Below are positions 1 through 52,071 of a stretch of 52,071 bases of DNA, piece after piece (within the stretch, counting starts at the first letter, position 1; each line of letters begins with the position of its first letter). The DNA is from Gammaproteobacteria bacterium (GTDB lineage: Bacteria > Pseudomonadota > Gammaproteobacteria > GCA-001735895). The stretch is taken from the NCBI GenBank assembly GCA_024232855.1, contig JAAEPH010000438.1:1-52071 (forward strand), read 5' to 3'. The notes beneath the pieces were generated by a model. The model was not told the DNA's origin and made no database searches. It saw only the letters and a program-made list of their open reading frames with translations. A program made the position numbers and the translations under genes.

Positions 1-597
1 ACCGGCTGGGCTTAGCGTCAGGCGCGTTGTGAAATACTTGTCGTCGGCATCGCCGTAAGGGTGCGGGAAAGTCCGGCCAAAACCCGGGAAGTCGGTCTCG
101 TAGTCGCGGTCGTCGGCGTCGCCGTAGCGATAGGCCGCGCGTTCGCGGGACAGTTCCCTGGATTTGCCGGCATAGGCAACGGCCGGCTTGCGCGCGTTCC
201 AGGCGCTCACCCATGCGGGATACTCGGAATAATAATAATCGCTGGTTACGAATTCCCCGCCCGCTTTCGAAAACCAGAACGCCTTGCCGGCATAGCCGGC
301 CAGCGAAACCGCACCGCGGTCCTTGACCGATACGCCGAAAATAAGCGATCTGCCGGCGTAGGCAAGCGCCAGCTCGTCGCTGAAGGTCGGCGCCAGGATA
401 GCGGCTGGCGAACGGCCGTCGACCTTGGCCGCCTTTTGCGTCGGATCGATCTCGGTCTTCCGGTCGACATCGGCGCCGGCCGTGAGCAGGCGGTAATCCG
501 CGTCTTGCAGGGATGATTGTCGTATATAGACAACCGCTTTACGTTCCAGGTGATGTGGCAGGATCTTCTGATTCAATTCATGCGGGTTCATCATCAT
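1..597 (-). pseudogene. Chimeric partial ORF: serine recombinase N-terminus joined to alkaline-phosphatase-like protein
   Basis: An open frame starts at the ATG at 597 and runs leftward off the window without a stop. Its first ~30 residues, ending in HHLERKAVVYIRQSS, are the start of a large serine recombinase (first beta strand plus the catalytic Ser region). From about position 515 the sequence changes to a different family: VDGRSP, then GVSVKDRGAVSLAGYAGKAF and FWFSKAGGEFVTS, typical of periplasmic PafA-like alkaline phosphatases of the type I phosphodiesterase superfamily. The frame is kept across the join. The recombinase lacks the rest of its catalytic domain and the phosphatase lacks its signal peptide and N-terminal metal site, so neither is expected to work. 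The phosphatase C-terminus lies outside the window. The parts are recognised from motifs; a deletion or one-ended insertion as the cause is inference. Confidence 0.6.
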
Positions 598-721
598 CTC
601 CCAGGTATGGTTTTAACACCGTGCTGATGGCTTGTGCCATGAATGCAATGAGCCGATGTTTTTGTTCATCATTCATCAATATCGTCTCTGCGGGATTGTC
701 CGCATCGTTGTCGAAGGGCAT
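578..721 (-). CDS. Small acidic protein of the recombinase module
   Basis: A 47-residue frame begins MPFDNDADNP and ends GDDDEPA. It overlaps the recombinase start at 597 by 20 bases and the end of the preceding gene (stop at 669) by about 50 bases, so the three frames form one compact cassette read leftward. Small unnamed proteins of this kind often sit just before the large serine recombinase in such modules; this is recalled, not demonstrated. The central part (about residues 17-40) looks helical and the tail is strongly acidic. No domain is recognised. With the recombinase truncated it is probably a relic. Confidence 0.4.
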   Translation of the reverse strand: MPFDNDADNPAETILMNDEQKHRLIAFMAQAISTVLKPYLGDDDEPA

Positions 722-1016
722 CTCTACTTGTTTCACTGGCTCGCTCCGGTTGTCTGCCTGTGTCCACCTTAGGGGATGAATGTGAAGCCAGTAAATCAAC
801 CAGAGACAAGAGTGCTTTGTTTGAGAGTTCGATCTGTGATTGCAGCTCAAACTGTGACGCATCTGGCTGCAGCATCCACACTGGAATCTTTATCGTATCC
901 CCATCGGGATGCTGAAGCGTTGTTGCACCGGTATTATTGCGGGGCCAGGAAACGACCTCCAGGTGCTGATGAACCAGCGGGTGGAAGGGATAGTGCACCG
1001 TCACAGTCGACGGCAT
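669..1016 (-). CDS. DUF5372-like protein of the recombinase module
   Basis: A 115-residue protein starts MPSTVTVHYPFHPLVHQHLE and continues with VVSWPRNNTG and WMLQPDASQFELQ. The opening (TVTHPFHPL-like) and the companion small ORF plus serine recombinase resemble DUF5372-type modules in proteobacterial mobile elements. I chose the ATG at 1016 because the frame further upstream is antisense to the IS91-like relic and shows no protein-like conservation. The C-terminal ~25 residues are Arg/Asp-rich low-complexity sequence that overlaps the next small gene. Function is unknown. The promoter side was probably lost when the IS91 fragment joined at about 1020-1040. Confidence 0.5.
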   Translation of the reverse strand: MPSTVTVHYPFHPLVHQHLEVVSWPRNNTGATTLQHPDGDTIKIPVWMLQPDASQFELQSQIELSNKALLSLVDLLASHSSPKVDTGRQPERASETSRDALRQRCGQSRRDDIDE

Positions 1017-1027
1017 GGTGTTCTGAT

Positions 1028-2056
1028 TGGCTATTGCTGAATGTACATTTCCACATGCTTTTTCTGGATGGCATTTACACAGAAAACAAATACGGCAAAA
1101 CAAGATTCCAGCGTACCAATGCACCGGATCAGCGTGAATTAACAGAGTTGGTGGACACGATTAGCCACCGGGTTGCCGGATTTTTTGAGCGAGAGGGAAT
1201 TCTGGAACGGGGTGAAGAAAACAGCTACCTGAACCTGGAGGGTGACGAAGACCCGATGCAACAGGTACTGGGTTGCTCAGTCAGCTACCGCATTGCCATC
1301 GGGCCACAGCAAGGGCGTAAAGTATTCACGCTGCAGACCATTCCTTCCTGGGAGGATGATGATCGTTTTGCTCAAGTAGCGAAAGAGTCCGGGTTCAGCC
1401 TGCATGCCGGTGTTGCCACACAAGCCTGGGAACGAACAAAGCTCGAAAGATTATGCCGTTACATCACCCGCCCGGCGGTCTCGGAAAAGCGCCTGTCATC
1501 GACACAATCAGGCAATATCCGCTACGACGTGCATGGATGCACTAATGCCGCGAGCGCAAGAGGCGCAAGAGCGGCCAGCTCAAAACACCGTACAGCGATG
1601 GAACGACCCATGCCATCTTCGAGCCTTTGGACTTCATTGCCAAGCTGGCTGCTCTGGTCCCCAAACCGAGAGTAAATCTGACCAGATTTCATGGGGTGTT
1701 TGTCGGAGTGCCGCACCACCCCAACAGCAAACATCGGATTGAGGTGACTCCCGCCCGGCGTGGAAAGGGGAGTCCTGTTTCGGCACACGATGACAAGACG
1801 CCTCAACAGAAGCACAAGTCTATGACCTGGGCCCAACGCCTGAAGCGGGTGTTCACCAAAAGTAGGCGCTTTAGGCGACAACGACGTGTCGGTCTGCCAG
1901 AAGTGCGGGGGCGAAGCCAAGGTGATCGCCTGTATTGAAGATCAGGTGGTCATCGACCGGATTCTCGATCACCTCATGAGAAAGGGTGAGTTGCCGCCAC
2001 CCCCCGAATTACTTCCTGTGCCGAGGGACTCGCCACTAGTAGCGTGGATCGATTAG
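1028..2056 (+). pseudogene. IS91-family transposase remnant, 5' truncated and frameshifted
   Basis: Translation from about 1028 gives LNVHFHMLFLDGIYTEN, then HAGVATQAWERTKLERLCRY and ITRPAVSEKRLS. This is the HxH motif and central block of IS91/ISCR-like Y1 (HUH) transposases. The frame shifts near 1535 after SGNIRYD, where ~45 bp of extra sequence intervenes, and resumes as GTTHAIFEPLDFIAKLAALV and NLTRFHGVF. A further shift near 1860 leads to the terminal CQKCGGEAKVIACIEDQVVI and a stop at 2054-2056. The N-terminal zinc-binding region is missing. A small insertion (VGVPHH) splits the normally contiguous VFAPNSKHR-like stretch. At least two frame breaks mean the gene is dead. Confidence 0.8.
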
Positions 2057-2081
2057 CGCATCCAACACATCTCACTACTGT

Positions 2082-2189
2082 ATGGCTGCTGACGATTTAG
2101 GCAGCATGGTCGGCTATATGTCTGATGGTGAGATGCTGACCATTAACGCGCCAAAAGACTCTGTTTCAGTCTATTGGGACAACAATTAA
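2082..2189 (+). other. Doubtful 35-residue ORF in otherwise empty spacer
   Basis: The 2057-2276 stretch between the IS91 relic and the first palindromic element holds only this short frame, MAADDLGSMVGYMSDGEMLT and onward to a TAA at 2187-2189. It has no convincing ribosome binding site. Its composition is less GC-rich than the neighbours. It may be the tail of a gene broken by the mobile DNA. I recognise no family and would not assign a function. Confidence 0.15.
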
Positions 2190-2276
2190 TGGGTTCTGAA
2201 TTCATTTGGCGAGATAACTGTCGTCACTTTTCCGCCTTGTCAGGATAGATGAGTTGTGTTTATTCTTCCTATACTT

Positions 2277-2408
2277 CCCGCATCGCTCACCGTTTTACGT
2301 CGCGATATGCACATGGATGTGCAGTAGTAGAGCAATGCAGCGGTCCGACGTATCGGCGGTCCGACGCTTCGGGCAATTGCCGAGCAGGAAATCGGTGAGC
2401 GATGCGGG
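2277..2408. repeat. Palindromic element R1 (YTAR/CCCGCAT family)
   Basis: Perfect 16-bp terminal inverted repeats CCCGCATCGCTCACCG (2277-2292) and CGGTGAGCGATGCGGG (2393-2408) bound a 132-bp element. Inside are a TGCACAT/ATGTGCA hairpin, a direct repeat of GCGGTCCGACG, and the blocks AGAGCAATGCAG and GCAATTGCCGAG that recur in R2. The right flank is CTAA; the left flank (ACTT) does not match, so the target duplication has decayed or never existed. It lies downstream of the radical SAM gene that ends at 2437. It encodes nothing recognisable. Confidence 0.8.
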
Positions 2409-2436
2409 CTAACGCAAGCGACACCAACAACCGATC

Positions 2437-3525
2437 TCAACGATTGATGGATATGGGGATGCGCCGGGCGCCGAATCGACCGGGTTGTGCCTCGAAATAT
2501 CCGGCCAGCACCGTGCCGCAGTTGCCGCAGCAGCCGCTGGCGTCGAGCCCCCAGTGGCCGAGCACATACCAGTCGCGTTCGATCAGCAATTCACCACAGT
2601 TGTGGCAGTAGGTGCTGGAACCGCCGCTGTCGTGCACGTTGCCGGTATAGGCGTAGCGCAGGCCGTTGGCGAGCGCGATGGCGCGTGCGCGGGTCAGGGT
2701 TTCCCGCGGCGTCGCCGCGATGTCCCGCATCTTCCAGTCGGGATGGAAGGCGGTAAAATGCATGGGTACGTCGACACCGAGTTTTTCAGCGACCCAGGCG
2801 GTCATCGCTTCGATTTCGCGATCCGAGTCGTTTTCGTCGGGGATCAACAGGGTGGTGAGTTCGAGCCAGCTATCGGTTTCGTGCCTGATGTACTCCAGGG
2901 TTTCGAGTATCGGCGCCAGTTGAGCACCACAGATCTTGCGGTAAAAGCGTTCGCTAAAGGCTTTCAGATCGACGTTGCAGGCGTCCATCGCGCCGAAGAA
3001 TTCGACCCTGGGTTCGGGATCGATGTAGCCCGCGGTGACGGCAACCGTTTTGACGTCGAGTTCACGGCAGGCCGCGGCAACGTCGATGGCGTACTCGTGG
3101 AAGATGATCGGGTCATTGTAGGTAAAAGCGACGCTGCGGCAGGATTCTGCGCGCGCGGTGTGCGCCAGTTGTTGCGGAGACGCGGCATCCGCCAGCGTGT
3201 CCATTTCGCGCGATTTACTCATATCCCAGTTCTGGCAGAACTTGCAGGCGAGGTTACAACCCGCGGTGCCGAACGACAGCACCGCGCTGCCGGGGAAATA
3301 ATGATTCAGCGGTTTCTTTTCGATCGGGTCGATGCAAAAACCGCTGGAGCGGCCATAGGTGACGAGCTTGATTTCATCGTCGAGGCGTTGACGCACGTAA
3401 CACAGCCCGCGCTGACCCTCGCGCAGATGGCAATGGCGCGGGCACAGGTCGCACTGCAGGCGCCCATCGTCGAGGCGATGCCAGTAGCGGGTTTTGACTA
3501 TGCTTTGTGCGCTGTTTGACGGCAT
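2437..3525 (-). CDS. amrS: AmmeMemoRadiSam system radical SAM enzyme
   Basis: A 362-residue radical SAM protein of the pyruvate-formate-lyase-activase-like group. The 4Fe-4S/SAM motif is C90-NLA-C94-KF-C97 (CNLACKFCQNW). It is preceded by a Cys-rich N-terminal segment (CDLCPRHCHL near residues 25-32) and followed by a C-terminal zinc-ribbon-like region (CHNCGELL ... CCGNCG). This layout and the neighbouring AmrB and AmrA genes identify the AmmeMemoRadiSam trio, which is conserved across bacteria and archaea without an agreed reaction. It is divergently transcribed from amrB, with 74 bp between the two starts. The C-terminus ends just beyond element R1. Confidence 0.9.
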   Translation of the reverse strand: MPSNSAQSIVKTRYWHRLDDGRLQCDLCPRHCHLREGQRGLCYVRQRLDDEIKLVTYGRSSGFCIDPIEKKPLNHYFPGSAVLSFGTAGCNLACKFCQNWDMSKSREMDTLADAASPQQLAHTARAESCRSVAFTYNDPIIFHEYAIDVAAACRELDVKTVAVTAGYIDPEPRVEFFGAMDACNVDLKAFSERFYRKICGAQLAPILETLEYIRHETDSWLELTTLLIPDENDSDREIEAMTAWVAEKLGVDVPMHFTAFHPDWKMRDIAATPRETLTRARAIALANGLRYAYTGNVHDSGGSSTYCHNCGELLIERDWYVLGHWGLDASGCCGNCGTVLAGYFEAQPGRFGARRIPISINR

Positions 3526-3599
3526 GTCTTGACCGGGGACAAACCAGGCCTCTGTGTTCGGGTTATAATCGACGGCCTGTTGTGATTCGAGGCCAGATC

Positions 3600-4382
3600 A
3601 TGAGCACGCGCGCCGCGGCCGTTGCCGGTTATTTCTACGATGCCGCTCCAGGTCGTTTGAAACATGATGTCAACCATTTTCTGAATGCGGAAACTGCCGC
3701 TTGCGAGGTTTTTCCTGAAGCCCTGATCGTACCACATGCGGGCTATGTCTACTCGGGGTCGACCGCCGCCTGCGCCTATAGGCAGCTGTTAATTGACCCC
3801 GATCAAGTTAAACGGGTTTTATTGCTCGGTCCCGCGCACCGGGTATACGTCAAGGGCATGGCTATCCCGTCGGTCGACCGCTTTGCAACCCCGCTCGGAG
3901 AGATAGCGCTCGACAAGGAAGGGCTTAGCCGGATCGGCGCCTTGCCCGCTGTCCAGGTGATCGATGAGGCGCATCGCGAAGAGCACAGTCTCGAGGTGCA
4001 GTTGCCTTTTTTACAGACGGTGCTGAACGATTTCACCTTGATCCCCGTCGTTGTTGGCGGCGCTGACGCCGCGCAGGTTGCCGCGGTAATCGATGCGCTT
4101 GCCGGTAGCGAACATCTGCTGGTAGTCGTCAGTTCGGATCTGTCGCATTTCCTCGGCTATGAAGAAGCACGGCGCATCGACGCCGACACCTGCGACCTCA
4201 TTTTGAACAAGGCGACCACGTTACGCGGTGAACAGGCCTGCGGCGCCGCGGCCATAAACGGCTTAATGGCGTCCGCCTGGAGTCGCAAGCTGCAGGTGTC
4301 GCTGCTACGGGCCTGTAATTCGGGCGATACCGCGGGCGAGCGTAGCAGGGTAGTCGGTTATGCCGCCTTTTTCCTGCACTGA
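3600..4382 (+). CDS. amrB: AmmeMemoRadiSam system protein B (MEMO family)
   Basis: A 260-residue protein starting MSTRAAAVAGYFYDAAPGRL. PHAGYVYSG is the hallmark of the MEMO fold, which is related to extradiol dioxygenases; HSLEVQLPFLQ and VVSSDLSHF supply further putative metal-site His and Asp residues. I chose the ATG at 3600 because homologues begin at this point; the frame extends upstream only as unlikely sequence overlapping the divergent promoter region. A TATAAT at 3564-3569 could be its -10 box. Its 3' end overlaps amrA by 23 bases, suggesting translational coupling. The family is known for its association with AmrA and AmrS; the bacterial biochemical role is not established. Confidence 0.9.
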   Translation: MSTRAAAVAGYFYDAAPGRLKHDVNHFLNAETAACEVFPEALIVPHAGYVYSGSTAACAYRQLLIDPDQVKRVLLLGPAHRVYVKGMAIPSVDRFATPLGEIALDKEGLSRIGALPAVQVIDEAHREEHSLEVQLPFLQTVLNDFTLIPVVVGGADAAQVAAVIDALAGSEHLLVVVSSDLSHFLGYEEARRIDADTCDLILNKATTLRGEQACGAAAINGLMASAWSRKLQVSLLRACNSGDTAGERSRVVGYAAFFLH

Positions 4383-4941
4383 TCTGAGTCCATCGCAACG
4401 ACGCCAGTTGCTGCGCACCGCGCGTCGCTCGATCGAGCAGGGCGTCGATAGCGCCGCGCCGTTACGGCTGGATCTCGATGCGCTGGAGCCGGTTTTACGC
4501 GAGCCGGCAGCCGTTTTCGTGACGCTTACCGAGGCGGGTCAATTGCGTGGCTGTATCGGTTCCCTGCAGGCGCGGGATGCGCTCGCCCAGGCGGTGGCGA
4601 ATGCGGCCTTCAATGCCGCCTTCCGCGATCGCCGCTTCGATCGTGTGGGCGCGGCCGAGCTCGAACGGATAGAGATCGAGATATCGGTGTTATCGAAGCT
4701 CGAAAGCTGGCAGCCGGGTTCGCGCGAGTCCCTGCTACAGGAGCTGAGGCCCGGGGTTGACGGCCTCCTGATCGAAGACCGTGGGTTACGCGCCACCTTC
4801 CTGCCCCAGGTCTGGGAAAAGATCGCCTCGGCGGAGGAATTTGTCGGGCAGCTGATGCAAAAAGCCGGGCTGCCCGCCCAACACTGGTCGAGTAGCATCC
4901 AGCTGCATCGCTACCAGACCCTGTCATTCCACGAGAATTAA
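4360..4941 (+). CDS. amrA: AmmeMemoRadiSam system protein A (AMMECR1 domain)
   Basis: A 193-residue AMMECR1-domain protein. The conserved block LRGCIGSLQARDAL lies near residues 62-76, followed by NAAFNAAFRDRRF and IEISVLSKLE, the core of the family. It starts inside the end of amrB (23-base overlap), so the two are co-transcribed and probably co-translated. The TAA stop at 4939-4941 is also part of the TTAA flank of palindromic element R2. AMMECR1 proteins have no proven enzymatic activity; grouping with a MEMO protein and a radical SAM enzyme points to a shared modification pathway. Confidence 0.9.
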   Translation: MPPFSCTDLSPSQRRQLLRTARRSIEQGVDSAAPLRLDLDALEPVLREPAAVFVTLTEAGQLRGCIGSLQARDALAQAVANAAFNAAFRDRRFDRVGAAELERIEIEISVLSKLESWQPGSRESLLQELRPGVDGLLIEDRGLRATFLPQVWEKIASAEEFVGQLMQKAGLPAQHWSSSIQLHRYQTLSFHEN

Positions 4942-5053
4942 CCTGCATATCTCACCAGCGGGTGCACGATGCAGACCTGCTCATTAAAGGTTCTCGCAGA
5001 GGCGGTAGAGCAATGCAGGAGCAATTGCCGAGGAAATCGGTGAGATATGCGGG
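4942..5053. repeat. Palindromic element R2 (YTAR/CCCGCAT family)
   Basis: Terminal arms CCTGCATATCTCACCAG (4942-4958) and TCGGTGAGATATGCGGG (5037-5053) pair with two mismatches. The left flank is TTAA, shared with the amrA stop; the right flank is TTTA. The interior looks chimeric. Its left half (TTAAAGGTTCTCGCAGAGGCG) resembles the repeats at 19578 and 43751, while its right half (GTAGAGCAATGCAG, GCAATTGCCGAG, GAAATCGGTGAG) matches R1. It separates the amr operon from the purL promoter. Confidence 0.8.
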
Positions 5054-5078
5054 TTTATCGCTTAAGGGTGGGTTTGTG

Positions 5079-5107
5079 TTGGAGCGATGCCGCTTTTCCG
5101 TTATCAT
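5079..5107 (+). promoter_or_regulatory. Candidate sigma-70 promoter of purL
   Basis: TTGGAG (5079-5084) and TATCAT (5102-5107) are separated by 17 bp, about 42 bp before the purL ATG. The -10 hexamer matches the consensus at five of six positions and the -35 at three. It begins just after element R2. No PurR-like operator was recognised. Prediction by eye only. Confidence 0.35.
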
Positions 5108-5148
5108 TTGCGCACTTTTTAAAGCCCCGTAAAGTGACCTGACACAAT

Positions 5149-8100
5149 ATGCTATGTCTGCCCGGTAGCCCGGCACATTCCGAGTTCAGACTCAGGAAAT
5201 TTCAGGATCAACTGACCAGCGCGGGAATCTCGCTAAACGGGCTCAGCAGTCACTACTTCCACCTCGTCGATTGCGATGAAAATGCGCTCGACGCCGTCGC
5301 GCTCGAAGTGCTGCAAAACCTGCTGAGCTACGGTCCGGCGTTACAATCCGCCAGTGTCGAAGGCCAGCAATTCTACGTGCTGCCGCGACCGGGCACGATT
5401 TCTCCCTGGGCCAGCAAGGCTACCGATATTGCGCACAACTGCGGTCTCGGTCAAATTCGACGCCTCGAGCGCGGCATTCTCTACCGCATCGACAGCGATG
5501 ACGAGCTACCGATGGAACTGTTGCACGATCGCATGATCGAGGCGGTGTTTACCCGTATCGATGATTGTGCCGTGCTGTTCGAAAACCATACGCCGCGCTC
5601 GCTCGTCGAGATCGACGCGCTTACCGGCGGCCAGGCCGCGCTGCAGCAGGCCAACGTCGAGCTCGGCCTGGCGCTGTCCGCGGATGAGATCGACTATCTC
5701 GCGGCGGCCTATGCCGAACTCGGGCGCAATCCAAGCGACGTCGAACTGATGATGTTTGCACAGGCCAACTCTGAACATTGCCGGCACAAGATTTTCAACG
5801 CCAGCTGGACGGTGGACGGCGCCGAGCAGGATTTGACGTTGTTCCAGATGATCAAGAATACTCATGCGCGGAATCGCGACGGCATCCTCTCCGCCTACCA
5901 TGACAACTCGGCGGTGATCGAGGGATTTGCCGGACGTCGGCTGACGCCATCCCCGCTGAACTCGGAGTATCGCTACGACGATGCCCGGCTCGATATCCTG
6001 ATGAAGGTCGAGACGCACAATCACCCGACCGCGATATCGCCGTTTCCGGGCGCGGCGACGGGTTCCGGAGGCGAAATTCGCGACGAGGGCGCAACCGGCA
6101 TCGGCTCGAAGCCCAAGGCGGGGCTGTGCGGCTTCTCGGTGTCAAACCTGCGAATTCCCGGATTCGAACAACCCTGGGAAGCGGACAATGGCAAACCAGG
6201 GCGCATCGCCTCGGCGCTCGATATCATGATCGAGGGCCCGATCGGCGCCGCGTCTTTCAACAACGAATTCGGTCGACCCAACACCTGTGGTTACTTCCGC
6301 ACTTACGAACAATGCATCGACGGCGTCGAAGGCCGCGAGCTGCGCGGCTATCACAAGCCGATCATGGTTGCCGGCGGCGTCGGCCTGATTCGGCGCGAGC
6401 ATATAGACAAGCGGGATATCCCGCCCGGCTCGCACATCATCGTGCTCGGCGGACCGGCGATGCTGATCGGTCTCGGTGGCGGCGCGGCGTCGTCGATGGC
6501 CAGCGGCAGCAGCAGTGAAAATCTCGATTTTGCATCGGTGCAGCGCGGCAACCCGGAAATGCAGCGCCGCGTCCAGGAAGTGATCGACCGCTGCTTCGCA
6601 CAGGGGGATGCCAACCCGATACTGTCGATTCACGATGTTGGCGCAGGAGGGCTTTCCAATGCCTTGCCGGAGCTGGTCAACGATGCCGGGCGCGGTGCCG
6701 ATCTCGATCTGCGCCGGGTGCCGAATGACGAGGCCGGCATGTCGCCGATGGAAATCTGGTGTAACGAAAGCCAGGAACGCTATGTACTGGCGATCGCGGA
6801 TCAGCATCTGTCGGACTTTATTGCGCTGTGTGAGCGCGAGCGCTGTATTTACGCGGTCCTGGGCAAGGCGACCGAAGAACGTCGTCTGCGCGTCAACGAC
6901 CCTCATTTCGGCAGTACGCCGGTCGATCTGCCGTTGAGCGTTCTGCTCGGCAAGCCGCCGAAAATGCATCGTGATGTCGCGCATGGCGAAGTTCAGCAAC
7001 CCGAGTTCGAGCGCGGCGGCGTCGACCCGGTCGAGGCGCTTTACCGCGTTTTGCGTTTGCCGGCGGTGGCCGACAAGACCTTTCTCATCAGCATTGGCGA
7101 CCGTTCGGTTAGCGGCCTGGTGGCGCGCGATCAAATGGTCGGTCCCTGGCAGGTTCCGGTTGCCGATGCCTCGGTGACGCTGACCGACTATCACGCTCAC
7201 AGCGGCGAAGCCATGAGCATGGGCGAGCGCACACCGCTGGCGCTGCTGAATGCGCCGGCGGCAGGCCGCATCGCCATTGGCGAAGCGCTTACCAATCTCG
7301 GCTGCGCCGCGGTCGGCGAGCTGTCGCGCGTGGTACTGTCGGCCAACTGGATGGCGGCAGCCGGGTATCGCGGCGAAGACGCGCGCCTGTTCGATACCGT
7401 AACCGCGGTCGGCATGGAGCTTTGCCCCGAACTCGGGATCACCATCCCGGTCGGCAAGGATTCGCTGTCGATGCAGACGCGCTGGCAGGATGACGGCGCC
7501 GAAAAGGCGGTTACCGCGCCGCTGTCGCTGATCATATCGGCTTTCGCGCCGGTCGCCGACGTGCGCAAAACCGTGACCCCGGATATCAAGCCTTGCGCCG
7601 AAGATTCCATCTTGTTGTTACTCGACCTGGGGCAGGGCTGCAACCGCATCGGCGCTTCCGCGTTGACCCAGGTTTATGGTCAGACCGGTGCCCGCGGCCC
7701 GGACCTGGATGACGCCGCCCTGTTCAAGACCGTCTTCGCTTGTTTGCAGGCGATGCTGGAGCAGGATTTACTTCTCGCCTACCACGACCGCTCCGATGGC
7801 GGGCTCGTCGTCAGCCTGTGCGAAATGGCTTTTGCCGGCAGGCAAGGTCTGCGCTGCGATACCAGCAGTCTCGGTGATGACGCGCTGGCGGCGTTGTTCG
7901 CCGAGGAACTCGGTGTCGTCGTGCAGGTGTCGGCTTCCAGTCGGATTCGCGTCGAAGCATTGATTACGGATGCCGGCCTCGATCAAATCTGTCACCGTAT
8001 CGGACGGCCGCAGGACGAAGACAGGCTCAGTATCGAGCATGCCGGTGTCGCGATCGTTGACGAACGTATCGTCGACCTGCATCGCGCCTGGTCGGAAACC

Positions 8101-9018
8101 ACCCTGAAAATGCAGTCGCTGCGCGATAACCCGGATTGTGCGCAACAGGAGTTCGACCTGATTCAGCCGCGCCAGCGCGCAAAGCTGTTTTCGCGGCTCG
8201 AATTCGATCCGCGCGACGATATCAGCGCGGCCTGTGCCGGCGGCAGCCGGCCGCGCGTCGCGATACTGCGCGAGGAGGGCGTCAACGGCCAGGTCGAAAT
8301 GGCGGCGGCTTTCGAGCGCGCCGGTTTCAGCGCGACCGACGTGCACATGAGCGATATCATTAGCGGCCGCACCAGCCTCGCTGACTTCCACGGCATTGCC
8401 GCCTGCGGCGGGTTTTCCTACGGTGACGTGCTTGGGGCGGGCGAGGGCTGGTCGAAATCGATCCTCTACAATGCGCGCGCTTTCGATGAGTTTTCGGCGT
8501 TTTTCGAGCGCGCTGACAGTTTTGGCCTGGGTATCTGCAATGGCTGCCAGATGATGTCGAATCTGTATCGCATGATTCCCGGGGCCGCGCACTGGCCGCG
8601 CTTTGTGCGTAACCGTTCGGAACAGTTCGAAGCGCGTGTTGTCATGGCTGAAATACTCGATTCGCCGTCGATGTTTCTCGATGCAATGCAGGGGTCGATG
8701 ATGCCGGTCGTGGTGGCGCACGGCGAGGGCCGCATCGAAACCCGCGACTGTTCGGCTCCCGGCTTGCTCGAACGCAAGCTCGCCTGCCTGCGCTATGTCG
8801 ATGCCGAGGGCGCGCCCAGCGAGATTTATCCACTCAATCCAAACGGCTCGGAACTGGGGTTGAACGGCTTCAGCAACGAGGATGGGCGTTTTACCATCAT
8901 GATGCCGCACCCGGAGCGTATATTCCGCAGCGTGCAGAATTCCTGGGCAGCGCCGGAATGGGGTGAGTACAGCCCGTGGATGCGCCTGTTTCGCAACGCG
9001 CGCCACTGGATAGGGTAG
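5149..9018 (+). CDS. purL: Phosphoribosylformylglycinamidine synthase (single-chain)
   Basis: At 1289 residues this is the full-length proteobacterial type, which makes FGAM from FGAR, glutamine and ATP in purine synthesis. The N-terminal PurS-like part begins [12 protein letters not shown]. The synthetase domains contain [37 protein letters not shown] and [20 protein letters not shown]. The C-terminal class I glutaminase has C1130 in GICNGCQMM and PHPERIFRS as the His-Glu pair. All catalytic motifs are intact. The ATG at 5149 gives the usual start ([13 protein letters not shown]); no strong ribosome binding site precedes it. It is followed 62 bp later by an unrelated isomerase-family gene on the same strand. 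Confidence 0.97.
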
Positions 9019-9080
9019 GGGTATGATGATCAAGCCCAACCCGACGACCGCGATCCTGACCGCCTGGCGACAAAGACAAC

Positions 9081-9857
9081 ATGACTGATACCGAGTTTAC
9101 CCTCGGTGAAACGATACTGGCCGACAGGCGCCAGCGGCGTATCGGAGTCATCGTGCCATCCTCCAACACCAATGCCGAACCGGATTTGCAGATGCTGGCG
9201 CCGGCGGGCCTGACGCTGCACTGCACGCGCAGCGGCGGCTACGATGTCGAGGCCATTCCCGATTCCGGTGAAATGCGCCGCTTCGCGCGCCAGGACCTCG
9301 ATCAGCAGTTGCAGTTGCTCGTCGACGGGCGCGTTGAATTGATCGCCTATGCCTGCACTTCGGCAACCCTCTCCGACGGCCCCGAATTCGATGCCGGTTT
9401 TTGTGCCGAGATTACCGCGAAGACGGGCTTGCCGGCGGTAACGACCGCCGGCGCACTGATCGAGGCGATGCGTGATCTGAACGCGCGGAAGGTCGCGTTC
9501 ACGTCGCCCTACGTGGCGCGGCTAGCCGCGGAATCGGTCGAATTTATTCGCCAGTGCGGTATCGAAGTCGTCAATCAGCTCGATTTCGAACGCGAATTGA
9601 GCAGCCTCGAACAAAATCGCTTGACGCCCGCGGATGCCTACCGCATGGGCCTGGCGGTGGATCACCCCGAGGCCGACCTGCTCGTGATATCCTGCACCGA
9701 TTACCGCGCCCTCGAAGCCGTTAGCGCGCTCGAACAGGCGCTTGCTAAACCGGTGTTGACCAGCAATTCGGCGTTGATGTATGTCTGCCTCAAGCACCTC
9801 GAGCTCGATTTCAGCGATATCGAGGCCGGCGGCTACCTGTATACTCGTCGGAACTAG
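9081..9857 (+). CDS. Maleate isomerase / Asp-Glu racemase superfamily protein
   Basis: A 258-residue cytoplasmic protein with the two-cysteine arrangement of this superfamily: C92 in AYACTSATL and C205 in VISCTDYRALE. The N-terminal RIGVIVPSSNTNAEPD is typical of maleate cis-trans isomerases and arylmalonate decarboxylase relatives. Both cysteines suggest an isomerase or racemase rather than a one-cysteine decarboxylase. The substrate cannot be read from the sequence. It sits between purL and msrPQ, 46 bp before msrP, without an obvious functional link. Confidence 0.8.
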   Translation: MTDTEFTLGETILADRRQRRIGVIVPSSNTNAEPDLQMLAPAGLTLHCTRSGGYDVEAIPDSGEMRRFARQDLDQQLQLLVDGRVELIAYACTSATLSDGPEFDAGFCAEITAKTGLPAVTTAGALIEAMRDLNARKVAFTSPYVARLAAESVEFIRQCGIEVVNQLDFERELSSLEQNRLTPADAYRMGLAVDHPEADLLVISCTDYRALEAVSALEQALAKPVLTSNSALMYVCLKHLELDFSDIEAGGYLYTRRN

Positions 9858-9903
9858 TCAGGGTCCCGGCGGTCTAGAGGCTAGACCAGACAAGGGTTTA
9901 TAA

Positions 9904-10845
9904 ATGATCAAGCTCAAAAAACGCTGGGAGATTTCCGAGTCGGAAGTCACCCCGGAGTCCCTGTACCGGCAGCGCCGTGAATTCATCAAGGCCGCGAGTA
10001 CTATCGGCGGCGCCATGCTGTTGAATGCGTGGCCGGCGGCGAATGCTTCGTACAGGGTTGGCGACTACCGCAAGGGGGTAATTTCGCTGGATGATGAAAT
10101 CACCGGCGAAGAAGACGTCACGGCGTACAACAATTTTTATGAATTCGGCACCGGCAAGGAAGACCCCAGGGAAAATTCAAAACGTTTCATGACCGACGAC
10201 TGGACTGTCGTCGTCAGCGGCGCCTGTGAAAAACCCGGAACCTACGGACTCGAAGATCTGATCAAACCTTCTGAACTCGAGGAAAGAATCTATCGGTTGC
10301 GCTGTGTCGAGGCCTGGTCGATGGTGATACCCTGGGTCGGCGTGCCGCTGGGATCGATACTACGGGAACTGCAGCCCACCTCGGCCGCCCGCTACGTTGC
10401 GTTCAAGACCCTGCACGACCCGGTGCGCATGCCCGGCCAGCAACGCGCGGTGCTGCACTGGCCCTACCGCGAAGGTCTCACTATCGCCGAAGCGATGCAT
10501 CCGCTGACGCTGCTGTCGGTCGGTATGTACGGTAAGACCATGCCCAATCAAAACGGTGCGCCGGTGCGACTGGTGGTGCCGTGGAAATACGGGTTCAAGA
10601 GCATCAAGTCCATCGTCGGCATCGAGTTCACCGAGGTGCAACCCCTGACTTCGTGGAACATGTCGATTCCGCGTGAGTATGGTTTTTATTCCAACGTCAA
10701 TCCCGAAGTCGATCATCCGCGCTGGTCGCAAAAACGCGAACGTCGCATCGGTGAGATATTCAAGCGCGATACGCTGATGTTCAACGGCTATGAAGAAGAG
10801 GTCGCCGGGCTTTACGACGACCTGGATCTGAGCGTCAACTTCTAG
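9904..10845 (+). CDS. msrP: Protein-methionine-sulfoxide reductase catalytic subunit MsrP
   Basis: A 313-residue molybdopterin enzyme that reduces oxidised methionines in periplasmic proteins. The Tat signal is RQRREFIKAASTIGG (residues 22-36), followed by a hydrophobic stretch and an ANA cleavage region near 46-48. The molybdenum ligand is C134 in YRLRCVEAWSMVIPW; HPLTLLSVGMYGKTMPNQNG and WKYGFKSIKSI are also family motifs. An AAGGG sits 7 bp before the ATG. The gene is followed by msrQ after 18 bp, its haem-containing membrane electron donor. Confidence 0.95.
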   Translation: MIKLKKRWEISESEVTPESLYRQRREFIKAASTIGGAMLLNAWPAANASYRVGDYRKGVISLDDEITGEEDVTAYNNFYEFGTGKEDPRENSKRFMTDDWTVVVSGACEKPGTYGLEDLIKPSELEERIYRLRCVEAWSMVIPWVGVPLGSILRELQPTSAARYVAFKTLHDPVRMPGQQRAVLHWPYREGLTIAEAMHPLTLLSVGMYGKTMPNQNGAPVRLVVPWKYGFKSIKSIVGIEFTEVQPLTSWNMSIPREYGFYSNVNPEVDHPRWSQKRERRIGEIFKRDTLMFNGYEEEVAGLYDDLDLSVNF

Positions 10846-10863
10846 CCCGCATTTTATGCCAGC

Positions 10864-11484
10864 ATGACTTTATCCGCGGCGCTTAAATCCGCATACGCCA
10901 AACCCGTCGTCCACCTGCTTTGCCTGGCGCCTTTGTGCCTGTTGCTGGTGGCCGCGTTCAACGATGCGCTGGGCGCCAACCCGGTCGAAAAACTGACGCA
11001 TGAAACCGGCGAATGGACGCTGCGCCTGCTGCTGGTCACGCTCAGCCTGAGCCCGTTGCGTCAATGGACCGGCGAAGCGGCGTGGATACGTTTTCGCCGC
11101 ATCCTCGGCCTCTACTGTTATTTTTACTGTTGCTGTCATTTTTCAATCTGGTTCATCGCCGACCACTCGCTCGACCCCGGCAGCATGATTGAAGATATCG
11201 TCAAGCGCCCGTATATTACGCTCGGATTCAGCGCCTTCCTCTTGTTGTTGCCGCTGGCGCTGACCTCCAACCAGGCCATGATCAGACGGCTGGGCAAAAA
11301 ATGGAAATCCCTGCATCAACTGGTCTACCTGGTATTACTGCTCGGAGTGTTGCATTTCATCTGGCAGGTCAAGACCGACTACCTTGAACCGACTATTTAT
11401 GCGATTATCGCCATGATTCTGTTAATCCACCGGGTCGGTCCAATCAAGCGACTCAAGCTGAAGTCTTCCACGGTGGCGCGCTGA
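10864..11484 (+). CDS. msrQ: Haem-binding membrane subunit MsrQ
   Basis: A 206-residue inner-membrane protein with about six hydrophobic segments, including HLLCLAPLCLLLVAAF, LGLYCYFYCCCHFSIWFI, FLLLLPLALTS and LVYLVLLLGVLHFIW. Conserved histidines in CCHFSIWF and LHFIWQVK fit the ferric-reductase-like haem b fold. MsrQ passes electrons from the respiratory chain or flavin to MsrP. It lies 18 bp after msrP and is probably co-transcribed. A CYCCC-type cysteine cluster in the second helix is noticeable but may only reflect a permissive transmembrane position. Confidence 0.93.
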   Translation: MTLSAALKSAYAKPVVHLLCLAPLCLLLVAAFNDALGANPVEKLTHETGEWTLRLLLVTLSLSPLRQWTGEAAWIRFRRILGLYCYFYCCCHFSIWFIADHSLDPGSMIEDIVKRPYITLGFSAFLLLLPLALTSNQAMIRRLGKKWKSLHQLVYLVLLLGVLHFIWQVKTDYLEPTIYAIIAMILLIHRVGPIKRLKLKSSTVAR

Positions 11485-11514
11485 GCGGATGTAAACCGCG
11501 GGAAGTAAAGTTAT

Positions 11515-12525
11515 ATGAAATTGCTGGTTACCGGTGCAGCCGGATTTATCGGTCATGCGCTGGCTGACAGTTTGTGCCGGCGCGGTGACGAAGTGGTGGG
11601 TATCGATAACCTGAATTCCTATTATGACGTCGCTCTCAAGCAGGCGCGTCTCGCGCGGCTCGAGCAATTCGACAATTTTCATTTCGAGGCCATCGACCTC
11701 GCGGATACGGCCGCGCTGCAGCAGCTGTTTGCGAAGCAGGGTTTCGAACGCGTATTGAACATGGCTGCCCAGGCCGGGGTGCGCTACTCGTTGCAAAATC
11801 CCGGCGCCTATGTAAACAGCAACCTGGTTGGTTTCGCCAACCTGCTCGAGTGCTGTCGGCAGCATGGCATCGAGCATCTCGTCTATGCATCCTCGAGTTC
11901 GGTTTATGGCGCCAATCGCGAAATGCCGTTCAGTACCGCGCACAATGTCGATCACCCGATCTCGCTGTACGCGGCGACCAAGAAGGCGAACGAGTCAATG
12001 GCGCACAGTTACAGCCATCTCTATAATCTGCCGACCACGGGCTTGCGCTTTTTCACCGTCTATGGACCCTGGGGCAGGCCCGATATGTCACCGATACTGT
12101 TTGCCGACGCGATTACGCAAGGCAGGCCGATCAAGGTGTTCAATCGCGGCCGTCACCGGCGAGACTTTACCTACATAGACGATATTGTCGCCGGCGTGCT
12201 GCTGTGCCTGGATCGCGTGGCGCAGCCCAACCCCGACTGGTCCGGCCTCGATCCCGACCCGGCCAGCAGCAGCGCACCCTGGCGAATTTACAATATCGGC
12301 CGCGGCGAACCGGTCGAACTGATGCATTACATCGACTTGATGGAACGGGCATTGGGAGGCGAAGCCGAACGCGAATTATTGCCGGCACAACCCGGTGACG
12401 TCGAGGAAACCTACGCCGATATCGAATCACTGGTGCGCGATACCGGTTACAGGCCGGTGGTTTCCATCGAACAGGGCCTACAAAAATTTTCCGACTGGTA
12501 CCGGGGATACTACGGTAAAAAATAA
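11515..12525 (+). CDS. NAD-dependent epimerase, UDP-glucuronate 4-epimerase-like
   Basis: A 336-residue extended short-chain dehydrogenase/reductase. The NAD-binding motif is GAAGFIG (residues 7-13). The catalytic residues are Ser in YASSSSVYG and Y152-xxx-K156 in YAATKK. FFTVYGPWGRPDM and DFTYIDDIV are characteristic of UDP-glucuronate/UDP-glucose 4-epimerases of the CapI/WbnF type. It starts 30 bp after msrQ, but a functional link is more likely to the glycan genes further on. The exact sugar is an inference from family resemblance. Element R3 follows 26 bp after the stop. Confidence 0.88.
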   Translation: MKLLVTGAAGFIGHALADSLCRRGDEVVGIDNLNSYYDVALKQARLARLEQFDNFHFEAIDLADTAALQQLFAKQGFERVLNMAAQAGVRYSLQNPGAYVNSNLVGFANLLECCRQHGIEHLVYASSSSVYGANREMPFSTAHNVDHPISLYAATKKANESMAHSYSHLYNLPTTGLRFFTVYGPWGRPDMSPILFADAITQGRPIKVFNRGRHRRDFTYIDDIVAGVLLCLDRVAQPNPDWSGLDPDPASSSAPWRIYNIGRGEPVELMHYIDLMERALGGEAERELLPAQPGDVEETYADIESLVRDTGYRPVVSIEQGLQKFSDWYRGYYGKK

Positions 12526-12550
12526 CTTATAATAGCCGCCAGGATTCCCG

Positions 12551-12718
12551 CTAGCCCGCATTATTCACCAGGGGGCGGGATGATCGCGCAGGGCTTTGGA
12601 TTCACAAGGGATTTTCTGAAGGAGCGGAATAACCTTGCGTATTTCCGACTGAAGAAAATCCCTTGTGGATTCAAAGAACAAGCGAGGGCCCGCCATCCTG
12701 GTGAATAATGCGGGCTAG
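12551..12718. repeat. Palindromic element R3, 168-bp copy
   Basis: The terminal repeats CCCGCATTATTCACCAG (12555-12571) and CTGGTGAATAATGCGGG (12698-12714) are perfect. CTAG flanks both sides (12551-12554 and 12715-12718). The interior has long imperfect dyad symmetry: a GGATTCACAAGGGATTTTC block faces GAAAATCCCTTGTGGATTC. The whole 168 bp matches, in reverse orientation, the 168-bp element at 22465. The right arm overlaps the annotated start codon of the next gene (ATG at 12708). Confidence 0.9.
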
Positions 12719-14648
12719 GAAACAACATGACGATAAAGGGGAGCCTCTCATCGTAGACAGTATTCAACCGCCGCCCCTGTTGGAAGTGAACAATCTCGCG
12801 GTCGATTTTTCGCTGAATGGCAGTCCCGTCCCCGCGATAAAGGACTTGTCTTTTACGGTTCGCCCCGGCGAATCGGTGGCCCTGGTCGGTGAATCGGGCT
12901 CGGGGAAATCGGTCACCTCGCAGGCGATCATGGGAATTCTGCCGCTCAATGCAACCATCAGTGCCGGCGAGATTCTGTTCAATCATCCCGGGTCCGGGAA
13001 AATTCTGGATATCGCGGCAATCGATGCCGGCAGCGATCAGATGCGCTCGATTCGCGGGGGTAGTATTTCGATTATCTTCCAGGAGCCGATGACGTCGCTA
13101 TCACCGGTGCACACCATTGGCGACCAGATCAGCGAAGCCCTGTTTCTGCACCGCGACGCCAGTCGTCAGGAAGGTCTGCAACTGACCCGGACCATGCTCG
13201 AACACGTCGGATTTCCGCATCCAGCGCGCGCCATGAAAATGTACCCGTTCGAGCTTTCCGGCGGGTTACGTCAGCGCGCGATGATTGCCATGGCGATGAT
13301 CTGTCATCCCGCGCTGATGATTGCCGATGAACCGACGACCGCGCTCGATGTCACGATCCAGGCGAGAATACTCAAACTAATCAAGGAGTTACAGGCCGAA
13401 CTCGACATGGCCCTGTTGCTCATCACGCACGATCTCGGAGTCGTAGCCAACATGGCGGACCAGGTGGTGGTGATGTATCACGGCAGGGTCATGGAAGCAG
13501 GCCCGTTGCAGGATCTGTTCGGCAACCCGCAGCACGATTACCTCAAGGCGCTGATGCACGCTGTGCCGCGTTTCGATCTCGAACCGGGTGAGAGACTGGT
13601 GCCGGTGCGTGAAATTCATTCGGAAATCGGTGACCTGCTGCAAAAGGAAACGCCGTCGCCGGTTAACGGCGGCGCCGGCGCGCATCTGCAGGTGCGCGAT
13701 ATCAGAAAAACCTATCAGCTGCACAGCGGCACCTGGGTTGGTTCGGAAACCCGCGAATTGCTGGCGGTCGACGGCGTATCGTTTGACGTCGAACGCGGTG
13801 AGTGCTTCGGGCTGGTGGGGGAGAGCGGTTGCGGCAAGACAACCCTCAGCAAAATCATCATGCGGGCGATCACGCCGGATCAGGGTGAAGTGATTTATCA
13901 CGACCACCAGCAGGCGATCGATGTACGTGGGCTGGAGGGGAATGACTTGCTCGCCTTTCGACGCAAGATGCAGTTTATCTTCCAGGACCCCTACAGTGCG
14001 CTCAACCCACGCATGACGGTGTTTGACATCCTGCGCGAACCGCTGGTGGTGCATGAACTCGGTGATCTCGATTACCAGCGCGAGATGGCGACCGAATTGA
14101 TGCACCTGGTCGGGCTCGACCCGAGATTTTTAAACCGCTATCCGCACAGTTTTTCGGGTGGGCAGCGGCAGCGCATCGGCATTGCGCGGGCGCTCGCGCT
14201 GCAGCCCGATCTGATCATCTGCGACGAGCCGGTTTCGGCGCTCGATGTCTCGATTCAGGCGCAGGTGTTGAACCTGCTGAAGGATTTACAGCAGGAACTG
14301 GGACTCACCTTTGTTTTTATCTCGCATAACCTGGCGGTGATTCACTACATCGCCGATCGCATTGCGGTCATGTGCCGGGGGCGTATCGTCGAGCTGGCAA
14401 CACGCGAAAAGCTGTTCGCGAACCCGGTGCATCCCTATACCCGGGCCTTGCTGTCGGCGGTGCCGCACCCGGAATTGTCGCAACCGCTGAGTTTTGACGC
14501 GATCAACGAGGCCGCCGAATCCGAGCCGGCCCTGTGGCAATTTCCGTTTACCATCGAGCACAACCAGGCAACCGATTTTATCCAGCTTGATGAGGGTCAC
14601 TACGTACGGGTCATGGCGGGTTGCAAATCGTCCGATCTGGCCGCATGA
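12708..14648 (+). CDS. Double ATPase subunit of a peptide-type ABC importer (YejF/GsiA-like)
   Basis: At 646 residues this fuses two ATP-binding domains. Domain one has [23 protein letters not shown] and ADEPTTALD; domain two has [25 protein letters not shown] and CDEPVSALD, with switch histidines ITHDLG and ISHNLA. All catalytic residues are present. Each half ends in the oligopeptide-binding C-terminal extension. It leads an operon with ATGA or TGATG overlaps to the binding protein and two permeases. The start is uncertain: the ATG at 12708 lies in the arm of element R3 with no good ribosome site, whereas AGGGGAG at 12737 is followed six bases later by an in-frame ATC (12750). Confidence 0.92.
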
Positions 14649-16552
14649 AGTCGTTGCTTGCAAGTCTGCTGCTGTTACTGACGCTGGCGCCATTGGCGTC
14701 ATCGCAGGCGATGGACGGACTCAAGGAAACGCCGATACTGCAGCAACGGGTCGATGCCGGCGAATTACCGGCGATCGACCAGCGAATCCCCCACGAAGTG
14801 CACGTGGTCAACCTGCGCCGCGACCAGGTTCCCGGTGAACAGGGTGGGCAGATGCGCCTGTTGATGGGCAAGCAAAAGGACATACGCCAGTTGGTCATCT
14901 ATGGCTATGCCCGCCTGGTCGGTTATACGCCCGAGCTGGAACTGAAGGCGGATATCCTCAAGAGTTACGAGGTCGTCGACAACCGCGTGTTTACGCTGTA
15001 CCTGCGCAAGGGGCACAAATGGTCGGATGGACACCCGTTTACCAGCGAGGATTTCCGCTATTACTGGGAGGACATCGCCACCAATCCCGAGCTGTCCAAG
15101 GGCGGGCCGCCGCCGCACCTGGTCGTCGACGGCCAACTGCCGCTGGTCGAGTATCCCGACGCCTACACGGTGCGTTACAGCTGGTCCTCTCCCAATCCCT
15201 ATTTTCTGACGATGTTGGCGGGGCCGGCTCCGTTGTACATCTACAAACCGGCGCATTACCTGCGTCGGTTTCATGCGCGTTACCAGAGCACCGAAGTGCT
15301 CGATGAAGTGATGAAGAAAGCAGGCAAGCGTAACTGGATGAGTGTTCACTTCGACCGCGACCGTCCCTACAAGGCCACCAACCCGGACCTGCCGACTCTG
15401 CAACCCTGGATGAACACCACCTATCCGCCCTCGGACCGCTTTATCTTCGAACGCAATCCCTACTACCATCGCATCGACCAGAACGGACGCCAGTTGCCCT
15501 ATATCGATTCGGTCGCGATCAACATTGCCTCGAGCAAGCTGGTGCCCGCCAAAACCGGCGCCGATGAATCGGATTTGCAGGGACGATACTTGCGCATGGA
15601 CAACTATACCTTTCTCAAGACCGGCGCGAAGCGCAGCAACTACGACGTGCGCCTGTGGAAGACCGCCAAGGGCGCGCACCTGGCGCTTTTTCCGAATCTG
15701 AATGTCAATGACTCCGTGTATCGTGAATTATTGCGCGATGTACGCTTTCGGCGCGCCCTGTCGCTGGCGATACACCGATATGAAATCAATCAGGTGGTCT
15801 ATTTCATGCTGGTCCAGGAAAGCAATAACACGGTACTGGCCGAGTCTCCCCTCTACAAACCCGAGTTTCAGAGCGACGGCATCGAGTTCGACCTCGAACA
15901 CGCCAACCGCTTGCTCGACGAACTCGGCCTGACCGGGCGCGACGATCGCGGTGTACGTTTGATGGCGGACGGCCGTCCGCTGGAAATTCTGATTCAGACC
16001 GCCGGCGAGAGCACCGAGCAAACCGACGTGCTCGAGCTGATACACGACAGCTGGTTGCAGGCCGGCGTCAAGCTGTACAGCATTCCCTCGACGCGCGAGG
16101 TTTTCCGCAACCGGATATTTTCCGGTGATGCCATCATGTCCATCTGGAGCGGCCTGGAAAACGGGGTTCCGACCGCGGACTACAGCCCCATGGATCTGGC
16201 GCCGACCTCCAAGTACCAGTACCAGTGGCCGAAGTGGGGTTCGTATTACGAGTCGAGCGGCCAGAGCGGCGAAGTCCCCGAACTGCCGGCGGCCCGGGAA
16301 CTGGTCGCGTTGAACGATCAATGGGCCCATGCCGGGACTCACCAGGAGCGCGTCGACGTCTGGCATCGAATGCTGGATATCAACCGCGAACAGATGTTTA
16401 CCATCGGTATCGTCAACCATGTGCCGCATCCGGTCGTGGTCAATAACTACCTGCACAATGTACCCGCTACCGGGTTTTACGACATAATACCCGGCGCCTA
16501 CTTCGGAATTTACAAGCCGGATACCTTCTGGTTCGAGGAGGCGAGACGCTGA
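14645..16552 (+). CDS. Periplasmic solute-binding protein, family 5 (peptide type)
   Basis: A 635-residue secreted protein. The signal peptide is [20 protein letters not shown] with likely cleavage after SSQA. Typical family 5 (OppA/YejA-like) blocks follow: FTLYLRKGHKWSDGHPFTSED near residue 120 and a late ADYSPMDLAP region. The ATG at 14645 overlaps the ATPase stop by ATGA, so the two are translationally coupled. Family 5 proteins bind oligopeptides, nickel complexes or opines. The long form and the YejABEF-like partners favour peptides, but the ligand is not readable from sequence. Confidence 0.9.
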   Translation: MKSLLASLLLLLTLAPLASSQAMDGLKETPILQQRVDAGELPAIDQRIPHEVHVVNLRRDQVPGEQGGQMRLLMGKQKDIRQLVIYGYARLVGYTPELELKADILKSYEVVDNRVFTLYLRKGHKWSDGHPFTSEDFRYYWEDIATNPELSKGGPPPHLVVDGQLPLVEYPDAYTVRYSWSSPNPYFLTMLAGPAPLYIYKPAHYLRRFHARYQSTEVLDEVMKKAGKRNWMSVHFDRDRPYKATNPDLPTLQPWMNTTYPPSDRFIFERNPYYHRIDQNGRQLPYIDSVAINIASSKLVPAKTGADESDLQGRYLRMDNYTFLKTGAKRSNYDVRLWKTAKGAHLALFPNLNVNDSVYRELLRDVRFRRALSLAIHRYEINQVVYFMLVQESNNTVLAESPLYKPEFQSDGIEFDLEHANRLLDELGLTGRDDRGVRLMADGRPLEILIQTAGESTEQTDVLELIHDSWLQAGVKLYSIPSTREVFRNRIFSGDAIMSIWSGLENGVPTADYSPMDLAPTSKYQYQWPKWGSYYESSGQSGEVPELPAARELVALNDQWAHAGTHQERVDVWHRMLDINREQMFTIGIVNHVPHPVVVNNYLHNVPATGFYDIIPGAYFGIYKPDTFWFEEARR

Positions 16553-17550
16553 TGCTCAAGTATATCCTGCGTCGACTGGTGACGATGATTCCGACCCTGC
16601 TGGTGATCAGCATGCTGGTGTTCGTGATTATCCAGTTGCCGCCGGGCGACTACCTGGAAAGTCACATCGCCGAATTGCAGAGCCAGGGAGAATCCGTCGA
16701 CGAGCAGAAAATTCAGTTTCTGCGCGAACAGTACGGGCTCGACAAACCGATGCTGCAGCAGTACCTGTTCTGGGTTGGCGGTATGCTGCAGGGCGATTTC
16801 GGATACTCTTTCGAGTACGACCTGCCGGTGACCGAGGTGGTCGGCGATCGACTGTTTCTGACCATCATCATCTCGATCGCGACTATCCTGTTTACCTGGA
16901 TGATCGCCTTTCCCATCGGCATCTACTCGGCCACGCATCAATACAGTTGGGGTGACTACGGGCTCTCAATGCTGGGTTTTCTCGGCCTGGCGACCCCAAA
17001 TTTTCTGCTCGCATTGATCATGTTGTACCTCGCCAACGTCTACTTCGGCACCAGTATCGGCGGCTTGATGGATCCCGAGTACATCGATGCAGCCTGGAGT
17101 TACGACAAGCTGCTCTCGATTCTGGAGCACCTGTGGATACCGGTGGTGGTCATCGGCACCTCGGGTACCGCCGGCATGATCAGGCGCCTGCGCGCCAACC
17201 TGCTCGATGAGCTGCAGAAACAGTACGTCACTACCGGGCGCGCCAAGGGCCTGCCGCCCGGAAAGTTGCTGTTCAAGTACCCGCTGCGGGTTGCGCTCAA
17301 TTTTTTTGTCGCCGATATCGGTAACCTGTTGCCAACCGTCATATCCGGCGCCGAAATTGTCGCCGTGGTGATGTCGTTGCCAACCACTGGCCCGATACTG
17401 CTGAGCGCCCTGCAAAGCCAGGATATGTACCTGGCCGGTTCCTTTTTGATGTTCCTGGCGCTGTTGACGGTGGTGGGCGTGCTGGTTTCGGACATTGCGC
17501 TCGCGCTGCTTGATCCGCGTATTCGCCTCGGCGGGGCGGCGAGCAAATGA
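16552..17550 (+). CDS. ABC importer permease 1 (OppB/YejB-like)
   Basis: A 332-residue inner-membrane permease with six predicted helices, starting MLKYILRRLVTMIPTLLVIS. Residues ~20-110 contain a long periplasmic loop with AELQSQGESVDEQKIQFLRE. The binding-protein-dependent transport motif GTAGMIRRLRANLLDEL then contacts the ATPase. It starts by a TGATG overlap with the binding-protein stop and ends in an ATGA overlap with the next permease. It is the OppB/DppB/YejB type. No odd features. Confidence 0.93.
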   Translation: MLKYILRRLVTMIPTLLVISMLVFVIIQLPPGDYLESHIAELQSQGESVDEQKIQFLREQYGLDKPMLQQYLFWVGGMLQGDFGYSFEYDLPVTEVVGDRLFLTIIISIATILFTWMIAFPIGIYSATHQYSWGDYGLSMLGFLGLATPNFLLALIMLYLANVYFGTSIGGLMDPEYIDAAWSYDKLLSILEHLWIPVVVIGTSGTAGMIRRLRANLLDELQKQYVTTGRAKGLPPGKLLFKYPLRVALNFFVADIGNLLPTVISGAEIVAVVMSLPTTGPILLSALQSQDMYLAGSFLMFLALLTVVGVLVSDIALALLDPRIRLGGAASK

Positions 17551-18695
17551 GCCAGCATCACTTTGTTTCGCAGGAGCCCTTCAATCCCCATTCGATCGAG
17601 GCACTGACGCCGGTTCAGGAAAAGTTCTACATGGCGTCGCAATGGCAGTTGATGTGGTGGAAGCTGCGACGCCACCGTCTCGCCGTCATCTGCGGCGTTA
17701 TCCTTGCCCTGAACTACGCCACGATCATGTTCAGCGAGGTGATCGCCCCTTATAACCTGCACACGCGCAATACCGATTATGTCTATTCGCCGCCGCAGTC
17801 AGTACACCTGTTTCACGAGGGCGAGTTTATCGGCCCCTTCGTTTACGGGCGCGGTTACGAGCTCGATATGGATATCCTCAGACGCAACTACCCGGAGAAC
17901 CGCGACCAGGTGCTGCCGCTGCGTTTTTTCTGTTCGGGCGACCCTTATCGCTTCTGGGGAATGTTCGACGCCAGTTTTCACCTGGTTTGCCCGCCGGACA
18001 ACGGCACCTTTTTCCTGCTCGGCACCGATCGCCTCGGGCGCGACATGCTTTCGCGGATCACCTACGGTGCACGCATCTCGCTGACGATAGGACTGGTCGG
18101 GATTCTGATCAGCTTCACCTTCGGTATCATCATCGGCGGGCTTGCCGGTTATTACGGGGGCTGGGTCGATGCAATTGTGCAGCGATTGATCGAAGTCATT
18201 CGCTCCTTTCCGGAGCTGCCGTTGTGGATGGCGTTGTCGGCGGTGCTGCCGGTCAACTGGAGCCCGTTGCTGATTTTCTTCGGCATTACCGTGATCCTGG
18301 CGATGCTCGACTGGACCGGGCTGGCGCGCGCGGTTCGCTCCAAGTTGCTGTCGCTGCGCGAAGAGGATTACTGTGCCGCGGCCGAGATGGTGGGCGCGAA
18401 GCCGGGCCGGATCATCGGGCGGCACCTGTTGCCGGGCTTTATGAGTCATTTAATCGCCTCGGCAACCCTTTCGGTGCCAGCCATGATTCTGGGTGAAACT
18501 GCCCTCAGTTTCCTCGGTCTCGGGCTAAGACCGCCGATTACCAGTTGGGGTGTGCTGCTGAACGAAGCGCAGAACATCAGCGTGGTTGCGCTTTATCCAT
18601 GGTTGCTGTATCCGGTGGTTCCGGTCATCCTCATAATCATTACATTCAATTTTTTCGGTGATGGATTGCGCGATGCTGCAGATCCCTACAGGTAG
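17547..18695 (+). CDS. ABC importer permease 2 (OppC/YejE-like)
   Basis: A 382-residue inner-membrane permease of the OppC/YejE type. It has an N-terminal cytoplasmic tail ending in WWKLRRHRLAVICGVILAL (first helix) and a ~100-residue periplasmic domain containing FFCSGDPYRFWGMF and LVCPPDNGTFFLLGTD. The conserved GTDRLGRDMLSRITYGARIS precedes the transport domain, and the ATPase-contacting loop is EEDYCAAAEMVGAKPGRII. Its ATG overlaps the previous stop (ATGA). The large periplasmic insertion is typical of YejE-like permeases rather than DppC. The next gene starts three bases after its stop. Confidence 0.93.
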   Translation: MSQHHFVSQEPFNPHSIEALTPVQEKFYMASQWQLMWWKLRRHRLAVICGVILALNYATIMFSEVIAPYNLHTRNTDYVYSPPQSVHLFHEGEFIGPFVYGRGYELDMDILRRNYPENRDQVLPLRFFCSGDPYRFWGMFDASFHLVCPPDNGTFFLLGTDRLGRDMLSRITYGARISLTIGLVGILISFTFGIIIGGLAGYYGGWVDAIVQRLIEVIRSFPELPLWMALSAVLPVNWSPLLIFFGITVILAMLDWTGLARAVRSKLLSLREEDYCAAAEMVGAKPGRIIGRHLLPGFMSHLIASATLSVPAMILGETALSFLGLGLRPPITSWGVLLNEAQNISVVALYPWLLYPVVPVILIIITFNFFGDGLRDAADPYR

Positions 18696-18698
18696 ACC

Positions 18699-19577
18699 AT
18701 GCAGGTAGATTTTCTGCAACGCGAAGCCTGTCCCCTGTGCCAATCGGGGCAATCACATACTTTATGCGATCTCGACTACGACGAGCCGAAGCTGAAGGCG
18801 TTTATCGAGCATTTTTACCAGGGGCGAATCGGTAAAACGACCTTGCTGCGGGGGCGCTACCGGGTAGTGAAATGCGGCCAATGCGGTTTCGTCTACCAGG
18901 ATCCGATTCTCGGTGACAAGGGCATGCAATTGTTGTACCACGACTGGGTAGACCAGGAGCATAGCCTGCAAAAGAAAAAAAATGCACCGGCAAAACTCTA
19001 TCAGCAATATGCCGGGCAAATTACGACATTATCCCGGCTCTTCGACAAGCCGCCGGCGCAAACGCGCGTGCTCGACTTCGGCATGGGCTGGGGCTATTGG
19101 TGCCGGATGGCGCAGGCGCACGGTTACGATGTCAGCGGATATGAATTGTCGTTCGAACGTTGTAAACATGCCCGCCAGATGGGGCTGAGGGTGATCGACA
19201 ACCTGGCGCAAAGCGAGAATCAATTCGATTTCATTTTTGCCAACCAGGTGTTTGAACATCTCGCTGAACCGGTACAGGTGTTCAGTGAGCTGTACCGTTG
19301 TCTCAAGGACGATGGCATAGTCTACCTGCGCGTGCCGGACGGCCGTGGTGTCGACAGCCGATTGCAACGCCACGGATGGTCACCCGGGTTCGACGCGATT
19401 CATCCTCTTGAACACATCAATTGCTTCACCCGGAAAACACTGATCGACCTTGCCGCCAGCACCGGTTTACATCCCTTTAATCCGCCGTTGCGGCTGAAAT
19501 GGGGTGGAATCCGGGGAGGAATCCGCCGCGAAATTTCGGATCGCTGGTTCACGACCCACCTGATGTTCAGGCGTTAG
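18699..19577 (+). CDS. Class I SAM methyltransferase with N-terminal zinc ribbon
   Basis: A 292-residue protein. Four cysteines in CPLCQSG (near residue 12) and CGQCGFVYQDP (near 60) form a zinc-ribbon-like head. The Rossmann methyltransferase core follows: VLDFGMGWGYW (motif I), YELSFERC, FIFANQVFEHLAEPV (motif IV) and LKDDGIVYLRVPDG. Methyltransferases with such heads often act on sugars or small molecules in surface-glycan clusters. Its start is three bases after the permease gene, so it is probably read with the importer operon. Its TAG stop (19575-19577) lies in the TTAG flank of element R4. Confidence 0.85.
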   Translation: MQVDFLQREACPLCQSGQSHTLCDLDYDEPKLKAFIEHFYQGRIGKTTLLRGRYRVVKCGQCGFVYQDPILGDKGMQLLYHDWVDQEHSLQKKKNAPAKLYQQYAGQITTLSRLFDKPPAQTRVLDFGMGWGYWCRMAQAHGYDVSGYELSFERCKHARQMGLRVIDNLAQSENQFDFIFANQVFEHLAEPVQVFSELYRCLKDDGIVYLRVPDGRGVDSRLQRHGWSPGFDAIHPLEHINCFTRKTLIDLAASTGLHPFNPPLRLKWGGIRGGIRREISDRWFTTHLMFRR

Positions 19578-19746
19578 CCCGTATTTCTCACCAGCTGGTC
19601 CACGACGCAGGATTACTCAATAAAGGTTCTCGCTGAGGCGCGGAGCACGCGGAGTGGTAAAGAGGTTGTCGAAATCTGAATTAGAGATGACCAGGCGCCC
19701 ACCCTGCAAATTGCCCTCAGCGCTCTCCGCGCCTCCGCGAGAACCT
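19578..19746. repeat. Palindromic element R4, GAGGCGC type
   Basis: The left terminal repeat CCCGTATTTCTCACCAG (19578-19594) has a TTAG flank (19574-19577) that contains the methyltransferase stop codon. A second inverted repeat of 22 bp with one mismatch runs 19624-19645 against 19725-19746 (core TTCTCGCTGAGGCGCGGAG and its complement). No matching right terminal arm was found, so the right border is unclear. It lies between two convergent genes and could form a stem that acts as a two-way transcription terminator; that role is inferred. Confidence 0.7.
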
Positions 19747-19779
19747 CCCCAGGGAAGCGCCTGCAGGCCAGCCCACATC

Positions 19780-22419
19780 TCAGGCGTTAGCGAGCAAATG
19801 CTGGAAATGCTCGTTGCCTTGCTGCATCTCGGCGAAGGAACCCTTGTCGAGGAGTTTGCCGCGTTCCAACACCATGACGGTGTCGAATTGTTCGGCCAGT
19901 TGTACGCGCCCGAGTACCCATAGAATACCCTTTTGTGCCATCGCGTTTCTGACGTTTACGATGAGACGGCGTTCACTGGACGGATCGAGACTCGACAGGG
20001 CCTCGTTTACCACCAGCATATCCGGTGCCTTCAGCAATGCGCGCGCCAGCCCCAGTTTCTGACGCTGAATCGAAGACAGGCGACCGCCGGCGACGCCCAC
20101 TTCGTAGTGCAGGCCTGCCTCGATGATGTCGTTGCGCAATTCCAGGCTTTCGACCACATTGGCGATCAGGTTGTTTATCTTCCGCTGGGCATGCGCCTGC
20201 CCGTAGGCGAGTTTGCCGAAGAGGATATTATCCTGGATTGAAATGCGCGGGTTGTAGTTGGCCTCGTCGAAAAACTCGATGCCGAGATCTTCTTTTGCAG
20301 CAAGTTGATGGATCTTGCGGCGAGCCTCGAGGATACGCTGCCGGATGGGCTTGGTAATCAAACCCAGTCGATGCCTCGCGACGACGATTCTGAGTGGCAG
20401 TGAGATGAGTCGCTGCTTGTCGTCGGCCGGTAGATTTTCAAGGCCGTGCTGGCGTGATTGCTGTAACAACTTGTTGAATTCCGGCAGATCGTCGGCGTCT
20501 ATGAAGCTGAATTGTTCAAACAGCTCGCTGTCCGGTTCGACATCCGAAAACAGGTCAAGCATGATCTCCGTAATCTGCAGACCGGCGTTGAGGAACTCGT
20601 CATTGAGACCGCATTCAACGAGAATGGCCTGGATGGCCGGCGTTTGGATCAGTTGCTCCACATTGACGTTGTCACCGTAAACCGTGCCAAACAGCAGGTT
20701 TTCGTAAACGGTCATGTTGAGATTATACTTTTCGTGATCAAAGGGTTCGACCAGGCGCTCGATTTCCGGCTCTCTAAACTTGTCACGAAGCTGCATCCGC
20801 GCCTGCATGATGCGGTCGACGAGATCGAGGCTTTCTGATTGCTGCACGAACGAAAACAGACCGAACTGGTAGATCTCTTCGTCCAGTTCGACCATTTGCA
20901 ATATTCTGATGATTTCCGAACTCAGGTGCCGATGGCTGTCGAGTCCGAGCGCCAGATAATCTATCCAGTCCTCGTCATAGCGATCGGGCGAATTCCCGGA
21001 TCGCTGCGCGAGACTGCGTTCATGCTCGATTTGCTTGTCCACGGCCGCCTGTTCCGGCTTGACCGGTTGATGCTTGAGTCCATAACAAATGTTGTCATAG
21101 ACCGAGCCGTTGAACATGAAGGCCGCCGGGCCGACATAACCGAAACGTCTGCCGATTATGGCTTCGGGCAATTCCTCCATCTTGCTAACGCCGAGGGTGA
21201 TGTTGCCCGAAGTCGGATTGATCAGACGTGCCATCAGGAAAGCGAGTTCTTCCTTGCCGCTGTTGCCCAGCCCCACCGCGGCGCAATGCTGATTGATCGG
21301 AAATTTGAAACTGGTGCCGTCGATGCTGAAGTAGAGTCCGTCCTCGGAGTAGCGGATATTGTTTACCTGAATTTCGCGGTCGGGCAACTCGAGTGACTCG
21401 GGACGCTGATCGATGATGCTGGTATCGAGCATGTTGATCGGATTGAACTGCTGGATGACCTGGCTGTACTTGACACGAATATCCTCCAGGCGCTGGTAGT
21501 AGCGTAGCAGCTCTTTCCAGGGTCCGGAGAGATCCTTGTAAGCCACCAGCACGGCGACCATGGATCCGATCGAAAGGTCGCCTCGCAATACGAAATAGCC
21601 GCCCGCCGAGTAAAAGAAAAACGGCGTCAGCTGGGCGATGAAATTGTTCAGGAACTTGATGAAAAACTTGCGCTTGTATATCGCGAAACGTATCAGGTAA
21701 ATTTTGCCCAGGCGTTGGCTGATATGCGCGCGTTCGAAGTGGCTGGTATCGTTGGCGTGCACTTCCTCGATGCCGGAGATGGTTTCACCGATACGCCCGG
21801 AGAGGTTGCGCGCCACCGCGACGCGTTCCTTGGTGAGCGCATTGACGCGTTTCTGTAACCGGGGAATGACAATCAGCTGGAAAGGGTAGAGCGCGATCGC
21901 CGCCAGGCCAAGGAGGACATCCTGCTGAAAGATAAAAAACAGGTAGGTCAGCAGGGTGCCGCCCTGGAACACCGGCAGGGTGAAGGATTCACCGATGAAT
22001 TCGCCGAGCGGTTCGGTTTCGGCGGTTATCATCGGAATCAGCTCGCCCGAGGACACGCGTTTGAAATGAGGCTTCGGGAACAGCAGGATACGCCGGTAAA
22101 GCTCAAAGCGCAGGCGGCGCAACAGGTGTTCGCCGAGCGAACCTCGATAGACGTTCAAAAGGTACTTGAGGCCGCCGCTGCAAAGCACCACCAGCAAGAA
22201 TGTGAAACTGAGCAGCATCAGGTAGTTCAGGTTATCCAGTTCGTAACCGAAGATCGCCTCGGGGTAATCCGAGCCCGTGCCTTCGAGCAGGTTGATGATT
22301 CTCTTGGGAAGTTCGAGCGTAACGTAAACCAGTGGCAGGGACGCCAACGATATCAGCACCAGCAGAATCTGATCCTTTTTGCTGTGAGTCAGAATATACT
22401 TGAAAAGCGATGGTTCCAT
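19780..22419 (-). CDS. Exporter-type ABC protein with degenerate, expanded nucleotide-binding domain
   Basis: An 879-residue protein starting MEPSLFKYILTHSKKDQ; GGGA precedes this ATG closely, and a longer start at 22455 is possible. Residues ~1-320 form a six-helix exporter membrane domain. The ATPase part is unusual. Walker A is GLGNSGKEE (383-391) with Glu in place of Ser/Thr. The signature is LSSIQ (781-785). Walker B is MLVVNEALSSLD with Asn for Asp but the Glu kept. The switch position is Gly (837) instead of His. Between Walker A and the signature lie ~395 residues instead of ~100, with three related segments: SVYDNICYG, TVYENLLFG and SIQDNILFG. It may couple weakly to ATP or act as a sensor. 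It faces glycosyltransferase genes. Confidence 0.85.
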   Translation of the reverse strand: MEPSLFKYILTHSKKDQILLVLISLASLPLVYVTLELPKRIINLLEGTGSDYPEAIFGYELDNLNYLMLLSFTFLLVVLCSGGLKYLLNVYRGSLGEHLLRRLRFELYRRILLFPKPHFKRVSSGELIPMITAETEPLGEFIGESFTLPVFQGGTLLTYLFFIFQQDVLLGLAAIALYPFQLIVIPRLQKRVNALTKERVAVARNLSGRIGETISGIEEVHANDTSHFERAHISQRLGKIYLIRFAIYKRKFFIKFLNNFIAQLTPFFFYSAGGYFVLRGDLSIGSMVAVLVAYKDLSGPWKELLRYYQRLEDIRVKYSQVIQQFNPINMLDTSIIDQRPESLELPDREIQVNNIRYSEDGLYFSIDGTSFKFPINQHCAAVGLGNSGKEELAFLMARLINPTSGNITLGVSKMEELPEAIIGRRFGYVGPAAFMFNGSVYDNICYGLKHQPVKPEQAAVDKQIEHERSLAQRSGNSPDRYDEDWIDYLALGLDSHRHLSSEIIRILQMVELDEEIYQFGLFSFVQQSESLDLVDRIMQARMQLRDKFREPEIERLVEPFDHEKYNLNMTVYENLLFGTVYGDNVNVEQLIQTPAIQAILVECGLNDEFLNAGLQITEIMLDLFSDVEPDSELFEQFSFIDADDLPEFNKLLQQSRQHGLENLPADDKQRLISLPLRIVVARHRLGLITKPIRQRILEARRKIHQLAAKEDLGIEFFDEANYNPRISIQDNILFGKLAYGQAHAQRKINNLIANVVESLELRNDIIEAGLHYEVGVAGGRLSSIQRQKLGLARALLKAPDMLVVNEALSSLDPSSERRLIVNVRNAMAQKGILWVLGRVQLAEQFDTVMVLERGKLLDKGSFAEMQQGNEHFQHLLANA

Positions 22420-22464
22420 AATTTCCCGGTTGATGATTCTGATTGCCCGCAGCATCAGGCATGG

Positions 22465-22632
22465 CTAGCCCGTAAATCTCACCAGGATGACGGGGCCTCG
22501 CTTGTTCTTTGAATCCACAAGGGATCTTCTTCAGTCGGAAATACGCACTGTTATTCCGCTCCTTCAGAAAATCCCTTGTGAATCCAAAGCCCTGCGCGAT
22601 CATCCCGCCCCCTGGTGGGATTTACGGGCTAG
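22465..22632. repeat. Palindromic element R5, 168-bp copy inverted relative to R3
   Basis: The arms CCCGTAAATCTCACCAG (22469-22485) and CTGGTGGGATTTACGGG (22612-22628) pair with one mismatch, and CTAG flanks both sides. Length and interior match R3 in reverse complement, including GGATCTTCTTCAGTCGG, TTATTCCGCTCCTTCAG and CCAAAGCCCTGCGCGAT blocks. It lies between the divergent ABC protein gene and the glycosyltransferase, so it may separate or modify their promoters. A long open frame across it in the glycosyltransferase frame is repeat-encoded and not taken as part of that gene. Confidence 0.9.
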
Positions 22633-22691
22633 CAAGGCATACCGGGCGGGTGTACTATCGCGCATCATTCGATTTATATCAAATACAGGTT

Positions 22692-23939
22692 ATGCCCCCC
22701 AGGCTTGCTATCGTTCTCAAGGGTTACCCGCGCCTATCGGAAACCTTTATTGCGCAGGAAATCCGGGCGCTCGAAATGCGCGGATTCGAATTGTGCATCT
22801 TTTCGTTGCGTCATCCTTACGATCCCGCCAGTCATCCGATACACGCCGAAATCGAGGCCCCGGTCTATTATTTGCCCGAGTACGTCCATGACGACCCGAG
22901 CCGGGTCCTCGGCGCCGCGCTGAGGCTATGCTGGAAAGCGGGGTTCTGGCGGGCATTGCTGAGCTTTGGCGCGGACCTGTTGCATGAGCCGACCCGCAAT
23001 CGTATGCGGCGATTCGCCCAGGCCCTGGTGATGGCGCGCGAGATGCCTTCGTCGGTAGAGCATTACTACGCTCATTTCATGCATACGCCATCATCCGTGT
23101 GCTACTACGCTTCCATCATCAACCGGCAATCCTGGAGTATTTCTGCGCATGCCAAGGATGTCTGGACGATTAGCGAACGCGAGTTGCGTAAAAAACTGAG
23201 CGCCAGCGACTGGGTTGTCACCTGTACCGCCGCCAATGCAAGTTACCTGTCGAGTTTGAGCACGGTCGCCGACAAGGTGAGTCTGCTCTATCACGGTCTT
23301 GATTTCTCGCGCTTTGACCGCAATGACGCGGTAGCCGCGGAACGCGATGGTAACGATGCAGATGACGCGGTGCGCCTGATCAGCGTGGGGCGTGCGGTCG
23401 ACAAGAAAGGTTACGACGTCCTGCTCGCGGCGCTCGCCGAGTTACCGCCGACACTGTGTTGGCGCTTCGTTCACATCGGTGGCGGTGAATTGTTCGAGGC
23501 ACTGCAGGCGCAGGCGCGCGTACTGGGCCTCGAAGACCGCATCGAGTGGCTTGGCGCGCTGCCGCAAACCGAGGTTCTGGCGCAGTACCGCAAGGCAGAC
23601 CTGTTCGTACTACCGAGCAAGATTTCGGCCGATGGTGACCGCGATGGCTTGCCCAATGTGCTGATGGAAGCACAAAGCCAGGCGTTGGCCTGTCTGTCCA
23701 CGAATATATCGGGAATTCCGGAACTGATCATTCATGCTGAAAGCGGCTGGCTGGTCGAGCAAAAGGATAACCGGGAACTCGCTGCTGCGCTTGAGCGGTT
23801 GATATCCGACCCCGAATTGCGCTCCCGCCTGGGGCAGGCCGGATACGCCAGGGTGACGCAGGAATTCTCGATGGAGCGCGGCATCGACAAGCTGGTGCAG
23901 CGTTTGCAGCAGTCCGTGGAGCGGGGTCACGGTCGATGA
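22692..23939 (+). CDS. Glycosyltransferase family 4 protein (WcaL-like)
   Basis: A 415-residue GT-B enzyme beginning MPPRLAIVLKGYPRLSETF; the GYPRLSETFI start is typical of colanic-acid WcaL-type transferases. The C-terminal nucleotide-sugar half has LISVGRAVDKKGYDVLL, WLGALPQTEVLAQYRKADLFVLPS and DGLPNVLMEAQSQALACLST, including the E-x7-E-like region. I chose the ATG at 22692 because the upstream part of the frame lies in element R5. Its end overlaps the next gene by ATGA. It likely adds a sugar to a surface glycan at the cytoplasmic face; donor and acceptor are unknown. Confidence 0.9.
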   Translation: MPPRLAIVLKGYPRLSETFIAQEIRALEMRGFELCIFSLRHPYDPASHPIHAEIEAPVYYLPEYVHDDPSRVLGAALRLCWKAGFWRALLSFGADLLHEPTRNRMRRFAQALVMAREMPSSVEHYYAHFMHTPSSVCYYASIINRQSWSISAHAKDVWTISERELRKKLSASDWVVTCTAANASYLSSLSTVADKVSLLYHGLDFSRFDRNDAVAAERDGNDADDAVRLISVGRAVDKKGYDVLLAALAELPPTLCWRFVHIGGGELFEALQAQARVLGLEDRIEWLGALPQTEVLAQYRKADLFVLPSKISADGDRDGLPNVLMEAQSQALACLSTNISGIPELIIHAESGWLVEQKDNRELAAALERLISDPELRSRLGQAGYARVTQEFSMERGIDKLVQRLQQSVERGHGR

Positions 23940-24532
23940 GGCTGGTGTTACTGCGGCACGGCATGACCGCGTGGAACCTGGAGAAGCGCATCCAGGGCCG
24001 TATCGATCAGCCCTTGTGTGACGCTGGCCGACAGCAGCTGCGGGCGCTGACCGTGCCTGCCGATTACCTCGGCGACCGCTGGTATTGCAGCCCGTTACGG
24101 CGCGCCGTCGAAAGTGCCGAGCTGATGGCCCTGCGCGATGTTCACGTCGAGCCCGCGTTGATCGAAATGGACTGGGGCGACTGGGAGGGAGAGGTGCTCA
24201 AACCACTGCGCAAACGCATCGGCGAGCCGATGCGCACGAATGAACGACGTGGACTCGATTTCCGCCCGCCTGGCGGGGAGAGCCCGCGACAGGTGCAGGC
24301 GCGCTTACAACCCTGGTTACGGCGGATCGCGAAAACCGGGGAGAATACCGGCGCGGTCGTGCACAAGGGAATTATTCGTTGTATTTATGCGCTCGCCTGC
24401 CACTGGGACATGTGCGGTGAAACACCGGTCGATTTCGCCTGGGACGCGCTCCACCAGTTCGAACTGGACCCCGACGGAACATTGCTCAACAGCTACAACG
24501 CCATTCCGTTGGCTTCGAAGGGGACAGATTAA
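23936..24532 (+). CDS. Histidine phosphatase family protein
   Basis: A 198-residue protein of the phosphoglycerate-mutase-like branch. The LRHG motif (H8) is in MRLVLLRHGMTAWN; SPLRRAVESAEL, EMDWGDWEGE and VVHKGIIRCIYAL complete the catalytic pocket. In the last, Lys sits where most members have Ser/Thr before the second catalytic His-Gly. ATGA overlap couples it to the glycosyltransferase, so a sugar-phosphate substrate is plausible. The final residues ASKGTD and the stop are encoded by a 24-bp palindrome at 24520-24543, so the C-terminus looks replaced or extended by repeat sequence. Confidence 0.85.
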   Translation: MRLVLLRHGMTAWNLEKRIQGRIDQPLCDAGRQQLRALTVPADYLGDRWYCSPLRRAVESAELMALRDVHVEPALIEMDWGDWEGEVLKPLRKRIGEPMRTNERRGLDFRPPGGESPRQVQARLQPWLRRIAKTGENTGAVVHKGIIRCIYALACHWDMCGETPVDFAWDALHQFELDPDGTLLNSYNAIPLASKGTD

Positions 24533-24543
24533 AATCTGTCCCC
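24520..24543. repeat. Short GGGGACAGATT palindrome
   Basis: GGGGACAGATT (24520-24530) and AATCTGTCCCC (24533-24543) form perfect 11-bp arms with a 2-base loop. The palindrome contains the stop codon of the histidine phosphatase gene (TAA at 24530-24532). Similar palindromes are scattered in many proteobacterial genomes, often beside REP-associated transposase sequences; that link is recalled, not shown here. It lies between convergent genes and could help terminate transcription, though no T-run follows. Confidence 0.6.
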
Positions 24544-24557
24544 GAGGGTTCAGGGCT

Positions 24558-25337
24558 TTAGTCGGGTGTTTTCCAGATCGTGGGAGCATCGATCCAGGCG
24601 GCGGCCGGATGCTCCTGCAGGAATGCGAGCAGGTTTTCGAGGAAACGCCAGACCGCTTCGTCTTGCACCAGGTGATGGGTGAGTATGCCGGTCGGTTCGT
24701 CGAAGTCGCGATATCCGAGGCGTCGCGCGATGAGGTGCTGGACTAAAATTGCGATTGCCGGGTAGATGCCGATGAAACCGCCTTTGTGACGCCAGTGCAC
24801 CGGGTCCAGGTGCGTGTTCACCTGCAACAGGTGTGGCGAGGGATTGGCCATGCGGCGCACTTTCATGGTTGATATACCGCTGATGCCAATCGCGGGAAGG
24901 TGCCCTAGCACGCGTTCGTCAATGCGATTCCAGGGTGGCACCAGTACCGGCGTGAAGCGCGCGGCGAAGTTTTGTTGAAGAATCTGATAACCCCTTGTCA
25001 GGTCGGCAACGATATCCGTGGTCGCGCGCATGCCGCCGAGTTCCAGTTTGCGTACGCCGGGTGGGGCGTGGCTGTCGTGGGCATAGCCGTGCTGCAGTAC
25101 GCAGCTGTGAGCATGCGCTTGCAGGTAGTCGCCCAGTCCGGTTTCGAGCCGCGCGGGAATGACGGCAAGCGCGAGCGGCGCCGCGTACTGCCGCCCCTGC
25201 CGTAGTAGCCGTTCGAGCCGTTGGCTGGCTTTGACAGCGTCGTCATCGCGCCACCAGAAACGCGCCTGCAGACCGGCATCTCCCCAGTTATCGAGTTCGC
25301 GGCGTAACCAGTCCCAGGCCTGCGCCGGTGCGATCAA
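24558..25337 (-). CDS. Polysaccharide deacetylase family protein
   Basis: A 259-residue protein with NodB-like features: FWWRDDDAV (metal and base aspartates near residue 27), VLQHGYAHDSH (His motif), VLVPPWNRID and a late ILTHHLVQDEAVW. There is no signal peptide, so it appears cytoplasmic or works with lipid-linked sugars at the inner leaflet. Its ATG overlaps the stop of the preceding glycosyltransferase by ATGA, so it is the third gene of a tight minus-strand operon. It probably removes acetyl or other N-acyl groups from a sugar built by the neighbouring transferases; that substrate is inferred. Confidence 0.85.
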   Translation of the reverse strand: MIAPAQAWDWLRRELDNWGDAGLQARFWWRDDDAVKASQRLERLLRQGRQYAAPLALAVIPARLETGLGDYLQAHAHSCVLQHGYAHDSHAPPGVRKLELGGMRATTDIVADLTRGYQILQQNFAARFTPVLVPPWNRIDERVLGHLPAIGISGISTMKVRRMANPSPHLLQVNTHLDPVHWRHKGGFIGIYPAIAILVQHLIARRLGYRDFDEPTGILTHHLVQDEAVWRFLENLLAFLQEHPAAAWIDAPTIWKTPD

Positions 25338-26473
25338 CTGCCTGCCTCCGTTGCTGCGAGCCAGCGTGACACCATCAGCGCGCTGTTGCGGGCGCCGTCG
25401 AGGTTTGCCGCAAACGCCGAATGTCCCTTATCCGCCTTCGCCATTGCCCGGGCCAGGGTGTCGGCGTTCAAGTCCTGTTGCGCAAGCGCAACCAGGCGCC
25501 CGCGATCCTGCAGCCGCAGTGCGCGCAAGGTTTGCTCGATCTCGTCCGCTTCGGCGAAGGGAATGACAACGGACGCGGTGCCGCTGCTGAGAATGTCGGT
25601 GACCGTGTTGTAACCGGCCTGCGAAATCGATAGGTGGGCGCGTTTGACCAGTTCGCTGAAATCGGGCCGATTGCGCTCGACGCGGATACCAGGCCCGGCC
25701 CGGCGCTGCAGCTCTTCGAACTTCGCCGCCGAAACCGCGGGACTGACCAGCAGCCGCCAGCGCAGGTTATGCAATATCGACAGGGGTTTTGCTGCAATCG
25801 CAGTCTGCAAAATTCGCAATCCGGTGGCACTGCCGCCCGCTGAAACCAGCACTTCGCCGTTGCCTTCATCTGCCGCTGGGGACATAGGTTCGCTGGCGCA
25901 GATGTAGCCGCTGTAGTAAAGCTTGTTTTCGATGCGCTGTGCGGGTGCAAAGCTGTCGGCCAGCTGCGCGACAGTTTCGTCACCGTGCACCAGTACGCGA
26001 TCGTAGTATTTCTCGATCAACTCGCATATTTCGCGGTTGCGCCCTGGCTTCGACTTGGGTTGCAGAATGTCCCGAATCGATGCAATCACCTGCACGCAGC
26101 TGTCGCTGTCGCGGGCGGCCTGCAGTAGCGGCAGCAACTCGAAGCGCAACATGCGTCTGCCGAAAGGGAAGGTTTCCGTGATCAATACCTGCGGCGCGAA
26201 GGCCGTGAACAGGTCGAGCAACTGCTGCCTGCGCCGATCGCGCCATGCATCGTCGATTTCGTTGCCATCGGCATCGAGCAGATGCTTGAAACTGCTATCG
26301 GCGCTGTATAGAGGGGGAAGTTGTCGAACTCGAACGGTGCCCGGCGTGGCTACCGCCCGCGGCATTCCACCGGATACCAGTTCCACCTGGAATTCCTGCT
26401 GCGCGAGCGCGGCTGCCAGCTGCAGTGAGCGTTGCAGGTGACCAATGCCGAGCAGGTGCTGGACATGGATCAA
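25334..26473 (-). CDS. MurG-like predicted glycosyltransferase (COG4671 type)
   Basis: The earliest conventional start is a TTG at 26473, giving 379 residues beginning IHVQHLLGIGHLQRSLQLA. The nucleotide-sugar half includes VLVSAGGSATG, ISQAGYNTVTDILSSGTASV and VIPFAEADEIEQTLRA, the GT28-like core. The family normally starts a few residues earlier (SKPRRVLIHVQHL). Those residues are present in frame, and a CCGGAG is followed after six bases by an in-frame ATC at 26494, so a rare ATC start is possible. It is a paralogue of the gene just upstream and is coupled by ATGA to the deacetylase. Confidence 0.85.
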   Translation of the reverse strand: MIHVQHLLGIGHLQRSLQLAAALAQQEFQVELVSGGMPRAVATPGTVRVRQLPPLYSADSSFKHLLDADGNEIDDAWRDRRRQQLLDLFTAFAPQVLITETFPFGRRMLRFELLPLLQAARDSDSCVQVIASIRDILQPKSKPGRNREICELIEKYYDRVLVHGDETVAQLADSFAPAQRIENKLYYSGYICASEPMSPAADEGNGEVLVSAGGSATGLRILQTAIAAKPLSILHNLRWRLLVSPAVSAAKFEELQRRAGPGIRVERNRPDFSELVKRAHLSISQAGYNTVTDILSSGTASVVIPFAEADEIEQTLRALRLQDRGRLVALAQQDLNADTLARAMAKADKGHSAFAANLDGARNSALMVSRWLAATEAGS

Positions 26474-26508
26474 TACGCGACGGGGCTTGCTGATCGATAA
26501 CTCCGGAG

Positions 26509-27714
26509 TCAGGCGGTAACGATAGCCTGTTCGTTGGGCTCGAGGTATTCGCGCACCATTTCGGCAATATTTTCGTGACCCGCTAGCAGGTCCGAGATTT
26601 TCGCGAAAGAAGGGTTGGGCTGGTTGGGCAGGGCGCGCAAGGCCGCCACCATTTGCTGCGCGGGACGTTCGCCCGCCGGATTGAGCATGCTGGCCAGGCC
26701 GAGTTTGACGGCGCGCTCGGCGCGAATCAGCTGCTCCTGGCGGGGTACCGAACGCGGCACGATGAGGGCGCGTTTGTCGAGCGTCAGGATTTCACAAAAG
26801 GTGTTGTAGCCGCCCATCGCCACGATCGCCACCGACTTTTTCATCAACAGCTCGATATGGCTGTCGAAGGTGAGGATTTCGACTTTTTCGAGCGCTTTGC
26901 AGCGATCGTGAAATTCCTGTTGTTCGAAGGCCTGCATGAAGGGCCCGGTCACGATAATGGCGCGATAGGGCAGTTCCGGTTCGGTTTCGTAGGCACGGAT
27001 GACCCAGTCGAGCATATCGACTCCGTCGCCGCCACCGCCGGCCGTCACCAGGATAAACGGTTCGCTGGGGTCGATCGGCGCCACCCGGTTGGGTTCGTTG
27101 GGAACTTCGCGCTCGAGGTAACCGGTATACGATATCCGGGCGAGAGTGGATGGCGACAGGTCGATGCCTGCGATCGGGTTGCCCATTTCCCTGAGGCCGT
27201 ACACCCAGATATCGTCATAGATGTCCTCGAGCACCGGCAGGACTTTCTTGCGTTCCCACTCCTGTTTTAACTGCTCGGTTTCGTCCATCACGTCACGCAA
27301 TCCAAGCACGTTGACGCAGCCCGCCTGTTTCAGCATTTCGAGGGTGGACCTGACTTCGCCCTGCAGGCCGGTGGGTTCCTTGTCGACGAGAAATATATCG
27401 GGTTTGAAGCTGACCGCGGTGTGGTAAATGATCGATTCACGCATCGCCAACGTCTGTTCCAGGTCGATATGCAGGCCGAGCGAAGTGTATTCACCGTTCT
27501 TTAACTTGATGACCCCGGGAATACGGACGAAATCGACACGCGCCCTGAAATCGAAGCTGCCGATGATCGGGGAGCCCGACAGGATCAGTACCGACAACCC
27601 CTTGTATCGAGCAACCAGCGAATGGGCAATCGAGCGACAACGCCGCAGGTGACCCAGGCCAAACGAATCGTGGCTATAGATTAGAATCCTGGACTGTTTG
27701 AGTCGCTCGGTCAT
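26509..27714 (-). CDS. MurG-like predicted glycosyltransferase (COG4671 type), first of operon
   Basis: A 401-residue protein starting MTERLKQSRILIYSHDSFGL; the GLGHLRRCRSIAHSL block matches the GIGHLQRSLQLAAAL of its neighbour. The donor-binding half contains FILVTAGGGGDGVDMLDW, SVAIVAMGGYNTFCEILTL and RSVPRQEQLIRAERA. I preferred the ATG at 27714 over one 57 bases upstream because homologous sequence begins there. Two adjacent transferases of one family suggest addition of two similar sugars or a heterodimer. The gene opens the minus-strand operon that ends in the deacetylase. Confidence 0.87.
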   Translation of the reverse strand: MTERLKQSRILIYSHDSFGLGHLRRCRSIAHSLVARYKGLSVLILSGSPIIGSFDFRARVDFVRIPGVIKLKNGEYTSLGLHIDLEQTLAMRESIIYHTAVSFKPDIFLVDKEPTGLQGEVRSTLEMLKQAGCVNVLGLRDVMDETEQLKQEWERKKVLPVLEDIYDDIWVYGLREMGNPIAGIDLSPSTLARISYTGYLEREVPNEPNRVAPIDPSEPFILVTAGGGGDGVDMLDWVIRAYETEPELPYRAIIVTGPFMQAFEQQEFHDRCKALEKVEILTFDSHIELLMKKSVAIVAMGGYNTFCEILTLDKRALIVPRSVPRQEQLIRAERAVKLGLASMLNPAGERPAQQMVAALRALPNQPNPSFAKISDLLAGHENIAEMVREYLEPNEQAIVTA

Positions 27715-27866
27715 ATTAGCGGTGTGGCAGTACTTTCGACGCAGACTACACTGAAATCGGTTTGAACGCACTGACGTTATGGCAATTTAAACAGGCAGAT
27801 CTGGAATTATTGACAAGCGGTCCGGTCATAGCATCATAATACTGAACAAGCCGGTGGGAGCCACCC

Positions 27867-28257
27867 CTGAACAAGAAAATTGTTAAAAACGATTCGCCAG
27901 TCCACTGGCCATTTTGGGGGCGCAGTCTCAAGGACAGGGTGCTGCCGGAACGCTTGCGCAAATCGATCCAGGATCAACAGGAACGCAGCGAAATCCTGAT
28001 CAGCGTGATTCAACTGGTCATCGTGGCACGGTGACAATGTCAACCTGGCCGCGCGCCTGGAGCAACTCAACAAGGACTACGGCACGCGCATTATCGTTGC
28101 ACAAAGTACCGTCGATGAAATTGCCGAGGGCAGCTTCGAGTTCCGGGAACTGGGGAAGTGTCGGTGCGAGGTTTACTGCGACCCGTCTCAATTTACACGG
28201 TCGCCAGCGATCGACCCGGGATTCAGCACGGCGAATAACGCCGCCGACCTGCCGTGC
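27867..28257 (+). pseudogene. Class III adenylate cyclase remnant with large internal deletion
   Basis: The first fragment reads NKKIVKNDSPVHWPFWGRSL ... LPERLRKSIQDQQERSEILI, an N-terminus seen in membrane class III cyclases. It is cut at about 28030 and joined to HGDNVNLAARLEQLNKDYGT ... TVDEIAEGSFEFREL, the end of the cyclase catalytic domain. The join is out of frame (TGA at 28032-28034). A further one-base loss after FRELG shifts the tail to EVSVRG ... VSIYTVAS. Transmembrane segments and most catalytic residues are missing. Element R7 begins right where the gene would end. A GGGAG six bases before a CTG at 27867 may mark the original start. A cyclic-nucleotide-binding gene lies 870 bp further on. 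Confidence 0.75.
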
Positions 28258-28471
28258 TTAGCCCGCATATCTCACCAGGATGGCGGGCCCTCACTTGTTC
28301 TTTGAATTCACAAGGTAGTTATTCAGGCGGGTTACGCACTGTTATTCCGCTCCTTCAGAAAATCCCTTATGAACCCAAAGCCCTGCGCGATGATGTGCAA
28401 GGAAGCACGAATGCGGTGGAGGCAGGAGCCGAGAACCGCCATCCCGTCCCCTGGTGAGATATGCGGGTTAG
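28258..28471. repeat. Palindromic element R7 with TTAG target duplication
   Basis: Perfect 17-bp terminal repeats CCCGCATATCTCACCAG (28262-28278) and CTGGTGAGATATGCGGG (28451-28467) lie between two TTAG tetranucleotides (28258-28261 and 28468-28471). TTAG is not its own complement, so this is the clearest target-site duplication of the family. The interior resembles R5 for ~130 bp and then holds ~60 bp not in R5 (around 28395-28440). The right TTAG contains the stop codon of the HD-domain gene on the minus strand (TAA at 28470-28468). Confidence 0.9.
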
Positions 28472-29124
28472 GCAGGACTACGCAGGTATTCCAAATAACG
28501 CGTCAGGTTGTTGCGCGCCTGTTGCTCATAGCGCTCGAAGAAGAAATCGGACAGGAAAAAGCGGGGGCGGGCCAACAACCTGCGTTGAAATCCGGTCTTG
28601 TTCAGTTGGTAATCGGCGTCGCTGAGATGAGGATTTTCAGCCCGTAGATTCAGACTGTCACGCAGGAATTCGTCCCAGGACAGCGCGAAACCCGATAAAT
28701 CGATATCGACCATGTAGATGCTGTCAGCGTCTTCGAGCGAGTTACCGTCATGCCGCGTCGCCACGATCAGTCGAGCGATCAACTGGCGCATCTCGTCAGC
28801 GTGAGCGTCGGCGGATAATTCCAGGTAAAGTTCTGCGCTCATGGCTTCGTTATCGCGCCGACCGGGTTCGAGGATGACATCGTGCATCCAGATCGCGATT
28901 TCCAGGGCGTCGGGGAAAGCAGTCAGCGACTCGCACTGCTCGAACATGGCCATGCAGTGTTCGATGTGTGCGAGTGTGTGGTAGTGTCGGTGCGATTCGT
29001 TATAGCCGGTTAACAGACGCTGGTGAATCGCGGCGCTCTCGTCGGTGGCGCCTGCGACAAGGTTGCGTTGCCAGAGCGCCTTAAAACGACTGAGCTGAGT
29101 GAATTTCTCGGTCGCGGGCGCCAA
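28468..29124 (-). CDS. HD-superfamily predicted phosphohydrolase (COG4339 type)
   Basis: About 218 residues from a TTG at 29124. It contains HYHTLAHIEHC, IWMHDVILEP (the HD pair), ATRHDGNSL and MVDIDLSGF, the metal-binding pattern of COG4339-type HD proteins. TTG is preferred because an AGGGA lies five bases upstream and it avoids overlap with the preceding gene; an ATG at 29178 would overlap that gene by 53 bases. The family is uncharacterised; HD proteins typically hydrolyse phosphoesters or nucleotides. Its place next to a cyclic-nucleotide-binding gene makes a nucleotide substrate attractive but unproven. Confidence 0.75.
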   Translation of the reverse strand: MAPATEKFTQLSRFKALWQRNLVAGATDESAAIHQRLLTGYNESHRHYHTLAHIEHCMAMFEQCESLTAFPDALEIAIWMHDVILEPGRRDNEAMSAELYLELSADAHADEMRQLIARLIVATRHDGNSLEDADSIYMVDIDLSGFALSWDEFLRDSLNLRAENPHLSDADYQLNKTGFQRRLLARPRFFLSDFFFERYEQQARNNLTRYLEYLRSPA

Positions 29125-29125
29125 T

Positions 29126-29635
29126 CTAGTCCCTGGCCTGTTGATTCGCCTGTCGCTGAAGCAATTGAAGCTGTTCATCGGTGCGTGTCAGCTTGTCGCT
29201 GAGCATGCGGATAACATCGAGTGCGACCTCGGAATTTTCGCGCAGTATGCGGAAAAACATTTCGGCCGTTATTTTCATTGCGAGCAGGTTTCCGTTTGCG
29301 ATCAGTGTCGCGATTCGCGGCGTGTTGTTGAGCAGGCCGATTTCACCGATCAGTTGATTTTGCGACAGGGTGAACGTCACGATAGGCCCTTTTTCAGTTT
29401 CGGTAACGATATCGACCGCGCCTTCCATGATGACGTAGGCGTAGTCGGCGCTATCGCCGCTATTGAAGACGATGTCGCCGTCCTGGAAAGAAACCATCTC
29501 GCTGGCGAAAGCGAGGAGCTTCAATTTCGAGGTTTCCATCTTGGCAAACATCGGGATTTTTCGAAGTAAATCTGTCTCTTCTGCGAGGTCCAAGTGCCTA
29601 GCTCCAAAGGTTGAATCGGCGTGAACTACGGTCAA
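29126..29635 (-). CDS. Stand-alone cyclic-nucleotide-binding domain protein
   Basis: A 169-residue protein made almost only of one cNMP-binding beta-roll. DLLRKIPMFAKMETSKLKLL leads in. FNSGDSADYAYVIMEGAVDI and NQLIGEIGLLNNTPRIATLI form the phosphate-binding cassette (GEIGLL then R-A-T/S). The final ~35 residues (SDKLTRTDEQLQLLQRQ) are a charged helix, possibly a coiled coil, and there is no helix-turn-helix. It is therefore not a CRP-like transcription factor but may bind a partner when cAMP or cGMP is present. It directly precedes the HD gene and is probably co-transcribed. Confidence 0.85.
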   Translation of the reverse strand: MTVVHADSTFGARHLDLAEETDLLRKIPMFAKMETSKLKLLAFASEMVSFQDGDIVFNSGDSADYAYVIMEGAVDIVTETEKGPIVTFTLSQNQLIGEIGLLNNTPRIATLIANGNLLAMKITAEMFFRILRENSEVALDVIRMLSDKLTRTDEQLQLLQRQANQQARD

Positions 29636-29737
29636 TTACTAAAGATTGGCACGAGGTCGCCTACAATTCAAGCGCAACTGCTTTGTCATTGTTGCAAAAA
29701 AGTTTGCAATAATAGTTACTTGTAGCCTGTTTCTCAG

Positions 29738-30448
29738 CTATTTTCTGGCCCAGGCGTAGTAACCCGATACCTGCAAGTCGCTGGTTGGGCGCCGTCTGAA
29801 TCGCATCGCGAGACGGTCCAGCCAACGTGCCGGCGACATTCCGAAGCGCTTTTCGATACCGTTTTTCCAGCCCTTGTGCAGGTTGAAAATGGAAGACCAG
29901 GGTCCGCGAATCGAGTACAGGGTTACCTCCGAGAAATCGCGCAGCATCCAGGCCATGCCATCACGGCTGAAGCGGTAGCCATCGGTAAAGCGAAGGTCGG
30001 CGGGTGCGTGGTAACGGAACAGGAATGGCAGGTGTAGCAGCAGGTAACCGCCCGGTTGCAACAGGCGGTGAATTTCCCGGATCGCGGCAAACGGGTCATA
30101 GACGTGTTCGAGCACGGAGAGGCAGACGATGCCGTCGTAGCGGTCGGGCCGTAGCCTGCCCGGCGCGCAGATATCGTCGATGATATCCGCCAGCGGATCG
30201 CCGACATTGATTTCCATGGTTTCAATGCGATCCCGCTCGAACAGATCAAAGCGCTCGCGTGTCGACTGGCCGACGTCCAGCACCATATCGCACTCGCTTG
30301 CCATAAAGCCGAGCTTGCCGGTCAGCAAGGCGCCACTGTCGTATGCGTAATCGTGGTTGACCTTAACTCGCCGAATCGCTTCGACGTGACGCGCCATGGC
30401 TGCAGCAGCTTCAGGATTGGGTCGCTGCAGGGAAGGGTTGTCAGCCAT
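29738..30448 (-). CDS. Class I SAM-dependent methyltransferase
   Basis: A 236-residue Methyltransf_11-like protein. MVLDVGQSTRERFDLF is a diverged motif I, followed by METMEIN-like acidic strand 2, VCLSVLEHVYDPFAAIREIH (motif IV) and LLQPGGYLLLHLPFLFRYHA. The motif I glycines are poorer than usual (DVGQST rather than DxGxGxG), so SAM binding should be checked. The C-terminal half resembles methyltransferases of glycan clusters. It is the last gene on the minus strand before the nap operon, separated by 183 bp of non-coding sequence. Confidence 0.8.
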   Translation of the reverse strand: MADNPSLQRPNPEAAAAMARHVEAIRRVKVNHDYAYDSGALLTGKLGFMASECDMVLDVGQSTRERFDLFERDRIETMEINVGDPLADIIDDICAPGRLRPDRYDGIVCLSVLEHVYDPFAAIREIHRLLQPGGYLLLHLPFLFRYHAPADLRFTDGYRFSRDGMAWMLRDFSEVTLYSIRGPWSSIFNLHKGWKNGIEKRFGMSPARWLDRLAMRFRRRPTSDLQVSGYYAWARK

Positions 30449-30581
30449 GGTGAAGTCTGTCCTCGATGATGGTCCCCGCGCATCTTAAACCGATTCAGCC
30501 TTTTTCGCTTTCCTCTATTCACATTTATCGTTAGTCCTTCGCGTACATTTTGTACGATCGGGACGGGGCTGTGAAAAACTA

Positions 30582-30635
30582 TTAGCCCGCAGCAGGAAGC
30601 CCTCGTGACGTAAAACGGTGAGCGATGGGGGCTAG
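30582..30635. repeat. Palindromic element R8, degenerate short copy
   Basis: TTAG then CCCGC (30582-30590) on the left and CGGTGAGCGATGGGGG then CTAG (30616-30635) on the right mark a 54-bp shrunken copy. GTGACGTAAAACGGTGAGCG matches, in reverse complement, the left end of R1. The right CTAG supplies the TAG stop of napC (30634-30632 on the minus strand). The rest of 30449-30581 has no gene; it includes the small palindrome CGTACATTTTGTACG at 30542-30556. Confidence 0.65.
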
Positions 30636-31252
30636 TTGCCGCCAATAACGGCGGTCGGATCGATCGAATGCATATCGGGCAGCTCGTGCGCGATACCCTT
30701 GTGACAGTCGATACAGGTGGCCCTGGTATCCAGTGCCTCGCTGTGCTGTTTGATCGCTCGTCGTCCCTGCTCGCCGAAATCCATCGAGTCGAAGTCGTGG
30801 CAGTTGCGGCATTCGCGCGAATCGGTGCTTTTCATCGCGCGCCAGACGTTTTGCGCCAGCTGCAGGCGTTTCGCCTCGAATTTTTCACGGGTATCGATCG
30901 AGCCCAGCGCCTTGTGCAGTAACTCGTTGCTGGCCTGGATTTTGCGCGCCACCTTGTAGTGCCATTCTTTAGGTACGTGACAATCCGGGCAGGTGGCGCG
31001 CACCCCGGTGCGATTGGCGTAGTGGATGGTGTCCTGGTATTCCGCAAAGACGTTGTCTTCCATTTCGTGGCAGGAGATACAGAACTCCTCGGTATTGGTC
31101 ATTTCCATCGCGGTGTTGAATCCACCCCAGAATATGATTCCGGCAAAAAAACCCGCCGTCAGCAAGGCGCCCAGTGAAAAGCTCACCGACGGCTTTTTCA
31201 GGGTTTGCCATAGCGACTTCAGGAAACTTTTTTCAGTAGAATTATTGCTCAT
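30632..31252 (-). CDS. napC: Membrane tetrahaem cytochrome c, NapC/NirT family
   Basis: A 206-residue protein with one N-terminal membrane anchor (about residues 25-45, SFSLGALLTAGFFAGIIFW) and four c-type haem sites: CISCH at 58, CPDCH at 88, CRNCH at 148 and CIDCH at 180. It oxidises quinol and passes electrons to the NapAB complex in the periplasm. It is last in the napFDAGHBC operon, 30 bp after napB. Its stop codon lies in the flank of repeat R8. Length and haem spacing are normal for NapC. Confidence 0.95.
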   Translation of the reverse strand: MSNNSTEKSFLKSLWQTLKKPSVSFSLGALLTAGFFAGIIFWGGFNTAMEMTNTEEFCISCHEMEDNVFAEYQDTIHYANRTGVRATCPDCHVPKEWHYKVARKIQASNELLHKALGSIDTREKFEAKRLQLAQNVWRAMKSTDSRECRNCHDFDSMDFGEQGRRAIKQHSEALDTRATCIDCHKGIAHELPDMHSIDPTAVIGGN

Positions 31253-31282
31253 AACGCTGTCCCAGGTTTGCTATTGCGAAGG

Positions 31283-31732
31283 CTACTCGCCGCTGATGGC
31301 GATGACGGGCTTGAACTCGTTTTCGACCAGTGGTTTGGCGTTGGCCTGCGGCACGTGACACTGAGTGCAGAAATATCGGCGCGCGGATACGTTCGCCAGG
31401 ACGTTGGCGTCACGATCCTCGAAATGAGTCTGGCTGATCTTGGTGGCGTCGTTCTTACGGTAGTTTTTCCAGCTGTGGCAGCCGAGGCACTTGTTTGATT
31501 TGAGATTGATCTTGTAGCGGTTGATCGAATGCGGCACCAGTGGTGGCTGCTGCACATAGTCGCGCACAATCGGTTCGCCGTCCTTGGGATAGTGCTTCAT
31601 TTCAGGGGATTTTGAATCCTGGTCGATGTCGACCGTTCCGCGCAGCGAGCTCAGCTCTGCCGCGGGCGATTGCAGGGTGAAGGCGAAGCCGGCGACGGTG
31701 GCGAGGATGATGAGGTATTTTATAGGTTTCAT
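31283..31732 (-). CDS. napB: Periplasmic nitrate reductase dihaem cytochrome c subunit
   Basis: A 149-residue secreted protein with signal peptide MKPIKYLIILATVAGFAFTL and a likely cleavage site near SPAA (residues 22-25). Two haem sites are visible, CLGCH (82-86) and CTQCH (122-126). VQQPPLVPHSINRYKI is a NapB hallmark with a distal haem-ligand histidine. It forms the electron-receiving small subunit of NapAB. It starts 5 bp after napH ends. Confidence 0.95.
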   Translation of the reverse strand: MKPIKYLIILATVAGFAFTLQSPAAELSSLRGTVDIDQDSKSPEMKHYPKDGEPIVRDYVQQPPLVPHSINRYKINLKSNKCLGCHSWKNYRKNDATKISQTHFEDRDANVLANVSARRYFCTQCHVPQANAKPLVENEFKPVIAISGE

Positions 31733-31737
31733 AGTGC

Positions 31738-32640
31738 TTACACTCCCGTGGAAGGGCTGGCTGCTTGGTTAGGAGAAGATCGAGATGAATCGGAACGATC
31801 GAAACGAATACCGAACTGAAAAACATCGAGCGCGCAAACATCGATGCAGCGCCCACAGTTGGTGCAGTTCGGAGAATTGATGACGGGACTCGTGTCCGCG
31901 CCCTTGAGTGCCGGGCGCAGTACCTGCTGCTCCGGGCAAACCAGGTAGCAATCCATGCAATCGTCGCATCGCGCGCGCGCGTCGGCGCGTACGCGCAGCA
32001 GGCTGTGCGTACCCAGCAGGCTGTAAAAGGCGCCCACCGGACACAGGTGGCCGCACCAGCCGCGTCGGCTGACGAACAGATCGAATAAAAATATCGCCAG
32101 CAGTATCAGCCAGGCGAGACCCGTGCCAAAGATAATGCCGCGATGAAACATGGAAACCGGGTTGACCAGTTCCCATGCGATGCCGCCGCTGACGAACGCG
32201 ATCACCATTGTCGCCAGCAGCATCAGGTAACGGGTATAGCGGGGCAGGCTGGTAGCACTGCGAAGTCCCAGCTTTTCACGCAGCCGGAACGCCAGGTCGG
32301 TCAGCAGGTTGACGGGGCAAACCCAGGAACAAAAAGCCCTGCCGCCGACGACAAAGTAAAACAGCGCCACAATCAATCCACCGATTATCGCTGTGCCTTG
32401 CGGAATATGACCGGCCGCCAGCGATTGCAGGATCAGGTAGGGATCGGTTAACGGCAGGGTTTCCAGGGTCAGGCTCGAATTCAGGTTGCCGGTGATGATC
32501 CAGACACCGAGCAGCGGGCCGACGAGAAACAATGCCATGATCGATAACTGGCTGAGGCGGCGCAATAACAACCATTTATGAGCCGCCAGCCACCCCTTGC
32601 GCCTGATCGCTTCGTATCCGGGGTAAGATGACTTTTTCAT
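31738..32640 (-). CDS. napH: Quinol dehydrogenase membrane component NapH
   Basis: A 300-residue inner-membrane ferredoxin-type protein with about four helices (for example [20 protein letters not shown] and [20 protein letters not shown]). The CSWVCPV and [13 protein letters not shown] motifs are typical of NapH. Two C-terminal 4Fe-4S clusters are visible: [16 protein letters not shown] and [16 protein letters not shown]. With NapG it forms a second electron route from quinol to NapAB. Its ATG overlaps the end of napG by four bases. Confidence 0.94.
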
Positions 32641-33446
32641 TCGCCGGACTCCAGCAGACCTTCGCCGGCGAAGTCGTAGCGCTTGCTGGAAGGCAGGTTA
32701 TAGCGATGTTCGCCATCCGGGGTTACCAGGCTCGAGCCCGCATTCTCTTTTTCTTCCCAGCCCCAGCGGTAGTGGCGCCCGAGCTCGCCTTTCGCGAGCT
32801 TCAACGGCAAGACCTTGATGGCTGCCTGTTCAAGCACGCAGGAGTGCTCACACTTGCCGCAACCGGTACAGGCGTCGGCGTGAACCGTGGGGATAAACCT
32901 GGCGTGTTTGCCGGTGCGGGTATTGGGGATATGCTCCAGCGTGATCGCCTCGTTGATGGCGGGGCAAACACTGTAACAGACGTCGCAGCGCAACCCCTGG
33001 AAATTCAGGCAATTCTCCTGGTCGAGCAACACCGCAAGCCCCATGCGGGCCTGATCGATATCCTCTAACTCGGGAGCAAGGGCGCCCGAGGGGCAGGCCA
33101 CGACGCAGGGAATGTCGTCACACATTTCACAGGGAACATCGCGCGCCGTGAAATAGGGTGTGCCGGTGGTAACGCCATCCCCGAGCCTGGCCAGGTCGAG
33201 CGTATCGAAAGGGCAGGCGCGCACGCACAGGCCGCAGCGAAAGCAAGCGGCCGCGAACTCACCTTCGTCAAGCGCGCCCGGTGGCCGAATCGCGTTCGCG
33301 GGCATCGATGCCGACTGGCGCGAATACAGGCCTATGCCGAAGCTTAGCAGCGTGACACCGGTGGCGCTGCGTCCCAGTTCGAGCAGGAAGCGCCGTCTGC
33401 TATCGTTGCGCTTGCCGGTGCCGGGTTTTGTAAGCGAGGAAGACAT
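32637..33446 (-). CDS. napG: Ferredoxin-type electron-transfer protein NapG
   Basis: A 269-residue Tat-exported iron-sulfur protein. The Tat motif is [15 protein letters not shown] near residue 17. Four 4Fe-4S clusters are visible: [45 protein letters not shown] and [16 protein letters not shown]. It sits on the periplasmic side with NapH and relays electrons to the nitrate reductase. It starts 19 bp after the napA stop and overlaps napH by four bases. Confidence 0.94.
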
Positions 33447-33465
33447 TAACCTGGATTACATCCGC

Positions 33466-36006
33466 CTAAGCCTTGACGACCTTTACCGCGCACTTCTTGA
33501 AGTCGGTTTCTTTAGACAGGGGATCGGTCGCATCCAGCGTCACCTTGTTGATCAGGCGGCTGGCATCGAACCAGGGTACGAAAACCAGCCCGCGCGGGAC
33601 CCTGTTACGGCCACGGGTTTCGATGCGCGCGCTGATTTCACCGCGCCGGCTGATCAGCTGCGCCGACATGCCGCGCCGCAAGCCGCGCGCCTTGGCATCC
33701 TCGGGGTGCATGTAAATGACCGCGTCGGGAAACGCCCGGTAGAGTTCGGGCACGCGTCGGGTCATGGAGCCGGAATGCCAGTGCTCGAGCACCCGTCCGG
33801 TACTCAACCAGAGGTCGTACTCGGCATCGGGACTTTCCGCGGGCGGCTCGTAGGGCGCGGTGATAATGTTGGCGCGGCCGTCAGGCTTGCCGTAGAAGCG
33901 GACCTTTTCGCCGGCTTTTACAAAGGGATCGTATCCCTCGCGGTAGCGCCACAGGGTTTCCTTGCCATCGATCACCGGCCAGCGTAACCCACGGTTTTTA
34001 TGATAGCGATCGAATTCGTCCAGTTCGTGGCCTTTCTTCGGCCCCTCGAACTGAAAGCGACGATATTCCTCGAACAGTCCCTTTTGCAGGTAGAAACCAA
34101 AATCTTCCATTTCGTGGTTGCCGTACTGGTTGTCGCGGTCGTCGGTCACCGTCTCCTTGGCGTAGCGGTCGACCTGGCCGTTGGCGAACAGTACCTGGTA
34201 CAGGGTTTTACCGCGCAGTTCCGGTTTGCCGGCGATGATTTCTTCCGGCCAGACGTCTTCGACCTTGAAGCGCTTGGAAAACTCGACGACCTGCCACAGG
34301 TCCGATTTGGATTCGCCCGGTGCCGCGACCTGCTCACGCCAGAACTGGGTGCGTCGCTCGGCGTTGCCGTAGGCGCCTTCCTTTTCGGTCCACATCGCGG
34401 TCGGCAGTATCAGGTCGGCGGCCATCGCGGTAACCGTCGGGTAAGGATCGGAGACGACGATAAAATTATCGGGGTTGCGGTAGCCGGGCAGGGTCTCCTC
34501 GTTGAGGTTGGGCGCCGCCTGCATGTTGTTGTTGCACTGTACCCAGTAAGCGTTGAGCTTGCCGTCCTTGAGCATGCGATTCTGCAATACCGCGTGATAG
34601 CCTTTCTTGCCGGGCAGGGTGCCGGCGGGCAGGTTCCAGATTTTCTCGGCGAGGTCGCGATGCGGCTTCTTGAAGACGACGTAATCGGCCGGCAGGCGGT
34701 GCGCAAAGGTACCGACTTCGCGCGCCGTTCCACAGGCCGAGGGCTGCCCGGTCAGTGAGAACGGGCTGTTGCCGGGTTCGGAAATCTTGCCCATCAGCAA
34801 GTGTACGTTGTACATCAGGCCATTCACCCAGACGCCGCGGGTATGCTGGTTGAAACCCATGGTCCAGAGCGAGGTGATCTTGCGATCGGGGTCGGCGTAG
34901 AGTTTTGCCAGTTTGAGCAGCTTCTCCTCGGGCACGCCGGAAAGTTCGGCCGCGTATTCCAGGGTGTAGGATTCCACCGATTTGGCGTACTCCTCGAAGC
35001 TGATCTTGGAGAGCTTGCCCTTGTTGGCGTTCTTGGCTTTCTGCTGCAGCGAATGCCCGGGACGCAGGCCGTAACCGATATCGGTCGGCGTTTTCGTGAA
35101 ATTGACGTGCGCATCGACGAAATTCTGGTCGTAAGCCTTGTTCTGAATGATGTAATTGGCGATGTAGTTCAGGATCGCCAGGTCGGTTTGCGGGGTGAAC
35201 ACCATGTTGTTGTCACCGAGGTCGAAGCAGCGATGCTCGAAGGTCGACAATACGTGTACCTCGCAGCCGGGCCTGGTGAGGCGGGTATCGGTCAGGCGCG
35301 ACCACAATATGGGATGCATCTCGGCCATGTTGGAACCCCACAACACGAAGGCATCTGCATGTTCGAGGTCGTCGTAACAACCCATCGGTTCATCCGAACC
35401 GAAACCGCGAATGAAGGCTCCGACCGCGGAGGCCATGCAGTGGCGGGCGTTGGGGTCGATATTGTTGGAGCGGAATCCCGCCTTGTAGAGCTTGGAGGCC
35501 GCGTAGCCTTCCCACACCGTCCACTGGCCTGATCCGAACATGCCGACGGTGGATACGATTTCCATGGGATCTTTGCCCTTGTTCGCTTCCATGTCGTGCT
35601 TGAGCGCCTTCTTGAACTTTTCCTCCATGACGTCGAAGGCCTTGTCCCAACTGACCGGGGTGAAATCGCCTTCCTTGTCGTATTCCCCGTTGCTCATGCG
35701 CAGCAACGGCTGCGTCAGGCGGTCCTTGCCGTACATGATCTTGGAGAGGAAATAACCCTTGATGCAATTGAGACCGCGATTGACCGGTGCATCGGGGTCA
35801 CCCTGGGTGGCAACGATACGGCCGTTCCTGGTGCCGACCAGTACGCTGCAACCGGTGCCGCAGAAGCGACAGGGCGCCTTGTCCCAGCGAATGTCGTCGC
35901 TGCTTGACGCCATTGCGGTGTTGATGCCGGGAAGGGTGATGCCGGCTGCCGTCGCGGTGGCTGCGATCGCGTTGGTTTTTATGAACTCTCTTCTGCTCAG
36001 TTTCAT
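33466..36006 (-). CDS. napA: Periplasmic nitrate reductase catalytic subunit
   Basis: An 846-residue molybdenum enzyme reducing nitrate to nitrite in the periplasm. The Tat signal is [20 protein letters not shown]. The 4Fe-4S cluster ligands are C46, C49, C53 ([12 protein letters not shown]) and C81 (GLNCIKGYF). The molybdenum-ligating cysteine is in [14 protein letters not shown] chose the ATG at 36006 because it has an excellent AAAGGAGG site and a correct Tat motif; a longer frame to 36078 adds residues unlike the family. Length matches NapA. It is third in the operon after napF and napD. Confidence 0.97.
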
Positions 36007-36084
36007 TTCAGTCCTCCTTTGGACCTTTTCTGGACCCTGGTATGTAGCCGCGGTATGTCCCGCGAGCCGCCAGGTCATTAATCT

Positions 36085-36321
36085 TCAAATTGAATCTTCA
36101 AATTGGTGATAAACCATCGATGCATTGAGTACGCCCGGCATATCCTGTAACTCCAGCATGGCATCGGCAATGCTGTTGTCATCGGCTTTTTCGATGGTGA
36201 CGACAATCTTGCCCTCGGCGGTGTTGGCGTGAACCTCGAATCCTTCCATCGATTCCAGCTTGCGCGCGACGGTTGCGGCCTTTTCCGGATAAGCGTGCAC
36301 CAGTACTCCGCTGATATTCAC
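36085..36321 (-). CDS. napD: NapA Tat-signal-binding chaperone NapD
   Basis: A 78-residue cytoplasmic protein from a GTG at 36321 (VNISGVLVHAYPEKA). NISGVLVHA, GFEVHANTAEGKIVVTIE and MPGVLNASMVYHQFED are the ferredoxin-like NapD fold, which holds the NapA signal peptide until cofactor insertion. The GTG overlaps the napF stop as GTGA, supporting this start; a longer upstream frame is antisense-like within napF. It is separated from napA by 78 bp carrying the napA ribosome site. Confidence 0.92.
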   Translation of the reverse strand: MNISGVLVHAYPEKAATVARKLESMEGFEVHANTAEGKIVVTIEKADDNSIADAMLELQDMPGVLNASMVYHQFEDSI

Positions 36322-36824
36322 GCCGCCACCTCCACGGGGATTCGTATTTCGATGGCGTCGACCGGGCAGGGCGCATAACAGGCGCCACAGCCGTTGCAAA
36401 GCTGTGCGTCGAGCAGCGGAATGGCGATCGCGCCGACTCGATACTGCATTTCGATGGCGCGCCGTTCACAGGGGTCGAAGCAAGCGCGACATTCGATCGA
36501 TTTATGCGCCAGGCAGCGTTCGCTATCGATGCTGGCGCTGATCGACCAGGCCGGGCTCTTCGTGTCCCGCCGCAGGGCGCCGGTCTGGCAGGCATCGACA
36601 CATTCGGCGCAAAACAGGCACTCGCCGCGCTTGAAGTCGATGAGTGGATAGTTACCTCGGCCGCTTTGAATGATTCGCGTCGGGCAATGTTTTTTGCAGT
36701 CACCACATTGGTTGCAGAGTTCAAGAAAGCGCTCGTCGGCTACCGACCAGGGTGGTCGAAGCGGGCGATTCTTGCCGCTAAATCTGCCTTGCAGAAATTC
36801 GGATCTACTGATGGTCCGGGTCAT
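36318..36824 (-). CDS. napF: Ferredoxin-type protein NapF
   Basis: A 168-residue cytoplasmic iron-sulfur protein starting MTRTISRSEFLQGRFSGKN. Its clusters are CNQCGDCKKHCPTRII, CLFCAECVDACQTGAL, CRACFDPCERRAI and CNGCGACYAPCPVDAI; the third set has the altered CRACFDPC spacing usual for NapF. NapF is thought to help NapA cofactor assembly. It leads the operon and overlaps napD by GTGA. A likely FNR/DNR-type promoter lies 20-70 bp upstream. Confidence 0.93.
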   Translation of the reverse strand: MTRTISRSEFLQGRFSGKNRPLRPPWSVADERFLELCNQCGDCKKHCPTRIIQSGRGNYPLIDFKRGECLFCAECVDACQTGALRRDTKSPAWSISASIDSERCLAHKSIECRACFDPCERRAIEMQYRVGAIAIPLLDAQLCNGCGACYAPCPVDAIEIRIPVEVAA

Positions 36825-36842
36825 TTGCCTGCCTTATTTTTA

Positions 36843-36891
36843 CACGGCAATAATATCCGAATAAAAGCGGGCAGATGTTGACCTACGTCAA
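36843..36891 (-). promoter_or_regulatory. Candidate FNR/DNR-type promoter of the nap operon
   Basis: A perfect dyad TTGAC-CTAC-GTCAA lies at 36878-36891, close to the FNR/CRP-family anaerobic box TTGAT-N4-ATCAA. On the minus strand TATTAT (36855-36850) matches five of six -10 positions. If transcription begins near 36843, the box is centred at about -41.5, the classic position for direct activation. The start would be about 19 bases before the napF ATG. Spacing and symmetry are read from sequence; the activator is inferred. Confidence 0.55.
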
Positions 36892-36924
36892 AGAATCAGG
36901 CGCCTCGGCTGCATTGGCGGTGGG

Positions 36925-37763
36925 TTAGAGCAGGCTTTCCCAGTAGGCGCCGAACTGTACCGCGATACGCCCGCTGCGCGACCCTCGCTGGGTCGCGAAA
37001 CGCACCGCCTCGAGATGGGCATCTTCGCTCAAATCCAGCCCGCGCGCCTGCAGCGTCTGCTCGACCACCGCCAGATACTGATCCTGCGTGAACGGATGAA
37101 ACGATAACCACAGGCCAAAACGGTCCGACAGCGATATCTTCTCCTCAATGCTGTCGCTGGGGTGCAATTGTCCGTCGACCATGGTGCTATCGAGGTTATC
37201 CTGCATCGATTCGGGCATCAGGTGACGGCGATTGGAAGTCGCATAAATTATGATATTGTCGGGCTGCGGTTGCAGCGACCCCTCGAGGCAGGCCTTGAGC
37301 GCCTTGTAGGAATCGTCGTTGGCCTCGAAGGAGAGATCGTCGAGGTACACGATGAACTTGCGCCCATCGCTGGCGAGCGCGCGGATGATCTCGAATAATT
37401 CCCCGGTGGCCGATTTCGGTATTTCGACGATGCACAGACCACGGTCAGGGTACTCGGTCAATTGCGCCTTGATCAGCGATGATTTGCCGGTACCACGCGC
37501 ACCCCACAGCAGCGCATTGTTTGCCGTCTTGCCGTCCAGAAACTGGGTGGTGTTGCGAAACAACAGGTTTTGCTGGCGTTCCAGGTGCAGTAGTTCGTTC
37601 TTGTCGACCTGGTCAAACCGCGGTATGCCGACGAGACTGCCCGCTACCCAGCGATAGGCGCTGAAGCCCGGCTCGGTTTGCTCTTTGGTATTTGCCGGAA
37701 CTATTTTTTCGACGCGGTCGAGCAGTAAATCCAGGCGCTTGAAAAGCTTGTCAAAATCGGACA

Positions 37764-37764
<1 letters not shown>
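36925..37764 (-). CDS. DUF815-family AAA+ ATPase
   Basis: A 279-residue cytoplasmic ATPase. Walker A is GARGTGKS (88-95), Walker B is KFIVYLDDLSFE, and IIIYATSNRRHLMPE is sensor-1-like. This pattern, with the lead-in VDKNELLHLERQQNLLFRNT, matches DUF815. The substrate is unknown. Its ATG overlaps the ettA stop as TGATG, so the pair is co-transcribed. It is convergent with nothing and is followed by the nap promoter region, which reads in the same direction. Confidence 0.88.
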
Positions 37765-39437
<1,673 letters not shown>

Positions 39438-39666
39438 GCAATCCTTCCGCTTCGGAAAATGGCGTATTCTAGCAGCGCTTGTGGAACGAATGACAGCTTC
39501 GTTTGGTATCGAATCCACCGATCTATTAACATTGCGCCATGCGCTGTTATGGCACGGTGAAACAAGGCTGAATAAATTGCTTATAAATACAGCAACTTCG
39601 GCTATTATGTTGACAACAACAACCATCACTTCACCGACACGCGACCCAGCCTACAGGTAAACCATC

Positions 39667-42492
39667 ATGAGCATGAAGAAAATGCAGCAACAAAGTTACC
39701 TCCATGGAAGTAACGCTGCATTCATTGAGGAACTCTATTCCAGGTATCTGCAAGACGAAATGAGCGTCGACGAAAACTGGCGCAGCTGGTTCGCGGAACT
39801 GCGCAACGGGGAAGTGGCGGCGGACCAGGATCACGTCCAGATACAGGCGCAAATGAAAGCCGCGGTGATGAACAAACGTCGCGCAAACGGTACCGGCGAC
39901 AGCGTTTCCAACGAACACGAAGCGAAACAGGTCAAGGTGCTGCAATTGATCAATTCCTATCGCGTCAAGGGGCATCAGAGGGCGCGACTCGATCCGCTCG
40001 CGCTCGCCGAGGCGCCGGATATCCCGGAAATGACGTTGGCCGGCCACGAACTTGGCGACGCCGACCTGGATACGGTGTTCAAGACCGGTTCGCTGTTCGG
40101 CGTCGATGAAGTGCCGCTGCGAGAAATCGTCAGGCGCCTGCAATTAACCTACTGCGGCACCGTCGGCCTTGAGTACATGCACATCGAGGATCTCTCGCAG
40201 AAACGCTGGATCCAGGAGCAAATCGAAACTTCTTTGTCGACGCCGAACTTCAGGGAAGGGCGCCGCAATCGAATCCTCGATCGCGTTATCGCGGCCGAGA
40301 TTCTCGAGAAATTCCTGCATACGCGTTACATAGGGCAGAAGCGGTTTTCACTGGAAGGCGGCGAATCGCTGATTCCGATTCTCGATCGCGTGGTGCAGCA
40401 GGCGGGCGTCACCAGCACTCACGAAGTGGTTATCGGCATGGCGCATCGGGGTCGTCTCAACGTGCTCACCAATATCTTCGGCAAGATGCCGAGCGATCTG
40501 TTCGACGAATTCGAAGGCAATGTCAATCTCGATGAACGTTACAATCACGACGTCAAGTATCACCAGGGTTTCTCTTCCGATATCTACACCGACTCCGGTC
40601 CCATGCACCTGGCGCTGGCGTTCAATCCATCGCATCTCGAGATCGTCGACCCGGTCGTGGAAGGCTCGGTACGCGCGCGTCAACGCCGTTTTCCCGATCG
40701 CACCACGCGCGACGTGCTGCCGGTGCTGATTCACGGCGATTCGGCCTTTGCCGGCCAGGGCGTGGTCATGGAAACATTCAACATGTGCAAAACGCGGGGT
40801 TACAAGACCGGCGGCACCATCCATATCATCGTCAACAACCAGATCGGATTTACCACCAGCAATCCACGCGATATGCGTTCATCGCTATACTGCACCGAGG
40901 TCGCGCGTATCGTGCAGGCGCCGATCTTCCACGTCAACGGTGACGATCCGGAAGCCTGTGTGTTCATCGCAGAGATTGCGGTCAAGTATCGCGAGACTTT
41001 CCAGCAGGACGTCGTCATCGACATGGTCTGCTACCGTCGCTGGGGTCATAACGAGGCCGATGAACCGGCGGTCACGCAGCCGTTGATGTACGATGCCATT
41101 CGCAAGCACCCGCGCCTCGCGGACCTGCATGCCGAACGCCTGATAAAGGAAGGCTTTGCCACGCGCGAGAAGATCGATGAAATGATTGCCGACTACCGCC
41201 GCGCGCTCGAGGAAGGCGGCGCCGTCGCGCTCAACGTCATCTCCGGGCTGGAGCCGGAGACGGCGCGTGACTGGGCTGGTCTGCACGACGGCGATGTCAA
41301 TATCACTCCGGGGACCGCGGTCGCCGCCGACAGGATTCAGCAACTGGGACAATCCATCCTCACCCTGCCCGAGGGATACAAGCTCCATGCGCGGGTCGCC
41401 AAGATCATGCAAGGCCGGCAGAAGATGCTCGACGGCGAGGTAGCCGGGGACTGGGGATTTGCCGAAAATCTCGCCTATGCGACCTTGCTGGACGATGGTT
41501 ACAACATCCGTCTGTCGGGGCAGGACAGCGAACGCGGCACCTTCTTTCACCGCCACGCGGCGTTGCACGATCAGAAAACAGGCGAAATTTACAAACCGCT
41601 GAAACACGTTTCCGAACAGCAGCCGCGCTTCGAGGTGATCAACTCGTTCCTTTCCGAGGAAGCGGTGCTGGGTTTCGAATATGGCTACTCGTCGACCGAC
41701 CCGAAAACACTGGTCATCTGGGAAGCCCAGTTTGGCGACTTCGCCAACGGCGCCCAGGTCGTCATCGATCAGTTCATCAGCTCGGGCGAGATGAAATGGG
41801 GCCGGCTCAGCGGTCTCGTCATGTTGTTGCCGCACGGTTACGAAGGCCAGGGTCCCGAGCATTCCTCGGCACGTATCGAACGCTACCTGGAACTTTGCGC
41901 GCAGCACAACATGCGCGTGGCGCAGCCAACCCTGCCGTCGCAGATATTTCATCTGCTGCGCAGCCAGATGGTGTGCGGATTTCGCAAACCCCTGATCATC
42001 ATGAGCCCGAAGAGCCTGTTGCGCCACGAGCGTGCGGTATCGTCGATCGCCGACTACAGCGAAGGCGAGTTCAAAAAGGTGATCCCGGAAATCGACGACA
42101 TCGACGATGCCGCGGTCAAGCGCCTGATCCTGTGCAGCGGAAAAGTTTACTATAAGCTGTACGAATCGCGCGCCGAGCGCTATGACCACAGCACCGCAAT
42201 CGTCCGGGTCGAGCAGTTGTATCCGTTCCCGAAGCAGGATTTGAACGAGATCCACGCGCGTTACCCGGCACTCGAAAACGTGGCCTGGTGCCAGGACGAA
42301 CCCCGCAACCAGGGTATGTTCCGTGAATTCAAGAGCCGCCTGAATGAAATCTTTACGCCAATGCAGGTACAATACTCGGGTCGCCCCTCGGCGGCGTCAC
42401 CGGCGGTCGGCTACATGGCGCTACATCTTCAACAGGAATACGACATGATCAAGAGTGCGTTTGAAGCCGGGTACTCGGATAAACTCGATTAA
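39667..42492 (+). CDS. sucA: 2-oxoglutarate dehydrogenase E1 component
   Basis: A 941-residue thiamine-diphosphate enzyme that decarboxylates 2-oxoglutarate in the TCA cycle. The N-terminal E2-binding segment SYLHGSNAAFIEELYSRYLQ is present. The core has VIGMAHRGRLNVLTN, SDIYTDSGPMHLALAFNPSH, the cofactor motif NGDDPEACVFIAEIAVKY and VCYRRWGHNEADEPAVTQP. The C-terminal pyrimidine-binding half includes LPHGYEGQGPEHSSARIERY. Length and motifs are complete. It is followed by sucB after 32 bp. Upstream, TATTAT at 39603-39608 is a possible -10 box with no good -35. Confidence 0.97.
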   Translation: MSMKKMQQQSYLHGSNAAFIEELYSRYLQDEMSVDENWRSWFAELRNGEVAADQDHVQIQAQMKAAVMNKRRANGTGDSVSNEHEAKQVKVLQLINSYRVKGHQRARLDPLALAEAPDIPEMTLAGHELGDADLDTVFKTGSLFGVDEVPLREIVRRLQLTYCGTVGLEYMHIEDLSQKRWIQEQIETSLSTPNFREGRRNRILDRVIAAEILEKFLHTRYIGQKRFSLEGGESLIPILDRVVQQAGVTSTHEVVIGMAHRGRLNVLTNIFGKMPSDLFDEFEGNVNLDERYNHDVKYHQGFSSDIYTDSGPMHLALAFNPSHLEIVDPVVEGSVRARQRRFPDRTTRDVLPVLIHGDSAFAGQGVVMETFNMCKTRGYKTGGTIHIIVNNQIGFTTSNPRDMRSSLYCTEVARIVQAPIFHVNGDDPEACVFIAEIAVKYRETFQQDVVIDMVCYRRWGHNEADEPAVTQPLMYDAIRKHPRLADLHAERLIKEGFATREKIDEMIADYRRALEEGGAVALNVISGLEPETARDWAGLHDGDVNITPGTAVAADRIQQLGQSILTLPEGYKLHARVAKIMQGRQKMLDGEVAGDWGFAENLAYATLLDDGYNIRLSGQDSERGTFFHRHAALHDQKTGEIYKPLKHVSEQQPRFEVINSFLSEEAVLGFEYGYSSTDPKTLVIWEAQFGDFANGAQVVIDQFISSGEMKWGRLSGLVMLLPHGYEGQGPEHSSARIERYLELCAQHNMRVAQPTLPSQIFHLLRSQMVCGFRKPLIIMSPKSLLRHERAVSSIADYSEGEFKKVIPEIDDIDDAAVKRLILCSGKVYYKLYESRAERYDHSTAIVRVEQLYPFPKQDLNEIHARYPALENVAWCQDEPRNQGMFREFKSRLNEIFTPMQVQYSGRPSAASPAVGYMALHLQQEYDMIKSAFEAGYSDKLD

Positions 42493-42524
42493 CTTAATAA
42501 AAACCGGAACCACTGGAGCAGACA

Positions 42525-43718
42525 ATGCAGGTTGAAATCAAGGTACCCCAATTACCAGAATCCGTCAGCGAGGGAACCCTGGGAGACTGGTACAAACAGG
42601 TGGGGGACAGCGTCGCGGTCGATGAAAACATCGTCGACCTCGAAACCGACAAGGTTGTGCTTGAGATTGTCGCCAGCAAGGCCGGCGTCATCGAGTCGAT
42701 TGGTTACGCCTCGGGCGATACGGTAAACGCTGGCGATGTCCTTGGCGTGATCAATACCGAGGCGGCGGCCGCGGCGGCCGAATCGGCGGCTCCCGCCGAA
42801 GATGGCGCAGTCGCCGGCAGGGCCGGCCCCGCGGTGCGTAAATTACTCAATGAAAACAGTCTCAGTGCCGACGATGTCGCAGGTACCGGCAAGAAGGGAG
42901 CAATTTTGAAAGCGGATGTGGAACGCCATCTGCAGCAGCAAGCCGCGCCCGCCGCTGAGCCTGCAGCGGTTGTCGCGCCGACGCCGACGCCGAGCGCCGC
43001 GCCGATCCCACAGGCCGGTCGCAACGATCGCAGGGTGCCGATGAGCCGCTTGCGCTCGAGGATCGCCGAGCGCCTCAAACAGGCGCAGAACACGGCGGCG
43101 TTGCTGACTACCTTCAACGAAGTCAACCTCAAGCCGATGATGGATTCGCGCGCGGCTTACCGCGATGCTTTCGAAAAAGCGCACGGCGTCAAGCTTGGCA
43201 TGATGTCCTTTTTCACCAGCGCTGCGGTAGAAGCGTTGAAGCGTTTTCCCGCCGTCAACGCATCCATCGATGGCGATGATATCGTTTACCACGATTACTT
43301 CGATATCGGCATTGCGGTCAGCTCCGAGCGTGGCCTGGTGGTGCCGATCCTGCGCGACGCGGACCAGATGAGTTATGCCGAAATCGAACAGTCAATCAGG
43401 AATATGGGGTTGCGCGCACGTGACGGAAAACTGGGCATCGATGAATTGACCGGGGGCACTTTCAGTATCACCAATGGCGGGATATTTGGCTCCATGCTGT
43501 CGACGCCGATTCTGAATCCGCCGCAATCGGCCATTCTGGGCATGCATTCGATACAGCAACGTGCGGTTGTTATCGACGGCGAAATCGTGGTGCGCCCGAT
43601 GATGTACCTGGCGCTCACCTACGATCACCGCATTATCGATGGCAAGGATGCGGTGCAGTTCCTGGTGACGATCAAGAATGTACTGGAAGATCCGGCGCGC
43701 TTACTGCTCGGCGTCTAG
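42525..43718 (+). CDS. sucB: Dihydrolipoyl succinyltransferase, E2 of 2-oxoglutarate dehydrogenase
   Basis: A 397-residue protein. The lipoyl domain covers residues 1-77 with the lipoylated K43 in [10 protein letters not shown]. An Ala/Pro linker follows, then the peripheral-subunit-binding domain ([19 protein letters not shown], near 105-140), a second Pro/Ala linker and the acyltransferase core ending with [10 protein letters not shown] (catalytic H368 and D372). GGAG lies six bases before the ATG. The complex needs a dihydrolipoamide dehydrogenase (E3), which is not the next gene; after sucB comes a large repeat and a convergent gene. Confidence 0.96.
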
Positions 43719-43750
43719 CAGCTCCAGGCACCTCTCAGCACACCAATAAA

Positions 43751-43895
43751 GTTCTCGCGGAGGCGCAGGGGGGCGCGGAGTTGCGCGGAGTTGCGCGGAG
43801 GATTGGTAAGGCGGTGCTATTAGGGCAAGTCTCACCAATAGCACCGCCACAAAAACCCTCTGCGCATCTCTGCGCCCCTGCGCCTCCGCGAGAAC
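43751..43895. repeat. Nested palindrome R11 between convergent sucB and DUF1631 genes
   Basis: Perfect 21-bp arms (43751-43771 and 43875-43895; core GTTCTCGCGGAGGCGCAGG) enclose a second perfect 12-bp pair, GGCGGTGCTATT (43810-43821) and AATAGCACCGCC (43837-43848). TTGCGCGGAG is repeated in tandem at 43781-43800. A weaker outer pairing (CAGGCACCTC near 43729 and GAGGTGCCTG near 43906) may extend the element. The GAGGCGC arms relate it to R4 and the left half of R2. Position suggests a two-way terminator; that is inference. Confidence 0.75.
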
Positions 43896-43921
43896 CTTAC
43901 TCGCGAGGTGCCTGAGGCTGG

Positions 43922-45925
43922 TTAGAGGGTCTTCATAAAGCTGGAACGGGATTTTACGGCATCGGTCGAATCGCTGCCCGACAGCGATACTTCACCCGAT
44001 TCGAACTGTCGCGCCAATTTACCCGCGTCGACTTCGCAAATACGCTTGCCGTCGCGGCCGATAAAAATGAAAAGTGTCGACTCTTCCGATTTCCAGGCCA
44101 GTTTGCCCAGGGTCTTGGCCTTGCCCTGAATGAAATTAACCCAGTCACCGACGGACAATGCTCCGACCTGATCAATTTTGACCGACTTTTCGGGTTTGTT
44201 CGTCTTGAAGGCTTCGAGCATGTCGGGCGGCATTTGAAACATTCCGGTCTGCATCAATTCATCGAATTCCGTGTTGTCTTCCTTGCTCTTGCTGTCGAAG
44301 GATTGCGCCGACAGTGAACGGGTTTTGCGTTTTGTTTCGATGATATTGCGGGCGGTCTGCTCGGCGACGTTCTGCTGTTCGAGCTTGAGGTAATCGCGCA
44401 GCGACTGCTGCAGTGATTCAGCTAGCTTGAGGCTGCGCATCGCACGGTGCAGCGAATGCGCAATGGTCGGCAATACTTCTAACAGTTCCGCCTGTTCCTC
44501 GGGGTTCTCCTTCGGGATCAGCGACCACACCTGTTTTTGCACAATCGAGATCGTTTTGTGCCAGGCATCCGAATCCATGCCTTGCTGCAGGGCGATCTGC
44601 ACTAGCAGCGGCAACCAGACTTTTTCGAACAGGATTAACGGCATTTCCAGCATGCGCAACGGCTGGGTGATGTCGGAAAGTCGTTCCTTGACCAGGGGCA
44701 ATACTTTACGGGTCGCCTCCATCTTTCGCTGGCGGCAAATGCTGCGTTCGTTTTCCCTGACGTAAGTCTGATATCCATCAAGCATTTCTGAATAACTGTC
44801 GACAGTGATAAATTCCCGACTGGCCATGCTCTCGATATGTTCACGAATAAAGCGAACCCCTGAAAATTCCGCATTGCCGTGGCACGCGATTTCAACTTCG
44901 CTGCCGATGATGCCATCCAGCAGGCGTCGCGCCGGGTTACTGGAGCGGCGCAGAAAACCGTCTTCCTGGATTGCCGTGATGAAAACGTAAATCTGCAATC
45001 GCGCCAGTTGCTGTTTGACCGGCGAGGGCAGGTCCTCGTCCTCGAAGATCAGCTTGAAGATCAGGTTGAGCTGATCGATATGCTCGTCGTACTCATTCAG
45101 GCCACAGCTGGCAAGCGCGCGCTTAAGCTCGGGAAAGTAATTCCTGTAACTGCTGGTGGATACCCTGGCTTTTTCCTTGAAACGCTGCACCAGGATGAGC
45201 CTGCAGGCGATATTACTCAGTTTAAGTTTCTGGGGCGGCGCGGATTCACTGAGACCTTCGAAGCTGCGTAAATGAATGCGAGCCGGTGGAATGTCGGGCA
45301 GCATGCCGTGGTTGAGTAGAAGCAGGTCGATTTGACGGTATAGCGGGCCGAGTGACTCGATGAAACGATCGGCGAACAATTGATAGAGTGCAAGCCTGTA
45401 GTTGACTTCGAGATTGAGGCTGTCGATCGCGTAACGAAATGACTCGCACAATCGTTTTATCTGCAACGGGTTGTGGTAAACGCTCGCACGCGGGCGCTTG
45501 ATGCAGGCTTGCAGGCGTTTCAGGATGCTTTGATCGAAATCCTTGAAGGCTTCTTCATAACGAGTCGTGATGCTTTCCATCTTGTCGATTTCGGCATTAT
45601 CGCCGGCGCCCGAAATGCCCAGTTCTTCCCAGTCGTGCCTGCCAGCTCCCGGCGACGGCGAGTCGCTATCGGTTTTGAATTCGGAGAAATGCCGTTTCAG
45701 CTGGAATGCAAACGACGAACAAATGATGCGCTGCTTGTACCGGATCAGCTTGTTCAGGCGTGTTGCGTCTTCATCCGACAGGTCCCAGCCGTGGTAATCG
45801 CCGGTGCTTTCGATCATGCGCACCAGCCGTTCACTGATCAGCTTCTTGCTGCAATCGGCAACTTCTGCAAAGACATCCTGACCGGATATCGATTTAGAAT
45901 GTTGCTGTTGCTTGGGATCGGTCAT
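43922..45925 (-). CDS. DUF1631-family protein
   Basis: About 667 residues from the ATG at 45925 (MTDPKQQQHSKSISGQDVFA); ATGs at 45958 and 45982 are alternatives and no ribosome site decides. It is mainly helical. The middle has QLKLSNIACRLILVQRFKEK-like and LDGIIGSEVEIACHGNAEF segments. The end is a small beta domain, SVGDWVNFIQGK ... STLFIFIGRDGKRICEV, that resembles a PilZ-like barrel. DUF1631 proteins are conserved in gammaproteobacteria and often mislabelled thymidine phosphorylase; no enzymatic motif is visible. It is divergent from rlmKL. Confidence 0.75.
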   Translation of the reverse strand: MTDPKQQQHSKSISGQDVFAEVADCSKKLISERLVRMIESTGDYHGWDLSDEDATRLNKLIRYKQRIICSSFAFQLKRHFSEFKTDSDSPSPGAGRHDWEELGISGAGDNAEIDKMESITTRYEEAFKDFDQSILKRLQACIKRPRASVYHNPLQIKRLCESFRYAIDSLNLEVNYRLALYQLFADRFIESLGPLYRQIDLLLLNHGMLPDIPPARIHLRSFEGLSESAPPQKLKLSNIACRLILVQRFKEKARVSTSSYRNYFPELKRALASCGLNEYDEHIDQLNLIFKLIFEDEDLPSPVKQQLARLQIYVFITAIQEDGFLRRSSNPARRLLDGIIGSEVEIACHGNAEFSGVRFIREHIESMASREFITVDSYSEMLDGYQTYVRENERSICRQRKMEATRKVLPLVKERLSDITQPLRMLEMPLILFEKVWLPLLVQIALQQGMDSDAWHKTISIVQKQVWSLIPKENPEEQAELLEVLPTIAHSLHRAMRSLKLAESLQQSLRDYLKLEQQNVAEQTARNIIETKRKTRSLSAQSFDSKSKEDNTEFDELMQTGMFQMPPDMLEAFKTNKPEKSVKIDQVGALSVGDWVNFIQGKAKTLGKLAWKSEESTLFIFIGRDGKRICEVDAGKLARQFESGEVSLSGSDSTDAVKSRSSFMKTL

Positions 45926-46076
45926 TCGGTCCGGGTAATCGGGAGGGTTAGAGTGCATAATATAGGTCAAAACAGGCTGCAAATCCTGCGACTATTTTCA
46001 TAAATATCGTTTTTCAAGTATTTTTCGACAGAAGGCGTAGTATCACCTCCCAGCGGTAGTGCCAAACCAGGAATCG

Positions 46077-48287
46077 ATGCAAACTCTGAAGTTATTTGTT
46101 ACCGGCCACAAGGGTTTCGAAACGCTTTTGTTTCACGAATTGCGCGCTGTTCTGGGCGCGACCGACGCCGTATTGGAAAAGAAGTACGGCGGTGTTGGAA
46201 TCAGCGCCGGGATCGATGCCGTTTACCGGCTGTGCCTGCATTCCAGGCTCGCCAATCGCGTTTTCTGTGAACTGGCTCGAGCCCCGGTCGAGGATGAGGC
46301 GCAGCTATACCAGGCGGTCTACGCGATCGACTGGGGATTACACATGGAAGCCAGAAACAGCATCGCGGTGTCGGCCACGCTGTCGCGGTCGAAGCTGAAC
46401 CATGGCCATTTTGTCGTATTACGGGTCAAGGATGCGATCGTCGACCAGTTTCGTGAGCGCTGCGGCAGTCGTCCCGTGGTTGCGAAGAAGCAACCCGATA
46501 TCCAGGTTCACGTCAACATTCATCACAACCAGGCAACTATCAGCCTCGACCTTTCGGGCGAGAGTCTGCATCGCCGCGGTTATCGCCTGCAGCATACCGG
46601 TGCGCCGCTGAAGGAACACCTGGCGGCGGCGCTGTTGGTGCAGGCGGGCTGGAATAGTGAAGCCGGCGAGCCCCGGCGCCTGCTCGACCCGATGTGCGGT
46701 TCGGGCACCTTCGTCATCGAAGCCGCAATGATGGCGGCCAACATCGCGCCCGGGCTGGAACGCGAATATTTCGGTTTCAAGCGTTGGTTAATGCACGACG
46801 CGCAACGCTGGCAAGCATGCCTCGAGCAGGCCAGGGAGGCAATCATCGCACAGCCGCAAGTCGAAATTTGCGCGAGTGATTACGATGCCAACGCGCTGCA
46901 GACGGCACTCGCCAATGCACGGCGCGCCGGCGTCGAGCATATGATTGAATTCTCCCACCAACAGGTTGGTGAACTCGAACTGGCGCCGGCGAAGAATGAA
47001 ACGCTGGTAATCTGCAATCCGCCCTATGGGCAAAGATTACAGGCCGAGCACGGGCTGGCCGAACTCTATACCGAGCTCGGCGCCGCGGTACGCCGACTTG
47101 CCCCGGCACGGCTTGCGACAATCTCGGCCAATCCGGATTTATTGCATCGCCTGAAAATGCAGCGCCTCAGCCGCAAGGATGTCAGGAACGGACCGCTGCA
47201 ATGCCTGTTTGCAATCTATGCCAGCGCCGCTGAGAAAGATCTTGTGGTCGCCGAAACGGCACCGCAGGCCGTTGACAAAGAAGCAGCGATGCCGGCCATT
47301 GACGAAGAAGCCGCGGTACCGCTCTACAACCGGCTCGTCAAAAATGCAAGGCATTTGCAGCGTTGGGCGAAGCGCAATGACGTGAGTTGCTATCGGATTT
47401 ATGACGCCGATCTGCCCGAATTCGCGTTTTCGCTCGATCGCTATCAAAGCGACGTCGCTCCCGGGCTGGAGTGGTTTCACCTGCAGGAGTACCAGGCGCC
47501 GGCGACGATTGACGCCGCCACCGCCGAACATCGAATCAAGCTTGCGATGGCAGTGGTTAAACAGGTCTTCGCGGTTAGCGATGATCGTTTGTTCTGCAAG
47601 ACGCGCAGCCGCCAGCGCGGCTCCGCGCAGTATCAGAAACAGGACAACCAGGCCGAATTTTTCCAGGTGCGCGAGGGCGCGGCATCCTTGCTGATCAACC
47701 TGAGCGATTATCTCGATTCGGGGTTGTTCCTCGATCACCGTATTACCAGGGACATGGTTTACCGGCAGGCCGGTGGCAAGCGAATACTCAACCTGTTTTG
47801 CTACACCGCGGCGGTGGGTGTGCTCGCGGGATTAGGCGGTGCGGCCCGGGTAGTCAACATCGACATGTCGGTGAACTATCTCAAGTGGGCGCGAGAGAAC
47901 CACCTGTTGAACCGGCTCGATGACGACGAACGCTACCAGTTTATCCGCGCCGACATCGTCGAGTTGCTAAATCACCCGCACCGATTTTCACTACAGCGGG
48001 AGTTTGATCTCATATTCCTCGACCCGCCGTCGTTTTCCAATTCGAGCAAGATGCGGGAGACGCTCGATATCCAGCGCGATCACGCCAGCCTGATCGGCCT
48101 TGCGATGGATTTACTGAAGTCCGACGGGCTGCTGCTGTTTTCGACCAATCGGCGTGGTTTCAAGCTGGCGCGGGAGATCGACGAGACCTGCGCGGTGCGG
48201 GATATCACGCACTCGACCATCGCCGAGGACTTCAGGCGAAACCCGAAGATTCATCTTTGCTGGGAAATAAGGCACGGGACCGCATAG
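46077..48287 (+). CDS. rlmL: Bifunctional 23S rRNA methyltransferase RlmKL
   Basis: A 736-residue fusion from the ATG at 46077, which has AGGA five bases upstream; a GTG 18 bases earlier is less likely. The N-terminal THUMP domain covers about residues 45-155. The RlmL-like N2-guanine methyltransferase has PMCGSGTFVIEAAMMAANIA and the catalytic NPPYGQRL, acting at G2445. The C-terminal RlmK-like N7-guanine methyltransferase has LNLFCYTAAVGVLAGLGGA and FLDPPSFSNSSKM, acting at G2069. Both catalytic motifs are intact. mnmH begins three bases after its stop. Confidence 0.96.
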   Translation: MQTLKLFVTGHKGFETLLFHELRAVLGATDAVLEKKYGGVGISAGIDAVYRLCLHSRLANRVFCELARAPVEDEAQLYQAVYAIDWGLHMEARNSIAVSATLSRSKLNHGHFVVLRVKDAIVDQFRERCGSRPVVAKKQPDIQVHVNIHHNQATISLDLSGESLHRRGYRLQHTGAPLKEHLAAALLVQAGWNSEAGEPRRLLDPMCGSGTFVIEAAMMAANIAPGLEREYFGFKRWLMHDAQRWQACLEQAREAIIAQPQVEICASDYDANALQTALANARRAGVEHMIEFSHQQVGELELAPAKNETLVICNPPYGQRLQAEHGLAELYTELGAAVRRLAPARLATISANPDLLHRLKMQRLSRKDVRNGPLQCLFAIYASAAEKDLVVAETAPQAVDKEAAMPAIDEEAAVPLYNRLVKNARHLQRWAKRNDVSCYRIYDADLPEFAFSLDRYQSDVAPGLEWFHLQEYQAPATIDAATAEHRIKLAMAVVKQVFAVSDDRLFCKTRSRQRGSAQYQKQDNQAEFFQVREGAASLLINLSDYLDSGLFLDHRITRDMVYRQAGGKRILNLFCYTAAVGVLAGLGGAARVVNIDMSVNYLKWARENHLLNRLDDDERYQFIRADIVELLNHPHRFSLQREFDLIFLDPPSFSNSSKMRETLDIQRDHASLIGLAMDLLKSDGLLLFSTNRRGFKLAREIDETCAVRDITHSTIAEDFRRNPKIHLCWEIRHGTA

Positions 48288-48290
48288 CGT

Positions 48291-49394
48291 ATGACAGGTG
48301 AGAATAGCGGCGATTATCACCGCCTGTTTCTGCAGGATACGCCCCTGCTGGATGTGCGTGCGCCGGTCGAATTCGACAAGGGCGCGTTTCCCACCGCGAC
48401 CAATATCCCGCTGCTGGACGATGAGCAACGCGAGATGATCGGCAAGCGTTATAAACATGCCGGTCAGGATGAAGCGATTCGACTCGGGCTCGAATTGGCA
48501 ACCCCCGAGATACGCGGAGAAAAGCTGCAGGCCTGGCGGGCGTTTTGCGAGGCCAATCCGCGGGGCATGCTTTACTGTTTTCGCGGGGGCTTGCGTTCGC
48601 GTACGACCCAGCAATGGTTGCGCCAGGCCGGTGTCGACTACCCGTTGGTGGAAGGCGGCTACAAGGCCATGCGGCGTTTCCTCATCGATGAACTGGAGAT
48701 GTCCGCAGGCACGGTGCCGCTGGTCTCGGTATCCGGCCTCACCGGTGTCGGCAAGACCCGGGTGTTGAAGAAAATCCGCCATCACATTGATTTTGAAGGT
48801 CTCGCCAATCACCGCGGCTCCGCCTTCGGGCGCGATGCGCTGGACCTGCAACCGGCCGTCATCGACTGGGAAAACCGTGTTGCGATTCAATACCTGAAGC
48901 ATCGTCACCGCTTCCCCGGACGCGATCTGTTCGTCGAGGACGAGGGACGGCGCATCGGCCGTATCAACATGCCTGAATGCCTCTTCGCGGCCTTGCTGAA
49001 GGCGCCGCGCGCCATCTTGACGGTCGATACCGAGGTCCGGGTCAGGTTTATCGGCGAGGACTACATCCTGCACAGTTGGCCGCATTATCAGCGACTTTAC
49101 GGTGATATGGCCGAAAGCGAGTTCAGTAGTTACGTACTGGATAACCTGGTGCGCATTCAAAAACGCCTCGGCGGCGATCGTTACCAGCAGGTACGACGTT
49201 GTTTCGAGGATGCCCTGCAGCTGTTTTTCGGAGACGGTGACGTAACCGGGTTTTACCCGGGGATACAAATATTGCTCGAACAGTATTACGATCCAATGTA
49301 CCTTTACCAGATACAGAACAAAAAGCCCGAAATCGTATTCGAGGGCCCGGAAACCGAGTTCCTGCAATGGGCCGAGGCGCGTTGCGCCGACTGA
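48291..49394 (+). CDS. mnmH: tRNA 2-selenouridine synthase
   Basis: A 367-residue protein (also called SelU or YbbB). The N-terminal rhodanese domain (about 1-125) has its active cysteine C96 in YCFRGGLRSR. A P-loop GLTGVGKT (149-156) begins the C-terminal domain, with RGSAFG and VEDEGRRIGRINMP following. It replaces sulfur by selenium in 2-thiouridine at the tRNA wobble position via a geranylated intermediate. It requires selenophosphate; selD is not in this window. It is closely spaced after rlmKL, so the two RNA-modification genes share transcription. Confidence 0.94.
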   Translation: MTGENSGDYHRLFLQDTPLLDVRAPVEFDKGAFPTATNIPLLDDEQREMIGKRYKHAGQDEAIRLGLELATPEIRGEKLQAWRAFCEANPRGMLYCFRGGLRSRTTQQWLRQAGVDYPLVEGGYKAMRRFLIDELEMSAGTVPLVSVSGLTGVGKTRVLKKIRHHIDFEGLANHRGSAFGRDALDLQPAVIDWENRVAIQYLKHRHRFPGRDLFVEDEGRRIGRINMPECLFAALLKAPRAILTVDTEVRVRFIGEDYILHSWPHYQRLYGDMAESEFSSYVLDNLVRIQKRLGGDRYQQVRRCFEDALQLFFGDGDVTGFYPGIQILLEQYYDPMYLYQIQNKKPEIVFEGPETEFLQWAEARCAD

Positions 49395-49429
49395 ACTTAT
49401 CACCCGGAGCAAAGTCTTATGCGAGCAAC

Positions 49430-49723
49430 CTAGCCTGCATATTGCACCAGTCGGTCTCGGGCCTGGGTATAACTATCTGAAAGATTAGGAGTAAACTGGA
49501 AAACTCACAAATGGAAATAAAAGTACAGTTTGTCACCGGCCCGAGCCCTATCCCGGCCCTGACTTGTCCAGATACGCCTGAACCTGGTCTTCGCCGCTCC
49601 CGGCATGGCTCAAGCCATAGCTTAAGCTATGGCTTTCGGTCCAGACCTGCGTTCAGGCGCATCTGTCCTGCGTCGGTATGCCGCATCACAGAATCCGGGA
49701 TACTGATGCAATATACAGGCTAG
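49430..49723. repeat. Palindromic element R9, 294-bp long copy with CTAG flanks
   Basis: CTAG (49430-49433) then CCTGCATATTGCACCAG (49434-49450) face CTGATGCAATATACAGG (49703-49719) then CTAG (49720-49723); the arms differ at two positions. The interior is unlike other copies. It contains a perfect 20-bp palindrome at 49614-49633 (centre AGCTTAAGCT) inside a larger stem built from GCCTGAACCTGG-like and CCAGACCTGCGTTCAGGC-like sides. It fills the 342-bp gap between mnmH and the next gene, ending 13 bp before that gene's ATG. No coding region is supported. Confidence 0.8.
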
Positions 49724-49736
49724 CGAAACCCCGAGC

Positions 49737-51872
49737 ATGAAGAAAAAGATAATACTGTTGCTGTCGTTGCTCGTCATCGTCCTGTTGTTCTTCCTCTTCG
49801 AGCTGGATCAGTACCTGACGCTGGAGCACGTCAAGGACCATCAACAGGTGATCGAGCGATACTATGCCGACAATCGCGTTGCCACGCTGGTCGGATTTTT
49901 CGCTCTATACGTACTGGTCACCGGCGCGTCGCTGCCCGGCGCGGCGGTGATGACACTGGTCGCCGGCGCCATATTCGGTTTGCCCACGGCCTTGTTGCTG
50001 GTCTCATTCGCCAGCACCATCGGTGCTTCCATCGCTTTCCTGGTTTCACGATATCTCTTCCGCGACGCGGTCCAGTCTCGTTTTGGCGGCTCGCTCAGGG
50101 CGATTAACGCCGGCATCGACAGGGATGGCCCCTTTTACCTGTTCGCGCTGCGCCTGGTGCCCGCCTTTCCGTTTTTCGTAATCAACCTGGTGATGGGGCT
50201 GACTACCCTGCGCCTGTGGACGTTTTTCTGGGTCAGCCAGGTCGGTATGCTGGCTGGCACCGTGGTTTTCGTCAATGCCGGCACGCAACTCGCGCAAATC
50301 GAATCGGCCAGCGGTATCTTCAGCACCGGGATCCTGGTTTCTTTCCTGCTGCTGGCCATGTTGCCGTTCGCCGGCCGCAAGGCGATTACGATGATCGCGG
50401 CTCGCAAGGCCTTGAAAGGGTATGAGAAACCAGCAAAGTTCGATACCAACCTGGTCGTTATCGGTGCCGGTTCGGCCGGGCTTGTAACCGCCTATATCGC
50501 CGCGGCGGTCAAGGCCAGGGTGACCCTGATCGAGAAGAGCAGGATGGGTGGCGACTGTCTCAATTACGGTTGCGTGCCTTCAAAGGCGCTGCTGCGTTCG
50601 GCGAAACTGCTGTCACAGGTCGCACGCAGCCGTGAGTACGGTATCGCCAGCGCCAGCGCCGAGTTCGACTTCGCGGAGGTGATGGAACGCATTCAGCAGG
50701 TAATACGGGACATCGAGCCTCACGATTCGGTCGAGCGTTACAGCGGCCTCGGTGTCGACGTGGTGCAGGGCGAAGCGCGCGTTACCTCGCCGTGGACGGT
50801 CGAGGTCAACGGTAACACGATCAAGACCCCCAATATCGTCGTCGCCACCGGCGGGCGGCCATTCGTTCCTCCGATCGAGGGTATCGACGAAGTCGGCTAC
50901 TACACCTCCGATAATCTATGGGAAATTCGAGATAAGCCGCAGAAAATGGTGGTGCTCGGCGGAGGCCCCATCGGTTGCGAGCTTACCCAGGCCTTTGCGC
51001 GACTCGGTGTCGCGGTGACCCAGATCGAAATGTTGCCGCGAATTCTGCTGCGCGAGGACATTGAAGTTTCCGAGGTGGTGCAGGAAAAATTCATCGCCGA
51101 GGGTGTACAGTTGTTAACCGGCCATAGCGCGAAACGCTTTTTCAAACGCGATGGCCGCGATGTCGTCGTCGCCGAGAGCGAAGAAGGTAGCGTCGAAGTC
51201 GAGTTCGATACGCTCATCGTCGCGGTCGGAAGGGCTCCCGCGAGTAGCGGCTTCGGTCTCGAAGAGGTCGGAGTTCGACTGCGCGACAACGGCAGCATCG
51301 AGGTCAACGAGTACCTGCAGACCAATGTGCCGACGATCTATGCCTGCGGCGATGTCACCGGCCCATACCAGTTTACCCACGTCGCCGCCCACCAGGCCTG
51401 GTATACCTCTGTAAACTCGCTATTTGGCATTATCAAGCGTTTCAAGGTGGATTATTCGGTGATTCCCTGGGCCACGTTTACCGAGCCCGAAATCGCCCGT
51501 GTCGGCCTCAATGAAAGCGATGCGAGAGAGCAGGGTGTCAAGTACGAAGTCACGCGTTACGGTATCGACGACCTCGACCGCGCCATTGCCGACGGCGAGG
51601 CGCATGGCTTCGTCAAGGTACTGACCGTGCCCGGCAAGGACCGGATTCTGGGGGTGACGATCGTCGGTGAACACGCCGGTGACCTGATCGCCGAGTACGT
51701 GCTGGCGATGCGTCACGGTCTCGGGCTCAACAAGGTTCTCGGCACCATTCACATTTATCCGACTCTTGCCGAGGCCAACAAGTACGCGGCTGGCGAGTGG
51801 AAACGCGCGCACGCACCCGAACGCCTGCTCGAATGGATTGCCAGGTTCCACAACTGGCGCCGCAACCCCTGA
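49737..51872 (+). CDS. TVP38/TMEM64 membrane domain fused to FAD-dependent disulfide oxidoreductase
   Basis: A 711-residue fusion. Residues 1-225 are a membrane TVP38/DedA-like (SNARE-associated) domain with an initial helix and motifs GASLPGAAVMTLVAGAIFG and LFALRLVPAFPFFVINLVMG. From ~237 comes a pyridine-nucleotide disulfide oxidoreductase: GAGSAG (243-248), redox pair C274/C279 in GGDCLNYGCVPSK, a second dinucleotide site VVLGGGPIGCELTQ and C-terminal HIYPTLAEANKY. Tyr674 stands where dihydrolipoamide dehydrogenases have the catalytic His, as in mercuric reductase, but the mercury-binding cysteines are absent. It anchors a flavin reductase to the inner membrane; the substrate is unknown. 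Confidence 0.9.
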   Translation: MKKKIILLLSLLVIVLLFFLFELDQYLTLEHVKDHQQVIERYYADNRVATLVGFFALYVLVTGASLPGAAVMTLVAGAIFGLPTALLLVSFASTIGASIAFLVSRYLFRDAVQSRFGGSLRAINAGIDRDGPFYLFALRLVPAFPFFVINLVMGLTTLRLWTFFWVSQVGMLAGTVVFVNAGTQLAQIESASGIFSTGILVSFLLLAMLPFAGRKAITMIAARKALKGYEKPAKFDTNLVVIGAGSAGLVTAYIAAAVKARVTLIEKSRMGGDCLNYGCVPSKALLRSAKLLSQVARSREYGIASASAEFDFAEVMERIQQVIRDIEPHDSVERYSGLGVDVVQGEARVTSPWTVEVNGNTIKTPNIVVATGGRPFVPPIEGIDEVGYYTSDNLWEIRDKPQKMVVLGGGPIGCELTQAFARLGVAVTQIEMLPRILLREDIEVSEVVQEKFIAEGVQLLTGHSAKRFFKRDGRDVVVAESEEGSVEVEFDTLIVAVGRAPASSGFGLEEVGVRLRDNGSIEVNEYLQTNVPTIYACGDVTGPYQFTHVAAHQAWYTSVNSLFGIIKRFKVDYSVIPWATFTEPEIARVGLNESDAREQGVKYEVTRYGIDDLDRAIADGEAHGFVKVLTVPGKDRILGVTIVGEHAGDLIAEYVLAMRHGLGLNKVLGTIHIYPTLAEANKYAAGEWKRAHAPERLLEWIARFHNWRRNP

Positions 51873-51888
51873 TCTTCTCCTGTCATCC

Positions 51889-52071
51889 CTAACCCGCATA
51901 TCTCACCAGGATGGTGGGCCCTCGCTTCTTCTTTGAACCTAGAAAACGCAGTATCGTGTCGAGTTAAATCCAGAACCTTGGGATCGGAAAGGAAGCCGTG
52001 AAACTGGTTATTGTTACCCAGTGGGTGCGTTCAGCATGCTGAGCAATTCCCACCAGAAGAGGTTAGCCGCC
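51889..52071. repeat. Palindromic element R10, left part at window edge
   Basis: CTAA (51889-51892) and the terminal repeat CCCGCATATCTCACCAG (51893-51909) are followed by ~35 bp like the left end of R5 and R7 (GGCCCTCGCTTCTTCTTTGAA region), after which similarity fades. No right arm is visible before the window ends, so the element is either longer than its relatives or truncated. The remaining sequence up to 52071 holds no supported gene. Confidence 0.6.

Follow-up and report, generated by a model that had tools for sequence, protein, structure and literature searches.

Genes and features at the locus

The window analysed here is 52,071 nt of contig JAAEPH010000438.1 from the 4.15-Mb draft genome of a marine-type gammaproteobacterium, and the closest loci found to carry its ABC gene belong to uncultured Gammaproteobacteria and to the Olavius algarvensis Gamma 3 endosymbiont. 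A first-pass annotation had placed a candidate glycan synthesis and export system between positions 18699 and 30448. All the genes it named are present there (Table 1), but its borders miss a Yej-type importer at 12708–18695; YejF homologues are linked to the ABC gene in gamma-, beta- and alphaproteobacterial loci. Both methyltransferases, which had been counted as members, turn out to be peripheral: MT1 occurs in 15 of 72 loci, mainly in the window's own gammaproteobacterial clade, while MT2, found near the cyclic-nucleotide-binding (CNB) gene only in loci L022 and L065, is probably outside the core system. The genes at 9081–11484 were considered as a glycan initiation block and rejected, as they encode Asp/Glu racemase-like and MsrP/MsrQ-like proteins; of the genes upstream of yejF, only an epimerase gene (11515–12525) could be a glycan-related candidate.

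Table 1. Features of the locus, with positions in the window
Feature	Coordinates	Strand	Basis
YejF-like peptide-importer ATPase, two nucleotide-binding domains (NBDs)	12708..14648	+	Pfam ABC_tran x2 + oligo_HPY
YejA-like solute-binding protein	14621..16552	+	SBP_bac_5
YejB-like permease	16552..17550	+	kept beside yejE in homologous loci
YejE-like permease	17547..18695	+	OppC_N + BPD_transp_1; linkage conserved
MT1, SAM methyltransferase	18699..19577	+	Methyltransf_23
ABC exporter-fold protein, core gene	19780..22455	-	Pfam ABC_membrane + two weak ABC_tran pieces
MITE-like repeat	22459..22638	.	
GT4a glycosyltransferase, EpsE/WcaL-like	22692..23939	+	Pfam Glycos_transf_1
HP, histidine phosphatase (branch 1)	23936..24532	+	His_Phos_1, E=9e-40
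deac, CE4-type deacetylase (predicted)	24558..25337	-	fold match + invariant residues
mg1, MurG/YjiC-like GT-B glycosyltransferase	25334..26473	-	Pfam Glyco_tran_28_C; PDB profile matches YjiC, MurG
mg2, GT28-like protein	26509..27714	-	Pfam Glyco_tran_28_C
Relic of membrane class III cyclase gene	27810..28211	+	alignment to intact cyclases of relatives
HD-superfamily protein	28468..29127	-	conserved H..H..HD..H..D
CNB, stand-alone cyclic-nucleotide-binding protein	29126..29593	-	cNMP_binding, E=1e-16
MT2, SAM methyltransferase	29738..30448	-	Pfam

The divergent promoter region between the ABC gene and GT4a is filled by a MITE-like element of about 180 bp with inverted ends and about 40 genomic copies, and the start of GT4a is therefore placed at about 22692, not 22509. 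Starts were also corrected for mg2 (about 27714 instead of 27771) and for CNB (about 29593 instead of 29635).

The best NCBIfam match of GT4a, EpsE, falls under the cut-off, and a PDB sequence search with mg2 found no relative. Searches of Pfam, NCBIfam and PDB sequences likewise returned no relatives of the HD protein, which we take to be COG4339-like and which is a possible phosphodiesterase. The deacetylase has no Pfam match and no PDB relative by sequence search, and it appears cytoplasmic, with no signal peptide seen. Its AlphaFold model (mb1980b90c5d0; 28 homologues; pLDDT 95), however, matches deacetylases of the CE4/NodB type (PgdA, ArnD and chitin deacetylases), and R31, D33, D34, H84 and H88 are invariant in the 28 homologues, giving the NodB fold with Asp-His-His metal site that defines carbohydrate esterase family 4. 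It shares this fold and metal triad with ArnD and other CE4 enzymes at an identity of about 9–16%. Among the window proteins scanned there was no Pfam match to a Wzx/Wzy flippase or polymerase or to an ABC-2 exporter (Wzm/Wzt, ABC2_membrane), and the locus yielded no gene for a polymerase, an initiating transferase or an outer-membrane exporter, in agreement with the earlier view that this is not a standard capsule locus.

The ABC protein, the CNB and the cyclase relic

Residues 11–888 of the ABC protein model (pLDDT 83) align to the type IV exporters TM287/288, TmrAB and MsbA (Z ~29, ~450 residues). Compared alone, the modelled NBD matches that of ComA with Z 29.9 and 1.8 Å over 239 residues that span positions 352–886, so that the NBD is complete but carries a long insertion of ~240–270 residues. 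Its catalytic motifs have become degenerate: of 100 homologues, 5 keep the H-loop His, 17 the Walker A Ser/Thr, 23 the Walker B Asp and 16 the Q-loop Gln; most signature glycines have been replaced, and 62 homologues retain the Walker A Lys. In the window protein the motifs read GLGNSGKEE, VVNEA and GGRLSSIQRQ, and the H-loop His is absent; it thus falls short of a competent MsbA-type exporter, in which Walker A/B, Q-loop, signature and H-loop are intact. From its sequence the protein is predicted to be unable to hydrolyse ATP, and powered export is therefore not assured. Three NxLFG segments are near-invariant across the homologues and look as if part of the stretch following the Q-loop had been repeated within the protein. 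A match on a Phaeobacter plasmid was rejected as a member of this system, being a transmembrane-only ABC protein in a copper/T4SS context.

The best PDB matches of the CNB are the regulatory domains of cGMP- and cAMP-dependent protein kinases, and G83, E84 and R93 of its phosphate cassette (G-E...R) are invariant in 43 CNBs. In the window the CNB gene lies ~7 kb away from the ABC gene. In relatives the two are much closer: the CNB adjoins or is fused to the ABC protein in all 27 alphaproteobacterial loci of sufficient length, and lies on the same strand less than 400 bp away in 20 loci of the genome contig set and 21 alphaproteobacterial loci. Eight ORFs are fusions with the CNB at the ABC C-terminus. 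In a CNB tree they form two distinct clades; the tree has long branches and is not fully settled, and it is used for this two-clade statement and nothing finer. Pfam confirms ABC_membrane, ABC_tran and cNMP_binding in one protein in Ruegeria sp. TM1040 and in genome G507; the Ruegeria fusion (989 aa, megaplasmid NC_008043) has an ABC_tran match under the Pfam cut-off, in keeping with the degeneracy of the NBD. Since minimal loci (L048, L053, L056, L058, L068 and L079) retain CNB and ABC alone, this pair looks like the core. Fusion and adjacency are the strongest evidence for the CNB acting on the ABC protein itself, and with an intact-pocket CNB in or beside the ABC protein of its relatives, the window protein may be classed as a putative cyclic-nucleotide-regulated ABC exporter. 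A CNB is no fixed requirement of the locus, since ten long gammaproteobacterial loci of the S66/purL group (L036, L040, L041, L054, L055, L057, L073, L080, L083 and L086) have no CNB in reach though glycosyltransferases and ABC are present.

Next to the CNB and HD genes lies the cyclase relic. It aligns to the intact 472-aa cyclase of locus L047 in two pieces, 27825–28028 to residues 9–76 and 28027–28211 to residues 411–472, so that ~335 codons have been deleted internally with a change of frame, and the core of the catalytic domain that defines class III cyclases is gone. Relatives have an intact cyclase (PF00211, E=5.5e-28) at exactly this place, flanked by HD and mg2 and oriented alike. Cyclases lie within 12 of 46 long loci, against a chance expectation of ~0.04 per 20 kb from the 8 PF00211 matches in the host genome, and within 11 of 27 alphaproteobacterial loci, R. 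leguminosarum and S. meliloti providing examples that are already annotated; many of the alphaproteobacterial matches are generic class III cyclases (66–90 bits). The first-pass annotation had recognised the relic and proposed a cyclic-nucleotide link, and the intact genes at its position and the ABC-CNB fusions strengthen that proposal. As the window's local cyclase is dead, the signal would come from another host cyclase (several intact class III cyclases are encoded elsewhere in the genome), or the control is decaying.

Conservation across Proteobacteria

A search with an alignment of four ABC homologues yielded 72 genuine loci in gamma-, beta- and alphaproteobacteria, and 28 more alphaproteobacterial loci were gathered besides; in a phylum-wide sample the ABC gene was present in 27 of 398 genomes. 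For a census of co-occurrence we took the 46 loci that measure 15 kb or more. GT4a was found in 38 of them, CNB in 35, HP in 34, mg1 and mg2 in 31 each, a second GT4 (GT4b) in 27, the deacetylase in 24, yejA in 21, HD in 16 and the cyclase in the 12 mentioned above, far above chance. Close mg2 orthologues (E at most 2e-200) were confined to exactly the four of 274 gammaproteobacterial genomes that have ABC, the next best match being 7e-94.

The recurring set comprises two GT4s, two MurG-like glycosyltransferases, the CE4 deacetylase, HP, CNB, HD, the class III cyclase and the Yej-type importer, and in HMM-based layouts these families recur in shuffled orders and strands across the three proteobacterial classes. 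The window-type layout is CNB-HD-cyclase-mg2-mg1-deac / HP-GT4a / ABC. Locus L043 reads mg2-GT4a-GT4b-HP-mg1-deac...ABC-CNB, L071 reads yejFABE-mg2-GT4a-mg1-ABC-CNB, and in Nisaea denitrificans (L044) yejAF-deac-mg1-HP-GT4b-GT4a-mg2 is divergent from ABC-CNB-MT17. Some families are missing from part of this range: HP from rhizobia, GT4b from the window's clade and HD from the 27 sampled alphaproteobacterial loci. An S66 LD-carboxypeptidase occurs in 10 of the 46 long loci, confined to one clade, and the linkage to purL is likely old synteny. Families F30, F34 and F39 were discarded as recurring genes, being antisense ORF-calling artefacts in GC-rich DNA. The first-pass annotation had proposed a single system, to be checked by comparing neighbourhoods for the ABC gene together with the two MurG-like transferases, deacetylase, phosphatase and CNB, and had held that a lack of conserved co-occurrence would speak against it; the co-occurrence is conserved in gamma, beta and alpha loci, and the single system stands.

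A tblastn search of plasmids located the ABC gene in taxa that include Rhizobium and Sinorhizobium. The order in R. leguminosarum and S. meliloti is nucleotide-sugar dehydrogenase - cyclase - (lyase) - yejFABE - mg2 - GT4a - mg1 - ABC - CNB, and on pSymB of S. meliloti 1021 GT4b and deac lie upstream (GT4b-deac-...-yejFABE-mg2-GT4a-mg1-ABC-CNB). Counting genes from the anchors SMb21247 and SMb21249 (PMC5498481), not from locus tags, we assign GT4b to SMb21252 and mg2 to SMb21265, which fits the labels 'glycosyltransferase' and 'glycosyltransferase family protein' in PMC10128002.

Interpretation and relation to known systems

We think it rather likely that the locus directs the synthesis of a cell-envelope glycan and its cyclic-nucleotide-controlled export, and that it belongs to the same type as the S. 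meliloti cluster for the phazolicin-protecting polysaccharide (PPP). In the pathway that we infer, down to ligand identity, order of reactions, product, direction of transport and gating of the ABC protein by the CNB, GT4a (with GT4b where present), mg1 and mg2 would build the glycan at the cytoplasmic side of the membrane, where the CE4 enzyme would strip N-acetyl (or formyl) groups, and HP would take phosphate off an intermediate. The ABC-fold membrane protein would then carry the product across the inner membrane under the control of a cyclic nucleotide bound by the CNB; the source of this nucleotide would be the linked class III membrane cyclase, and the HD protein might clear it.

The ABC protein might be no pump at all but a regulatory or channel-like scaffold, in which a cyclic nucleotide on the CNB opens a path or gates a partner without ATP hydrolysis. 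Catalytic motifs have been lost in most of the 100 homologues of a protein that is nevertheless long and conserved, with its NxLFG segments near-invariant, and the CNB is fused to it; on the other hand the Walker A Lys often persists, the fold is that of active exporters, and the protein may pair with an intact ABC partner from another part of the genome; we regard the scaffold as unlikely. CFTR and SUR are ABC proteins that have been repurposed. By this parallel, the family could work without ATP hydrolysis as a cyclic-nucleotide-gated glycan flippase or channel, with the CNB as gate and the dedicated membrane cyclase as signal source, an idea that we put forward tentatively and consider improbable. 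Also rather unlikely is that the ABC protein is the degenerate half of a heterodimeric exporter whose canonical half is encoded elsewhere, the rest of the pathway being as we propose. The top structural matches include the heterodimeric TM287/288 and TmrAB, and many further ABC proteins are encoded in the host genome; but no canonical exporter half recurs in the loci, and the one chain combines degenerate Walker, H-loop and signature motifs.

Another reading makes the product a small glycolipid or glycopeptide tied to peptidoglycan recycling and not a surface polymer, with Yej and S66 importing and processing muropeptides for re-use. Yej genes occur in 16–22 of the 46 loci and the S66 enzyme in the ten noted above, A. 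tumefaciens YejBEF-YepA imports muropeptides, and glycan-cluster insertions raise the fitness of its yejABEF mutant (PMC9790009). Yet UDP-M5 and UDP-MurNAc pools were unchanged in A. tumefaciens (PMC9790009), the Yej genes of the locus are a separate copy and S66 is restricted to one clade, which leaves recycling an unlikely purpose in our view. It is very improbable that the neighbourhood merely reflects ancestry, whether as inherited synteny without functional link or as two unrelated operons: close relatives do share long stretches, including purL and the Msr genes, but gene orders and strands differ in three classes, mg2 and ABC are jointly present or absent, and CNB and ABC are fused.

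Envelope glycan synthesis with controlled export remains our preferred reading, and by gene order the window system matches the S. meliloti cluster smb21252–smb21271. According to Travin et al. (2023, PMC10128002), nine genes of that cluster are needed for the putative surface polysaccharide PPP, and smb21252 and smb21265 mutants are about eight-fold more sensitive to phazolicin (MIC 1.47 -> 0.18 ug/ml). Myxococcus attack induces seven of the nine PPP genes (PMC10315480). The system had been called unnamed, a description that this correspondence supersedes; a small lipid- or nucleotide-linked sugar, suggested earlier as the product, is still one possibility, but the phenotypes of the rhizobial counterpart favour a surface barrier polymer.

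The reading places an orphan surface-polysaccharide locus, previously seen only in rhizobial genetics (antibiotic-peptide tolerance, phenazine tolerance and induction under predation), within a system widespread in Proteobacteria, and it offers a testable mechanism in which a cyclic nucleotide would switch export directly, not only via transcription. It is unusual for a conserved ABC exporter to combine a degenerate ATPase site with a fused cyclic-nucleotide domain. Literature searches found no account of this gene combination or of smb21253/59/62/66/67/70, and, within the literature covered, no description of the CNB-ABC pairing, for which HetC is the nearest precedent; the pair is not discussed in the portion of PMC10128002 on which we draw.

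Among known systems, the PPP cluster is closest: it unites GT4b, deac, yejFABE, mg2, GT4a, mg1, ABC and CNB with a linked cyclase, and both the window and locus L174 have the clustered mg2, GT4a, mg1, ABC and CNB families, with the CE4 deacetylase and a linked Yej importer at the window locus. The window locus differs in gene order and in its dead cyclase, and it has HP and HD but neither the nucleotide-sugar dehydrogenase nor GT4b, the smb21252 homologue, which is missing from its clade and present in many other loci; we therefore claim a locus of like type and stop short of calling it a full PPP cluster. The A. tumefaciens cluster Atu2577–Atu2592, whose product is described as an uncharacterised glycan required for phenazine resistance (PMC9790009), has glycosyltransferases and a UDP-GlcNAc dehydrogenase together with a putative ABC exporter, and Travin et al. 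call A. tumefaciens genes orthologues of PPP genes (PMC10128002). Its several glycosyltransferases and putative exporter resemble those of the window, a correspondence drawn from the papers' descriptions, not from sequence. MsbA/PglK/HepA-type exporters share the transmembrane and NBD fold of the window ABC protein, which differs from them in its large NBD insertion and degenerate motifs and scores far under the NCBIfam cut-offs. HetC of Nostoc, which combines a CNB, a C39 peptidase and an ABC exporter, needs its CNB for function, and that CNB bound ppGpp, not cAMP (PMC10986499). Like the window system it ties a CNB domain to an ABC exporter; but HetC has an N-terminal CNB, a C39 peptidase and an ATPase that is intact and essential, whereas in the window the CNB is separate (C-terminal in the fusions of relatives), the ABC protein has ABC_membrane and ABC_tran as its only Pfam domains, with no peptidase, and its NBD is degenerate.

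Repeats and the nitrate reductase operon in the window

The MITE-like elements found in the window are ~170–220 bp long, carry terminal inverted repeats and are present in ~40 copies genome-wide. The periplasmic nitrate reductase (nap) operon is probably unrelated to the neighbouring putative envelope-glycan locus.

Repeats and nap operon in the window
Feature	Position	Remark
MITE-like element	12550-12718	
MITE-like element	22459-22638	occupies the divergent promoter between the ABC protein and GT4a genes
MITE-like element	28255-28474	adjoins the cyclase relic
nap operon	30632-36078	adjoins the locus; assigned from translations

Frame breaks in the S. meliloti 1021 record

In the pSymB record of S. 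meliloti 1021 (L174), the ABC gene lies in two frames (33667-36433) and measures 2713 bp, versus 2712 in strain 2011, and the cyclase (20459-21813) is apparently frame-shifted too. These shifts are possibly errors in the reference sequence.

Additional families near the ABC protein

MT17, a small PF12692 methyltransferase, is repeatedly seen near the cyclic-nucleotide-binding protein (CNB) or the ABC protein (L035, L037, L043, L044, L052, L060, L064, L069, L081 and others). F28 (220–270 aa), which has no Pfam match and is annotated in S. meliloti as a class I SAM methyltransferase, repeatedly lies near the ABC protein or GT4b (L031, L038, L061, L062, L145 and L168 at 15055-15729).

A gammaproteobacterial subgroup (L036, L040, L041, L054, L055, L057, L073, L080, L083, L086) lacks CNB, the HD protein and the deacetylase; here an S66 LD-carboxypeptidase is found near the same ABC protein and glycosyltransferases, and in several S66-bearing loci a GNAT acetyltransferase and an S58 peptidase lie close to them.

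Finally, a PF00551 formyltransferase-like protein sits between GT4a and the ABC protein in L038, L039, L066 and L088, which recalls the formyl/deformyl pair ArnA/ArnD.

Follow-up and report, generated by a model that had tools for sequence, protein, structure and literature searches.

A conserved ABC exporter-family protein with a tripled helical subdomain and eroded ATPase motifs in a surface-glycan gene cluster, and its possible regulation by cyclic nucleotides

The window, a 52,071-nucleotide stretch of DNA from an uncultured gammaproteobacterium, encodes on its minus strand (19780..22419) a pseudo-ATPase protein of the ABC exporter family that has full-length homologues in other genomes. 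The open reading frame extends over 19780-22455 and 891 residues, but the conserved start, an ATG at 22419 (MEPSL...), gives a protein of 879 residues, and residues are numbered throughout in this 879-residue form. Pfam recognized a transmembrane domain in residues 1-330 (21430..22419, minus strand; ABC_membrane, PF00664, E = 7e-19) and a split ABC ATPase domain (PF00005, E = 2e-9). This order, ABC_membrane and then the fold of an ABC nucleotide-binding domain (NBD), places the protein by descent among the type IV ABC exporters. Its best matches among curated models and PDB sequences were MsbA-like homodimeric type IV exporters, and the model for the MsbA lipid A exporter itself (TIGR02203) scored 169.8, below its cut-off of 602. 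Conservation within the family is highest in the membrane domain, with a mean pairwise identity of 52% versus 25-46% in segments of the ATPase domain. We describe the protein as a pseudo-ATPase that belongs to the ABC exporter family, is conserved, and presumably forms a homodimer like the related half-transporters.

The gene lies within a set of surface-glycan genes. Upstream, on the plus strand, are genes for a nucleotide-sugar epimerase/dehydratase (11515..12525), an Opp-type importer (12708..18695) composed of a double ATPase (12708-14648), an SBP_bac_5 protein (14621-16552) and two permeases (16552-17550 and 17547-18695), and a SAM-dependent methyltransferase (18699..19577). The other side of the ABC gene begins on the plus strand with a GT4-type glycosyltransferase (22509..23939) and a histidine phosphatase (23936..24532) and continues on the minus strand with a polysaccharide deacetylase homologue (24558..25337; identified by the annotation of alphaproteobacterial cluster genes, itself without a Pfam match), two glycosyltransferases with a GT28 C-terminal domain (25334..27771; 25334-26473 and 26509-27771), a conserved gene without a Pfam match (28468..29178), and, adjoining the latter, a gene for a stand-alone cyclic-nucleotide-binding protein (29126..29635). 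A pattern resembling HD phosphohydrolases (YHTLAHIEHCM...WMHDVI) was seen by eye in the product of 28468-29178, which could be a second-messenger or nucleotide hydrolase. The survey of gene neighbours that the earlier note had proposed revealed homologues of this surface-glycan set in related loci of the genus and in rhizobial loci; the importer, the glycosyltransferases, and the ABC protein lie in a common neighbourhood in both gamma- and alphaproteobacteria, with identities between the window and rhizobia of 68-71% for permease B and 35-38% for the ABC protein. The glycan cluster is flanked by an MsrPQ-like pair of oxidoreductase-molybdopterin and ferric-reductase-like genes (9904-11484, plus strand) and by NapC/NapB/ferredoxin genes of a periplasmic nitrate reductase cluster (30632-32640, minus strand).

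The ATPase domain of the protein is strongly stretched, as the earlier note had reported: Walker A and the signature motif are separated by about 400 residues, and by 362-473 (median 401) across 42 family members, versus 103-107 residues in 19 canonical exporters from related genomes. Within this interval, the earlier note had recognized three segments of similar pattern, and [VI]x[DE]N[IL]xxG was indeed found exactly three times in the protein (residues 440, 571, and 728); composition shuffles contained a mean of 0.011 occurrences, and none of 20,000 contained three. Copy 1 (residues 405-529, 20833..21207, minus strand) comprises the native Q-loop strand and the start of the helical subdomain, bears the motif SVYDNICYG (21079-21105, minus strand), and has lost the Q-loop Gln. 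Copy 2 (residues 533-620, 20560..20823, minus strand) carries TVYENLLFG at 20686-20712, and copy 3 (residues 690-772, 20104..20352, minus strand) carries SIQDNILFG at 20215-20241 and runs into the signature helix. Copies 1 and 2 are not followed by a signature, in agreement with the view that only the third segment reaches one.

The copies were compared by hhalign, using as profiles non-overlapping pieces of the family alignment. Copies 2 and 3 matched over 79 columns (Prob 99.3, E = 1.9e-20, score 100.5), and copy 1 matched both copy 2 (Prob 84, E = 7e-6, score 34) and copy 3 (Prob 80, E = 1.5e-5, score 32); the highest scores against copy 3 were 15 and 19 for column-shuffled controls of copies 2 and 1, respectively, and 12 for windows of the membrane domain. 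With a smaller, earlier alignment, the match between copies 1 and 2 was weak when taken alone (Prob 23). Copy 1 also matched the Q-loop region of the canonical NBD profile (Prob 97.5), and copy 3 together with the signature and Walker B matched the canonical helical subdomain, signature, and Walker B (Prob 99.5), indicating that the native Q-loop end lies in copy 1 and the native signature end after copy 3. The proposed duplication of the coupling region was therefore borne out as three homologous copies, with the extent of the unit redrawn to the Q-loop strand and the beginning of the helical subdomain; the homology of copies 2 and 3 also takes in the long helix in front of this unit. In exporters, this segment is the part of the NBD that touches the coupling helices of the membrane domain. 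A wider unit continuing through the signature helix and Walker B, suspected from the resemblance of 'QARxxLR...LVEPFD' to 'LARALL...VVNEALSSLD', was unsupported by profile comparison (segments sw1 and sw2b against sw3, Prob at most 5). Three NILFG-type repeats were also present in an outlying clade (L104, 46-2634; L105, 1-2619) whose membrane domain is too divergent to match the query, which suggests that the triplication is older than the split from this clade.

The predicted structure of residues 331-879 (pLDDT 69, pTM 0.57) holds one complete NBD, to which 238 of the 239 residues of the ComA NBD could be aligned (Z = 24.2, rmsd 2.4). This alignment spans residues 13-547 of the model, and the extra copies fall inside it in an arrangement that is not reliable in this model; the full-length AlphaFold model, made from seven sequences, was too poor for use (pLDDT 47), and the placement of the extra copies could not be read from it. 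The insert (residues 450-718, 20266..21072, minus strand) found no relative when searched against Pfam and PDB sequences. The earlier note had set against its own proposal the picture of one normal ATPase domain carrying an unrelated inserted domain. Of this picture, the complete NBD fold is present in the model; an unrelated insert is ruled out by the homology that copies 2 and 3 show to one another and to the native segment.

Almost every motif needed for ATP hydrolysis is altered, and the replacements at Walker A, Walker B, and the switch position are those that the earlier note had listed. Walker A (residues 383-390, 21250..21273, minus strand) reads GLGNSGKE instead of GxxGxGK[ST], with Glu replacing Ser/Thr and Asn replacing a P-loop Gly. 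The signature (residues 781-785, 20065..20079, minus strand) reads LSSIQ instead of LSGGQ, and Walker B (residues 803-807, 19999..20013, minus strand) reads VVNEA, in which the Asp has become Asn (N805) and the Glu is kept. At the switch (H-loop) position (19909..19911, minus strand), Gly837 replaces His. Beyond what the earlier note had listed, the window protein lacks the Q-loop Gln and retains Lys389 of Walker A and Glu806 at the catalytic position. The loss extends over the family and does not reflect local errors, as not one of the 42 aligned proteins has all of the catalytic residues; canonical motifs in close homologues, which the earlier note had considered a sign of such errors, were absent from them. 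An intact LSGGQ occurs in none of the 42, the switch His in only two (L077 and L078), and the Walker B Asp only in some lineages, and the Walker A Lys is missing from the rhizobial members. In three relatives (L097, L098, and L100), GKS is still present in Walker A and DE in Walker B, and one (L081) retains Asp-Glu with LSAGQ. Most members within the genus of the window conserve the Lys of Walker A and the Glu position of Walker B, so that nucleotide binding or slow turnover may persist there. Parsimony without regain, applied to one approximate FastTree phylogeny rooted with canonical exporters, indicated about five losses of the Walker A Lys, nine of the Walker B Asp, seven of the Glu position, seven of the switch His, and loss of the signature Gly784 in about eight lineages. 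This repeated erosion fits a function that does not require hydrolysis, and judging from the motifs, most family members are likely to have no productive ATP hydrolysis.

The expansion was surveyed in relatives, as had been suggested, and a full-length or near-full-length protein was present in 25 of the 30 further genus genomes that the search covered. None of five genomes from other genera of the same family carried it, and it was rare in the gammaproteobacterial sample (4/274); matches were found in 32 of the 398 Pseudomonadota genomes sampled, counting outlying forms and those with a transmembrane domain (TMD) only. The 42 aligned members extend to alphaproteobacteria, and 260 plasmids, mostly rhizobial, had matches with at least 80% query cover. 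The search of viral contigs returned a single homologue, which was TMD-only. Pairwise dN/dS, at partly saturated synonymous sites, was about 0.06-0.12 for the whole protein; the membrane domain gave 0.04-0.07, and most values for the insert fell within 0.04-0.17. We regard it as nearly certain that this is a functional, conserved family.

The ABC protein appears to be accompanied by a cyclic-nucleotide receptor. The protein encoded at 29126-29635, whose sole Pfam domain is PF00027, is a homologue of a domain that is fused to the ABC protein elsewhere: four fetched members (L029, L040, L042, and L043) have a C-terminal cyclic-nucleotide-binding domain, and the window protein is 42% identical to that of L040. 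In its phosphate-binding stretch, GEIGLLNNTPRIAT, the Glu and the Arg that we take to be typical of cyclic-nucleotide binding are preserved. In rhizobia, the domain is encoded by a separate gene directly downstream of the ABC gene, and genes for adenylate/guanylate cyclases are clustered with it in Sinorhizobium meliloti, R. etli (two), and Phyllobacterium; the genome of the window encodes cyclases elsewhere, with none seen in the window cluster. Taken together, these gene arrangements make it probable that the ABC protein is under cyclic-nucleotide control. The separate S. meliloti protein (L045, 11839-12303) is annotated as a Crp/Fnr transcriptional regulator; it has 154 residues, only PF00027, and no DNA-binding domain.

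In the annotated S. meliloti strain R28, the cluster of the ABC gene fits the region from smb21252 to smb21271 by gene order, and a 'glycosyltransferase family protein' stands 13 places after a GT4 gene, agreeing with smb21252 and smb21265. The smb numbers were inferred by counting genes from the adenine deaminase, which we take to be SMb21278, and the count takes in one tag missing from the table; on this count, the ABC protein would be SMb21269 and the cyclic-nucleotide-binding protein SMb21270. A study of this organism reported that nine genes of the smb21252-smb21271 interval are required for the phazolicin-protecting polysaccharide (PPP), an uncharacterised polysaccharide of the cell surface that guards S. 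meliloti against phazolicin, and that the adenylate cyclase gene cyaA was also depleted in the Tn-seq screen (PMC10128002). Whether the ABC gene belongs to these nine is not stated in the main text (PMC10128002). Seven of the nine PPP genes are induced by a predator (PMC10315480). The window contains a gene set of the PPP type, with homologues of the importer, both GT28 glycosyltransferases (GT28a and GT28b), the GT4 glycosyltransferase, the ABC protein, and the cyclic-nucleotide-binding protein, the correspondence resting on the smb numbers obtained by counting; it differs from the PPP cluster (PMC10128002) in belonging to an uncultured gammaproteobacterium and in having no clustered cyclase or lyase that we could see.

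A surface-polysaccharide cluster with an adjoining cyclic-nucleotide receptor points to a glycan movement or assembly step that is probably controlled by a second messenger rather than driven by burning ATP. That the ABC protein works in a glycan pathway is very likely. From the protein alone, the earlier note had guessed at a flippase, a scaffold, or a sensor; the gene neighbourhood, the fused or adjacent cyclic-nucleotide-binding domain, the clustered cyclases, and the PPP locus narrow this to a regulated component of glycan translocation or assembly. The reading that we favor, somewhat more probable than not, would be a cyclic-nucleotide-regulated pseudo-ATPase of the ABC exporter family that serves the translocation or assembly of a surface glycan without normal ATP hydrolysis. 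In such a system, the membrane domain would move, or organise the export of, the glycan or glycolipid intermediate that the clustered glycosyltransferases produce, and the enlarged NBD would no longer drive a hydrolysis cycle but act as a docking and gating element. The cyclic-nucleotide-binding partner may set this gate or dock in response to cAMP or cGMP, and energy might come from elsewhere, such as a glycan gradient, the proton-motive force, or pushing by synthesis. A bolder version, which we put forward only tentatively and consider rather unlikely, is that an exporter was turned into a cyclic-nucleotide-gated glycan channel or secondary transporter independent of ATP hydrolysis, its NBD having become the gate through tandem amplification of the coupling subdomain.

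The eroded catalytic motifs would suit a scaffold or sensor anchored in the membrane, which would organise the glycosyltransferases and report the cyclic-nucleotide level without itself moving a substrate, the repeats being docking sites. The clustering of glycosyltransferases is consistent with this possibility, and the extra helical copies and the fused receptor domain would suit a docking platform. However, a membrane domain that is the best-conserved part of the protein, at 52% identity and a dN/dS of 0.04-0.07, is unexpected for a mere anchor, and relatives consisting of the TMD alone persist; we consider this scaffold or sensor doubtful, and lean slightly toward transport over pure scaffolding. 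It is improbable that the protein exports the glycan in the normal ATP-driven way, with divergent motifs that can still bind ATP and hydrolyse it slowly. Lys389 and Glu806 are retained in most members of the genus, GKS and DE in some relatives, and the NBD fold is complete in the predicted model, yet the signature Gly-Gly and the switch His are gone almost everywhere and the Mg-site residues in most members, and rhizobia have dispensed with the Walker A Lys altogether while their gene neighbourhood is unchanged.

Still less probable is an obligate heterodimer with a canonical ABC half-transporter encoded elsewhere, on the pattern of TmrAB or TAP. Known degenerate heterodimer partners have fewer altered motifs than the window protein, in which nearly every motif is changed. 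Among the genes of the conserved cluster, we saw no homologous half-transporter; the only other ABC ATPase there is that of the Opp-type importer. Heterodimers with a single degenerate site are common among exporters, and TmrAB, TAP, and TM287/288 resemble the window protein in the altered catalytic residues of an exporter NBD, but in them degeneration is confined to one of the two sites, the other being contributed by a partner (PMC7756269). The window cluster shows no such partner. Although the motifs look eroded, a decaying gene, a frameshift, a sequencing error, or an assembly artefact has a negligible chance of explaining a frame that is present in 25 of the 30 other genus genomes, is open in more than 20 related species and into the alphaproteobacteria, and has a low dN/dS, with strong purifying selection in every segment.

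ATP hydrolysis defines ABC transporters, and even the degenerate representatives known so far usually retain one working site or more. Like the MsbA-like type IV exporters MsbA, BmrA, and ComA, the window protein combines an exporter-type membrane domain and one NBD of the usual fold in a single chain; it differs from them in being about 300 residues longer, in having two further copies of the helical-subdomain segment, and in having lost the catalytic motifs. A precedent for an exporter membrane domain that works without ATP hydrolysis is offered by SbmA/BacA (SLiPT), SbmA being an ABC-exporter membrane domain run by the proton gradient and devoid of an NBD (PMC13316013). The window protein is not of this NBD-less kind, since it keeps and enlarges its NBD, and Pfam assigns its membrane domain to ABC_membrane. 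Databases already list the proteins as generically named ABC proteins, and the polysaccharide locus has been published; within the part of the literature covered, we found no published account of the subdomain triplication, of catalytic residues lost across the family, or of a link to cyclic nucleotides. The family is common in plant symbionts and also occurs in uncultured gammaproteobacteria, with its membrane domain under strong selection and catalysis apparently discarded. If the favored reading is true, it would become testable whether a second messenger instead of ATP can run an ABC exporter, and the protein could serve as an entry point to a rhizobial surface polysaccharide, still uncharacterised, that is linked to antibiotic tolerance and perhaps to symbiosis.

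Several genomes with the ABC protein also encode relatives of its membrane domain without any ATPase domain. A first group of these TMD-only proteins (L044, 8773-10011; L107, 3543-4817; L108, 3016-4227; L109, 2932-4197; L076, 451-1695; L112, 1-1146) has about 380-425 residues and 38-45% identity to the membrane domain. Its genes follow copper-resistance genes in L107 and L108 (multicopper oxidase and CopB, by Pfam), similarly by eye in L109, and copper-protein genes in L044, so that copper operons may include an ABC-type membrane protein that is independent of ATP. A second, more distant group (L031, 6305-7372; L032, 5599-6588; L110, 3413-4444; L111, 3427-4422) has 330-356 residues and 27-31% identity, and its neighbours are apparently unrelated to copper.
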